NCBI GenBank assembly: GCA_017506865.1
Contig: JAFCMP010000093.1
Span: 62,001-126,000 of the forward strand
DNA from: Tribonema minus
Taxonomy: Eukaryota; Sar; Xanthophyceae; Tribonematales; Tribonemataceae
Length of the DNA: 64,000 nucleotides
Reading direction: 5' to 3'
Below the pieces are notes generated by a model. It was given only the letters and a program-made list of their open reading frames with translations. It made no database searches and was not told the origin of the DNA. Below are positions 1 to 64,000 of the stretch, in pieces; within the stretch, counting starts at the first letter, position 1, and each line of letters starts with the position of its first letter. A program made the position numbers and the translations under genes.

Positions 1-540
1 AAACGCGGCAAGAGCATTGTGTTTGCTCACCAGCTGCACATGTGGAAATTTGATGTCGGGATTGTTGTATTGCAAACATGTTGGAAAGCTAGCCATGCAG
101 ACAGGCACACCGTTGTCAATGCACAGCAGCAGAGGAAGCAGGGCACAGAGGCGGCGTGTGACAACCACCGCCTGGGGTTATAGGAGGCATAACCACACCC
201 GACGCTGCTTCATTGCACACTGCAGATGTGTGTGTTGGCAAGCATGGCACAGCAGGAGTTCAGCACACAACGTAACATTGTATGTCATGGTTGTTGGTAC
301 CACATAATGTAGCTTCAAACATATGCATACACTGCCCAGATGAATGCACTTACTCCATGCAGGTTTTATGACAGTATCAGAAGTGTGCTATCACGTCCTG
401 CTGTGCCAGCTTGGTCTGCGCCTCACCTGCTCTCACACCACATGATGCTGTTGACACCAGAGTGTTGTTGGTATCACCTGGCCTCATGAAGAACGCATTA
501 CCATGGCACCTGCTGCCAGATAGCAGTCTAATGCTCACGA
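1..540. other. No gene recognised
   Basis: Only short, non-homologous open frames are visible here. I see no splice-consistent exon series, no recognisable domain and no RNA gene. The right edge runs into the ~180-bp tandem repeat. Confidence 0.4.
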
Positions 541-1105
541 GTCGCCAAGTCAACCGAGCACAACTTGCTGCGTGCTCACTGCATACATGGCCCAGTGTGA
601 CAGCATGCTCAGGCAGCTCCGCAAGCCTCGCATGTCGCATATGCCTTCAGCTGCAGTCAGCCCAAGGCAGTCACCATCGCGAACAGGTGGCAAGGACCGG
701 CCATGGCAGTTCAATGCTCATGAGTCGCCAATTCAACCGACCGCAACCTGATACGTGCTCACTGCATACAAGGCCCAGTGTGACAGCAGGCACTGACAGC
801 TCTGCAAGCCTCGCATGTTGCACATGTCTTCAGATGCAGCCAGCCCAGGCCAGTCGCCGTTGTAACAGTTGGCAACTACCAGCCATGAAAATTCACGACT
901 GATGGGTCGCCAAGTCAATCGACCGCAGTCTTCTGCCTGCTTACTGCCTTATTTGACAGCATGCGGCTTTGCAAGCCTCAGGCTTGTGTGTTGAATCATG
1001 GCTCCAGCTTCAGCCAGCCAGGCCAGTCGCCATTGCGAAAAGCTTGGCAAGCACCACACATGGAGGTTCATTCCTGACGAGTCGCCAAATCAACCGACCA
1101 CAATT
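541..1105. repeat. ~180-bp tandem repeat, three degenerate copies
   Basis: The core GTCGCCAA followed by TCAACCGA recurs at about 541, 724, 906 and 1081, giving periods of roughly 183, 182 and 175 bases. Within each unit the same order of sub-motifs returns: a GTGCTCACTGCATACA-like stretch, GCCCAGTGTGACAGCA, GCAAGCCTCGCATG and GCCAGTCGCC. Copies one and two are most alike; copy three and the partial fourth are more diverged. The array is short and contains no recognised gene. Open frames across the first copies are probably by-products of the repeat. Confidence 0.75.
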
Positions 1106-1873
1106 TGCTGCATATCTGCATGTCACCTTGACCACCAGTGTCGTGCTCCTCCTGCTCGAGTAGCTTAACTGGTCTTTTCTGCAGCAGCCCATCGTCGGAA
1201 CACAACACGAAACGCTCCGTCTGTCAAGGCTTCCCACGCCATGGGTACAGCTTGCTCAACAGCTGCACTGGGCTTATGCTGGCAGACACGTGTAGCTGAG
1301 CCTTACCATGCTCAGCTAACAAGCCACACCAAGTTGCTGCTTCCCCGCCATACCATGCGTTTTATTCGCCGTAATACTAGTCAGCGCCAGCACTTGGTGC
1401 CACACGTGGCTCAGCACTGCTTACCGTGAGGCAAGGACTGTTGCTGCACCTCACTCGGCAACAGTTCTCGCGTGCTGCGTGCCTTGCCTCGCTCGGCAGC
1501 TCCCACTGTGTTGCCACAGACTGTCCTCCGCGAGCTGTGCCGCACGGCTGCTCCTTCGTGCTGTGCGCGCCTACGCTTTGACCAAGTCTCACCACTTGAC
1601 AGGCTCATGATCATCCTCTCCTCTGCACAGTCTCTGCTCTCCGGAGATCCCCTCCAGCGCGTGCGAACCAGCGTCGTTCATGATGTGACATGAATACCGG
1701 CGATTTATATCGGGTTTTCGGTGGACAAACTCTTTTCATCCGAATAAACCTTATTGTGAGGCTCTGTAATTACCCACAGCATCACACACATGGTCTGCTG
1801 CAGATCTGTTGCATCATCATTATACCTAACAGTATGGTCTGTACCATGCACCAAACAGGATGAGAAACAGGCT
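1106..1873. other. No gene recognised
   Basis: About 770 bases with several overlapping short open frames on both strands, none with a recognisable domain or a supported splice pattern. Confidence 0.35.
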
Positions 1874-1958
1874 TCTAGTTCAGAAGTTATTGCAAATTTT
1901 TGGTTTTTTGCACGATGTGCAAACGGAGACCTAGTGACTTCGTCCCTAGGAACCCAAA
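1874..1958. repeat. Dispersed repeat, inverted relative to 30577-30665
   Basis: This segment (AACAGGCTTCTAGTTCAGAA, later GCACGATGTGCAAACGGAGA, then CTAGTGACTTCGT) matches the reverse complement of about 30577-30665 with few mismatches. At the second site it lies at the junction between the two units of a ~600-bp tandem duplication. Two copies about 28 kb apart in opposite orientation suggest a dispersed, possibly transposable, element. No terminal structure or coding potential was seen. Confidence 0.65.
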
Positions 1959-2085
1959 CCTCTCGAGTACTTCACATACTTCCGCTTGAGGGCAGAAACC
2001 CTATGAAAGAGATGTTTGTATGCAAGACATGCAGATGTGATGTCCGTGCAGAGCGTGAGCTGGCACAGGTGAAAGCATGCGCTAT

Positions 2086-5000
2086 GTACTTTTTATTAAT
2101 TCTCGCTCAGGGCGCGAAAAAGCCCAGATGATTGGCATCTAGCTGTAAGGAATCTACATGTCGTATGACAGTCTGAAAGTGTCGCAACGACAACCACTCA
2201 AACGCCGCCGCCGCCAAATGGCATCTCGGGGTCCTCCCCTACGTCCTCCTCCATGTGCCCCCCCCCCCTGGATTCTGCCATGTGTGTCATGACACGGCCA
2301 GAGTACGCCATGTGGAGCGCTGCCGACAGTGCCGAGCGTAAGCGCGCCAGGGCGATGCCCTTGAGAGCTTTAGGGCGCGCTCCTCCGGGCACTGACATCC
2401 TGCTGGCATACTCCGTCGCCACAGCCTCCAGCAGCTTCCGCCCCTGCTCCCCGATGCTGCCAAATGACCCTATTGCCAATGTGGCAAGTTTGTAGCAATT
2501 CTGATCATAATGACCAGAATAGTGGGTAGTCTTGGCGGCCTCTTGGTCGCGGCAGCATCGCTCGGGGTCTGCTGCAGTCTTCGCCGCCCGCGACGCCACC
2601 TGTGCCTCGAAGCAGGTAACGTCCACCATGAGCGGTAGGTGGCGTGTCGGGTCGTCGTAGCCGGTCACCGGGAAGGCGTCGGCAGGCAGCACGATGTCCA
2701 TCCTGCGACTCCCCGGCGGCCCGGCGGACCCCAGAAACGGCGTGTAGTCCTCGTCCACCAGTCCCGTTTTGAGGTATTGCCGCAGGAGGCGCTGCGTGGC
2801 CCTCTTGACGCTATTGTGGACAATGGTGTCGTGCGCCTTGACGCGTGGCGCTTGACACAGCCGTGCATGCAGGGTGCCGCCCGGCGACTTCCCGCACAGC
2901 TTGCAGCCTGCCGTCTGCTCCTCTACTCCGATGGCGCGTTTGACGGCCAGCTGCCAGGATAGGCCATCGAACGAAGCCGTTGTGGAGTACATGGGCTCGT
3001 TGAGGAATGCCATGCCGATCGAGTGCATGTGGCGCTGCGACCGGAATCGAGCAAGTGCTTGCGTGCGTTGCGTGCCCTGCGGCAGCTGTTGCAGGTCCGC
3101 CTCCACCTTATCTGCAAGCTCGGTAGCGACGGCATCTGCAAGCGCACTCTGATTGGGGCGCTTCAGGCTACACTGCAACTGCAGAGCACTGGCGTCAAGT
3201 ACGCAAGCAGCATCCGCACCAGTGCCACCACCTGCTGTCGGCCGCAGCGGCGGCTGCTGCGTAGGTGGTTGCTGCTGCAGTGGCGTTAGCGCTGGTGGCA
3301 GTATATGTTCCAGCTTGTCACCTGTTGCTGCACGTAGAGATGTGGCAGCTGTGGCGATCGTCCGCATGAGGGGCAGGCGCGCCACCTCTGCCGCTGCTGC
3401 GCCTTGTAGCATTGCTGGTGTGGAACGCGCAGCGCCTGCATTGACGGCTGCCGCTGCTGCGTGCGCTGGTGCTGCAGCTGTGCCGCCTGCCGTTGCTGCT
3501 GCTGCCAGTGGTGTTGCTGCTGCCGCAGGTGTTGGTGCAGCACCTGCCGCATTGGCCGCTGCCACCGCCATTGCCGCTGTCGCAGCCGGCACGGTTGCGG
3601 CGCCGCCTGCCGACGCTGCTCCTGTTGCAGGTGCTGCAGCAGCCCTTAGGCTAGTAGGGCCTGTAGCAGCTGTATTGCCTATGCCCGCAGCCGCTGCTGT
3701 TGATGCTGCAGTTAGTGATGCCGCCGAGGCCACTTGAGGTGCAACATGTGCTGCCGCTGCTGCAGCAGCCTCTGATGCTGGAGCAGCTGCTGCTGCCGCC
3801 GCTGCTGCTGCCGCCGCTGCTGCTGCCGCCGGAGTAGTTGCGCCGTGCGCCGCCGCTGCTGCTGCTGCCGCTGGTGCCGCCTGTGCTGCCGCCGCGGCCC
3901 CTGATCCAGCGGCAGCTGCGTCGTATGTTGCCGGAATGGCTGCGCCATAAGCGCGGCCAGCCGCTGATGCAGTTGCCGCTGCCGGAGCGGTCGCGCCTCC
4001 ACTGGCAACCGCCGCTGCCGCTGTAACAGTTGCCGCTGCTGATGCTGCTGGTGCTGGTGCTGCTGCCGCTGCTGCCGGTGCCGCTTGTGTTGCCGCATCC
4101 TCAGCAGCGTTGTCTGCAGCCGCTTGAGGAGCCGCCTGCTGCAGCACCCCCGCCCATCCAGAGAGTGCTGGTTGCAGCGCTTGCAACGTGCCCGCCACAT
4201 ACGCAGCATCAGCGATGTCGCAGGCGCTGGTAATGCCAAGGCCGCCATGCCGTGTTGGGAGTCGCGCTTGCTGTAAGGCTGGGCCGTGCGCTGCCAGATG
4301 GAAGTGGGCCCCACTTTGCTCAAACTGGCGCCAGGTCTGGCCTGGTGGCTGCAGGCCCATTGAGTGCTCGAGCACCCACTGCGTGACCCGATCCCACTCC
4401 TTGGCGGCTGGCGCTGTCTGCGTAGTGGGAATGGTGCGCAGGCAGTACGTCATGCGAGGCACCACGCAGTAGCGCAGTAACCTGAACATAGCCCTCGGAG
4501 ATGTCAGGCGCGCGCATCGCTCTGCAAATCGAGCCCCTGCCCCGCCTGCACCCGCTTCCCTGCGCAGCCATGCGTCCACAAAGCTGCTGTGGCCCACCGG
4601 CACCCCCAGCAGCACAGCTCCACGGTTCTGATTTTCATCCGTATCCCCCACTAGCTGAACGCCCAGCTGCTGCAGCAGTTGCCGCTCGTGGTCTGTCACC
4701 ACATGCCCCCTGCCAGGCAGCGCGCGTGACTTGGTGAGGTTTAGCTCCAGCCCCACCTCCGCAAAGTGTTGTTTGAGCTGCGCCACCGCCTGTATGTCAT
4801 CCTGAGTCAGCGTGCAAGCGCCTGTTCGGACGTTGGCATCGTCCATGTAGGCGCCCATCCGCCTCCGCGCGCGCTGCGCAGCCGCCGCCTCATTGAACCG
4901 TTTCAAGCACTGAGCAATGGCGCCGCAGAAGAGCATCGGTGCCGCGGGGTCCCCCTGCTTAAACCCGCGCTGAGACATGATGATGCGCGTGGAGCCGTCA

Positions 5001-7621
5001 ACGTGCTGGAACAGCAGGCGTGGCCGAGTGCGAACGTATGTGCCGATGAAGTAGTCGAGGAAGTCCGGCAGCTGTGCTGCTACCCATTCCGCTGCCGCCA
5101 GGACGAACACCATGTTGAAGGCATTCTTGAGGTCCAGCATGAACTGCCAGTGACCGAGCTCATACGCGAGTTTGCCGGCCATGGCCGCTTTCTCCGCTCC
5201 TGCTGAGACGGCTACCCCATACTGCCCGTCTGGCTCAAGGAGCTCCGCCAGGAAGTCTTTGCGGTCTGCCACGTACACCGAAGTGCATAGTCGCTGCAGC
5301 ACCTCGCCGCAAACGATGGGCCGCTGCTTAGCTGTACCATCTTCCTGTTGTTCTGCAAGTGGCGTCAGGCGCCCCGCGCCATGCAACTGCCAGAAGGCAT
5401 CCGGCAGCCGCGCAGCCTCCCGCATAACGGTCTGAAGCCACCGTGTGAGGACAGCAGCAAACTCATGCCGTCCCCAGCTTGTGCGTAGCGCATCCTGCAG
5501 GTGGCTGTAGCGCAGCCCCGATGGGCCTGCTCCACTGTAAGGGCTTGCTCGCTGGATGAGCTTGGCAACCGTCTCTGGCTCAATTCCCTCCCCCTGTAAC
5601 AGGCTGAGTTCTGCTGGCATGTCGGCTGCTTTCGCCACAAGCTGATCAACCATGCCGGATAGCTCATGGAGTTGTTCCCCTGGCGCAGCGGAGGGGTGTT
5701 TGGACTGCATGGCGGCAAAGCAGTCATCATCAGGTATCGCCACCGTTTTGGGCTGAAGGAAACGCGCTGCCTGCTGTAGCCCCCCCCGTGTGCCCATGCA
5801 CTGTAGGACGTAGGCGTTGATCGCTGCCTCCGTTTGCTGGCGCGCGCGCCAGCGCCGGTGCGCACGCGCGTGTGCGAGGAGCGCTGGCACCAACCGGTCA
5901 AGCTCACCGCGTGCCAACATTCTGATTCTGTCGGAGCGAGTGATGCCAGGTGCGCCATCGGTGGAGGTGATGAGTGATGGCATGAGGTGGTGTAGAATCG
6001 TGGATCTTTGCAGTCGCTGCACCCGCCCTGCAGAATCTGGCTCCCGCGCCGCATTGACGAACATCGTCATTGTGTGTGCCAACAGATGTGTTGCTGCGTT
6101 CTCCAGTGCAGCTCCCACATAGCGACGATTGCGTGGTCTAGCAAGGCTTCTAGTTGTCGCGAACTGCAGCTTGCACAGCTCATCGAGGCTGATGCTGTCA
6201 AGCACTGCTGCGACTGCGGGGGTTGAGATGGTCCACGTGAAAAGCCCACCTGCCCCACCTGCTGCGCCTGCAGGGCCTGGCGCTGCCGCTGCTGTCGCCG
6301 CACCTGCCGCTCTGGGACCCCCTCCGCCGCCGCCGCGGCCGCCACGACCACAGCCTCGTCCGCCGCTGTCGCTGCTGCGACCGCTGCCACGACCACCGCG
6401 GCCGTTTTGAGTTCGCGCGCCACTGCCGCTGTTGCTAGCACCGCCGCTGCGGCTGCTGGCATCACTGCTGCGGCCTTTGCCAGCGCCGCTGTCCTTAGTA
6501 CCGGCTGCACTGCCGCCGCCGGCACCGCTGCTGCTGCCGCCTCCGGTTCTGCTGCCGCTAGTCGCTCTGCTACTGCTGATGTCTGCATCATTGCTGCCGC
6601 TGCGAACGCGTCCTCCATTGCCACGTCCGCGCCCTCCACTGCGACCCCGACCCCCTCGTGTAGCACTGCTGCCCCCGCGTTCCGGCCTCTTTGAGCTGCC
6701 GGAGGAGCTGCTGCCACCAGCCTGAGCAGCAGGTGCCTGCTGCGCGTGCGCTGGTCCCTTTGCGTAGGGGTTGCCGATGGGTGTGCACGCCGGTTGCTGC
6801 TGTGGCAGCGACGTGGTAGCTGTTGCCGTCGATGCATCAGGTGCTAGCGGTGCTGCTGATGCTGTTGTTGACAATGTTGCCGCCACTGCAGCGGGTGAAG
6901 TGATAGGCCTGCATTTGCGGCAGTGCTTGCCCGCGCTGGCATCGCTGCTGTCCACTCTGAATGTCTTGTTGGCATGAAACAGGTTTTTGCACAAGGCACA
7001 CTCGGTGTAGATGGTTTGCAAGTGCGACGTGCTGAGGTCGGAGCGCTCCAGGAACGTTGTTGCTGTCCCACTGTGGTGTTTGCGCTGGTGCTTCGCCGCG
7101 ATGTGGGCGTTTAACCTCTGCTGTAACGAGAGCAGCGACATGCCCTTCTTCACCACGAGGTCGCATAAGTTGCACTTGTACTCCGGGTCCGCACTGCCTC
7201 CACCTCCAGCTTCGTCGTCTAGCATCAGACGTTGCTGTTCCAGACTGTTATGACCTGTTCTAGAGCGCTTGACTGCACTTTGCCCGCCCGTGTGCTCCCC
7301 TTCGCCTGTTTGATCGGAAATTGACCAACCGTCATTCTGTACCCTCTTGCGTTTGTGCGCTGCGCGTCCGTCTCCAGTTGCTCTGCTGCTGCCACTCGTG
7401 CCATCGTCCTGTTGACAAGCGCCATTGCCATCTGCAGCACTGGTGCTAATATCCTGCGCTTGTGCGCACGCTAGATCGGATTCCTTGCATTTCTGCGCTG
7501 ATTCAGAGTTGGCAATACGGGCCTCCCGCCGCCGCCATGATATTCTTTTCATGAACTCTGCTACGCCATGGTGCTACATGCTACAGCTACATACCTATCC
7601 GCATCTCGTGGAGGCCTACTA
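2086..7621 (-). mobile_element. Full-length non-LTR retrotransposon (LINE), copy A
   Basis: A complete LINE read on the minus strand. Its limits come from alignment to copy B (13797-19314): identity starts at GTACTTTTTATTAATTCTCG on the plus strand (the element's 3' end) and stops after GGCCTACTA near 7621 (the 5' end). The element has a 5' leader of about 70 bases, one long ORF and a 3' UTR of about 110 bases that ends AATAAAAAGTAC rather than in poly(A). No clear target-site duplication was found. Its 5' end lies beside another copy of the same 3' tail (7631-7790). Confidence 0.88.
2198..7552 (-). CDS. LINE polyprotein: zinc fingers, reverse transcriptase, restriction-like endonuclease (copy A)
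   Basis: An intact 1784-residue ORF. Visible in order: a C2H2 finger (C127, C130, H150, H155) and a second Cys/His cluster at about 185-216, probably nucleic-acid binding; a Gly/Ser/Arg-rich linker (about 280-435); a reverse transcriptase (about 660-945) with LDLKNAF (catalytic Asp807), RGFKQGDPAAP and the YMDD box at 902-905; an Ala-rich low-complexity stretch (about 1150-1480); a CCHC motif (CKLCGK...H...C, about 1550-1567); and an endonuclease region with RRMDIVL (about 1616) and LMVDVTCFEA (about 1640). N-terminal fingers, RT, CCHC and a restriction-like endonuclease are the layout of early-branching R2/NeSL-type LINEs. No apurinic endonuclease was seen. The ORF is uninterrupted and nearly identical to copy B, so recent activity is likely. 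Overlapping ORFs in other frames are shadows. Confidence 0.9.
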   Translation of the reverse strand: MKRISWRRREARIANSESAQKCKESDLACAQAQDISTSAADGNGACQQDDGTSGSSRATGDGRAAHKRKRVQNDGWSISDQTGEGEHTGGQSAVKRSRTGHNSLEQQRLMLDDEAGGGGSADPEYKCNLCDLVVKKGMSLLSLQQRLNAHIAAKHQRKHHSGTATTFLERSDLSTSHLQTIYTECALCKNLFHANKTFRVDSSDASAGKHCRKCRPITSPAAVAATLSTTASAAPLAPDASTATATTSLPQQQPACTPIGNPYAKGPAHAQQAPAAQAGGSSSSGSSKRPERGGSSATRGGRGRSGGRGRGNGGRVRSGSNDADISSSRATSGSRTGGGSSSGAGGGSAAGTKDSGAGKGRSSDASSRSGGASNSGSGARTQNGRGGRGSGRSSDSGGRGCGRGGRGGGGGGPRAAGAATAAAAPGPAGAAGGAGGLFTWTISTPAVAAVLDSISLDELCKLQFATTRSLARPRNRRYVGAALENAATHLLAHTMTMFVNAAREPDSAGRVQRLQRSTILHHLMPSLITSTDGAPGITRSDRIRMLARGELDRLVPALLAHARAHRRWRARQQTEAAINAYVLQCMGTRGGLQQAARFLQPKTVAIPDDDCFAAMQSKHPSAAPGEQLHELSGMVDQLVAKAADMPAELSLLQGEGIEPETVAKLIQRASPYSGAGPSGLRYSHLQDALRTSWGRHEFAAVLTRWLQTVMREAARLPDAFWQLHGAGRLTPLAEQQEDGTAKQRPIVCGEVLQRLCTSVYVADRKDFLAELLEPDGQYGVAVSAGAEKAAMAGKLAYELGHWQFMLDLKNAFNMVFVLAAAEWVAAQLPDFLDYFIGTYVRTRPRLLFQHVDGSTRIIMSQRGFKQGDPAAPMLFCGAIAQCLKRFNEAAAAQRARRRMGAYMDDANVRTGACTLTQDDIQAVAQLKQHFAEVGLELNLTKSRALPGRGHVVTDHERQLLQQLGVQLVGDTDENQNRGAVLLGVPVGHSSFVDAWLRREAGAGGAGARFAERCARLTSPRAMFRLLRYCVVPRMTYCLRTIPTTQTAPAAKEWDRVTQWVLEHSMGLQPPGQTWRQFEQSGAHFHLAAHGPALQQARLPTRHGGLGITSACDIADAAYVAGTLQALQPALSGWAGVLQQAAPQAAADNAAEDAATQAAPAAAAAAPAPAASAAATVTAAAAVASGGATAPAAATASAAGRAYGAAIPATYDAAAAGSGAAAAAQAAPAAAAAAAAHGATTPAAAAAAAAAAAAAAAAPASEAAAAAAAHVAPQVASAASLTAASTAAAAGIGNTAATGPTSLRAAAAPATGAASAGGAATVPAATAAMAVAAANAAGAAPTPAAAATPLAAAATAGGTAAAPAHAAAAAVNAGAARSTPAMLQGAAAAEVARLPLMRTIATAATSLRAATGDKLEHILPPALTPLQQQPPTQQPPLRPTAGGGTGADAACVLDASALQLQCSLKRPNQSALADAVATELADKVEADLQQLPQGTQRTQALARFRSQRHMHSIGMAFLNEPMYSTTASFDGLSWQLAVKRAIGVEEQTAGCKLCGKSPGGTLHARLCQAPRVKAHDTIVHNSVKRATQRLLRQYLKTGLVDEDYTPFLGSAGPPGSRRMDIVLPADAFPVTGYDDPTRHLPLMVDVTCFEAQVASRAAKTAADPERCCRDQEAAKTTHYSGHYDQNCYKLATLAIGSFGSIGEQGRKLLEAVATEYASRMSVPGGARPKALKGIALARLRSALSAALHMAYSGRVMTHMAESRGGGHMEEDVGEDPEMPFGGGGV

Positions 7622-7630
7622 CGGTGATAT

Positions 7631-7790
7631 GTACTTTTTATTGCGCTATGTACTTTTTATTACTTCTCGCTCGGGGCGCAAAAAAGCTCAGTTGAATGGC
7701 ATCTAAGGTTGCTGTTCGAAATCTACATGTCGTGTGACAGTCTGAAAGTGTCTCAATTGCAACCACTCAAACATCGCCGCTGCCAATATA
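7631..7790 (-). mobile_element. Divergent LINE 3'-tail fragment (copy D)
   Basis: The sequence after the second GTACTTTTTATTAC (7650) follows the 3' UTR of copies A and B with many substitutions: TCTCGCTCGGGGCGCAAAAA, AATCTACATGTCGTGTGACA, GTCTGAAAGTGTCTCAA and AACCACTCAAACATCGCCGC. Similarity fades near 7790. The terminal GTACTTTTTATT is present twice, at 7631 and 7650, separated by GCGCTAT. The same GCGCTAT precedes the 3' end of copy A, so the LINE 3' terminus may carry a short tandem repeat. The tail is older than copies A-C. Confidence 0.7.
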
Positions 7791-8219
7791 CCTGCGCTCA
7801 ACCAGGCAGCCATGGTATGAACGTCCGGGAGGTCCTGGTCCATTGTGGCCCCAACATTGTGGGCCAACACTCGTATTAAAGCCCCTGCTACTGTCCCTAC
7901 AAGGGGCGAATTCAAGCAAGCCGTCACGAACTGTGGTGGCCCCATCCGAGTCCACTGGAAACCGCAGCCGTAAATACTTCATTCTTTGTGTCAGTGTGCA
8001 GCCAGCACTGCAGCAGTTGCTGTTGCCTGCTCTGACCTTGCCTAACGTGGGGTCAATGGCTGTTGAGATCGTATAGCTCACCACTGTGCCACAAGACAAC
8101 CAAGGGACCCAAGCAGACACAAGACTCGCGGCTAGTGCATGTGTTGCTAGAAGAGTGATCATTAAGAACCCAGGAGGGCATGAACAGCACGTCATTGCTC
8201 CACAGGACAACCTCAACAT
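7703..8219 (-). pseudogene. Decayed or frame-split small membrane-protein ORF ending in a LINE-like tail
   Basis: Two overlapping minus-strand frames together resemble one protein. The frame from 8219 opens with a hydrophobic segment (GFLMITLLATHALAASLVSA) followed by a Cys-containing, non-hydrophobic stretch. The frame ending at 7703 carries a second hydrophobic helix (MAAWLSAGILAAAMF), and its stop lies inside the LINE-like tail. Moving between the frames needs a frameshift or an unrecognised intron around 7880-7945. I do not recognise the family. A chimeric retrocopy or chance open frames are both possible. Confidence 0.35.
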
Positions 8220-9378
8220 GTCATTGAGCTGAGCTGTGCGCTGTCAGCAGTGACTGAAAGATGCTCAGCAGCCGGAGCTTCAAAGCGAATGGGAGACTAC
8301 AACTAGAGATCAGGTGGTGAAAAGAGAAGCAGGGCTAACGTCAGTACGCTTCTGATGGTTCTACGACTTGATGCAGCATCACAATAATGATGTATGTCAC
8401 GAAATGATGACGCGCGGCCATGCTGCCTGTGGGTTTCAGGGTAGCCTTGCATTTTGCCACACCTCACCTCTTTTGTTCAAGACGTCACAGGCGCTTACAG
8501 TTTCAACATTGGCATAAGATGCACACATCATGGTATCACCAGGCCTTGTGGCTCTGTTAGCGTTCCTGACGCTTTGCGACGTGCAGGTCCAATGGTGTCG
8601 ACAGTAGCTGTGATCAGGCACTACGACAGGCGCTGGGGTTAGGACGAAGCCTATTCTGCCATGTGTCAACCTGAAGAGCTGATGCCAGGCCTACAGTATT
8701 AGTGAATTGCCAGCGTGTGTGTTAGCCTGACGAAGCTGATTTGCCATGCGCTGCCGGACGAAGCGTTATCTGCCATGAAGCCTTATCTGACATGCGCTGT
8801 CAACCGGACGAAACCTTGTCTACCAGCGTGCGCGGTGCGATGTGTGTGCGGTACACACAGAGACGTTCAAGTGAGTCGGGGAGCTGGAGAGAGACGCCGT
8901 ATTTGATACCGAACAAAAACCTCGCTGGCCCACGAAGATGGCGTGAGCTCGCCAGTCGGTGATCGTAGTATCGTCACCATTCAGGCCTATACCAGGAGCG
9001 AGCCTGCTATCGCCGCCTGCTTCGTCCGTATACTACGTAGTTGCGAATCGGAATCGTAATTACGCCCATCGGCTAGGCTTTAGAAAAAGGTTCAACTGAC
9101 TGAACCGGAGCAGTATGGCATGGGGGGGGTGTATGCAACATCGTGCCCCCATGCCTCCTACACACACCGGCATTTGTTTGTAAGTAAACCGGCATTTGCC
9201 GACGAAGGCTTCTTTCTTCTGGAAAGATCTTGTCTTCGTGGACCGACAAAGAAGCGCGACGACTGACACACTCAGCGGCACATCGAGGAGCTAGCGAAGC
9301 TTGCGCTTTTCAACAACATCTTACCTTTGCACAGCTCGTGTGTGCACAGCGAGACGTGCGCATGCACAGGGGGTTAAC
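8220..9378. repeat. No gene; short degenerate GACGAAGC repeats near 8640-8830
   Basis: No exon series is visible. Between about 8640 and 8830 the core GACGAAGC or GACGAAAC followed by a YTGCCATG- or CTACCAG-like element recurs at about 8643, 8728, 8757 and 8806, suggesting a decayed short repeat. The rest shows nothing recognisable. Confidence 0.35.
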
Positions 9379-9795
9379 ATGGCGTGGGACGCTGATCGCG
9401 TGGCGCTCGCAGTGGATGAAAGCGGCATCGGCTGTTGGGTCTGGTGCACCAAGTCAGGCGAGATAGCGTGGAATTCCCACATGTACACGCTGTTCGACAA
9501 GGAGCCGTCGTCTGGGCCAATCAGCTACGAAGCAGACTTTGCCACACGACTGCATCCCGACGACTTCGCCCGCATCAGCCGGCTAGTGGAGGCTTCAGTC
9601 AGCTGCGGCACGCGTTTCAACGCCTGCTATCGAGTTCTGCACCGCGACGGCTCCGCAATCAGTATCATGGCGTGCGGGGGGGAGTCTGTCGAAGGCAGCA
9701 TGGTCGGCACCTGCGTAGATGTCACCAAGCTGTTGACCACCAAGTTGCATGAGAGCGGGGTCGCGTCGTCGGAGCACCCTTTGCTACGGCAGTAG
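9379..9795 (+). CDS. Single-domain PAS protein
   Basis: A 138-residue intronless ORF almost filled by one PAS domain. It has the PAS_3-type pattern: an N-terminal GIGCWVW beta strand, WNSHMYTLFDKE, an RLHPDDFARI helix and the C-terminal MVGTCVDVTKL strand. It closely resembles the N-terminal PAS domain of the kinase gene at 26451-29380 (WNPHMYTLFDKD, RLHPEDQ, LVGTCLDIT), so the two are paralogues. The start is placed at ATG 9379, where that similarity begins; an in-frame ATG at 9301 would add 26 basic, unstructured-looking residues. PAS domains bind small ligands, haem or flavin, or mediate dimerisation; the ligand here is unknown. No output domain is visible. It could be a dominant partner of the PAS-kinase, or a truncated duplicate. 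Confidence 0.7.
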   Translation: MAWDADRVALAVDESGIGCWVWCTKSGEIAWNSHMYTLFDKEPSSGPISYEADFATRLHPDDFARISRLVEASVSCGTRFNACYRVLHRDGSAISIMACGGESVEGSMVGTCVDVTKLLTTKLHESGVASSEHPLLRQ

Positions 9796-11329
9796 CCTCA
9801 AAACTTAGAGGACTGAGAGGAGTGAGCTGGGCCTATGGGCCGCATACTAGTAGCGATCAGCAGGTCAATCAGGTCGGTCACTCAACTGCTCATGGCTGTC
9901 TGCTTGTGTACAAAGTGAACACATACTATGATAGTGAGACTGTAATAAAATGCACAATAAGCAGCGGTCAAATGCTGGCCAAGTGTTTTTGTGAGAGTGG
10001 TGTCACTGCATCACGCCTGCACTGTTGGGCTGCAGTGGATGGTTGCGACAGTGCACAATATGTCATGCTAAACCATTCAGTACCTGGAAGTGTGCCGCTT
10101 CCTCTTGTACGCGCTGAGCACGTCACATGCAGCCGCATCATTGGCGAATCAGTGTGCGGAGTGCTTCAGGCTGCTGTGCACATGACAGTGGTAGCAAGGG
10201 AGTGCAATAAAGTGATGAAACCTAACTTAACCCCCACCATACCTTTGCAGGTTGTGCTGCCGTGCGCTGGCGCTTGTGGTCAAGTACCGTTGCAGTACCT
10301 GTTGACCTTGATCGTGATCTGCTGAACTCTTTAGTCTGTTCGCCGCTTCTTCATTGGTAGTGGGTGGTGGCTGTCGTTGGTGCCACCGATGTTCATGCTC
10401 AGTGCCTTGCCTCCTGTGTCTTGTTGCACTGCACCTGCCTTGTATGACATAGCAGCGCAGAAGTGTAGAAGAGTTCTTCTTCACAATACCGTATCGGCCA
10501 GAAACATGAGACGTTAAGCCAGTCTTTGCATCCTCTGACGGCTGGCTTGCGGCAATGCACAACACGCGCAACAACTTCAACTTCTGCTATCACACTGAGT
10601 TTGTTGCCGCAATGACGCACACAATGTTGCTTCTGACAAAGGGGCCCAATCAGCAACGGGCTGTGATGTTGGTATACAGCTTGGTGATCAGAAGCAGCCT
10701 ATAAATTATGTTGAGTCAGCATACACACGGGGTCAAGAGCGACTCTGACAAAACAGATGCACAGATCAGAGCTTTTCAAGGGGATCTGAGCGAGCAGCAC
10801 ATGTGCGTGTTACCCTCCGTATGCAAGGTTGGTTGCCTGTGCGGCAACTGCTCGTGCTGTGCATATGCTGTCATCTATCAACAGTGGCACTTATCGAAGT
10901 TGCAGGAAATAGGTCTGTCTGTAGAGGGCTGGCCCCTGCATTGTCAATGACACATACCAATCAAATCATTTGCCACACGACATCTCGGCAGTGCGTAGCA
11001 CACAGCCAACGACTGCGCGCTTTCAAGACTAGGGACGCACGCAAATGATTGTCAAGTGCCACTGACAGATTGGTGCGCGCCATCATCACTGGTGATTCAT
11101 GTTGCAGTTTACAGATGGACTTCAACTCTTGCTATCCTCATTTTTTTATAATGTTTCCACCAAAGAACTCCCCCCCCCCTCGCGTTTGACCGTAGGCCTC
11201 CCAAACACCTACACCACCCACCCGCATGCCTGGTCTTCGCTTTTTTCAGCTCATTCAGTCTCCGATAAACAATCTCTCAGAACACACACACAAACCCCCT
11301 CCCTACCTGTTCACTCTCACCGTGCGCAG
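9796..11329. other. Intergenic or upstream intron; no exon recognised
   Basis: No domain is recognisable on either strand. A 5' exon of the receiver gene may be hidden here, because the exon at 11330 begins in phase 2 after a good acceptor. I could not identify a partner. Confidence 0.35.
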
Positions 11330-11637
11330 GTCCCTCAACTTTGGCGCCATGTACTATCACAACGAGGGCAACAGGCAGCGCGATGCTGTTCGATACGTGA
11401 CGGTGCATGCGCCGCCTGGCCACCACCTGAGTGGTGCTAATGGCATCAGCGGCGGCGGCAGCGGTCCCGGCAGTGTCGATGGCAGCAACGTCAGCAGCAC
11501 CAGCTCCGGGATGGCGGCGTCTGTGGATTTGGATGCGCTGGCAGACAACGGTATGTAGGCTAATACGTACATGACAATGAATTCGCCAGCCCATGATCAT
11601 CTTGAACTTTGTGAAATGGTGTTGAGGTTGGAACCTC

Positions 11638-12590
11638 CTTGTCGGTTCGTCACGTTCTGGGGATAGAGCAGTTTTCCAAAGGAAGCACAACGATGCTGTG
11701 CAGTGCACATGTGCATATTTGCAATGACAACAATGGCACGCACCGCCGGTGTCTCGCTCTGCGTTGTTGTGAATGGTGTGGATGTTGCTGTTGTTCTCTA
11801 GCGTCAGCGTCAGGGGGTTAGCAATAGTTGGATGCTGAGCACTGCTGGTGCGTTACTGCGCACTTCAACAAGTCAAACTGCAAGTTCTGAGCGCTGCTGA
11901 GCTGACATGGCTCAGCCAGGGACGCACAATGCTCCGCCAGCACGTGCTGTGGGGTTGTAGGGTTAGGATTAGGGTTAGGGTTGTGACAGGGAGCAGCGCG
12001 ACATGCGTTGTATCGTTCGTTGCAAATGCTTGAGGACCGCTGCACACGTTGGTCTTTTGTTCCAGGGTGGCCCAGCTTGTCGGCTCGGCACGTTCTGGAG
12101 ACAGAGCAGTTTACAAAGGAAGCACAACGACACTTTGCAGTATGTACACATGTGCATATGTGTGATGACAACATTGGGATGCACCATTGGTGTCTTCCTC
12201 TGCGTTGCGGTGAATGGTGTGGGTGCTGCTGTCGATCTCCAGCGTCAGAGTCAGGGAATCAGTGATGCTTGGATGCTGAGCACTGCTACATTGCCGCACA
12301 CTTCAATAATAAAAACTGCAGGTGCTGAGCGCTGCTGGGCTAACATGGCTCAGCCAGGAATGCGCAACGCTGCACCAGCACGTGCTGTGAAATTGTAGGG
12401 TCAGGATTAGGGTTAGGGTCTTGACAGTGAGCAGCAGAACATGCATTGTATTGTTCGTCGCAAGTTCTCGAGAGCGCTACATACTTGGAAATTCAGAACA
12501 GCACGTGCTGTCGGGTCTTGACAGTGAGCAGCGGGGCAGGCATTGTGTTCGTTGCAAATGTTCAAGAGCGCTACGTGTGTCTTTCAAGCC
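11638..12590. repeat. ~437-bp tandem duplication with telomere-like core, inside intron 1
   Basis: The unit starting CTTGTCGGTTCGTCACGTTC at 11638 returns at about 12075 (CTTGTCGGCTCGGCACGTTC). Both units share, in the same order, CAAAGGAAGCACAACGA, CACATGTGCATAT, GGATGCTGAGCACTGCT, ACATGGCTCAGCCAGG, CCAGCACGTGCTGTG and a GGATTAGGGTTAGGGT core (about 11961 and 12406). A shorter third part follows from about 12500 (AGCACGTGCTGTCGGGTCTT, then GACAGTGAGCAGC). The array lies in the first intron of the receiver gene. Confidence 0.8.
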
Positions 12591-13727
12591 GGGGTGGCGG
12601 AGGGCGCACTGCTGTGTGTATCAGAATAAGAGCGGTGACGCACTGGTTGAGTCGCACTTATTTGTGCCTGTAGCTTCAGAGATTAAAGTTTGTGGAGCGT
12701 TGAGGCATGCCTGCACTGCCTGAGCATATTAAGCAAAAGTAGAGTTGCACAAACGAAAGGTATTCGCAGGCACATTGCATGGGTACATGTTCAGGCCGCG
12801 CATTCATCGGATGCTGCTACGCTGCCACCGACAATGACGCAGCGCTGGCAAGGCCCGCCCTGCTCTCGGCCACACATCGACACCACGTTGTTTTTCGTTG
12901 GCCGTGTGAGACACAGAATTGTACTTTTATTATATTCCACTTGTGGCTGTGGAAATGCCATGTTGTAGGTGTGTCGCCTTGTTCTCACTCTTGGATGTAG
13001 CATGCAAAGCTTGCACGCCACACCCCGCCCCCCACATCACCCCCAACAAAGCACCCGCAAGCGACTGTCCCCCACATACTAGCAGGGATACCAAAAAAAG
13101 CTACAAGACTCTCCCCCCACAGACAGACCCGTCTTAGGGCCACCCAGCTCCACGCAGACTCCATCTCAAAGTTTTCATGCAGGCCAAGGTCACCATAATG
13201 GGCCCTGAACTGGAGATTGTGGCTATCTACGTGAACCCCGATATCATAAAGATAAGCAGAGGGAGTCACTGGGCGCCAGGCGCTGACGCTAGAAAGAAAG
13301 GCTATATACAGAAATTGTACTTTGAAGTACTGCTTTAACTCCACTTATGTGACTCCTCACATCCCGCGCTAGCCAACGCACGCCCCCCTCCATGACGCGC
13401 CGCTGACCCGCATACCTGTACATGTATGCATATACATGTATAGATTTAAAACTATTTATACATGCATATAATTGCTACGTACCTACCTTTCGACTCCACC
13501 TACATACCCTCAAACTCTACCTGCCTACCCTCCGACCCCCCAGACCGATCCCCTCACGCAAAGCTCGAAGGCACGGGCTCTACGGCAGCGGCCTCTTTAC
13601 GAGAGGACAGTGCTCAGCGAACTGCCAGCTCGCAGCAGCGCTCAAGCGCAAGCCTCAGTGCTCGACGCCACCATTCGGGCACTGTCACGCCAGAGCCGGG
13701 CGGAGGGGGGAAGCTCAGGGGGTCGCT

Positions 13728-13775
13728 GAGCGCTGGGGAGGAGGCGCCGCTGCTGCACGCAGGTATGTGGGTATT
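13728..13775 (+). repeat. Exon-2 end plus splice donor, repeat copy 1
   Basis: This is the genuine 3' end of receiver exon 2 with its donor: GAGCGCTGGGGAGGAGGCGC, CGCTGCTGCACGCAG, then GTATGTGGG. Related copies occur at 19345-19394 and 19888-19928, all within the same intron. LINE B lies between copies 1 and 2, and LINE C between copies 2 and 3. Confidence 0.8.
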
Positions 13776-13796
13776 GTGTGCATGTGGGTAGGTATT

Positions 13797-16700
13797 GTAC
13801 TTTTTATTAATTCTCGCTCAGGGCGCGAAAAAGCCCAGATGATTGCCATCTAGCTGTAAGGAATCTACATGTCGTATGACAGTCTGAAAGTGTCGCAACG
13901 ACAACCACTCAAACGCCGCCGCCGCCAAATGGCATCTCGGGGTCCTTCCCTACGTCCTCCTCCATGTGCCCCCCTCCCCTGGATTCTGCCATGTGTGTCA
14001 TGACACGGCCAGAGTACGCCATGTGGAGCGCTGCCGACAGTGCCGAGCGTAAGCGCGCCAGGGCGATGCCCTTGAGAGCTTTAGGGCGCGCTCCTCCGGG
14101 CACTGACATCCTGCTGGCATACTCCGTCGCCACAGCCTCCAGCAACTTCCGCCCCTGCTCCCCGATGCTGCCAAATGACCCTATTGCCAATGTGGCAAGT
14201 TTGTAGCAATTCTGATCATAATGACCAGAATAGTGGGTAGTCTTGGCGGCCTCTTGGTCGCGGCAGCATCGCTCGGGGTCTGCTGCAGTCTTCGCCGCCC
14301 GCGACGCCACCTGTGCCTCGAAGCAGGTAACGTCCACCATGAGCGGTAGGTGGCGTGTCGGGTCGTCGTAGCCGGTCACCGGGAAGGCGTCGGCAGGCAG
14401 CACGATGTCCATCCTGCGACTCCCCGGCGGCCCGGCGGACCCCAGAAACGGCGTGTAGTCCTCGTCCACCAGTCCCGTTTTGAGGTATTGCCGCAGGAGG
14501 CGCTGCGTGGCCCTCTTGACGCTATTGTGGACAATGGTGTCGTGCGCCTTGACGCGTGGCGCTTGACACAGCCGTGCATGCAGGGTGCCGCCCGGCGACT
14601 TCCCGCACAGCTTGCAGCCTGCCGTCTGCTCCTCTACTCCGATGGCGCGTTTGACGGCCAGCTGCCAGGATAGGCCATCGAACGAAGCCGTTGTGGAGTA
14701 CATGGGCTCGTTGAGGAATGCCATGCCGATCGAGTGCATGTGGCGCTGCGACCGGAATCGAGCAAGTGCTTGCGTGCGTTGCGTGCCCTGCGGCAGCTGT
14801 TGCAGGTCCGCCTCCACCTTATCTGCAAGCTCGGTAGCGACGGCATCTGCAAGCGCACTCTGATTGGGGCACTTCAGGCTACACTGCAACTGCAGAGCAC
14901 TGGCGTCAAGTACGCAAGCAGCATCCGCACCAGTGCCACCACCTGCTGTCGGCCGCAGCGGCGGCTGCTGCGTAGGTGGTTGCTGCTGCAGTGGCGTTAG
15001 CGCTGGTGGCAGTATATGTTCCAGCTTGTCACCTGTTGCTGCACGTAGAGATGTGGCAGCTGTGGCGATCGTCCGCATGAGGGGCAGGCGCGCCACCTCT
15101 GCTGCTGCTGCGCCTTGTAGCATTGCTGGTGTGGAACGCGCAGCGCCTGCATTGACGGCTGCCGCTGCTGCGTGCGCTGGTGCTGCAGCTGTGCCGCCTG
15201 CCGTTGCTGCTGCTGCCAGTGGTGTTGCTGCTGCCGCAGGTGTTGGTGCAGCACCTGCCGCATTGGCCGCTGCCACCGCCATTGCCGCTGTCGCAGCCGG
15301 CACGGTTGCGGCGCCGCCTGCCGACGCTGCTCCTGTTGCAGGTGCTGCAGCAGCCCTTAGGCTAGTAGGGCCTGTAGCAGCTGTATTGCCTATGCCCGCA
15401 GCCGCTGCTGTTGATGCTGCAGTTAGTGATGCCGCCGAGGCCACTTGAGGTGCAACATGTGCTGCCGCTGCTGCAGCAGCCTCTGATGCTGGAGCAGCTG
15501 CTGCTGCCGCCGCTGCTGCTGCCGCCGGAGTAGTTGCGCCGTGCGCCGCCGCTGCTGCTGCTGCCGCTGGTGCCGCCTGTGCTGCCGCCGCGGCCCCTGA
15601 TCCAGCGGCAGCTGCGTCGTGTGTTGCCGGAATGGCTGCGCCATAAGCGCGGCCAGCCGCTGATGCAGTTGCCGCTGCCGGAGCGGTCGCGCCTCCACTG
15701 GCAACCGCCGCTGCCGCTGTAACAGTTGCCGCTGCTGATGCTGCTGGTGCTGGTGCTGCTGCCGCTGCTGCCGGTGCCGCTTGTGTTGCCGCATCCTCAG
15801 CAGCGTTGTCTGCAGCCGCTTGATGAGCCGCCTGCTGCAGCACCCCCGCCCATCCAGAGAGTGCTGGTTGCAGCGCTTGCAACGTGCCCGCCACATACGC
15901 AGCATCAGCGATGTCGCAGGCGCTGGTAATGCCAAGGCCGCCATGCCGTGTTGGGAGTCGCGCTTGCTGTAAGGCTGGGCCGTGCGCTGCCAGATGGAAG
16001 TGGGCCCCACTTTGCTCAAACTGGCGCCAGGTCTGGCCTGGTGGCTGCAGGCCCATTGAGTGCTCAAGCACCCACTGCGTGACCCGATCCCACTCCTTGG
16101 CGGCTGGCGCTGTCTGCGTAGTGGGAATGGTGCGCAGGCAGTACGTCATGCGAGGCACCACGCAGTAGCGCAGTAACCTGAACATAGCCCTCGGAGATGT
16201 CAGGCGCGCGCATCGCTCTGCAAATCGAGCCCCTGCCCCGCCTGCACCCGCTTCCCTGCGCAGCCATGCGTCCACAAAGCTGCTGTGGCCCACCGGCACC
16301 CCCAGCAACACAGCTCCACGGTTCTGATTTTCATCCGTATCCCCCACTAGCTGAACGCCCAGCTGCTGCAGCAGTTGCCGCTCGTGGTCTGTCACGACAT
16401 GCCCCCTGCCAGGCAGCGCGCGTGACTTGGTGAGGTTTAGCTCCAGCCCCACCTCCGCAAAGTGTTGTTTGAGCTGCGCCACCGCCTGTATGTCATCCTG
16501 AGTCAGCGTGCAAGCGCCTGTTCGGACGTTGGCATCGTCCATGTAGGCGCCCATCCGCCTCCGCGCGCGCTGCGCAGCCGCCGCCTCATTGAACCGTTTC
16601 AAGCACTGAGCAATGGCGCCGCAGAAGAGCATCGGTGCCGCGGGGTCCCCCTGCTTAAATCCGCGCTGAGACATGATGATGCGCGTGGAGCCGTCAACGT

Positions 16701-19314
16701 GCTGGAACAGCAGGCGTGGCCGAGTGCGAACGTATGTGCCGATGAAGTAGTCGAGGAAGTCCGGCAGCTGTGCTGCTACCCATTCCGCTGCCGCCAGGAC
16801 GAACACCATGTTGAAGGCATTCTTGAGGTCCAGCATGAACTGCCAGTGACCGAGCTCATACGCGAGTTTGCCGGCCATGGCCGCTTTCTCCCCTCCTGCT
16901 GAGACGGCTACCCCATACTGCCCGTCTGGCTCAAGGAGCTCCGCCAGGAAGTCTTTGCGGTCTGCCACGTACACCGAAGTGCATAGTCGCTGCAGCACCT
17001 CGCCGCAAACGATGGGCCGCTGCTTAGCTGTACCATCTTCCTGTTGTTCTGCAAGTGGCGTCAGGCGCCCCGCGCCATGCAACTGCCAGAAGGCATCCGG
17101 CAGCCGCGCAGCCTCCCGCATAACGGTCTGAAGCCACCGTGTGAGGACAGCAGCAAACTCATGCCGTCCCCAGCTTGTGCGTAGCGCATCCTGCAGGTGG
17201 CTGTAGCGCAGCCCCGATGGGCCTGCTCCACTGTAAGGGCTTGCTCGCTGGATGAGCTTGGCAACCGTCTCTGGCTCAATTCCCTCCCCCTGTAACAGGC
17301 TGAGTTCTGCTGGCATGTCGGCTGCTTTCGCCACAAGCTGATCAACCATGCCGGATAGCTCATGGAGTTGTTCCCCTGGCGCAGCGGGGGGGTGTTTGGA
17401 CTGCATGGCGGCAAAGCAGTCATCATCAGGTATCGCCACCGTTTTGGGCTGAAGGAAACGCGCTGCCTGCTGTAGCCCCCCCCGTGTGCCCATGCACTGT
17501 AGGACGTAGGCGTTGATCGCTGCCTCCGTTTGCTGGCGCGCGCGCCAGCGCCGGTGCGCACGCGCGTGTGCGAGGAGCGCTGGCACCAACCGGTCAAGCT
17601 CACCGCGTGCCAACATTCTGATTCTGTCGGAGCGAGTGATGCCAGGTGCGCCATCGGTGGAGGTGATGAGTGATGGCATGAGGTGGTGTAGAATCGTGGA
17701 TCTTTGCAGTCGCTGCACCCGCCCTGCGGAATCTGGCTCCCGCGCCGCATTGACGAACATCGTCATTGTGTGTGCCAACAGATGTGTTGCTGCGTTCTCC
17801 AGTGCAGCTCCCACATAGCGACGATTGCGTGGTCTAGCAAGGCTTCTAGTTGTCGCGAACTGCAGCTTGCACAGCTCATCGAGGCTGATGCTGTCAAGCA
17901 CTGCTGCGACTGCGGGGGTTGAGATGGTCCACGTGAAAAGCCCACCTGCCCCACCTGCTGCGCCTGCAGGGCCTGGCGCTGCCGCTGCTGTCGCCGCACC
18001 TGCCGCTCTGGGGCCCCCTCCGCCGCCGCCGCGGCCGCCACGACCACAGCCTCGTCCGCCGCTGTCGCTGCTGCGACCGCTGCCACGGCCACCGCGGCCG
18101 TTTTGAGTTCGCGCGCTACTGCCGCTGTTGCTAGCACCGCCGCTGCTGCTGGCATCACTGCTGCGGCCGTTGCCAGCGCCGCTGTCCTTAGTACCGGCTG
18201 CACTGCCGCCGCCGGCACCGCTGCTGCTGCCGTCTCCGGTTCTGCTGCCGCTAGTCGCTCTGCTACTGCTGATGTCTGCATCATTGCTGCCGCTGCGAAC
18301 GCGTCCTCCATTGCCACGTCCGCGCCCTCCACTGCGACCCCGACCCCCTCGTGTAGCACTGCTGCCCCCGCGTTCCGGCCTCTTTGAGCTGCCGGAGGAG
18401 CTGCTGCCACCAGCCTGAGCAGCAGGTGCCTGCTGCGCGTGCGCTGGTCCCTTTGCGTAGGGGTTGCCGATGGGTGTGCACGCCGGTTGCTGCTGTGGCA
18501 GCGACGTGGTAGCTGTTGCCGTCGATGCATCAGGTGCTAGCGGTGCTGCTGATGCTGTTGTTGACAATGTTGCCGCCACTGCAGCGGGAGAAGTGATAGG
18601 CCTGCATTTGCGGCAGTGCTTGCCCGCGCTGGCATCGCTGCTGTCCACTCTGAATGTCTTGTTGGCATGAAACAGGTTTTTGCACAAGGCACACTCGGTG
18701 TAGATGGTTTGCAAGTGCGACGTGCTGAGGTCGGACCGCTCCAGGAACGTTGTTGCTGTCCCACTGTGGTGTTTGCGCTGGTGCTTCGCCGCGATGTGGG
18801 CGTTTAACCTCTGCTGTAACGAGAGCAGCGACATGCCCTTCTTCACCACGAGGTCGCATAAGTTGCACTTGTACTCCGGGTCCGCACTGCCTCCACCTCC
18901 AGCTTCGTCGTCTAGCATCAGACGTTGCTGTTCCAGACTGTTATGACCTGTTCTAGAGCGCTTGACTGCACTTTGCCCGCCCGTGTGCTCCCCTTCGCCT
19001 GTTTGATCGGAAATTGACCAACCGTCATTCTGTACCCTCTTGCGTTTGTGCGCTGCGCGTCCGTCTCCAGTTGCTCTGCTGCTGCCACTCGTGCCATCGT
19101 CCTGTTGACAAGCGCCATTGCCATCTGCAGCACTGGTGCTAATATCCTGCGCTTGTGCGCACGCTAGATCGGATTCCTTGCATTTCTGCGCTGATTCAGA
19201 GTTGGCAATACGGGCCTCCCGCCGCCGCCATGATATTCTTTTCATGATCTCTGCTACGCCATGGTGCTACATGCTACAGCTACATACCTATCCGCATCTC
19301 GTGGAGGCCTACTA
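13797..19314 (-). mobile_element. Full-length LINE, copy B, inserted antisense in intron 2 of the receiver gene
   Basis: Collinear and nearly identical with copy A over its whole length, including the 5' leader, ORF, 3' UTR and terminal AATAAAAAGTAC. It accounts for most of a 6.4-kb intron (13763-20155). Differences from copy A are scattered substitutions plus in-frame indels in the GCN-rich parts. No unambiguous short target-site duplication is seen, but the flanks carry related exon-end copies. Confidence 0.9.
13909..19245 (-). CDS. LINE polyprotein (copy B)
   Basis: An intact 1778-residue ORF with the same domain order as copy A: C2H2 finger, Gly/Ser/Arg-rich linker, reverse transcriptase with LDLKNAF, GDPAAP and YMDD, Ala-rich spacer, CCHC, and an endonuclease region with RRMDIVL and LMVDVTC. 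Compared with copy A it is six residues shorter through in-frame losses, including fewer Ala codons in the spacer and small changes in the Gly/Ser linker. Single substitutions include Cys for Arg after QLQCSLK. Length changes confined to triplet tracts, with the frame kept open, fit a recently mobile element. Confidence 0.9.
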   Translation of the reverse strand: MKRISWRRREARIANSESAQKCKESDLACAQAQDISTSAADGNGACQQDDGTSGSSRATGDGRAAHKRKRVQNDGWSISDQTGEGEHTGGQSAVKRSRTGHNSLEQQRLMLDDEAGGGGSADPEYKCNLCDLVVKKGMSLLSLQQRLNAHIAAKHQRKHHSGTATTFLERSDLSTSHLQTIYTECALCKNLFHANKTFRVDSSDASAGKHCRKCRPITSPAAVAATLSTTASAAPLAPDASTATATTSLPQQQPACTPIGNPYAKGPAHAQQAPAAQAGGSSSSGSSKRPERGGSSATRGGRGRSGGRGRGNGGRVRSGSNDADISSSRATSGSRTGDGSSSGAGGGSAAGTKDSGAGNGRSSDASSSGGASNSGSSARTQNGRGGRGSGRSSDSGGRGCGRGGRGGGGGGPRAAGAATAAAAPGPAGAAGGAGGLFTWTISTPAVAAVLDSISLDELCKLQFATTRSLARPRNRRYVGAALENAATHLLAHTMTMFVNAAREPDSAGRVQRLQRSTILHHLMPSLITSTDGAPGITRSDRIRMLARGELDRLVPALLAHARAHRRWRARQQTEAAINAYVLQCMGTRGGLQQAARFLQPKTVAIPDDDCFAAMQSKHPPAAPGEQLHELSGMVDQLVAKAADMPAELSLLQGEGIEPETVAKLIQRASPYSGAGPSGLRYSHLQDALRTSWGRHEFAAVLTRWLQTVMREAARLPDAFWQLHGAGRLTPLAEQQEDGTAKQRPIVCGEVLQRLCTSVYVADRKDFLAELLEPDGQYGVAVSAGGEKAAMAGKLAYELGHWQFMLDLKNAFNMVFVLAAAEWVAAQLPDFLDYFIGTYVRTRPRLLFQHVDGSTRIIMSQRGFKQGDPAAPMLFCGAIAQCLKRFNEAAAAQRARRRMGAYMDDANVRTGACTLTQDDIQAVAQLKQHFAEVGLELNLTKSRALPGRGHVVTDHERQLLQQLGVQLVGDTDENQNRGAVLLGVPVGHSSFVDAWLRREAGAGGAGARFAERCARLTSPRAMFRLLRYCVVPRMTYCLRTIPTTQTAPAAKEWDRVTQWVLEHSMGLQPPGQTWRQFEQSGAHFHLAAHGPALQQARLPTRHGGLGITSACDIADAAYVAGTLQALQPALSGWAGVLQQAAHQAAADNAAEDAATQAAPAAAAAAPAPAASAAATVTAAAAVASGGATAPAAATASAAGRAYGAAIPATHDAAAAGSGAAAAAQAAPAAAAAAAAHGATTPAAAAAAAAAAAPASEAAAAAAAHVAPQVASAASLTAASTAAAAGIGNTAATGPTSLRAAAAPATGAASAGGAATVPAATAAMAVAAANAAGAAPTPAAAATPLAAAATAGGTAAAPAHAAAAAVNAGAARSTPAMLQGAAAAEVARLPLMRTIATAATSLRAATGDKLEHILPPALTPLQQQPPTQQPPLRPTAGGGTGADAACVLDASALQLQCSLKCPNQSALADAVATELADKVEADLQQLPQGTQRTQALARFRSQRHMHSIGMAFLNEPMYSTTASFDGLSWQLAVKRAIGVEEQTAGCKLCGKSPGGTLHARLCQAPRVKAHDTIVHNSVKRATQRLLRQYLKTGLVDEDYTPFLGSAGPPGSRRMDIVLPADAFPVTGYDDPTRHLPLMVDVTCFEAQVASRAAKTAADPERCCRDQEAAKTTHYSGHYDQNCYKLATLAIGSFGSIGEQGRKLLEAVATEYASRMSVPGGARPKALKGIALARLRSALSAALHMAYSGRVMTHMAESRGGGHMEEDVGKDPEMPFGGGGV

Positions 19315-19344
19315 GTATATTGTACATGCACAGAATGCGGCGCC

Positions 19345-19394
19345 GAGCGCTGGGGAGGAGGTGCCGCTGCTGCATGCAGGTATGTAGATATTGT
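19345..19394 (+). repeat. Exon-2 end plus donor, repeat copy 2
   Basis: GAGCGCTGGGGAGGAGGTGC, CGCTGCTGCATGCAG, then GTATGTAG. It differs from the real exon end by only a few bases and keeps a usable-looking donor. It lies between LINE B and LINE C in intron 2 of the receiver gene and could act as a decoy or alternative exon end. Confidence 0.7.
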
Positions 19395-19519
19395 AGAAGG
19401 AGTTTGGGGGTTTCGATGCTTGTGAGAAGTCGGTTTTGTGCTGCACGGTACGCTTCGTGATGTATGTGTGTACGGGTGTGCCATCCCCTCCTCTTATAGA
19501 AGTACACGCGTGTCTACTT

Positions 19520-19806
19520 GTACTTTTTATTAAATCTCGCTCAGGGCGCGAAAAAGCCCAGATGATTGGCATCTAGCTGTGAGGAATCTACATGTCGTAT
19601 GACACTCTGAAAGTGTCGCAACGACAACCACTCAAACGCCGCCGCCGCCAAATGGCATCTCGGGGTCCTCCCCTACGTCCACCATGTGCCCCCCCCCCCC
19701 TGGATTCTGCCATGTGTGTCATGACACAACCAGAGTACGTCCATGTAGAGCGCTGCCGACAGTGCCGAGCGTAAGCGCGCCAGGGCGATGCCCTTGAGAG
19801 CTTTAG
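19520..19806 (-). mobile_element. 5'-truncated LINE, copy C
   Basis: Starts with the same terminal GTACTTTTTATTAAATCTCG and follows the 3' UTR and the last codons of the LINE ORF up to CTTGAGAGCTTTAG, then ends abruptly. That is the usual 5' truncation of incomplete reverse transcription. It has small deletions against copies A and B near 19678 and substitutions in the coding part. Its orientation matches A, B and D. Confidence 0.8.
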
Positions 19807-19887
19807 CTTCTGGTGAGTTCTCGCTGAGGGTGTGGAAAGACTATGTGTATGCATGTAGGATGCATTTTGCATGCAGCAATGGGTCTC

Positions 19888-19928
19888 AGAAGCTGGGGAG
19901 GAGGCGCCGCTGCTTCATGCAGGTGTAG
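19888..19928 (+). repeat. Exon-2 end plus donor, repeat copy 3 (degenerate)
   Basis: AGAAGCTGGGGAGGAGGCGC, CGCTGCTTCATGCAG, then GTGTAG. It is the most diverged of the three exon-end copies; the donor is weaker (GTGTAG). It lies just to the right of LINE C. Confidence 0.6.
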
Positions 19929-20117
19929 TTTTTCATACATGTTTGCATGTACTGTATGTACGGTGAACACTGCTGCAACAGTGTGAGGCAGCACTCTCCA
20001 AATCGCTCACTCTGGGAATCATCGCCCCCAACTTCTCCAACCCTCCTTTACACGTTGTACCTGATATCAAGCACCCACACACACGCATCCCGTTTCCATC
20101 ACCAACCCTTGCTCCCC

Positions 20118-20138
20118 AAACCCTAACCCTAACCCTAC
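20118..20138 (+). repeat. Telomere-like CCCTAA tract just before the exon-3 acceptor
   Basis: AACCCTAACCCTAACCCTA ends 17 bases before the TGCAG acceptor (AG at 20154-20155) of receiver exon 3. CTAAC also matches the usual branch-point consensus, so the tract may supply branch sites. Confidence 0.7.
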
Positions 20139-20357
20139 ACCATTGTACTCTGCAGGCAGCGAGTCCAACAACAACAGCGGCAGGCACGGCGACCGCAGCC
20201 GCCGCCGCCGCACCGGCAGCGCAGAAGCGCCGAGCGCTGATGCAGCACAATCGCCACACGCCTCAACCGCCAACCCCCGGGAGGGGGACTTTGCCAAAGT
20301 CAGCAGCGCCGGCCCCCCCATTGGGCTCTCTATACAGGCGGCAGAGGGCGATCGTGC

Positions 20358-20358
<1 letters not shown>

Positions 20359-20396
<38 letters not shown>

Positions 20397-20397
20397 G
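20359..20397 (+). repeat. CAG triplet tract coding polyglutamine
   Basis: About a dozen CAG codons in receiver exon 3, followed by CGG CAG CGA. They encode a polyQ run in the disordered N-terminal part of the protein. Confidence 0.85.
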
Positions 20398-21954
20398 CAG
20401 CGATGCGGCTCCCGCGGCGGGGGCGCGCGCAGCGGCGGCGCCAGCGGCAGCAGCAGCGACTCGCGGCTGCTGCGGCCAATTGGGGGGAAGGCGGCGGTGA
20501 ATAGGGGGGGCACATTTGGCCCCATGCGCTACGAGCACGGGGGGGATATGGGGTGTGCGCCGCACGAGGTGCTGGTGGTGGAGGACGACGCGACTATGAG
20601 CAAATTCCTGGCGGTGAGTTGTAACTTCTGGAAGGTTCTGGGAGGTTCCGTAGGGTTCTGACAGCAGGCAGGGTGCGCCAAGTTTGCATGGAGACGTGCT
20701 CTTAGCAGTCGTGCAGGCAACAAGGGTGCTTGGAGGGAACAAAGGCGATGGCTGCACATAGCATACACACGTGGGGGTGAGGGGAGGGGGTGAGGAGGCA
20801 GCAGGCAGTTTGGTGATTCAGAGGCATGTATGTGTTGACAGGTGTGGGCATTGTGGCCGCGTGTTGCTTGAGCGGTCCGCCCCTCCTGAGATTCTATGTT
20901 CCTAGGTGCGTGTGCATGAGTACGTAGGATGTACGCGGCTTGATAACGTTGTGCACCGAGTGGGCATTGGATAACGCCTTGGCATCGTTTGGCTAATCGT
21001 GTTGCGCTCATTAGACCAAGTAGGCCGAAAAGGTCGTAGACTGTCGCATCACGCCAAGTGCGGATCCTTGAGTACAACACTGCTGCTATCAGGTTGGCAG
21101 CAGGTGAGTGTGCGTCGCAGCATAGATGAGTAGTTCTATTATGTGCTTGAGCAGGCTGCCAGCGGGTAGATTGCTGTAGAACCAATGCGAATGCAGGCGC
21201 AGCATGCAGATGCCATGATGTGCTGACCAAGTTGCTGGGCACTGAGCAGCACAGGAAGCACCCAAGATGGTGTCATTTGCGGCTCATTGTGCACGCATAC
21301 AACAGTGCATGCGCCTTCTTCCTCTACTCAGGTACTTGTTGCGACGGTTCTGAAGTCCTCACTTGCTTAGCGCTGTGCCCTGTGACGCCCCCATGCAGGT
21401 GATGCTCAACAGACAGGGCTATCACGTCCAGCTTGCTGGCAACGGGTCACCAGGTATGTATGGACCTTAAGCATATGCATATGAGGTTTGTACTCACAGC
21501 ATGAGCTTTGACCTTCAAGTTTGAGGTTTGTACTTCATTTGGATGCTGTCGCCAGTGTCACATATACTTGAAGTATTAGGTTGTACATCGTGTCAATTTG
21601 CTTGCTGTCGCCAGTGTCAGATACATCTGCCGATTGCACGTTCCATGTTGGCGACAGCGATGGGGAGTGGTGCGTGATATGGACCAGACGCGCACACATT
21701 TTCACAATGAAGTGCGTGCTTGCACGCGCAGACAAGTGTTTGGGGGGTGCTGCATGGATTTGTGCATGCCTTGAAAACAATCTTGCATTTCTTGCAAGAA
21801 TCACTTGTGCGGCGCATTTACGTGAAGTGGTCAGTTACGGGCAGCTACAAGATCAACTGTGAACCGCCAAGGACCTCTGCATCATTGCACCAGCAAGCAG
21901 CGCGCTGTGGCGCGATCAATGGCATCTTGAGGACAACTGCACAGATGCCTGATT

Positions 21955-22180
21955 AGTGTTGACCGCCGAGCACTGCTGCTGCTGTTGACGGCTGAGCACT
22001 GCTGCTTGCTGTTGAATGCTGAGCACTGCTGCTGCTGCTGTTGACCTCCAAGCACTGCTGCTGCTGCTAATGACCGCTGAGCACTGCTGCTGCTGCTGAG
22101 CACTGCCGCTGCTGCTGACCACCGAATGCTACTTTTTGCTGGTGAATGCTGAGCACTGCTGCTGCTGCTAATCGCGAATC
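21955..22180 (+). repeat. GAGCACTGCTGCTGCTG minisatellite in intron 4
   Basis: The unit (A)TGCTGAGCACTGCTGCTGCTG recurs at least six times with variable GCT number and spacers such as TTGACGG, TTGAATGC and AATGACC. The array fills the end of the intron before exon 5 of the receiver gene, leaving about 15 bases to the GCGCAG acceptor. Confidence 0.8.
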
Positions 22181-23188
22181 GCGCGCGCAGGGCCTGGAGG
22201 CGATGCGTGCGCAGGCAGTGCTCACCGACACGCACATACATGCCCGTCATGGGCGGCTACGAGCAGGTATGTATGTATGCATGGGTGTGTCTCCCCTGTG
22301 CAACCCCCATTGTTTTGGCGTTGGTGCACTCATGCGTGGCCCCCCTGCGTTTCACATGCAAGATTGACACCTGTGAGCATGGCCCCTGAGGTGCGTCGGT
22401 GCTTTTACAGCAATGCGAATCCGGCTGCTGGTGTCAGGGTTGCAGAAGGATCTCTGTTGTGGCACCAGAGAGTCCGTAACTCTGGGTCGGGACTCATACT
22501 ATACTAGCAGTTGGGATGCATGCTGACAGCCTCAGGCCTTGTGTGTTGTTGCAAGAGCTCATCACCGTATTTGGGGGCACAGCACGCATGTGGCTGTGGT
22601 GCCGTGGCATATCTGCTGTGGAAGCGACAAGTTCGCTACGGGGGGTTCCGCTGCCATTCCTGCTGAAGCATCCATGCGCAACAAAACAGTTGATACGTTC
22701 GCGTGGTCAGATGCTGGCATGCTGCGACATTCATGCAGCTGGCTGCAAGTCCGACAAACCGCTGTCGCTATGGAAATATGCACACCATGCTCCTCGTGTG
22801 AACGCTGTGTACGTCTGCTGAGCACAAGGGTGTGTATATATGCATTACGAGAAGGCACAAGTAATGCCTGTGCAACAGCAAGGTCGCATTCCGCTCTGCG
22901 TTTGCTGTGCATGATCACTGAAAGTCAGCAGATGCAGGTCACAGGCAGCTCTCACTAGCACGCACCTGCCTAGGCCGTCCTTTGGGCGCCGGTGCTGTTG
23001 GCGCTAAATGCAGCGAACACCATCGCTCACTGTGCGCGCGCGCGCATCGTTTCGCTGCAATGCGCCGCAGGTCCGGCTGCTCCGCGAGTGGGAAGGCGGC
23101 CTCCCGCCAGACGCGCCCCCCGCGCCGCCAGTTCATCATCAGTACGAGCGCTGACGCCGTGGACTCCGCCATCGACGCCACGCGCTGG

Positions 23189-23560
23189 GGCTGCGATGCC
23201 TACCTGCCAAAGCTGGTGAGCGCTGATTTAGAGAGTGCTGCAATGCCTGCCTGCTAAAACCAGTGAGTGCAAATTGAAAAGAGGGCTGCAATGCCTACCT
23301 GCCAAAGCCGGTGAGCGCTGATATAACGAGTGCTGCGATGCCTGCCTGCTAAATCCAGTGAGTGCAAAAATGAAAAGAGGGCTGCGATGCCTACCTGCCA
23401 AAGGCGGTGAGCGCTGATTCCAAACAGCTTGGGTCAGGCTTAGGTCAGGGTACAGAGCGAGCGCTGCAGACCTGTGAAAGTCAGCGAGGTCTGCTTGCCA
23501 AAGCCGATGAGCGCTGATTTAAATATGCCAACCTGCCAAAGCCGCTGAGCGCCGATTAAC
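23189..23560 (+). repeat. Tandem array of the exon-6 end plus its splice donor
   Basis: GATGCCTACCTGCCAAAG and the following GTGAGCGCTGAT are first seen at the true end of exon 6 (core at 23195). The core returns at 23242, 23290, 23337 and 23386, a period of 47-49 bases. Alternate units form two types: A (GCCTACCTGCCAAAG, then GTGAGCGC) and B (GCCTGCCTGCTAAA, then GTGAGTGC), giving a ~96-bp dimer. Weaker copies follow near 23490 and 23535. Each unit keeps a plausible donor. The unit at 23290 codes LPKP, the usual receiver ending, whereas the exon itself has LPKL. Confidence 0.85.
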
Positions 23561-24477
23561 GAGCTTGGGTCTATCAGGCGTAGGTGAGGGTCAAAGTGTG
23601 AGCGCCGCTGCTCTGTCGAAATTAGTGGGCCCTGCTTGCGAACCCTGGGTCAGGATTAGGTCGGTCTCAGACAATGAGCACGGCTATGTGATTTGTTGAT
23701 GCTGAGCACGAGGGCTGACTCTTTTCCTTCTCCGGAGGGAAGTCAGGATCAGAGGGTCAGCATGAGGGTCAGCAAGAGTTTCTGTCCTCGCCTGTCAGCA
23801 CGACCGCTTTGTCTGCGGAGGTCACCTTGGCATCGGCAGAAAGTGGGTGAGCATATGGCTTCTGGCGTCATTGGGACTTCAATCAAATTGAGCTCCGTTA
23901 GCCCTTCTCATAGCGCAAGTCAGGGAGGGCCAGGTGCATTGTCTGGAGTCCGCAGGGACTAGCACGGCTCCCCATGTTTTCATGGTTGCATGTGGTGGCG
24001 GCATCTTAGCAAAGAAGGCTTGCTCAAGCCTTACAGCAGGCAGTCAGCGCGCGCTGGCATTGGAGCCGCCACTTTTATACTTGTTCAAGTATGTTGCATC
24101 GTAATGCAGCGATGGGTATCGTGACGGAGCGCGGTGGGCACAGACAGGCAATGCGCGGAGCTGCACATTGTTGCCAAACGGCGCAGCAAGTAGCCTGGAC
24201 CTAAGGCTTGCGGCCATCTCATGTGTATGTGCGCACCTCTGCAATGTCCCGATGACCGCGCAGCGTCAAAGATATGCGCACAGACCCTGTGACTTGACTG
24301 GCAATTGCTCATTGTTTACATAGCATTACTTGACAGTACTCCACGATGCTCTGCAGCCCGTATGTTTTTATATATATCGCTCGACTGACTGGTTCCATTG
24401 AGCTTCGTCCGCTGCGCAGCGCGCAACAGGTGGACATGGGCGCGCTGTCGTCGCTGCTACGCACGCTGGCGGTTTAA

Positions 24478-24512
24478 GAGAAGGCAGATGCCAGCGAGCA
24501 AGGGCAGGGACC

Positions 24513-24544
<32 letters not shown>

Positions 24545-26450
24545 TCTCGCTACCAATCATCAACCTGGCTTTCACGGCGCCATGGGACACAGCGTTGCGG
24601 AGCTCAGACTTCGGCCAGCAGGCTAACTGGCTCTCTGTGCAGCCTACGTGAAGTTGAGCTGCACTTCTGCATTCCGGTTGCACGCGCTGCTGCATCCTTC
24701 TGACGCCAGATCGCACAAGGGATGTCGTGCGGCAGACATGGCGCAAGTACTACCCAACAAGACGATCGCGCCCCCCATCCCCCCTGTCCCGCCCCGCCCT
24801 GCTCAACAGGACACTACTCTAGAGCTTGCCATTATAGTGTAGCTGTACAGTACGTGTCTGGGAAGTCTGCACCTCTCTTTGTGTGCGCGTGCTGTACAGC
24901 AGCACGAAAACGGAGCACCAGGATCAGGCAAGGCATTAAGCACCGCGTTTGTTTGACCTGAGCCCCCCCATTTTCGCTGCGCATATGGCGTGGCAGGCGC
25001 CAGTTGGCGGGCTTGCTTACTGCAGGCAGTAGAAATGCATCACTGCAGCCGTGCATGCACATTGCAGACTTATTGTCCCTCACCCGCGTCTGCTGCATTG
25101 GCTGATGCGTGCTGCGTGCATGGCTGTAGCAATCAGTGCACTGTTCTCGGTGCCTATGATTCTTCACTGAATGAAGGCTGCAGTGGCACATGCAGCATAA
25201 ATCGCTTGAACTGCAATGGTGTGTCGTCCAACCAGGTGCTCAGCAAATGAAACCATGACGTTGGGTTTCTGGCGCGTTTCTAGACAATGCCAATGCTTGT
25301 TGATACAGACCACGAGTACATGTACAGTTATGACCCATGGGGTATTCTATACTTCCGAATTATAGGTATCTAACCACGCAGTTGACAGTTCGCAGCATTC
25401 AATGCTGATTAATCACTGTTTCTGCTGCAGTGCACACAGCACTATGTTCGGGAGCCCTTACTGGGCAAGCTCTTTCCAACACCCGTCATTTATGAAAGCA
25501 ATGCCAAAGCTCAGAATGCAATGCTGGTGCCATGTGCGCCAGCAACGCACAGAATGCAATGGCAGGTAGCTTGTGATCACTCGAGTGTATGCGCAAGGAG
25601 CCTATGAGCTGCATGGTGCAGTGCAGCCTGCAACTGGCCACCTCCTGGGCTCTGAATTATTTGTGTGAGCTGTTGCCATGCATGTACCATCGCGACCTCA
25701 ACTGCATCCTGCCCTCACACTTCAATTGTCCACTTGCATGCATGCTTCGGCCATTGCTACGTGCATGTAGTGTCTTCATTTTCACGTGTTTGTGACCTAC
25801 ATATATCACGCAATGGATGGCCATTTGCATTTGTTCTTGATGTACAATGATCGCTCATCTTGTCTGCATGCACCATTGTAGCAAAATGGCATGCTGGCAT
25901 CGCGGCGGCTACAAACACGTGGAAGAGACACAGCAGATCATCCAAGGGCAAGAGCAGCAACATGCAGCAAACAGTATCATACAGCAGCTGAAGAGAAGAG
26001 GCACAGTGCACTGTAATCATTACAGTGCTTACACGAACAAGTCACGAAAGTGCCCGTTGTAGGTTCTGACTTTATGGCACAAAGATGCGGTGGAGGTAGG
26101 TGCAGGCTGAGAGACAGCTCACAGCAACATGGCGGTTCGTAGTGTGCCAAAGACAGACGACAACTGCAATTCAACGCACACAGAATCCGGTGCAGCAGCA
26201 GCTCAACACTGCACCTCGGAAGCACCACACCAAACCACTGAGCCAAGAGCTATCTGCTGCTGCATGTATCGCTCTTGCTAATCTGTTCATACACTTACAC
26301 TTGTGGAGCTCATATACGCGCACGGCCCCCCCTTGCATGGGTCGCAAATGCGATGGTGGAGGGGCTCGCGGAACGTGGTGGGCACGGATGCAGGGCAACA
26401 CTGTGTGTTGCACGGCACTGATGAACTTGAAGTCAGCCCTATCGCTGACG
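24478..26450. other. Convergent intergenic region; CAG tract at 24512-24544
   Basis: It lies between the TAA of the receiver gene and the stop of the PAS-kinase. An uninterrupted run of about eleven CAG triplets sits 35 bases after the receiver stop, in the presumed 3' UTR. The rest has several short open frames on both strands with no recognisable domain. Confidence 0.5.
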
Positions 26451-29380
26451 TTACGGGCACTGGCGCCCAGAAGGGGAGCGAGCTGGCAGACGGCGCTGCG
26501 CAAACGGATTTGGTCTAGATGCGAGGGGCACCTGCGCGGAGTGAGGTTCCTGCTGCCTGCGTGCACTGAGCGCAGCGCCGCTGCCGCTGGCAGGAGCGCA
26601 AATGCTGTCATTGTTGATTGACGCCACCAAGTCCTGAGTTGTCGTGTACTTGCCGCCCCTGAGTCTATGGAGGAATTGGCGTGTCCACGAGTGTGACTGC
26701 TCGCTGACTCGTGGCATCCATATGGCGGCATCCGGTTTGTTGGTCACAAATTGAGGGGCATCACTGCTGTCGGTGACGTCACACTGGTCGCTGCCGCTGC
26801 TGCCGTTCAGCTCTGCGTCGCCGTCACCATCGCTGAAGTAGCTGGACTGAAGGAGGTCCTTGGCGGTGGGGCGGCCAGCAGGATCCCAGCTGAAGCATTC
26901 GACAAGGAGGGCGCGCATGGAGGGGCTGATGTCCGGCGGCAGCGGAGGTGTGCGGTGGGTCTGCATTGTCTGCAGCAGTGCCAACACCACCTTGTTCGTG
27001 CCCAGCAACGACCTCCAAGGCGCGTCGCCAGTGAGCATCTGAAGGATGACGCAGGCAAAGGCCCACACGTCGACAGCCATGCCGTGGCGCTGGCGCTGCA
27101 GCACCTCTGGCGCCATGAAGTACGGCGTTCCCATCAGCTTGGTGTGGCGGTCCTGCAAGTCAAAGACCTGCTCGCTGGTGCCAAAGTCGGCAATCTTCAC
27201 TACGCCGCTGGTGCTGACAAGCACATTGTCGCCTGTGTGGGATCCACACGAAAATAGAGAGTAAGTGTGCAGCAATTTTGGTAGACTTGTGCAAATGCAA
27301 TTGAATTCTATAAATGAGTTTGCTGCTGAGAGACGTGATTCTACATTGTGAGTTGGCAATGACTAATAGGATCGCAAATTCGATCATTCAATTTATCACA
27401 AGCACGAGTAACAACATCATCGACTGTATGTTTTCCAAAAAAGCTCATGTAGTGTTGTTGTGTGTGCCAAGGGCAAAGAACATACCGGCGCCGCAGTGAC
27501 AGAGCGAAGTTGTGATGCATGCACTATTGTGACAGTTTACACATTTCAGCATACTGCTGTGAGATTGCACATCTGCCAATGGTGCGACTACAACAGGGGA
27601 AAGCATTGCCTGCCACCATGTATGCGCAACAGTGGCTATAATGCGAGCCTGCTCGCAAGCTTGCCCAGGTGCAGTTGGCTTTTTAAGTGCACAAGTACTA
27701 CTGGGTCCTGTAAGAGTGATGCTGGCATGCACTCCACCCCATAACTGCAATTCACAGGCCTCCGTGTGCCACAAGCCTCGCCTTCACCCACCCGCTCACG
27801 CACGCACTACTAGCCGCAGATGTCTGAGATGTGCTAGGCCACCTTGACTTTCACCTTGGCTTAAGTGTGTGTCAGTGCATCTGTGATTGTCGTACAGGTC
27901 ACAATGCGTTGCATTGACCACCTGGGCGCACATCTGCAGCAGGGCCAACACCAAATCGAGCTATTAGAGTCGACCATTCATGTACATAGTCCATATCATA
28001 TGACTACAATGATATCACGATTGGACCAGCAATCTGCTTCTCGCCTTTCAGGTCATGGTGGACGATGCCGCAGCTGTGAAGGTACATGATGCCTTGTAGT
28101 ATCTGGTGTGCGTAGCAGCGGGTGACGCGCTCCGTGAACGGGCCAAAGTTCTGAAGGATGCTGCAAATGCTGCCACCAGGGACCCACTCCTGCAAGATGC
28201 AGACCCAGGATCCGTGCAGCTCTGCACCCAGGTAGCCTACGATGTTTGGGTGACGGCAGCGTTGCATGAGAAGGACCTCGTTGGTGAGCTGGTTGGCCGT
28301 GTTGTGATTTCCAAACGACGTTAAACAAGCTTTGACCTGAGGTGTGCGGTAGCGGTGCAGCAGCAGCAATGAGCTGGTTGGCTGTGTTGCAGCAGCAGCC
28401 TACTAGTAGTACGGTCACTGACGGTCGAGCATGCACCAAGCTTCCAAGGCTGAACGAGACGTGCAACGGAAGCGCTGTACAGCAGTAGCACTCTCTACTG
28501 CAGCAGCAGTGGCAGCGTTGCCCACTGTGGCCGCAGCAAATTGCCAGCAGTAGCAATTCGTTTCACAAGACTGACGTAGACATATGTACACGCAGATGGC
28601 ACTGCATTATGCAGTAGCTAGCTGTCAGGTGGCTCAGGTGCAAAGGGCATATGACACGATGTCATATCTCGAGGCACTCAAACCCAAGCGCGATGAAGGG
28701 GGATATACGGGGCGCAGTGCTTGAAGATCGAGGGCCGTGCTTACCGCAATGAGCTCCCCTGTCATCTGATTGAGGCCCATGTGCACCTGACCGAAGGCAC
28801 CCCGCACTATGCATGGGCCTAGTTTCCACTTCCCTCGCTGAACAGACTGAGTCCTCGTGACGGTGCTGCTGCTGCTGCTGCTGCTGGAGCTGCTGTTGCG
28901 GCTGTCACGAATTGCCCCTTCGTCATCGTGCTTCATCCCGGCCTGACCGTGCACGAGCTGCAGCAGCTTCACCTCCTCCTCTGGCTGGCTCATTAAGCCT
29001 GTGATGTCAAGGCATGTGCCTACAAGAGACGTGGTGCCATCTGGAGTGGTGACAAAGTCGGCGCAAGCCCGGACTCTCGTCACGGACCCGTCTCTCCGCA
29101 CGACGCGATAGCACGCCTCGTAACCACGTCCTGCTTTGACCGCGTCGTCCAGCAGTCGCCGGACGGTAGGCTGGTCCTCTGGGTGCAGCCGCGCCATGAA
29201 ATCGGCCTCGAAGTCCACTGGCCCAGAGCGCCAATCTTTGTCGAATAGCGTGTACATGTGAGGATTCCACGACAGCACACCGGTGTCTTCGTTGCACTCC
29301 CAGCAGCCGATGGCGCTAGTCTCAACGGCTTTCAGCACGGCATGCGTCCGGAACAAGGGTGACGTGTCGTGCGCCCACAT
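26451..29380 (-). CDS. PAS domain-containing Ser/Thr protein kinase (MAP3K-like), non-RD
   Basis: Three exons: 29380-28745, 28336-28045 and 27232-26451, 569 residues, with matching phases. PAS domain at about 15-130 (WNPHMYTLFDKD, RLHPEDQ, LVGTCLDIT), then a ten-Ser run and a kinase domain from about 185. Catalytic parts: loop RGAFGQV (194-200, first Gly of the motif replaced by Val), AVK with Lys214, helix-C Glu232, HHDLK with Asp307, Asn312, DFG 325-327, GTPYFMAPE ending at 352, and DVWAFACVILQMLTG. The sequence resembles STE11/MAP3K-type kinases. The usual HRD is HHD, so it is a non-RD kinase. Intron 2 has a GC donor (AAAG/GCGAGA, 28044-28043) and an AG acceptor, and splits the catalytic loop. 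The tail after about 440 is low-complexity. It is probably a cytosolic sensor kinase. The first exon's start is the only ATG before the PAS similarity. Confidence 0.85.
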
Positions 29381-30039
29381 GGCAGTCCATGCGCTGGTTG
29401 AGTGAAAAACAGTACGGCTTGACGACCCTCGAGCACCAAAAGGGCATCACAGTCACAGCTTCATGCCAAGACAAGACAACGTTGAAAATAGTGTCATAGG
29501 CGAGAAACTTCGAACGGGAGTGCTAGCTAGAGTGCAAAGATGCTGTGGCAGCTGCTGCAACACACGCCAAACTGCACTGAGGACACACGCCTAAACTGCA
29601 CGCAACTTTTGAGGGCGTCTGTTAATCACGACCAGCTTGGAAGAGAAACCTTGGAAAGGAAAGAGCGCCCGTGCCCGTTGGTCACGATGACAAGCTTGAA
29701 GAGAAAGCACGCGCCCACCACGGTGTGTGTGTCAACGAATGATCCACAGGAATGTTTGCAAGGGGAGATAGAGAAGACCCCCCCTCAGAGTAGATGCCCT
29801 CAGACACTACTTAGAGTTCAAAGCTGTGGACAAACACCTCAAGATTTGTGTGGGCAACACGCATCAAAGTGCGATGAAGAGAACTAGTAGTCAACAGTTA
29901 GGCGGATGTGTGTGTGGCGCCATGATCATGATGGGGAGTGACTGCCATGCCCATAAGCTAGCAGCGGTAGCGGCATGTATTCAGGCATGCACCACCCCGA
30001 TACGCCATACGTCCTGCACGGAAGTACGTCAATGTTTAC
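29381..30039. other. Upstream of the PAS-kinase; no gene recognised
   Basis: Presumed promoter and 5' region of the minus-strand kinase gene, with only short open frames. Nothing recognisable. Confidence 0.4.
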
Positions 30040-31185
30040 ACGGCATACATACACTGCACAGACGTATGAATGGTCCCATGAACCCAAGGCACCGTGGCAC
30101 GAGGTGAGCTCCACCATCAAACGCCAGCGCTCCTCAGGCTGGCACATGCATATCAGAGCTGGCGCGTCATTGTGCGCCTTCAAACCTGTGACAGATCTGC
30201 TCGAGCTCTAGGCTACAGCAACTTGAAGTCAACGCCTTTGTCCTACAGTGCCACGCAGTGCGCATGAGCACACGAGGGGCTCAGCTCAGACTGCAGCCAG
30301 CAGCCCAATTCCTGCAGCTCCAAAACGTCTGCACTTGCCACTGTGTGACACCCAGGCTGCCAGTGGCTCAGAATTGCTACGCATGGGACTGCACTATGGT
30401 TCCCAACCACTCTTTCCCGCGGACTGCCTTTCATGACCCCTCGCACCACCTGCCGCACAACGCCATTTTTGATCATCATATGATAACATCTGTGGTGAAG
30501 TGCAGTGTGCCAGCAACGTGTAGCGGCCCGAGGCAGCCGAGGGCCAAGGACTTGCCGCGCTGTGCTCAGCATGCAGTTCCTAGGAACGAAGTCACTAGGT
30601 CTCCGTTTGCACATCGTGCAAAACACCCAAAATCGCAATAACTTCTGAACCAGAAGCCTGTTCTGCATACACTGCACAGACGTATGTATGGTCACATGAA
30701 CATTTTTCCGGACCCTAGGCACGAGGTGAGCTTGACCATTAAACGCCAGCGCTCCTCAGGCTGGCACGTGCATATCAGAGCTGGCGCGTCATTGTGCGCC
30801 TTCAAACAGAGGCTGCAGCCAGTCAAAGCCTTTGCCCTACAGTGCCACGCCGTGCGCATGAGCACACGAGGGGCTCAGCTCAGGCTGCAGCAAGCAGCCC
30901 ATTTCCTGCAGCTGCAAAAATTTTGCACTTGCCACCATGTGACACCCAGGCTGCCAGTGGCTCAGAGTTGCTACGCATGGGACTGCACCATGGTGCCCAA
31001 CCACTCTTTCCCGCTGACTGCGTTTTACGACCCCTCGCGCCACCTGTCGCACTATATCATTTTCAATAACACCTAGGTGTGGTAAAGTGCAGTGTGCCAG
31101 CAATGTGGAGCGGCCCGGGGCAGCCGAGGACCCAGGACCTGCCGCACCGTGACTGTGCTCAGCATGCAGTTGGCCAAGATCTTAA
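30040..31185. repeat. ~600-bp tandem duplication
   Basis: Two direct copies. Shared landmarks are CACTGCACAGACGTATG (about 30051 and 30669), CGCCAGCGCTCCTCAGGCTG (30122 and 30743), GCGCATGAGCACACGAGGGG (about 30260 and 30853), GCTACGCATGGGACTGCAC (about 30377 and 30972) and CTCAGCATGCAGTT (about 30565 and 31160). Offsets run from about 620 to 593, so the units differ by indels. Open frames in each unit are partly conserved but broken differently, and no family was recognised. The junction holds the inverted copy (30577-30665) of the dispersed repeat at 1874-1958. Confidence 0.8.
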
Positions 31186-31659
31186 CAAGTTTTATCATCT
31201 GTAAACCACTATTTTCGGCACTTTGACTCAGTCGGACTCGAACTGCCATACACTCGCCACAGCAGCATCTGATTCCTTTGATGTGTTTGACGGTGAAGCC
31301 AGCGCCCTCATTGACGCTATGGCTGAGAAGTCTGCAGCTCATGCCATCAGTGAGCGAAACAACTTCGTTCCGGCAAACTTCGAGGCCAAGACGGCATTGA
31401 TTACGGTCATTATAGTTGCAGGGATTAGGGCTGCGCTTACCACGTGTACTGCACTGCGCATGGGTTCTCCCAGTGAGTGATCATGATGGTGTGTCTACTC
31501 CAAGTTAGTAGTGGCGGCGCCACCTCGTACTACCAGGGACAGTACATATGTATAGCACTGGCAGGGGTTATCAGCTGTAGCTGAGCACATGCGCTGCCTA
31601 TATAACATAGCTGAACACCTGCGCTACCTACGCATAGTACACTATTGACCGGTCACTGA

Positions 31660-33960
31660 CCGCCAGGCCAACAGGAATATACAGATGGGCTTCCAGGAGA
31701 ACTTCGTCCAACTACAGTAGTAACAGCAGCAGCGACAACAGCAGCAGCACCAGCACCGAAGGCAGCGACGGCGGCACCAACGCCCAGTTGTTCAGACCAC
31801 GCACGCGCGGCTCCTATAGCGGCAGCGCCTGTAATGGCATCACCTTCGATTGCAGCGCATGGCGCGCGCGCTGCACCCTTGGCACGCAGTAGATTCCTGA
31901 CGCAGCAGCAATTGCGCTTTGTCCGTCCCATCATTGCCTACTTCATCGTGCACTGCGGTATCGGCGCCTGCTGCAGCGTGGCGAACTCTGCGGAATTCAA
32001 CATCAGCAATGACCAGCGGCGCGCCATGCGCGCTGTCAACAAGGCTTTTGCACTGCGCGCCATCATATACTACTAGTACCCGCCTGCGCTGCTGCCGCCA
32101 GCGGCGCGTGCCCCTGAATCCTCACAACAAACGCCTGCAAAGCTTTGGCGCTGTGCTTGCAGCCTAGGCTGACACCGACGGTGTAGAGCAACCGACCCGA
32201 GTCGCCGTCACCTCCCGCGTGACGCTGCGCAACGAGCACAACTGTTCTGCCATGGGCTTGGAGGCCGCCGCAACCGTCAACGGCACCAACAACTTGGAGA
32301 TCCACCGCATGCTGTGGGGCACCTCCTTTACCCTCAACACCGACCACCGCGTGCTGTAGTAAACGGAGTGCACCCGCGAGTGCACCGCGCTGAGCTGGGC
32401 CGAGTGCATCTCAGTGTTCAGCATCAACGTGGTATTCAAGAAGGGCAGCGCTGTTGGCAACGCCAACGGTCAACGCCGCAACCCGCTCCCCGCACTGTAG
32501 CGGACGCCGCTGAGGCGACACGCGCGCAAGCAGCTCCTGCACACGTATGGCCTGGAGGTCGTCAATACCCGCCGCCTTCAGGCCCTCGCAACCGGCGAGC
32601 ACTTGGAGTTTGCACGCTCATGGCTGACGCAATGCAAGGGGGCGGCGTGGTAAACCTTGTTGATGTCGGAGATGGCTGGTGCGGCTCCGGGGGCGTGCAA
32701 TGTGGTGGCTCAGCATGAGGAGCCGGGGCGGCTTACCCCCAGTGACTGGCAGCATGAGCAGTGCGCGGATGAGCAACTCGGCGCGTTACATACCTTCTTG
32801 GCGGATGGCGCACTGCCTTACAATGCGGCACTTGCTGCGCAGGTGAAGCAGTGGCCACTAGTGGGCGCAGCACTGCACTCTGCGCGCTTGTGGTGACAGT
32901 CAGCTTGCAGTGCGCAACCGCCTGACAGCCCCAATTGCAGCGCAGATTTTCGTGGCCCGTTCCTTGCGTGCCCTTGTCCTAGATGCTTTCACGATAGTGC
33001 ATGGGCAGGCCATCATGATGATCAGGGCATCAAGCTCACTTTAAAGTGTGTTCGTGCTCATTGCTGGTGGCCTACTTGGACGTGCGCGCAGTCAACTACT
33101 GGGTGGTCTTGCCATACGTACAAAAACACTGGCAACCTCTTGCATCACCGCCTCATTTGGCGTACGATGCCCCCTTTTCTCTTTCGTACCGTCCCTCTCG
33201 ATCCTTTTGGGCCGCGGCCCCTCAGAAGCCTACATTCTTGTAGTCATGGACCCATATATCGGCTGAGTGGTGCTTATCCTACAGGTAAATCACCCCATAT
33301 AGCTCAACTCTGTTGGCATGCACAGATATCTTAGCCAACCAACACAGCACAGTCCTTGGCACACCTGCCTTACCCTTCTGAGCGATAGAGGCAGCACCTT
33401 CATGTCAGCTATTGCGCACAATTCCTATCAGCAAATGGGTATGCGCAAGCTGAGTACTACCGCGTATCACCCCCTGAGTGTAACGGCCAGTGTGTGCTGA
33501 CTGGCTGAAGTGTGAGTGAATGCAGGGGCAGGCATGTGAATTGTCTCCAAGTCTCAGACAGCAGCACTGCACAACAATTTCACGTGCAAGCAAATGTGTG
33601 GTCATTACAAAGTCACTGTGCACATGGGATTACTACACTAGACTTCTGTAGCCGCAGTGGCGATTGCGCATGCGCCGGTGCTGTGGCTTCGTTGCCTCAG
33701 CTTCCAATGACTCTGAGACCTTGGTAGCGCAGCTCAGACAGGCTCACATGGATGACCGTCTGCGCTTGTGAATGCACATCATATGTGCGGGGGTGCTGTC
33801 CAGACCCCTGCGCATAACATGTTGCTGTTTTGTACAAATGACTGCTGGTCCGATTTCCGCTCGCAGCGCCGCGACGTCATGCGCGCCCCCAACTTCCTTT
33901 CTGAAATCGTCGATACCAAGCCACCTGCTGGTTTTCCTTGTGATAGAATGCGAAAATTAT
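31660..33960 (+). mobile_element. Decayed Ty3/gypsy-type LTR retrotransposon (pol remnant)
   Basis: Pieces of pol lie in the Ty3/gypsy order, broken by stops and frame changes. The RNase H region is about 32130-32360 (FGAVLAA, later LEIHRMLWGTSFTLNTDHR). The integrase zinc-binding region is about 32985-33090 (FHDSAWAGHHDDQG, then CWWPTW). The integrase core is at 33225-33260 (LVVMDPYIG) and 33375-33480 (LLSDRGSTFMSAIAHNSYQQ, then STTAYHP). RNase H before integrase separates Ty3/gypsy from Ty1/copia. I found no intact RT box and no LTR pair. An 80-codon ORF at 31834-32076 precedes RNase H and is unassigned. It is dead as read. Confidence 0.7.
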
Positions 33961-34304
33961 TTGCAAGGTCGTGGAACCAAGAAAAACTGAGGGGTGTCAG
34001 AAGAGCAATAAACCTCCTGAATACTGAGGGGTGTCAGAAGAGCAATGACACCTCCTATCGTCATCGTCACATGCTGCCGATTTGTGCCCAACGCTTCTGC
34101 AGCTAGTAGCACGGTGTTGCCCCAGGCCAGAGCAGAAACATACCTGCCCCGCAAATCAAGGAAATCCAGCTTCTCCTTGACCTCTTTCGTGGAGTGGTAG
34201 GCAAGCATGCGCCAAGGGCATGCCAGCCCTGTGGATCCTGGTACATAGATCTGTACAAAATTGAACTTGAAGTAGCATAACTTCAACAGTCTCTGCATGG
34301 CGCC

Positions 34305-37300
34305 TTAACCACCGCTGCGCGCCTTGGAGGAGGTTCTGGTGGAGCGGGAGCCGCTGTGCATGCGTGATGAGCGTCCCGACTTGAAGTTGAGGTCTGCGCC
34401 GTCCGCACCACTAGCACCAGCTTCAAGCAGTGCCTGCACGGCGCCCGCTGCGCCCACGAGCGTGGCGATGGCGAGTGCGGTGCTGCCGCGCGAGTCCACA
34501 ACGCTCAGCGGGGCGTCGGCCGCCAGCAGCGCATTGACGAGGGCCTCCAGTCTGTAAATACATGATGAGGGGAGATACTCATACTATCAGTAAGCGTCAG
34601 TGAGAGTTGCGGGCTCCGGCAGGCACGTTTGAGGCAGATCTGTGACTGACACCTTCAAGTGCAATTTAGTAATGCAAGCAATTGTGTTGGTGGTTGTTGC
34701 AGGACTGCAACGCTTATGATGCAAACAGCTCCTCTGGTGGATCGCCATCAGGCAAACAGCCTGAGTACCTCTGGGGCATGCGTGCATGCATTAATACGAA
34801 CGTGCGTGCGTGCTTCTGTACTTAATGTACATCTGCTCATATACACGTACGTACACGCCTACATGGACGTACAGTACTCACCTACATTGAAGCACTATTA
34901 GACTAACGAGCGTATGCATGATGCCGTCAAATCGTGTATCATTTAGCCCATCAATCATCACAATGGGGCTCACACCATAAAAAACAGCTTGGCGGCTCAT
35001 GCTCTGCTTGCTGCCTTGAAGTTATCCGTGCGGAAACACCATTCACATATTCCGATGCACACATACGCCTGTGGGTGCAAAAAAGTACCTGAGAGCGCAG
35101 GCGGCGTGCAGTGGAGTGTCACCCTTGGCGTCAGCCTGCGCTGCCAGCGCGCATCGATCGCTCCGCTTGCAGGCAGCCAGCAGTGCCAAGCCCGCCTGCG
35201 CATACGAGAGCGGATTTTAGGGTAGGATTTGAGTAGCATGATACTTCTATGAGAGTGGCACAAGCGATGGCAGGGTGCACCTGGTAGAGGAACTTAGCAC
35301 TTGACTTCAAGTTGAGGGCAGCCAGGTGCAGGAAGGAGCTCTGCTGCACACCTGAGCGAGTATCTCACTAAGCAGGTGAACCTGCACATGTACTTCTGGA
35401 AGCAATAAAGCATTCAATGCGACAAAAGAACATGTGTCACTCTGCCGCCGTCTTGAAGCAGAAAGATTTCAAAGTACCATGGGATGGTTCTTGAACCATT
35501 GTCACCTACCTTGCACAATACTGGATCCCAAGCCCGCATACTAAACACATTGACCTCAAACTCTTGCACATTGACCTCAAACTCTGGCGCTTGTGAACGT
35601 CGAGCGACTGTGCGCTTGAAGCTGCAAGCAAGTGGATGCCACCAGTGCAGGCATCATACATACTCCAAATTTGAAGTAAATACCTTCTCCTTCTTGTTGA
35701 GGCAGGCGTGCATGAGCGCTGTCCTGCCATCCGCATCAATGCTCAGCATGGAAGCGTCGTGCTCAATGAGAGCAGCTGCAACATCGCCGTGGCCCCATAT
35801 GCATGCGCACATGAGAGGCGTGATGCCCCCTGCCTCTGAACCTGCAATGTTTCAAGCGCACGCATCAGCAGAGCAGACAACATCAGAATTAATTAGAGCG
35901 CTTGAAGGGTCTCACGGCACATCAATGACCAAGGATTTTATGGATGTTGGTTTGAACAAAGTCATTTATCTGCACGGTAAACTGCACTGAGAGCTTGCAT
36001 GCAACAAATAGCAACCGCTTCTAAAATGCAGGACTGCCTGGTGGCACAGCTAGGAATGGTCATTGTCACAAATCTAGCCCTGCATAGTACATGCATGATA
36101 CATTTTCCCTCTTCACCGAGGTTAGGTTTGACCTGATGCTGGAGCTCTCGTCATATGTGCTTCTCTGCACAAACGCCCTTCCTGACTTGAGCAAAAGGGC
36201 ATTCGACCCAAGTTGACTGTGCTTGAATCTGTGTAGCACGACCGATGTCTGAGCTGTCGTGACGTTGCGACGGTTTGTAATGTGCGCACGGCCGATGTTT
36301 GTGCCGTTGACATATGGCAATCATTGGGGTAACGTGTCTGCACTGCGTGTGCGTACCAAACTGCTGGCCGCTCCTGCGACATTTTGGATCTCAACTACTT
36401 TGTATAATGTCTATCAAAGCTTTATTCACATGCAATGCCCGCCTGCTTGCACGTGTGCGCAAAAAGCACCAAAAACACCGCTTCCCATAATCAAATGCCG
36501 CACTGCGGAGCACTGCAGTCCACATAGCTTGATATACCCCAGTACAGCGTGAACTCTGGCCATCTCTCACCCAGGGTACTGCTGACGTAGCTCTCGCATG
36601 TCAAGCCATTCTCGTGCACCGCCAAGATGGCCCGGTTGACATCAGCACCGTGGTTGATGAGCAAGGACACTGTTTCTGCGCAACCGCTTATGCAGGCTGC
36701 CATCAGCGGCGTGAGCCTCTGCCGAGCACTGTGACCGGGCACGGTGACGAGCGCTGGGGAGGGATCCACAGGCGCGCCCTGATTCATGACAAGATGTGCG
36801 ATTGCAGCAAGGGCGCCAGTTGCGATGAGGCCATGAGGTGCGGGTGGTCCATCCCTGAACGCATCATATGTGGCCAGCAGGGCTTAGTTTGCGGCAGTGC
36901 TCCTTTCATGAATAACATGCAAGGTGCAGCAGCACGTGACACAGCAGCCTGAGAGAGATGGTCACGCAGCAGCCCGAAACTGTAGGCCTCCAGCTCATGC
37001 ACTGCTTTTGGCAGGAAAATTTACATGCATTCATGGTGTACATGTGAATGGCATGAGTGTGTCAGGAATATGCAGGGAAGGCATGTGCAGGATTAGGCAC
37101 AAAATACGTATGCTCACAGAAACTGCGAGTAAGCAGTGTAGTGCGGAGTCCATCCCAGTGCGTGATCGAATGTGCTCCTAAATGTCAGTGTATAATGAAT
37201 AGGTACAGAAAAGAGAGCACGGTGTGACAAAGGTGTACACAAGCTCTCCGGGTCGCTGCCAGTGCATGAATCTGCTGAGAGCGACATTTAGGCACCAAGG

Positions 37301-38887
37301 CTACATGTGGTCATGAACATCAAAAGTTCAAATGCACATGATCATCAGAAGATGTCGGGTCTGCTGTAGCATCCTCTGCATGGAACATCAAGATGGACTT
37401 CTCAACGTGACCACAAATTTCAGCGAAATGGCTCAACTCTGAAACTGGCAAGTGGAGGAACATCAGCTGAGCACTGCCCAGTGCAACACCACAACAGCCA
37501 ACTGCCAACACTTAATTATGAGCTACATCAAGTACCCCAAGTGACAGCACTGCTCAACATGATCAATGCTGTCCTTGAAGTCCCCAGCTCCGATGCAGCC
37601 GTTGCCGCATTTCAACGTCTGATGTAAGGCTTGAGCAAGGGCATGCAGATGAATGATTGATGATCATTCTCACAGTATGTACACAAGAAGTGCACCCACC
37701 TTGCGCAGCAGCATGTCGACAGCCATCAGGCTGCCGCCGCCGACCAGACACGCCGACAGCAGCGCTCCAGCGCCGCAGTCACTGAGCAGTGCCACGTCAG
37801 CACCGGCCTGCATCAGCAGGCACGCAGCGCGCACTTGCTCGTGCTGCAGGGCGACCATGAGGGGCGTGTTGCCATCCGCGTCCCTGTCATCCAGGCCTCC
37901 ATAGCTGGAAGGCTGGCCGCGCATGCTCAGCCGCGGGTGCGAGCCCTGGTGCGCCAGCTGGCACAGGCGGCCAGGCTCGGAGCGCGAACTGGCCATGCAC
38001 TGCAGCCTCCTGGGTGGTGCTGCATGATGCGGCTGCCGCTGGTGCTGGTGGTCAGAGTCGGCCAGTTCTGAGCCGGCACCCCGAGTCTGCTCCGAGTCGG
38101 CGGCTGGGTACAGGAGGGCCAGCATGCGCGGTACGTCGCCCGCTGCCGCCAGCGCCAGCAGTGTGGAGTCTGGCCCCTGTGAGTGTGTTTCTGACTGCGC
38201 CCTGTCGTACCAGCTCTGAAGGATGAAGGCGCGTCCCGAGCGCGCCGGCATGATGAACTCGCTTGAATCGGTGGGGGATCGTGGGTGGTCCTGAGATGGT
38301 GAAGAAAAGTCAACAAGTGTGTACTCAGTTGCTCGCAAGTGTGTACTCAGTTGCTCGCCATAAAGACAAGCGCTTGTTGAGTCAGTGTATGCCATAATTT
38401 ACGCTGTCACAATGCATCATCATTACAATGCAGTAGTAATTTGGTGTTGCAACAGCACCCCTAGCACATCACTGGCAATCATCATGACACAACATCCGTA
38501 CGTGTGGAGCCTAGGCAGGTGCCATGATGCAACGATGTGGCCAATCTGTGTGCAAGGCAGCAGCACCGCTGAACAAACTGGCCGTGCATTCCAAGTTCGT
38601 GGCAGTAACAGATATAGCCTGCAGTCTTAGAACACCTCTCCCAGGATGCACAGTTCTGAAACATTGCATTTAATTTCAGCCGTTCCTGCAATCAAGTGCT
38701 GGCTCATGGAAGCAAGATGCGACAATTTCCCGGTTTCTGCTGTAACGATAAAGACATTCGACAGGTCTGGGCGCTTGCGGCTTGCCGCGTGAAGTTCGCC
38801 GTGAACCTCGTGCCGGCAGGGCGGTGTAGTGTTTGCACTGCATGTATGTACCTCGGACCATTTCCCGCTGTCGGCCCGGTGGACCAT
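34305..38887 (-). CDS. Ankyrin-repeat protein
   Basis: Exons: 38887-38852, 38290-37700, 36778-36571, 35841-35684, 35195-35089 and 34551-34305 (TAA). All phases match; about 448 residues. Ankyrin units run across the joins: DADGNTPLMVALQHEQVRAA, CLLMQAGADV, DMLLRK joined to GAPVDPS, LTPLMAACISGCAETVSLLI, NHGADVNRA, GGITPLMCACIWGHGDVAAA, DADGRTALMHACLNKKEK, DAKGDTPLHAACAL, DSRGSTALAIATLVGAAG and QALLEAGAS. The tail is Ser/Arg-rich and basic. Ankyrin repeats bind proteins, and no catalytic domain is present, so the role is unknown. The first ATG is weakly supported: an open frame continues upstream to about 39110 (TLYRGDFRTYTSPQAW), so the true N-terminus may be longer. A short SGRAF motif in exon 2 recurs in an unassigned minus-strand stretch near 36160-36190. 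Confidence 0.82.
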
Positions 38888-41564
38888 GTTTCCGTCGATG
38901 AATATGTTGCTGGCCGGCTTATCAACAATGCTGGCGCCTCTTCGCGAGCTTTTGGTCCAGGCCTGGGGTGAGGTGTAGGTCCTGAAGTCGCCGCGGTAGA
39001 GTGTGGTAGAGAGTTGACTGTGACTGCAGTCAGCTTCTGTCTGTGCGTCGTCCCACAGTGCCGTCGGCTCTCTGAGCTGTTCGCAGTCTAGAAGGCTTTT
39101 TATGTCGGCAAGCTGGACAATTGTGTCGCAAACTGGACACAGTCACCGTGTCGCATCTTATTGAGAATGAATCTGATGAATAGAATTGGCAAGCACACAT
39201 CTGCAGCGTTGGACGTCAATGTATGCATCGAGACAATGCGAACTACGTTTGCATTACCGCTATTGCAGCTGCTATTCAGCGGACCACGCTTGGCACAACA
39301 GCGGTTCAGGTGGCGAACGTTACACGAAATGTAACTTTGTAGGTACACATTTTTGTTCTAGCCGGCATGAGCGAATGCAAACTCAAGCACGAATCCATGG
39401 TTGTGCTCCTCGAGTGCAGCGCGGCATCGAAAACCGGCAGTGGCCAGCTGCTGAGCGAGACCCATTGTTTGACGCGAAAACGGCAAATTCTGTTGGCCGC
39501 GGCCAGCCTGTTTCGTCGCCATCAGCCGCTCCCACCTGCTGGCTTTATTAGCAAATCGAACGCTCTTACGTGAAGCGGCGCAGCGATATTCATTCCATGA
39601 GTCGGTTGCCAGTCAAAGTTAGGTCCACCGCCTAGCCAGGGCATGGCTTCCACATCCAAATGTCGATTCATCGCGCATGCACTTAAGTTTGAATCACCAC
39701 CATCCCAAGTGCCATGCTGCAGACTGGCAAAATGCCATCCATCTTCTCGCTCCACAGATCTGTCGACCCTGCAAATTTCACTTGTAGGTTTACTTAAATG
39801 TCAAAGGGCGGCAAGAGCATGCGCAACAAGCGCCAGACAGTGTGGCGTAACCGCACGAGAGCAAATTGGCGCTCAAGTCTTCAATGATCAACGCATTGCA
39901 GACCAAACTATCAGATGGTGGGATGGTTGTTTTCCAGTACCGGACGCAATTCTGAACTCAGGCAGATGAAGTCAATGAACAGTTAATCTAGAAGCATTAG
40001 TTTAGCTAAAGTCGGCTTGAACTTACAACTTGAACTTGTGATTGTATCAATGCTGATGCAACGCAGTTCGAACGATCGTTACCTGTGCGACATAATGCAT
40101 TACGGCTCACGGTGAAACAGCGTCATCATGGGCATCAACGGCTTGAATGTTGCACCTAGAGCTGCGTCGTATTGATTTCGCACAGGCGCCAAGATGCATC
40201 GCACCGACATATGTTGTAGTGGTGCATTAGCGCTGCGTTGCATTAATGTCGCACACCTAAGGTACAGATGCGTTGCATCGACGATATTTGGGCATTGATG
40301 CGTACAGGTACTGAAGTGCGTTGCATCAACAAACCTGGGCACACACCTATGTAACCATGAAGCGACATCATGTAGCTTATCAGAGTGGCGCAGGTCTACT
40401 ACAAGTGCAGGCTGCAGCAAATTTTGTTGATGGAAGGACTTTCAAGTCAGGCTGCAGGTAACAATCAGCGGTCAGAGGCAAATGGCATGCAACGGGGCAT
40501 CAGCCGCAGTTGACCGTACTGCATCAGTAGCAGTCAGGCCTCATTGAGGACTTGCCACTTGCTGTCATTGCTGCTGCATGATCAAATCACAACCAGCACA
40601 TGAACTGGTCCCTAGGGCAGCAGTGGTGAATGGGAGGTGTGCCAGATTAATCAGGCATTGTCCTGTGCTACTCTCTTAAAAGTCAGCACCTAGCAGAATA
40701 GCTTTGATAACAGCGCAAGTAGCCTTGGGCAAAAGGTGCCAGGGTTAAACCCTTTGCTGATAAAGGTAGAATGACATACAAAGGACACTGCACGACAGAC
40801 ATCTACGCAGAACGTAATGCTCCAAATGAGCTGATGCCCCTGGCCATGCACGCGCAGTGTGTTTCAAAATGTGTCATCAAACCTACTGCATTTGGCATAA
40901 AAGCATGCCAGCAGCAGGTACAATAATCACAAACAGCTGTTTGTGGGTCAAGAGCAATAGCGAAGAAACCTGCAGTGTATGTACACACTGGTCGCTCTTA
41001 CAGGTGGCCCCGGCTAGTGGTATGATAGCCCTGGGCATGTGCACAATTGACCAGTCATCAGCGCCCTGCCACCCTGCTTCTCTATTGGAAGCAATATAGG
41101 CCCCGAGCGCAGGCTAGCGATGTGCCTGCCAGTCACCAGCGCTGATGCTTTAGTAGAGCACTGGTTCATTGTTGTGCATTACTTGTACAAATGATGGCGT
41201 TTGCGCTGCTTAGAGGATTGACCGCAGCACTGGCCCTTGAGCATCGTACTTGACGAGCAATAGCGGCGTGCTGTCAAAGGACACTGCAGCAGTCGCGGCA
41301 GCGGTGCAGCCGTTTATCGGCACAGTAGTCAACGACAAGTAGTACAGCGATGATGTCTTGCTTGCAAAACAAGACGACAGCGCCCACGCCCGCGGCGCTG
41401 GCGTAATCGCACATTGGCGCGCGCTGTCAGCGCACGGCCACCCGCATTTTGCAGCGGGTTTACGGCCGTGCACGTCGTCCGCGCGCGCCAGCGACCGCGC
41501 AGCAGCAGCAGCGAGCATCACACCAGATTTACGAGGAAGCTGTGGTGCGCTTCCTCTTGAGGGA
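38888..41564. other. Intergenic; no gene recognised
   Basis: About 2.7 kb. The left end (38888-39110) stays open on the minus strand in frame with the first ankyrin exon and may be 5' coding sequence of that gene. The rest holds only short open frames without recognisable domains, plus AT-richer stretches around 40000-40100 and 40660-41000. Confidence 0.4.
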
Positions 41565-44500
41565 TCATCCGCCAGACGCGCCGCTGGCGGCGGCTGCTGC
41601 TTCAATGTCGTCTCGCGTCTTGAGCACCGGCGCCGCGGCAACGTCTTGCAGCGCCTGTGCAGGCGCGGGGGGGGGGGGGGTGCAGAGGGACGGCGGCGGA
41701 CATCAAGGGGCTTGAATGGCGGGTTGCAGGGGGAGCTATGGCTACATTCGTTCAGAACAACCACCGCTGCTCGACATGTACGATATGCAATGGCATGATG
41801 GAAGCATGCACTACAACCTCACAGCATGTGCACGCATTCATGCAGTACACAGCCTGCATCATCGATGCTGACCACCTTCGAACCTTCGAGCCTCTACATG
41901 GCTCAGCGCACAACTCATCGATGCTGCTGGTTGTCAATCAGCCAAGCCATGCAAGTACGTCACCATGAGGATGTTTGCCAGCAAACCAGCAGTGGATCTG
42001 CGCAGCGGCGTGTGTTGCCCAGTGTTTCAAACAAAGTTACAACTACGCCATTTGCTGCCTTTACCACCACAGAGTGCAACACAGCATCACAATAATCTGC
42101 TTGAACATCAGATGAGACTGCAGGTGCAGATGTCACCTACCGGGGTAGCACCATCTGTCTTGCCAACTTGTGGGGGCACTGCTGAAGCCGCTGCAGTCGC
42201 TGCCGCTGCTGTGTCAGTTTTGCCATCACTGGCACTAGTCGCACTGACATCGTCAACAAGCCGTTGCACATTCACGTGCCTGCTGAACACTGCCACCATG
42301 ACCTCTGCTATGGCCATGTCAGCAGCAGCGGAGGACTGCGGTTTTGGCTTGAGCAACACCGCTTGAAGTTTGGCTGATGGCGCCAGTGACGCTCCACAGT
42401 TGCGTTCAATGCCAAGCTCTTGTAATCGCTCTTGCAAGGAGGTGGCCAGCGCTTCGGGTGCGGATAGGTTGAAGGTATACCTCTGTGACAGCAGCAACGG
42501 CATTGATAGCCATAGAATCCATGTCAGTGTAGCACCGGCTGTGGCAGACTGAAGACCGCATATCATGAGACCCCAAGGCCCCGCACACAATGTGGAAAAC
42601 AAGACAGTGTTCCTCTTGGTGCATCAATGCAAGCAGAAAACGAACCTCACAAAATGCGATGCACTTGCAGGTGGGGCACGCATATTCATGTATACAGGGT
42701 CAGCGCTTCGTTGTCACTGAACCTTCAGAGACCCTGCTCGACCGACCACAAATGGGGTAGGGTCACTCGCGCATTTGCATAGATTTCGCCTGAAGTTGAA
42801 GGATGTATACTTCAAAGTATTATTGGTCAAGGGCGCATACATTGTAGTTGTTGAACTAGCAATGGCTACTGTTCTTTAGAAGAATATGCGCGCCTCGCAC
42901 ACACACTACAGGTGCCGCACCGAAGTGCAAGCATGTGCGCCTTCTGCAAGCTGCTCGTATGTTGCAGAAACTTCCTCCGCAAGGATCAGTTGGTTGCATT
43001 TGCAACCGGCACCTGTCTTGATGCTGCTCTTTTAGAAAGAAATACCGAGTGCCTATGTACCTCGCATATGTTGCCCTCTGGCCTGCACTGGGGGTCCACT
43101 GCACCAACAAAGTTGAGTATGTAAGCACTTCTATGCAGTGGCTCTAGTGTGAATATAGAGTGGCCTGCATCGCACGCACGGTCCTGCTCTCGACAGGCAA
43201 CCAAGCCTGAGGACATGCAGTTTGTGATACATTGTTGTGCTATCTTGGCCAAGAGTGTCACTAGCCAACCAAGCCCTACAAGTTATGAGGTGGATATACT
43301 AGCCCTAACCCTGACCTAACCCTGGCATTTCTGGCAGAGCATCGCCATTGGCAGGCTGCATACCCGACCGCTTCTGAAGGACACTTCTTCAACTTCAACT
43401 TGTATTGTGCGCTCCGTGGCAATGCACAGCACACACCTTTTCGTTCTTGTAGTACAGAGCCGCGTGTGCAGGGCCCTGGTCTGATTGAGCATCACCATTG
43501 CCATCAGCATCAGTTCCCGCGGTTCCAGCTGCAGCAGGTGCTGCGGTGTTCACCACCAGCACATGCAGTAAGCCCTCGCAGTGCTGCCACCATAGCAGCA
43601 GCGGCTGCAACGGTCATAGGAAAGTGCAAGGGTATCACCAACATAAACAACAGCTTTCATTGCAGCAACTTCTGACACGTCCACTTTGTTCGATTGCATC
43701 ACCTTTTTGATCATTAAAGCACAGCTCTCATAGCTGTCACCTGAGAGATCAGGATGTGCCCAGGACCTGTAAACATACAGACAGAAATCTTTCATCCTTG
43801 TCCATTCTGTCATGCACGTCTCATGTTTGCCCATGTTGCATCAGTGGCGTGCCCCAGTTCGCAGTCTCATCGCACTTTTAAACACATTTTCGTCACACAT
43901 CTCCATTACTCAACAGCAGACGCATGTTCAGTCCCCAACGCTGCGCTGATGCCAGCTAACTCTAATCTGGCCCTAATCACAACAAGTAGATGCGCTGATG
44001 GAATGCACCTTACATGATGTTACGACACCAACAAAAACGCTTGTAGTGCAGTCCACAACCCTACGTGTATGCTGGGGTGCACATGCTGACAAGACTGGAA
44101 TGAAGCACGCCACTACTAATCTCGTTGGACAGCAAGTGCTTCTGACACACAGTGCCGCCCCTGAAGGAAATCCGCTGCGTGCCACCAGGGCAAACACCCT
44201 CCAAGTCCTACATAGCACAGCTCTCACTCTCTGGCTGTCTTTCGGTCATAGTAGCGGAGCTCTTATCCGGTATGTATGTATGTACAGAGACACAGCCACA
44301 AACACACAGCTCCGGCCCTCACCTTGCATGCTTCCGGCACTGGGCACTCCGGTTGTGCAAACACCACCAGCACCAGGCCACCTCCGCGCACAGCGACTGC
44401 CGCTGACAGCGCCTCATCCGTATGCGCCGCTGCCACCTCCAGCTTTCCCTTCAGCATCGGCTGCGCGTCTGGCACAAACCCGTACGGCATCTGTCTGCCG

Positions 44501-45494
44501 ACGCGGGCAAAGTAGTTGGTCACCGCTTCTTGGCAATTGGCCAGGCTGTAGAACCCGCCCGATGCGAGCCTGTTGAAGACGCCGCCCAGAACTTCAACTC
44601 CATGGGACTTGAAGAACGTGGCGTTGAGGTTGAAGCTGTCGACCGCATCGCCTACGCCGCTGCGGCCGACCAGCAGGACGGGGGTGTGGAGCGCTGCTGC
44701 GGTGTGAGCGTTGCTGATGCCGCAGATGCTGCCCACCGCCGGGTAGCCGACCCCGTCCACAACCACAAATTTCTTGCCCTTAGAGATCTGCAGCGGTAAC
44801 CGCGAGAGGGAAGATGTGTCGGGCGCGGTGTGCGCATGCAGCGGCGCAACCTCAACTTGCACCGCCATAACCACATGCTTTACGGTACTCACATGAGTCA
44901 GCCAAACAGCGAATGACATCGGCCTGTTCACGATCAGCAAGTGCAACCCTCGCATGCTCTCACCTCATCTACAGCAGCTTTAGCATCAGCCAGCAGCTGC
45001 TCGCTGGTGCCAGCTTCACCCTTCAAAAATGCCCTAGTGAACCCAGCGTAAAAAACCTGCGCGTAGAGAGGAGCAATAAGTGTCAAGTTAGACACGTAGT
45101 TGACTTGCTGGGCCTCAAAGAGGCAACGTAGTTTGCTTCAATCAAGGCACCTGAGATCATGCAAAGATGCAAGAGGCGCTGCACGCACTTTCACGAAGCT
45201 AATTTCACTCACCACTGGCCCTATGCCCCTGCAAGCTACCCCCTTGGCTGCGCACCACTTGGAGATGAGCTGGGGCTGCTCGCACTGCGTGACAGGCTTG
45301 ATGTAGGCCAAATCGGAAGGGCTATAGCCGAGCTCCAGCAGACTGCCCAGGATGCCGAGGCACACAGTGCTCTTGCCGACCTGAGACCTGTCGCCGCCTA
45401 TAAAAATCTTCAGCGCGGGAGCCTGGGTGTCGCCATTAATGCCGTCCGCAGTCATGGGGACAGCGCGTGCCACAAGGCGCGGGTGTGTGAGCAT
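41565..45494 (-). CDS. BioD/CobQ-like P-loop NTPase with long C-terminal extension
   Basis: Eight exons: 45494-45213, 45056-44964, 44787-44323, 44141-44065, 43766-43703, 43604-43437, 42482-42141 and 41654-41565 (TGA). All are GT-AG with matching phases; 526 residues. The first ~280 residues look like a dethiobiotin-synthetase-type P-loop NTPase: FIGGDRSQVGKST (G33-T43, the BioD spacing GxDxxxVGK), then VFYAGFTRAFLKGE, VVVDGVGYPAVGSICG (like the BioD EGAGG segment) and TPVLLVGRSGVGDAV, then GGVFNRL. The remaining ~245 residues (HPDLSGDSYESCALMIKK, ALYYKNEKRYTFNLS, LLKPKPQSS) are unrecognised and become Ala-rich. Biotin synthesis is one possibility, but plants use a fused BIO3-BIO1 enzyme, so another ATP-dependent role is equally likely. 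ATG 45494 was chosen as the first in frame; Met14 (45455) is an alternative. It is divergent from CWC2 by 231 bases. Confidence 0.78.
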
Positions 45495-45725
45495 GCCTTA
45501 CATCAAATTTTCAGGATCCCGGTAGCCTGGCTCAGGTTTCAGGCATGCTGATCCAAGGGCTCAGCGTATTCCCCGAGCAGCTATGACCCTGCAGGGGTGC
45601 TCGTATCGATATATCTCAGCTACTACTCGAGAGCTTGTACACCAAGTGCAAGCACTTGAGGTTGACCTCGACCGAACACGACACGCTACCGTGACGCGGC
45701 TTGCCGGGCAGTGCCCTCATGTAAG
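45495..45725. promoter_or_regulatory. Divergent (bidirectional) promoter region
   Basis: Only 231 bases separate the start codons of the minus-strand BioD-like gene and the plus-strand CWC2 gene, so both promoters and 5' UTRs must lie here or in the first exons. It contains one AT-rich stretch, TATCGATATATCTCAG, near 45605-45620. No other core element is obvious. Confidence 0.5.
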
Positions 45726-48700
45726 ATGAGCGCGCGACATGACTCATTGAACCCGGCGCTGCAGGCTATGCCGACACGAACGGGCGGAGCAGCACATCAG
45801 GGCTGGGTGTGCACCCAGTGCCAGGGAGAGAACCTGGCCACGAGAGCGGTGAGAGCGAGAGATCCTGGTGCATGTTACATTGCGTGTTTCGATTGCCTGC
45901 GATGATCTCGGTATATACCTCTTACAGACCTTCAGATTCAGGCATGGGTGCACACGATTGATCAACCGCAGGCAGCAGAGAAGAAAAGTACTTAAAGAAT
46001 TGGAATGCGCCTGTGCCTGGTCTCGATCTCACGGTTCCGCACTAGCTTAGTGCTGGACATATCTGCCGCTTTGGGACTTGTACCACATGGCAGCACGCAG
46101 TGCCAACATACGCCGATTTCGCCGCATCCCTTCTTTTGTGCAGAGGTGTCATCGCTGTAAGGCTCCTAGGGCAGAAGGCAGCCGGCTTGTGGCAAGCACT
46201 GCAGGAAAAGCACCGCCAGATGGAGGGAGTGCAGCTCTGTGGAAGGAAGCTCTGGACCCAGCCACCAACCTTGTGTACTACTATCACTCGCAGGTTAGCT
46301 TGCAACTTCAAGTCTGGCAGGAAGCTCTCAGTCGTGTGCTCTTGCTGGTCAGATCTTTTCACACACAGTCAGCTTGCAAGTGCAAGCGTGATACTGCAGC
46401 TCTTCATTGCACAAATGTGTCATTGTGTGCCTACGTTTGTGCTGGTCAGAGCTCAAGCTGTTGTGTTGCAGGCATGACGGAGGCAGCTCTCAAAAACGTT
46501 AGAGTACTTGCCAACTCTACAACAGCTGTGACTGCACCTGTGACCAGTTGCCAAGTGTTCCTTGAGAGAGTGAAGTTGCATTCAAGTTGATCTGACGTAT
46601 CGATGCTGTGCGCAGGGCACACAGATCTTTTGAGCTACAGGAGGTGACTGTAATTGGAGAGTAAGCCGCAGAGGCTCAGTGATAAACGACGCTGTAGAAT
46701 ATATGCAGTGCGGATGCTATGTGGGACAGCGCACGAATGGGTGGCATGTGTCCTTGATGTAGACCATCATATTACCTTGATGCCAGACCTTGAATAGCGT
46801 GAGAGCTTCAGGCAATTGTGTCGTGGCGCTAGACGCGCCCCGTGTAACATGGTCATTTTACACGACGAACGCTTGCTTATCTCCTATTGCCGATAGTACG
46901 TGTTATGATAACGATGATGTTTTGGTGAGCTTTGATGTTGAAACGAGATTTGCCATCAGTATATAAACAATGGTTATAGCGGCAAGCCTATGTGGTTGTC
47001 TCACTTCTGCTTAGTTCGACAATCATCGATTTGTACTATACTCTGAAGTATGAAAACGAATCAAAAGATCGTAGAGCTCTAGGTGACATGGGATGGTTAG
47101 CCACAAGTTCCTTCACTCAATACCCGTGGTCGCCGCTGCTGCAGCAATTGGCCACGAGTCAAAAAGTACCACCATATCCACATTGGTCAAAACGACTTAT
47201 GTTCGCATATTGGAGGTGCAGGCATGGTAGCAAACCACAGAGAGAGAGAGATCTTGATGTGCTTTTCTTTTTCCTCCATCACCGTCCTGACTCTGTAGAC
47301 AGGAGAGACCACATGGGAGCGGCCTCGGGAGCTCGGACCTCGTCTGCACGCCACTGGATGGTACGGGCGAGGCGCAGCCAACAACAACCCGGTGAGTTGA
47401 GTATGTATGTATACATCATTTAAGTACAGTGTTGAAGGTCAATGAGCATTTAGTTCAGCACTGTATGACGCTATGCGTATGTTATGGCAACCCGGTGAGC
47501 TGTGTATGTAGGTATACCATTCAAGTACCGGCAATCCATACAGCACAAGTGCTTTGGAGCGTATGACGCTGTGCGTATGTATTGGCACTTGCATAGGCAC
47601 TTGCATCTCATGTTATTTGTACTCAAGATGCCCATCTGTGCTGACCTTGGAGTGGCTCCAGGCTGTGTTGATTCTTGTCTTGCTTCATGAAGCTTCCAGT
47701 GCCGTGCATTACACATAATGAGGAAAGGGCAGCTGTGGCACGTGGCGTTGAGAAACGCGCTTCCACGCAGAGCCTTGAAGAATGTGACCTTCGGGCACAC
47801 ATAATTTTTTTCACCTCTCATCCTGCTTATCTGCGCCCCGTGCTCACCTCAACCTCAAACTCACTATCCTTTGGGCAGCAGTGGCAACTACTTCCAACTA
47901 TTACGTGCTCACTGCTTCGTGCTCAGAGCTCATTATAGCATGCCACTGCTCTGAGCATGGCATCGCACACCACATCTCTTTTCAAAGCTGAACCTGCCTC
48001 AGTGCATGAGCATACTGCTGCTGCAATAAATATTTACTCATGTTGTCATGTTGTACCTGGAGCCACATGCACCACTTGGGAACCGTCGCTGATGTGTTGC
48101 AGCAACGCTCAGTAGATTGGTACAGCGCCGTCACTGCGCTGCTGAGGATGCTGAGAACTGCCGCACCGCTGCTGATCATGATGAACACTGCAGTCTAACC
48201 CTAATGTCTAACCCTGATTAACTTCACCTTATCCTAACTTTGAACCCCTGAATGCCGCACCGACTTCTGGATGCTTCATTCAATGTGTCACGGAACAGGG
48301 AATGTTGAGCACTGCAGTGTAACCCTAATGTCCAATCCTAACTTCAACCTGCCCTATCCCTCATTTCTTAATCACAGCACCGAATGGATGCTTCATTCTA
48401 CGAAGCACGAAACAAGGAGTGGCTGCAACGCCCTGCGGTCAAGCAGAAGGACCACATTGAGACCAGCTCGAACAGCACGTTGGAGGGAGCCAATGAATAC
48501 AACATATGGTGAGAATGAGCACTTCTACAGATAATAGTCGTTCTGGGCAATGATTGTAGCTGGTGAAATCAAGGATGTAAGCAGCCGAAGCACGCAGCAT
48601 GTGGTGTTGACATACTCTATCTGCAACCTTTTCAGGTGTGGCCGCTTCTTTCGTTAGCCATCTATGGATCAAGAATGAGCCATCTCTTTTTGAGTAGCAA

Positions 48701-51700
48701 GAGCAAACTGGCCAGCACGTGTCCACAGACATGTGATGTTCAGTAGACTTGGGCGATTTTTTACAAAGACTCAGGCGGTGCTTGTTTTGGAGTGAGTAGT
48801 AGCCAGAGAAGCACTCTTGGAGTGCACAAGCGATGCCGTATGATGCAATGCCTTATTTCCCAGTGCTCATCAGTGCCTGTCAGCACGCCGCATCCTCACT
48901 TCAGGTACGCGGTGTAGACTTCGGCACCCGACTATTGGTGTGTTCTCAGGGTTAGGGTTTGCGCACCACCCTGTCCCCGCACCGAAGCTCGCTTTACGCA
49001 TCTGTGGTTGATGAACACTGGTCATGCACTAATACTGCATACAGATCATGTTAAGACTCCGAGCGCATACGCACATGCCCAACCGTTGGTCCTTGCCTCA
49101 GATGTTCCTATGCTCGTCAAGTGATCATTGGGTACAAATGTGAGCTGCGCTGAGCTGACTGCATATTTTTCACACTGATGGCAACGTCTGCGGTGCCTGG
49201 TCAACTACTGTGGCACACATTGAGAGTACTTGAAGTTTACTACTGATCACAACTACAGTATATTCACATGCCTCATCAGAGTGTAACCTAGGCTACTTGT
49301 TGCCGGCGCAGGCCGTTTGCACATAAGGTTGGGGTTAGGGTTAGTAGGTCTTCTCTCACCGCTTCACCGAGAACTTATGTCAAGCAGCGGCCAGTATGCC
49401 ATGTGCGGCGATGTTAATACTTATTTGTGCAGATGCTCATTGTAAACTGCACTTTGGCCGCGCTCACATCCCAGGCATGACAGATACGTTGGGGAGCATT
49501 GGACCAGTCACAGGAAGAATGAGCCAGCAGAGACGAGATGTGATACACTGGCACATGCTGGCAAAACGAAAGCTGATGTGGTGGACAGCAAGAGCAAGGT
49601 GAGCCTGACGAATGTCTTGTACCTCGATGAACTTCAGCTTCATGATGAAGTGACTCTTCCCGTATCCGCTTGCTTTGCTTGAACTGCGTCAACGTGCCCA
49701 CAATGACATTGAAAGGGCTCTAGGGGCAGTCGCTCGACCGCATTTCGAATACTGGTCATCACTAATGTTGCATCACAGTGTCAACTTCAAGCTCCAGTAT
49801 TGAGTGCCACAGGGCCCTGTCATTACACCAGGTGGTGAGGACCACGTGAGAGATACCATGCTCATTCATGTCAGTAGCAGTTGCCACCTTCCATTGCAGG
49901 TGCCCCAACTCGTAGAAACAGTCACCTTGTACTGCTGACATGCTGCTGATGCTTGTGCGTGTTTGGCTGTGATTCTGCAGTGGTTCTGCATTCACTTTGC
50001 GCGCGGCGCGTGTGCCAAGGGAGCAGACTGCACATGGTTCCACAGGACGCCCGTGCGCAGCGACGAGGCTTGCGTGGATACAGTCAAGGTGAGTGGTATG
50101 TATGTATGTTGACAAGCCTAGCCTACCTACCCACCTCACAATGATCAGCACAGAAACTCACTGATTCTCCACAAAATCCCTGCGTTGAAGTCTGCGTATA
50201 GATTTAGGCGTGTTGAGACGGCACTTCTTTTGTGTCTGCTTCTGCCGTTGCAGGTGCTCGCTGCTGTGTGGTGAGAGTGCACCCACTGCACGTGCGGTGT
50301 TGCGCATGCGATCACTCGTGCTGAGCGTTGACGCCTGAAGCACCTTGCCCAAGTAAGCGTGACATCACGTGTAGAGCATCACAGTTCGTGAGGTTTTCTG
50401 TTCACTGGATTCTCATGAAGTTGTATTGCAGTACAGGTGGCGGGACTATCCGCCTTCGGTTATCCCACCTTGCACATCAATGAGCACGTTTCTTCTTTGA
50501 AGTGTCCTTCTCCCTTGACATGGTACTTGAGATGTTGGAAGGTGTGATGGCACACCCTCTGAAAAAAAAAACATTGCAAGTACATCAGCGCGTATGATGC
50601 ATAGCAACGAATGCTGGAAGTTGGTGCTGTTGATTTTTGATGAGGGACCAAGGTTTTGTGGCATGGAGGTGCAGAGGCTTGGCTGTTTCTAAGAGCTGTT
50701 TTTCCTGGGGGCAGGGGGAGGGGGGGCGGTCAAGACACAAGTGCACACGCCTCTACCAGGCATTAGCTTGTATGAAATTCACGCGCAAGCGGGAAAAATT
50801 GATCTCGAAGGAGTGGCACAATATTGTATTGCAGATGAAGGCGAACCCTACTGTACTTGTGGTCTGCAGCATGAGTTGTTGAGCCCATGTTTCCTATGCG
50901 CTGTGCTGGTGATGACACAGGATGTATTTGGGCGCGAAAGGCATAAAGACCACAGGGAAGACATGGGCGGCGTTGGCAGCATCAACTCCCCCTCACGCAC
51001 CCTATACGTCGGAGGCCTGCGCATGAATGCGTATCAAGAGTGAGTGCGCACTGACATAATTCAATGTTCCTGTGAAGGGCACTCACTGTGTGCAAGCAGT
51101 GATATCATTGTGGATCATCAGAAATGGAAGGGTCATGCTCTGCGTCAAGCCACAGCATGCATGCGCCAGCTCATTGCCGCGCTTTTGATGATGGCAGCTC
51201 AAGCAGTTTAGCGATGCTTATATGTGTCCAAAGGGACCATTTGTTGACTTTTTCGACAGTGCTGGTACTGCCTGGAACAATTTTGTTGTGTTTGCTGGGC
51301 CACTTTAGCCACACCTGGTGCGCTTGTGTTGCCATATCACTCTGTCAAGACATTGGCTCGCACGCGTTTTGTGTGTGTGCAGGGGGTGATCTGCGCAGCA
51401 CCGATTGCTGCTGAGGGACACCTGGCCTGTAGGCATGCACATGGTGATTTAAATGTGATGTTGATGCAGCAACAACATGTTGTACTTTATATATTGATGC
51501 TCTGAATAGTTTTTGCAGCGTTGCCATACCGAACCAACTCTGTTGTGGCGTCACCGCACCGCCCAAAATTGTCTCTCTCAATATTGCTGTACCTGCTTGG
51601 ACTTCCCTGCTGAGATTCATGCCACTTCAATTCATCACTCGCGTATTGTTTCGTCAATGCCTGCAGCGCTGATGAGCTGGAGAGGCGCATCTGGCAACAA

Positions 51701-54700
51701 TTTGGGGAATGGGGAGAGGTAAGAAAGGTGGTGTGGGTGAGGCGAGTCAACCTCAACTTGAAGCTCAGATTGAGTCAGTCGAAGCTGAAAGCAATCCGAG
51801 GGCAAATCAACAACTACATTGGTCGGGCGCCTCATATTTGGTCTTTGAATGACAGGCTAAGCAAGCATGCCACCGGTCCTGAAAGTTTGCCATGCAGGGG
51901 CATGCGTAGCACACAGGCATCGTGCCCCATAGCACCTTGGCTTCAGAAGTATGCTGCACTTTGTGTGGCGGTGCGGACGATAATGCCTCTATCGACTGAG
52001 CAAATCTTGCCTGTTGTTGATGGAGTGTCAATGGAGCATGGGCAATACATACCCAATCGCTCTGCAAACCATGGGGCGCGACAAAAACCCATATTGAGGA
52101 ACAAATACATCAAGTATTTGAATTTTGTCAGTCTTCTGCGGGTGCTGAGCAGATGTACTTCTTACCAATCCTTAGTTGGGGGGGGCAATAGACAGCATGA
52201 TACAGAATGAGAGGCAGATTGTCATGCAGTGAAGCAGATGCATCACCGTTGACATCGTCGTGAACACTGGTGCTAGCTAGCATGGTGTCAAAACATGCGC
52301 CTCATTATACCACAACAGAGCGATTTCCTTGATTGAAATTGCTGACATTATGTGGCTGCTTCACCTACTTTTTTCTGCATGACGTGCACAGCCTAAGAGT
52401 CAACACTGCTTTATGTCATCCCTGTAAAATGCCTCACTTCTATTGATTTTAGTCAATTGTATCAAAACATATCACCTGGTGCACTGTTGCCATGCCCTTC
52501 AAAGCCAGAACCCTGACTGAGAACATTGCCCGACTTGCAGGAACTGTTGCCACCGCATTCAGCTGCTACTGCCCTTGCCCCGCAATTGCGCCTGTACCCA
52601 GTTGCGAAAAAAAGATTCAAGTTCAAACTTGAGTTTGCAGCAATGCTCATCATAACGCCCCAGGTTGCTGAATCTGATTTGACACCTCTGGCTCTCACCA
52701 GCAGAAGATGTACTGCTTGCGGCTTTGAGCATTGAGAACAACTGCATCTGCCTCAGGTGGTTTTGCAGTTCAGAGGTTGCTGCCAATACTGAAGCATGCT
52801 TTGAGCACAATGGCACTACTACAACAGCAACTTGAAGTTGCATTAAGGTTGCGTAGTGGTTTTGCCGCAAACTGACGCTGCTTTGCACCTGCTCTGTGCC
52901 GCTGCCCCTGTTGCAGGTTGAGAACGTCAACATCATACCCCGCCTGTCGATAGCATTCGTGCGCTACCGCACACGCAGCAGCTGCGAATTTGCACGCGAA
53001 GCTATGTTCAACCAGAGCCTAGGGGCGGGTGAGGTGTTGAACTTGAGATGGGCTTACGATGACCCCAATCCTGTGGCTCAAGCGACAGCTGCACGTGGCG
53101 ATTTCGATGCCACCATGGCTGCGCTGCATGCCCAGGGGGCAGTGCCCCCAACACAAGATGACGCTACTGCAGGTAAGAGCATCAGCTGTGGTAGATAATT
53201 ATGGCTGTACTGCACAACTAGAGAGGCCCCAAGCAAGCCATTATGTGTTTGGCACAGCATGCCATTGCAACAAATTTGCACAGCCTAAACACTGGTACAC
53301 TATCACAGCACATAAGACCGGCAGACAGCTTGCGTTCATAAATGGATTATGGTGTTGGGAGCTACTATTGTATGTGTCCGTTACACTTGGCGATCCGGGC
53401 ATGTGGCTGCTGGTATGATATGCTGTGTATGGCGGCACCAGGCTCGGTCGTGACTGAAGTATGCAAAGTCGCTTCCTAGCAAGCCCTCTTCAGGCCGGAC
53501 CCTTGCAAAGAATGCTTGAAACAATAACGCATCTATTATCGTTACGGCAAGTTGCCATGGTGCTTTGCTTAAGCTACGCATTTGTCAAGTATGAGCTGCA
53601 CACCATCAACGTCAGCTAAGTCGATGTCCGACTGGTAGCCGCCATGCTCTTCATTGCACCAGCAATGCAGTGGCTGGCATGACTCGCTCATGAGCGCCAC
53701 ACTGCAAGTGCCATTTTCTCCTTGTGCATTTAAAGGAGTCTTGCGTGCCCTGCTCGATGTGCTCGCACACTTGTCACGCTTATCTGCGTCACCTTTGCAG
53801 CACAGACCAGGGCTTTGCATGAAGCTGAGTAAAATTGAGTCTGCAGCTCTCACTTGTAACGCGCACTTTGCAGCAGCACACAGATTGAGTGATCGTGCTG
53901 CTATCCTGTGTTGTGTGTAGATCCCAGCGCAGTTTGCATCATGGACGCTCCAGCAGGGTACCACATGCCACCAGCAAAGCGGCATTGCACATCAGCACAG
54001 CACACACTGCTCATCGGCCCCGGCACTGGACCTGACGCTGACGCTGCTGGTGGCGCAGCTGCCGCTCGTGCCAAATCAAGTGTGGCTCCACTCTCGAGCG
54101 AGGCTGTGTATCGGTACCCTGACACTGACGCACAGTACGCACAAGGGGCGGGCAGTGCTGGAGAATATTTGGTGCCTGGGTATCAACAAGCGCAGCCATT
54201 GCAGTACCACTATGGAGGTGCAGGGGGTGCCTGTCAGCAGACGGCTTTCCAACAGTTCCACGACCCTGCTACTGGGCTGGTCTACTACGTTAACATGGCC
54301 ACAAGACAGGTGTGTACAGTATGCAGTTGTGATGCTTGTCATCTTTCAGACATGGGGATCACTGGCGGCTTCACGATATGCTTGCTAGCCAGGTACCTGA
54401 TGAGAGCACCTAGACGTACCACTGCAGCCAAGTGACGGTTGATGAGATATGCATGCAGAATGGAGCATTGCATACCACTTCTCTTTGTGTAGAGATTTAG
54501 AGAGTCCAGCGCTGTTGTTTATGCCTAGTTATTCTGTAGACATGCTTTGGTGAAGCCTCAATAATGAACCTCTTTGTGAGCAATAGTGAACCTCTTTGTG
54601 AGGTTGTCTGTTGCAGACAAGGATGGACCAACTTCAAGACCAAACGTGCGTATAAAATCGTGGGCAGTTGACTTGAATGAGTGGGCTAACCCTAAGGTTA

Positions 54701-55121
54701 AAAGTGATGTGACATTGGAAGTCAGCCAGTGTTTGCCCTTTGTCACTGGTGGTCATTCAATGGTGCCCTACCCAACCAATCATACTTCGAAGTATGCACG
54801 ACTCATGGCTCATACTATTACCTATGCATTAATCTGCTCTGCATGCAGATGCAGTGGGTGCCACCGCCTTCAGGTGCTACCATGATGCCCGTGCTCTCGC
54901 CAATGCCGCTTTTGGCGGCAGCACCACCAACCGCACCGGACTCAGCAGCAGCAGCAGCGGCGGCGGCGGCAGCAGCAGCATCAGCAGCGCCGCCAGCGTC
55001 TCAATCAGCAGCGACACTTTCGGACAGTGCAGGCGACACAAGCAGAGAGGCTGTTGCAGCTCCAGGCGCTGCATCCTGGTGTCTTGAAGTGGCCAGTGAA
55101 GTTGCTGCCGAGCACTGCTGA
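45726..55121 (+). CDS. CWC2: Spliceosome-associated CWC2/RBM22-type factor with RanBP2 zinc finger and two WW domains
   Basis: Eleven exons with matching phases, 605 residues: 45726-45848, 46144-46293, 47299-47391, 48378-48508, 49475-49598, 49981-50088, 50921-51039, 51667-51718, 52917-53172, 53921-54309 and 54849-55121. Domains: a RanBP2-type finger (GWVCTQCQ...[10 protein letters not shown]29, C32, C43, C46); WW1 at 74-100 (W74, YYY, W97, P100); the Cwc2 signature EYNIW; a CCCH finger (C210, C218, C224, H228); [18 protein letters not shown]; an RRM with RTLYVGGL and FGEWGE, then IAFVRYRTR; and RWAYDDPNP, typical of Cwc2. A WW-like segment ([16 protein letters not shown], then MQWVPPP) and an Ala-rich tail follow. 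Cwc2 binds U6 snRNA and the Prp19 complex at the spliceosome core. Yeast Cwc2 and human RBM22 lack the RanBP2 and WW parts. The core is certain; joining of the first three exons rests on phase and on the WW split. Confidence 0.88.
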
Positions 55122-56278
55122 GCACATTCGTCAGCGAATGAGCTGCCTGGGCACAACGCCACAGAGAGTTACAGTGAGCCCCGATGATGGCAGCAGTATG
55201 TATAAATGCCACAAATGCTCACAGAGGCACGCAGGGCTGATGCTTCAACTGTGGTACACATGTACACATCTTTGCTTGTTTCGCGCTCTAAGCAAGAATT
55301 CATAAAGCGAACACCAGAGGATAATCAAGTACCTATGCTTGAATGCCCAAGGTGCCTGCTTGTCTGGTTGCTTGTGATGTGTTGGTGTTGTCAATGTGCA
55401 CGGGAGTGTATGCCTGTGCGGCTAATGTCATGATACAGGTGTGTAAACCTGGTCATTCGGCCACGTCGTGATGAATAGAATGCGCGCTACAATGGGGCTA
55501 GTCTGATTGCTACTTGAATGCTCAAGCATTCCAACTGACATCATTCTGCCTGTCCCCTTCCACAACAGTCTCATCTGCCTTGCTCCGCCTCTCAATGGGT
55601 TGTGACCTGCTAAACCTATGTCATCATGTTCACCGTCGCGGACAACAAAGGTCGGCGTTTCTAGACAAGTAGCGGACAGAAAGTTATTTGACGCAGAGAG
55701 TGCCAGTGCTCACCGATCTAAGTACGTGGGGAGTAGCATTCATCATCTCTGCCGGCAAGGAAGCCAACGGAGGACAATGTAGCAAGTAGCCGTACACCCA
55801 CCCACGCCTACTTTCTCGGTCAAGAGCAGGTGTGGACACGGGGGGGGCGGGAGAAAGCATTGGCGCAAACGCGGTCGGACCCAGGATCAGGGAGGGGAAT
55901 GCATACCCCCCCCCCTCCCCCTCTCCAGCGTGCCAATTGAACAGCCGTGTGCTTTGTGTTCTTATGTGTTTCTGTTGGTGTTGAAGTGCACTGGACCTCT
56001 CGATCTTGTACAAAAAATGTAGTATGCGACTTCTCTGAAGTGTGCGTAAATAAAGTTCATAAAGTTCAAGAGCAGTTCAAGGCAATGTTCAACAGAAAGT
56101 TGAGCTTGGAATAGAGAGTAAGTCCAGTGTTGGTGTCGCCAGTGTTGCATTGCTTAGCAAACTTCATCTCCCATAGCACCAGCAGGCATACCGCCTCAGT
56201 TTCGCTGCTGCTCAGCATCAGCACGCGAGTGTTTCAGGTTTATCCTGCCAGCTCACACGCAGAAGTGTCAGCAGCGAG
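55122..56278. other. Intergenic between CWC2 and CLPP
   Basis: About 1.2 kb holding the 3' region of CWC2 and the promoter and 5' UTR of CLPP. Runs of G (55838-55846) and C (55907-55920) are present. No further gene was recognised. Confidence 0.45.
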
Positions 56279-59200
56279 ATGAGCCTGACCCTGTTGCAAC
56301 GGCACGCATGCCGCGGTGCTCGCCAGCTGCATCGCAGCATCAGCTCCACAGCTGTGTCTAGAGCATTGGTGCCCATGGTCGTCGAATCCACGCCCGGGAA
56401 GGGTGAACGAGGGTTTGACATCTATTCCAGGTTGCTGCGGGAGCGGATCGTGTTCTTGCAGGGGCCTGTGTCCGAGGAAATGGCATCTGTGGTCACTGCG
56501 CAATTGCTGTTCTTGGAGTCCGAGGACCCGGAGAAGCCCATCAGCATGTATATAAACAGGTGGGTTGGCTAGTTGTGCTGCCTTTGATCAGAGTCTGTTG
56601 AACCAGCAAGACAGCATCAGCAGATGCAACGAGCTTGTAGCACTACTGCAGGCAGCTTCTGCCCTTGCCAATATATTCGCAGTGCGTGAGATGATGTACA
56701 TACAATCGTCAGGTGCGATGATTGCAGGTGTGAAGATGTGAATGCCAGCGACGCTGCGCCCTGGCTGCGCACGCTGATCGCAAGCTATGAGCTGCTTCTG
56801 ATTACAGCAAGTGGCGGATTGAGAATTGTATCTGTGGAGTACTCATGAGCCGAATGGAGATGGTGTGTGCAGCAATGCTGTAGCTGCCAAGGAAGGCAGA
56901 TCAGGTGCGAGACTTGCACCCCCACATGCAAACAACCACTGCCCGCAAATTACGGTCACCCACAATTACAATTGAGGCCTGACAGCGCATAGCGCCACCA
57001 CCATGCCAGAGGTAGACAATCAAATGACCAAGCAGAAGCTACTTACGAAAGTATGTTTTGCACAAGAAGTGAAGCAGGAACATGATGTGATCCCTGTTTG
57101 AGCACAGTGGCAATTCAGTGTTCACCCATGACCTAACGTCAACATATGCCAAAGCTTCTGCTCTGTCAGAAAACCCAACTTCAACGTGTGCGGAGCTCTC
57201 TTCTCTCAGGCTCATCTCACATCTTCTTGTTGTGTGCGCATGCTGTGCCCCTTGCTCCGTGTTTATAGCCCTGGGGGACTGGTGACAGCCGGTCTGGCCA
57301 TATACGACACCATGCAGTACGTCGGCCCCAAGATCTGCACGGTATGCATGGGACAGGCTGCCTCCATGGCTAGCCTGCTGCTCACAGCTGGCGAACCAGG
57401 GATGAGGCAAGTGCTGCACTAGGCGTAGACGCAGCAGTATACACCCTAGGTATAGCTGGGTCTGCAAGTGCAACTTGCAGTACTTGGAGTGCTCCAAAAC
57501 TTGAAGTGTTTGGGACGGGCGGTCTTTGTGGCAAGGCCGCTACTCACAGCAGTCTCTTTCAGGATGCAGGCAATTCTTACTTTTACAGGCATACCAGAGG
57601 CAGGGTCAGAGTGAAAGGAAGCCACGTCAACAAACACACATAGACTTTGTCAATTGTGCCGTGCGTGGACCATCATTCTGCACAGAGCAAACACTTGATT
57701 GTTATGCAACGTTTCACCAGACGAGCCAGGTGCTGTCGCAGTGCAGCAACATCCGCACACTGACTTCTCCTGTGCTCGCGCTGTGCTGTCTGCTGTTTGT
57801 TCAGGTACATCTTGCCCAACGCAAGAGTCATGCTTCACCAGGTGAGGCCACTCACTCCACACCTAGGGTTAGCTAACCCTAAGACCCGTTCTGTACAGCC
57901 AGTTTTGCGCGTGAATTTTGGCGTGAATTCCAAAACCGCGTTCCGTACAGTGCCATATTTTCACATACGTGGCCACTGCAACGTCACTCGCAGCGCTAGC
58001 GACCAGCGCAGGTACAGCCCTTTAGCAGACCGCTCGTGGCGCAGGCAGCAGCAGCTCGGTATCTAGTAGTCATGGCGCAGCACAGCCACTCTCGCCATGC
58101 CTCGGCGTGCTGAGTGACACATGGCCAGCGACCCTCATCACATGCTGCGCGCGATCTGATGGGCTGTATTCCGCTTCATTCACTTAATTGTTCTTCACGG
58201 CCCTCCAAAGGGCGCTGTGAATCCATCAGTAATATGCCACCACATTCACGTGTTTTCCATCCATATTCACGCATATTCACGCAAAAGGCGGCTGTACAGA
58301 ACGGCCCTAACCTTCAACCCTAAAACATGCCACACCTGTGGTCTATTGTCACAGATATGCAGCGCATGAATGCCATAGTGACATGGCCATTGATGATGCT
58401 CACATCAAAAGGTGCCTGCCACGCCTTAGGATAGTTGCTTGTGCATTGTGAGTGTCTGTTGGCAGTGCCCGCAGGTGACGCTGTTGTGGCTTCTTATGGT
58501 TCTCTCTTGAGTCCTCTTCATAGTGGAGGTGGTGATGTCACTGCTGAAGCTACCACTCTCACCAGCTACACAGGCTGACAGTGCACAGCGCAGTGCGTGT
58601 TGTGGTTGAGTCCTGTTGGGTGACTGTTGGTTGACGTGGCTGTGTATGTTTTGCCTTCTGGTAATCAATGATCACTTCTACTACATAGCAACACATGTGT
58701 GTCTGCCTGGGTCCCTTGATTGTCCATCTCTGGCACGATTGAGCGATACGCTCTCACAGGCATTCTCCTTGCCCAGTGCCAGCGCTCTTTCTTGGCGTAA
58801 TGGTCGGTCCTGTTGCGTCTCAACGACTATCATGATCAAATTATGCTGCAATGCGGCCTTTGCTCACAGCGTAGCGGAGTACTTGCCAACCCCACACTTG
58901 CATTTGTCGCTTGTATGCTGCTACAGCCGTCTGGCGGTGCCCATGGCATGGCTGCCGACATTGCCATTGTAGCAGAAGAGATCCTCAGGACACGCAGTGT
59001 TCTCAACAACCTTTACTCACACCACACGGGGCAACCGGTACGTACTGCATTCCACAAACCGGTCTCTGTGATAGGCAGCTTTGTGCCACTTTGAAGACTG
59101 CCCATCACGCTGGTACTGTGTAGCAGCGTCGTACCAGGAATGTTGCTGCTGATGATGACAGCTTCCGCATTATACAACTGCGCAACCAGCTTTTTAAGAA

Positions 59201-59855
59201 GGAGAATGGCCTTCTCAACATAAGCGCCATGCCAGTTTTGTTTGCAACTTGGTACTGCTGTGCGCCATGCCAGCTTTGTTCTTAGTATTTCCCACTTGTA
59301 CTGCTGCTGCAGTGGTCATGCTGAGACACCATGAAACCTTCAGGATACTCTCAAGGGAGTGATCTTTTTCTGGCAGTGCTTGAAGTTCTCCTGAGCGTTT
59401 GAATACGGAACACTTTCGAGCGCGCCTAAAACATGGTGAATCACTGCAGTTCTGCAGCTTGCTCTGTTGAGATTGCTGTGTTGACGGTGCCGCATGTACG
59501 TCACAGCTCCTACCATGGTATTCATCATTGCACATTTAAATCAGGTAGATTGTCTTGCACAGCAGACTGCAGCATCTTCGGACAACAGCACTGTTCCACG
59601 GCAACAGGGACTGGCATCGCCGGCAGGCTCCAGTTACAGTGAGCATCACATCCGCAGCCACGAAACAAGAAGGCTTCACCTACTTGTCTCGCCTCCTCTC
59701 CTTTCATGTCGTGCCACAACGTGTTGCAGGTGTCGGAGATTGAGAAGGTCATGGACCGCGACACACACTACGATGCGCAGCAAGCCATTGCGTTTGGTGT
59801 TGTGGATGCAATCCATGAGAAAAGACCTCTGGACCTCACACCGCAGTCTAGCTGA
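56279..59855 (+). CDS. CLPP: Mitochondrial-type ATP-dependent Clp protease proteolytic subunit
   Basis: Five exons: 56279-56559, 57269-57406, 57805-57841, 58927-59037 and 59730-59855. Phases match; 230 residues. ClpP forms a two-ring 14-subunit serine protease chamber fed by a ClpX-type unfoldase. The catalytic triad is present: Ser126 (GQAASMA), His151 (RVMLHQ) and Asp200 (VMDRD). The Ser-His-Asp spacing of 25 and 49 equals that of E. coli ClpP (97, 122, 171). The first ~30 residues are rich in Arg, Ser and Leu with no acidic residue, as in a mitochondrial presequence. ALVPMVVE, then [19 protein letters not shown], closely resembles mitochondrial ClpP. Intron 2 starts with GC (AG/GCAAGT at 57407), a classic GC-AG donor. 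Intron 3 carries telomere-like CCCTAA motifs. The C-terminus is short and lacks the long tail of animal ClpP. Confidence 0.93.
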
Positions 59856-60863
59856 TTGGAGGAATAGATGCCCACTGCTGCTGCTGCTTGGGATGGTGGT
59901 TTTGATACGGGAAGCTTTGCATGCGGCACCTGCGGCTTGGGCTGTGGTCTTGCAAGGCGCGCATTTAATGGCATCGACCTTTTACCATTATTTTCCTGTG
60001 GAATGCATGTATAGTTTCTCAAGGGGGCGCGCGTGTCGTCGGCTGGTTTTTCCGTTCCACTTTATTTGAACATCCGTCACCTTTTGATGATGATGCAATG
60101 CATGCGCGTTTATGCATATTCATGCTATCGTTGTATGCCTATGCCGTGCCACTGCTGCGAACGTTGGTGTCGTCAACGTCCTGTCCTGTGATAGACACAA
60201 TGCCGCATGTCATGTACGGGGTTCTCTCAAGCTCCATGATCAATGATGCATACCATTGAGTCAAATGCGTGTGTGTCTTGTTGCGAATCATCATCGGGGA
60301 ATGCGCTGATACACATAGGCATTTGAGCTGATTTTCCCCCCTATGCGCAACATGCATAGCTTGCAGGACATGAGTGCCATTTCCATTGCCGCTGCACCCT
60401 GCAGCATTGCCAGAGCATTTCACCTACCCATTACACGCATCAATGCCAGTGTGCATAGCACCTGCGAGTACCAAATGCAAGCGCGCCGCCAATCTTCAAG
60501 TTCACGATCAGCGCCCCTGATGGGAGGTGCTTTCAATCTACTCGTGAGGATGCAACATGCCTGCACTTGCGATGCGTCAGTTCAAGAACAAGCAACATCA
60601 CCAGGCGCTTCTTGCCCCACGCACATGAACATGCGCACAGTGTCTCATCCACAGGGGCCAGCGCGGCTGCATGGTCTGCTGATGCGACAGGACAGGAAAC
60701 AAACATGCATGTAGATCTCAGCAGCTTTATGTGTATTTTTTTGCCATCAAGTGGCAGCGAGCAATGTCATTCGGCGCCCCGCCTTGCCTTCGGACCCTCA
60801 GCACACATCTGCTATGTGAAACCTATGCTCGACATACTCTCAGTCGTGTCACAACTCTGTCTC
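59856..60863. other. Convergent intergenic region
   Basis: It lies between the CLPP stop and the stop of the minus-strand ankyrin-type gene. There are several short open frames, none recognisable. Confidence 0.45.
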
Positions 60864-63706
60864 CTAGCTGTCCTGCTCTTCTTTGTGCTCTGTTCCCACA
60901 TTTGACTTGGCGGGCTCTTCCCCCTGCTGCAGCTGCTGCTTGACCCAGTCCCCTACCTCCGGGTCAACAGCTTGGACCACTTTCAGCACCTCTTCAGGCC
61001 ACTCACCTAGGGGACACCCCTCAGATACCGCCCACTTGAGTGGCTCGAGGGCCCACCATGGGCACTGCATGCGCCGTGACTCAGCATCGTCAGCATCAGC
61101 AGCATGCGAGAAACTTTCCGTTTCCGAGTCACTTTCCGTTTCCGAGTCACTTCCCGTTTCCTCGATCTGACTGAGTGGCTCTGAATCCTTCGTGAAATCT
61201 TTGTCATACATGGAAATATCGTCACTCAGCTCTGCCGCATCTGCTCTGTACTCCTTGACGCCATCTTCGAACCACAGCTGACTGGGCCACGGAGCATTTG
61301 CTTCAGTGCGGAGCCACTTGGTTGCCTCGAGATGGTCCCAGCACGCCGCATCACAGAGCATTTCCCCTGCCAGTTCCTGGTCCCACAGCTCGCCCCCGTT
61401 GTGTTCGCGCAGGAATTGCAGCATTTCCACGTTGCCCGCTAAAAGCGCAAGAGAGCATGGCAGGCAGGCGGCCACAGGGAGGGGTCAGGGGACTGCTGCA
61501 GGTGTAATGTGCGCGCTGGAGATGGCAGTCTTGATGTGGCAGTATTGTTTGCTCATTTGCCCGTCTGAAGTGGCAACATGCAGACATGTCAAACAAATTT
61601 GTGCAAAAATCCGTTACAGATGGAGTGGCACACTCTTGATCAATGGCTGCTCCGTTGCACATACAACCTCGCTTGAACAATGTCAGGTTCAGAAGCTTTG
61701 CACCCAACAGATGGTGGGCACGATGACAAAGAAAACACTATCACAGTGTCTGGCCGCAGGGCAGAGCACCTTGATTTGAGTATGCCAAACATGCATGGAC
61801 AAGCGGCATTGCGCCAGTTTCTGCACTATTATCATAGGTGTATTCACAAGCGTTTCGCAATCAGGGCGCCAACACCAGATCATCAGCAAAAAATACCTGA
61901 GAGTGCATGTTTGTCCAGCATCAGCGAAACGACATCGCCACACAGCATTTCAAACGCTTTAAACGTACTACAAAACCATTGTACTGGCACAGAGTACATA
62001 CCTGAAGCAGCTGCGAGGAGCACACTTCGCACGTCCCACGGGCACTGCTCTTGCAGCAAATACTGCAGCACCTCCATATGCTTGCCACCTGTACATGCGC
62101 GTTACCGCAACGCAGCAGCGTCACAACTTGAGGTTTACACATGATGTCTCAGTGAATGAACCAAGGTGAGTCACATGAGCATGACTATATGGCAGCATCA
62201 CGACAGCGGCCGAAGGCAGATGACTGGTGCTTTCATCGAAATGCAGAGTTAGACTTCTCACGCTGGGACACCATTGAGTCATTGGAGTTTAAAGAGCATC
62301 AGCATCGGGTACCCTCCCCTTTACTTGAAGGAGAGGTGTCGTATGCAACAATTCAAAGCCTATTTGTTGACTGACACTTCCACAAGACAAGTGCTTGGCA
62401 CTTGTGAGAGTGTAGTAGACTGCACACATATATACATTGTGACTGTGATGCTGACTGTGACGGCAGATTGAAGGGTTTACCATTTTGGCTCAACCAATTC
62501 TCATGAGATCTGACTGGCTTTCAGAGGTGGCAAGCACAGCTAGAGAAATTGGCCTTCCGGAGCAAAATAAGGCAGCGGTGCCAAACACAACTTCAACTTG
62601 TAATTGACATTTCTGACAAAGCACGTGCTGAGCCACAGTTCGTCCAGAGTTCTTTTGTTGACAGATACTTAGCGTTACAGGAAGGAGGGCACCGCATACT
62701 GCCAGCAAGTTGCAACACAAGTTGCACTCCAGTCTTCAGAAGTGTTGAACAAACCTCTTGCACAGAGATGCACCGGCGCTCGTTGATGTTTATGCGCCAA
62801 TGCCCCCCAATGGCCTCTCACGCCATGGATCATCTCAACGCAACATCACTCGGCTCACCCTGGCATCCTGCTGCTATGATGTTGTGTCAGGGGCCCCATC
62901 CCCGACAATGAGTCATGCAGGTTGCGTCAGTGACACAGAGTCACTCAGTGACTCAGAGTCACTCAGTGACTCAGTGGCCCATCCCGACAGCGCCTCTGAT
63001 CTAACAAGTTAATTCGACACAACTCAGCCAGCACAGGTCTCTGCCATAAGGGCTTTGAGTCGTTGGTCACCTTCAAGTGTGACATGACTCAGCTTGCAAG
63101 GGCTCTGCCGTGTGTGATGAAAGATCGGTTCCGGAACCTGTGCGCACCCACTTAAGGGGTCCACCTGTAGGCTGATCAACCAATTCGCCTCAACAAATGG
63201 CAAGAATGCACGCAGAGGTATGTATGCATGTAGTTCAAAGGTATTCCGGCACGCACATTGACAAAGGCAGAAACCTGCCCTGCAACGTCCATTGCACTTC
63301 ACCGGCCACCGACGGTTGCATGATCATCATCACATTCAGACAATGGTCAAGTGCGGTGAATAGCCCAAAAACAGCTGCGTCTCCCATGCGCCCCTCAGTC
63401 GTTTATCAATGCGCACTGGACTCTCCTTTGTCACAGATTATGTCTACATACTTTGCTTGGTTTGGAGTGTCATATAATCATATAGGTGCGTCAATGCACG
63501 TGCATAATGTTTTTGGACGCTGATCCTTAGTCGACCGTTTACAAAACCACGCATGTGCAAGCTCTCAGCCTGTGAGCTACTGCGATACGTACATGCACAC
63601 TGACCTTCACTGTCCTGGTCGCCGGACCCCAGTGCTGCTTGCCAAGACACTTGTTCGTCCCTGGGGCAGCCTCTGTCGCGCAAGAACTGCAGAGCCTGAA
63701 GGTGCC
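60864..63706 (-). CDS. Ankyrin-type repeat protein, 3' part (5' end not resolved)
   Basis: Three joinable exons with matching phases: 63706-63605, 62088-62002 and 61438-60864 (stop). Repeats are of the WLR/GCPW ankyrin kind common in algae, oomycetes and giant viruses: GHLQALQFLRDRGCPRDEQ, HMEVLQYLLQEQCPWD with VLLAAAS, GNVEMLQFLREHNGGELWD, DHLEATKWLRTEANAPWPS and LEPLKWAVSEGCP. An acidic Ser/Glu insert (SDSETESDSETES) lies between the last two units, and the tail is Glu/Gln-rich. The first exon begins in phase 1 after a TTAG acceptor at 63707, so at least one more 5' exon is expected, perhaps beyond the window. A role in protein binding is likely; the partner is unknown. Additional exons inside the 62089-63604 intron cannot be excluded. 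Confidence 0.68.
62936..62990. repeat. Short tandem repeat of CAGTGACTCAGAGTCACT
   Basis: About three imperfect copies, GTGACACAGAGTCACTCAGT, then GACTCAGAGTCACTCAGT, then GACTCAGTGG. Each unit is itself partly palindromic. The repeat lies in the large intron of the ankyrin-type gene. Confidence 0.65.
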
Positions 63707-64000
63707 CTAACAGCATGCAGAGCACAAAAGAAAATCTTCGTTTTACAGAGGACCTTGAGGATATAAAAGAAAGCGGAACTTCGAAAGGAGGGGTGCTATC
63801 ATAGATAGGCAAAGGCGTCGTTGTTGTTTTTTAAGGAAAAATCATACCAGAGAACTAAAAGACACTGAAATACGAATTACAACCAAGTAATTACGTAAAA
63901 CAACATTTTTGTGGCAAGCGACCTACATGGTAGCGTGTCTGCCGGATGCAGTCTGCGTACAAACATACATGTGAAGAGGCACAGTGTATGTGCCTCCCTC
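63707..64000. other. Upstream intron or promoter of the ankyrin-type gene; no exon recognised
   Basis: An open minus-strand frame continues to an ATG at 63812, but its residues do not look like ankyrin sequence. The acceptor before GGCACC at 63706 is the better boundary. Confidence 0.35.

Follow-up and report, generated by a model that had tools for sequence, protein, structure and literature searches.

A splice-donor minisatellite at an exon–intron boundary of an apparently decaying receiver-domain gene in Tribonema minus

Introduction

Minisatellites are tandem repeats with a unit size of about 10–100 bases. Units of 47–49 bases, a higher-order dimer and decayed outer copies, all present in the array described below, are usual in ordinary minisatellites. 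In Nucleic Acids Research in 1995, Turri, Cuin and Porter reportedly described a minisatellite that provides multiple splice donor sites in the human interferon-induced gene 6-16. This gene is IFI6/G1P3. The unit of its minisatellite is said to be about 26 bases, with donors that are used in RNA.

In one passage of PMC3618361, Turri et al. (1995) is cited for minisatellites that interfere with splicing. A minisatellite with several splice donors is thus already in print, as the title of Turri et al. (1995) states, and the array reported here is a further example. In the potato RdRp gene, a tandem duplication over the first intron and second exon gave rise to a new intron, according to a passage of Ma, Lan and Niu (2016, PMC4974935). 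A literature search on minisatellites at exon–intron boundaries in algae found no paper.

The array lies in a 64,000-nucleotide stretch of the xanthophyte Tribonema minus (assembly GCA_017506865.1, contig JAFCMP010000093.1, positions 62,001 to 126,000 of the forward strand), referred to as the window; coordinates are those of the window unless a contig or locus is named.

Results

The array begins inside exon 4 of a receiver-domain gene and runs across the splice donor into intron 4. Its parts are as follows.

23188..23419, + strand: five-unit minisatellite in the order A-B-A-B-A; unit 1 straddles the junction of exon 4 and intron 4
23190..23236, + strand: unit A1, the end of exon 4 (LPKL) and its own donor, GT at 23216
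23237..23284, + strand: unit B2, GT at 23263; contains a TAA stop (23255-23257) in the exon 4 frame
23285..23331, + strand: unit A3 (LPKP), GT at 23311
23332..23380, + strand: unit B4, GT at 23358
23381..23428, + strand: unit A5 (LPKA), GT at 23407
23464..23557, + strand: degenerate unit copies, from the direct-repeat search

Tandem Repeats Finder (TRF) reported the array at two periods, 47 (23188-23419, 4.9 copies, score 255) and 95 (23188-23418, 2.4 copies, 91% matches, score 392). The unit cores start at 23190, 23237, 23285, 23332 and 23381, so that unit starts are spaced 47, 48, 47 and 49 bases apart and the dimer is about 95 bases. A direct-repeat search recovered a 33-base core eight times, with spacings of 47, 48, 47, 49, 77, 23 and 38; the last three copies (23464, 23487 and 23525) are degenerate, and in the two degenerate units checked the donor GT is replaced by AT (copy 23487) and CT (copy 23525). 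The copies lie head to tail and their size falls within the minisatellite range. At its tail, unit A5 merges with the intron sequence found downstream of the one donor in a paralog on another contig, C69.

The two unit types are distinct. Cores of the same type match at 34/36 positions (A-A pairs and B-B alike), and A and B cores match at 27-29/36, i.e., 7-9 differences. Over the full unit, A and B share 31-35 matches in 47-48 positions (26-34% different), and the dimer copies are 92% alike over 86 nt (8% different). GTGAG occurs in 5/5 well-formed units, each time with the exon end.

The array at the exon 4 donor is well above chance. The best ungapped lag score was 72 at lags 93-97 (shuffles at most 12) and 27 at lags 45-50 (shuffles at most 14), in each case against 100 dinucleotide shuffles of 22001-24500. 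A query made of 30 bases from the end of exon 4 and 10 from the intron aligned to the next 120 bases with a score of 34; shuffles averaged 7.1, and 0/500 reached that score.

These methods (TRF, core starts, direct-repeat search and shuffles) agree with the first-pass annotation of the locus on a repeat of the exon end and donor every 47-49 bases, and they bear out its alternation of two unit types, with a dimer of about 95 bases in place of the ~96 given there. A GTGAGC donor had been ascribed to every unit; this is right for the A units, but the B units carry CCA/GTGAGT. The extent had been put at 23189..23560, and an array is indeed found there, but its well-formed part stops at 23419 and only degenerate copies continue to 23557. 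Copy 3 does read LPKP where the exon has LPKL, as was noted, and the C69 paralog likewise reads LPKP. A related effect claimed at exon 2 was not recovered: the ends of exons 1, 2 and 3 match the next 120 intron bases no better than shuffles do (365, 264 and 215 of 500 as high, respectively).

Introns 1 and 2 carry arrays of other sequence (20626-20660, 21481-21537 and 21957-22117), two of which begin 13 and 28 bases past an exon end, and C69 has counterparts of all three. The array at 21481-21537, with a 20-base unit, is the one 28 bases past exon 2; it includes two donor-like GTTTGT sites (U1 energy -7.5) and may be what had been noticed at that exon. The start of exon 3 has a weak likeness to the reverse complement of the intron 2 array (22/500 shuffles as high), which we take as chance among several tests.

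A random 232-base array touching the 1214-base intron would cover its donor about 16% of the time, 232/(1214+232), so that no particular cause has to be sought for the array's overlap with the exon end. Donor-like words were counted on either strand in TRF arrays (period at least 15, score at least 60) from 39 sequences totalling 228,402 bases, namely the window, C69 248-290 kb and 37/59 loci, with 22 overlapping loci left out. Two of the 47 distinct arrays carry such a word, the window array and one in locus L033; the count covers array units in unannotated sequence, irrespective of exon ends. Counted by rows, in which some loci appear twice, the figure is 3/60 against 2.3 expected from shuffled units. 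The other array (L033:1988-2378) repeats a 97-base unit 4.1 times, each unit with a donor-like word, and lies close to a receiver-domain locus of contig C514.

The array sequence was searched by DNA against the 158 Mb assembly of the same organism at E up to 1, and three matches were returned: the array, its own degenerate tail and C69:269039-269086. The search skips very common words, and the absence of a match is no proof of rarity. The C69 match is a single unit, 92% identical over 48 bases and placed at the same exon–donor boundary within an older duplicate of the segment. A repeat common far from this gene would have spoken against an origin at the boundary, and no such repeat was returned. 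A dispersed repeat family was rejected on the same search result. A second allele of the array was not found in this search of one assembly.

The window is collinear with C69 over 10407-30984, with gaps and in inverted orientation. Introns 1-4 differ by 20, 23, 18 and 29% (503, 604, 772 and 239 aligned positions), the value for intron 4 resting on 239 aligned positions only, and the exons differ at 52/792 positions. Intron 4 is 631 bases long in C69 versus 1214 in the window. The C69 intron has no periodicity at the array lags (scores 9 and 9; window shuffle means 8.7 and 8.4), and no second unit core is visible in the alignment. The relation between the window and C69 is segmental and not one of whole contigs, because window positions 36000-40000 have only two other assembly matches at E up to 1e-10, of 136 and 186 bases. 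Elsewhere in the assembly, five receiver loci are common to contigs C90 and C179, at 87-98% identity when the longest match at each locus is taken, as if two diverged haplotypes or subgenomes had been assembled side by side. For chlorophyll-binding proteins (PF00504) there are 83 matches, and for the RuBisCO small subunit (PF00101) none; one of the chlorophyll-binding proteins has its best PDB matches in LHCI chains of 9vfj, followed by ACPI and CAC chains, which marks the organism as photosynthetic and probably an alga.

The receiver of C69 is intact and in an open frame (PF00072, 64.1 bits; cut-off 30.2), and its best PDB match is 8phn, in a chain named histidine kinase (E 3.3e-15). HATPase_c lies upstream in two stretches, which score 50.1 bits as joined peptides and 17.0 and 26.7 bits as separate frames (cut-off 26.4). 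By its domains, the C69 gene appears to be a receiver-bearing hybrid histidine kinase; from their order and strand, the kinase and receiver exons are inferred to belong to one gene.

The corresponding features of the window were modelled as follows.

11331..11552, + strand: linker exon of the same gene, protein 80% identical to C69
13796..19806, strand not assigned: retroelement, flanked by terminal repeats of some 290 bases, that separates the linker exon from the receiver exons
20156..20613, + strand: receiver exon 1 as modelled (linker and receiver start), from the C69 alignment; start judged by eye
21399..21453, + strand: exon 2, with the G run 21444-21446 longer by one base than in C69
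22191..22266, + strand: exon 3, four bases extra and nine missing relative to C69
23071..23215, + strand: exon 4, with the C run 23116-23121 longer by one base than in C69; LPKL for LPKP
24430..24477, + strand: exon 5, with an early TAA end; the TAA is not in C69

The modelled borders of exons 2-5 retain AG and GT. Three frame-shifting indels, of 1, 4 and 1 bases, lie in exons 2, 3 and 4; they total six bases, so that the predicted spliced frame is open until the early TAA. The four extra bases of exon 3 stand directly 3′ of what we take, from the motif, to be the phosphoacceptor Asp codon. As spliced, the window copy scores 27.5 bits against PF00072, below the cut-off of 30.2, and matches only the first 32 profile positions; it does not have an intact receiver by this measure. 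When the two HATPase_c peptides of C69 were sought in the 64 kb, the best hit had an E of 0.71 and was not significant. The single-base indels of exons 2 and 4 fall in homopolymers and could be assembly errors, unlike the four-base one. The other signs of damage hold regardless of these two: the kinase peptides without a match, the four-base change, LPKL for LPKP and the early stop. The window copy thus appears to be a truncated, frame-broken and decaying paralog. Pairwise dN/dS between the window and C69 is 0.18 (YN00) to 0.31 (NG86) over 261 codons, and this low value suggests that the window copy was constrained during part of its history and was not dead initially.

The retroelement occurs twice in the window (2085-7786 and 13796-19806), the copies being 99.3% identical over 5.5 kb with open frames of 1791 and 1785 residues. 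RVT_1 was detected in the first copy (2201-7573), the one scanned, and the right-hand repeat of that copy was matched over about 140 bases only, at 85%. The C69 segment holds a fragment of about 439 bases that is 98-99% identical.

Exons for PAS domains and protein kinases adjoin the receiver gene on both sides (28637-29446 and 26454-27362 on the - strand; 9295-9792 on the + strand), and the PAS domains at 9370-9747 and 28988-29338 are 47% identical. The truncated receiver gene may have gained a new 5′ neighbour, because PAS 9370-9747 has no significant protein match within C69 258000-283999.

Discussion

The array is most probably an intron-edge minisatellite that expanded over the exon 4 donor of a decaying paralog, through slippage or unequal exchange. 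The sequences themselves show the array and its two-level order, a boundary that is single-copy in the paralog, and a damaged gene. From here on we infer how events followed one another, and that no function was selected. A starting unit that, from 23190 onwards, took in 26 bases of the exon and 21 of the intron would have been duplicated, and the copies would then have diverged into types A and B. Renewed copying of the A-B dimer would have given A-B-A-B-A at the exon, with decayed copies beyond it. The presumed copying process is replication slippage or unequal exchange.

The divergence values give some indication of timing. Dimer copies differ by 8% and the paralog introns by 18-29%, so that copying of the dimer probably came later than the separation of the paralogs. 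The first A/B duplication may be older than that separation, and C69 could have lost an array, because A and B are about as divergent as the paralogs. Copy 3, with LPKP, probably retains the older state and exon 4, with LPKL, has drifted, because C69 also reads LPKP. Such drift would fit relaxed constraint after the array had formed.

A tentative alternative is that the ancestral intron already had the array and that C69 lost it by contraction, the window keeping the older state, later re-amplified. This differs from growth in the window only in the direction of the first step. It would account for A and B being as divergent as the paralogs, and the degenerate copies deeper in the intron point to an old array, but the C69 intron shows neither a second unit core nor periodicity, and minisatellite units can diverge faster than their surroundings. 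The proposal in the first-pass annotation, that a minisatellite was growing out of a coding–splice boundary, stands as to the unit, which is that boundary and is single-copy in C69; with two copies to compare, the array may have grown in the window or been lost from C69.

The predicted U1 pairing energies of donors 1-5 are -8.1, -6.8, -8.3, -6.8 and -8.3. The 49 GT sites of 23601-24420 have a median of -1.9, with one site at -6.8 and two stronger than that; one GT of intron 4 outside the array reaches -9.3, stronger than all array donors. Competition is therefore physically possible in terms of modelled pairing, and is not singled out by it. In a copy that is still transcribed, there would be little to choose between donors 1, 3 and 5. 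The stop at 23255, in the exon 4 frame, lies about 40 bases past donor 1 and before donor 2, and therefore any downstream donor would end the protein there; a choice past donor 1 would add VSADLESAAMPAC and then stop. Competition need not affect a working protein, because the host copy is a broken paralog, and no selected effect would be expected in a copy with a broken receiver.

It is judged unlikely that the gene is live and that its array donors compete as 5′ splice sites to yield receiver proteins with different C-terminal ends. All five donors have a GT and are strong relative to most GT sites at 23601-24420, the modelled borders of exons 2-5 keep AG/GT and dN/dS is below 1, but these points have to be set against the non-array GT that outscores every array donor, a receiver frame broken near the presumed phosphoacceptor, kinase peptides that are unmatched in the window, and the position of the downstream donors beyond the stop.

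It is more doubtful still, to the point of being quite improbable, that the copy is transcribed with the array as a donor ladder, or with A3 and A5 as small in-frame exons, such that repeat number would tune the C-terminal end of the receiver. The putative mini-exons would be about 9 codons each, ending in LPKP and LPKA, with an AG directly before the exonic part and a donor directly after it; the stretch before each AG is A-rich and without a pyrimidine tract. A false array from mis-stacked reads is hardly credible, since every unit is marked by substitutions of its own, unit starts lie 47, 48, 47 and 49 bases apart and the A-B-A-B-A order is regular, although the array is known from a single assembly.

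The array does not point to a new mechanism. In this natural case, a single-copy paralog in the same genome links a minisatellite cleanly to an exon–donor boundary, which makes the locus usable for testing the competition of repeated 5′ splice sites or the loss of splice boundaries in decaying duplicates.

As in the 6-16 minisatellite, a 5′ splice site sequence is carried by the repeat unit, in 5/5 of the well-formed units of the window. The window array differs in its unit of 47-49 bases, its A/B dimer and its broken host copy, and its donors are putative. With the potato RdRp gene, as far as the passage in PMC4974935 describes it, the locus shares a tandem duplication across a splice boundary that copies splicing signals. 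The window differs from that description in having a multi-copy donor array, with no sign of a new intron, inside an intron that is modelled in the C69 paralog too. Ordinary intronic minisatellites resemble the window array in the length of the unit, the higher-order dimer and the decayed outer copies; in contrast to them, the window array has a first unit that overlaps both coding sequence and a splice donor.
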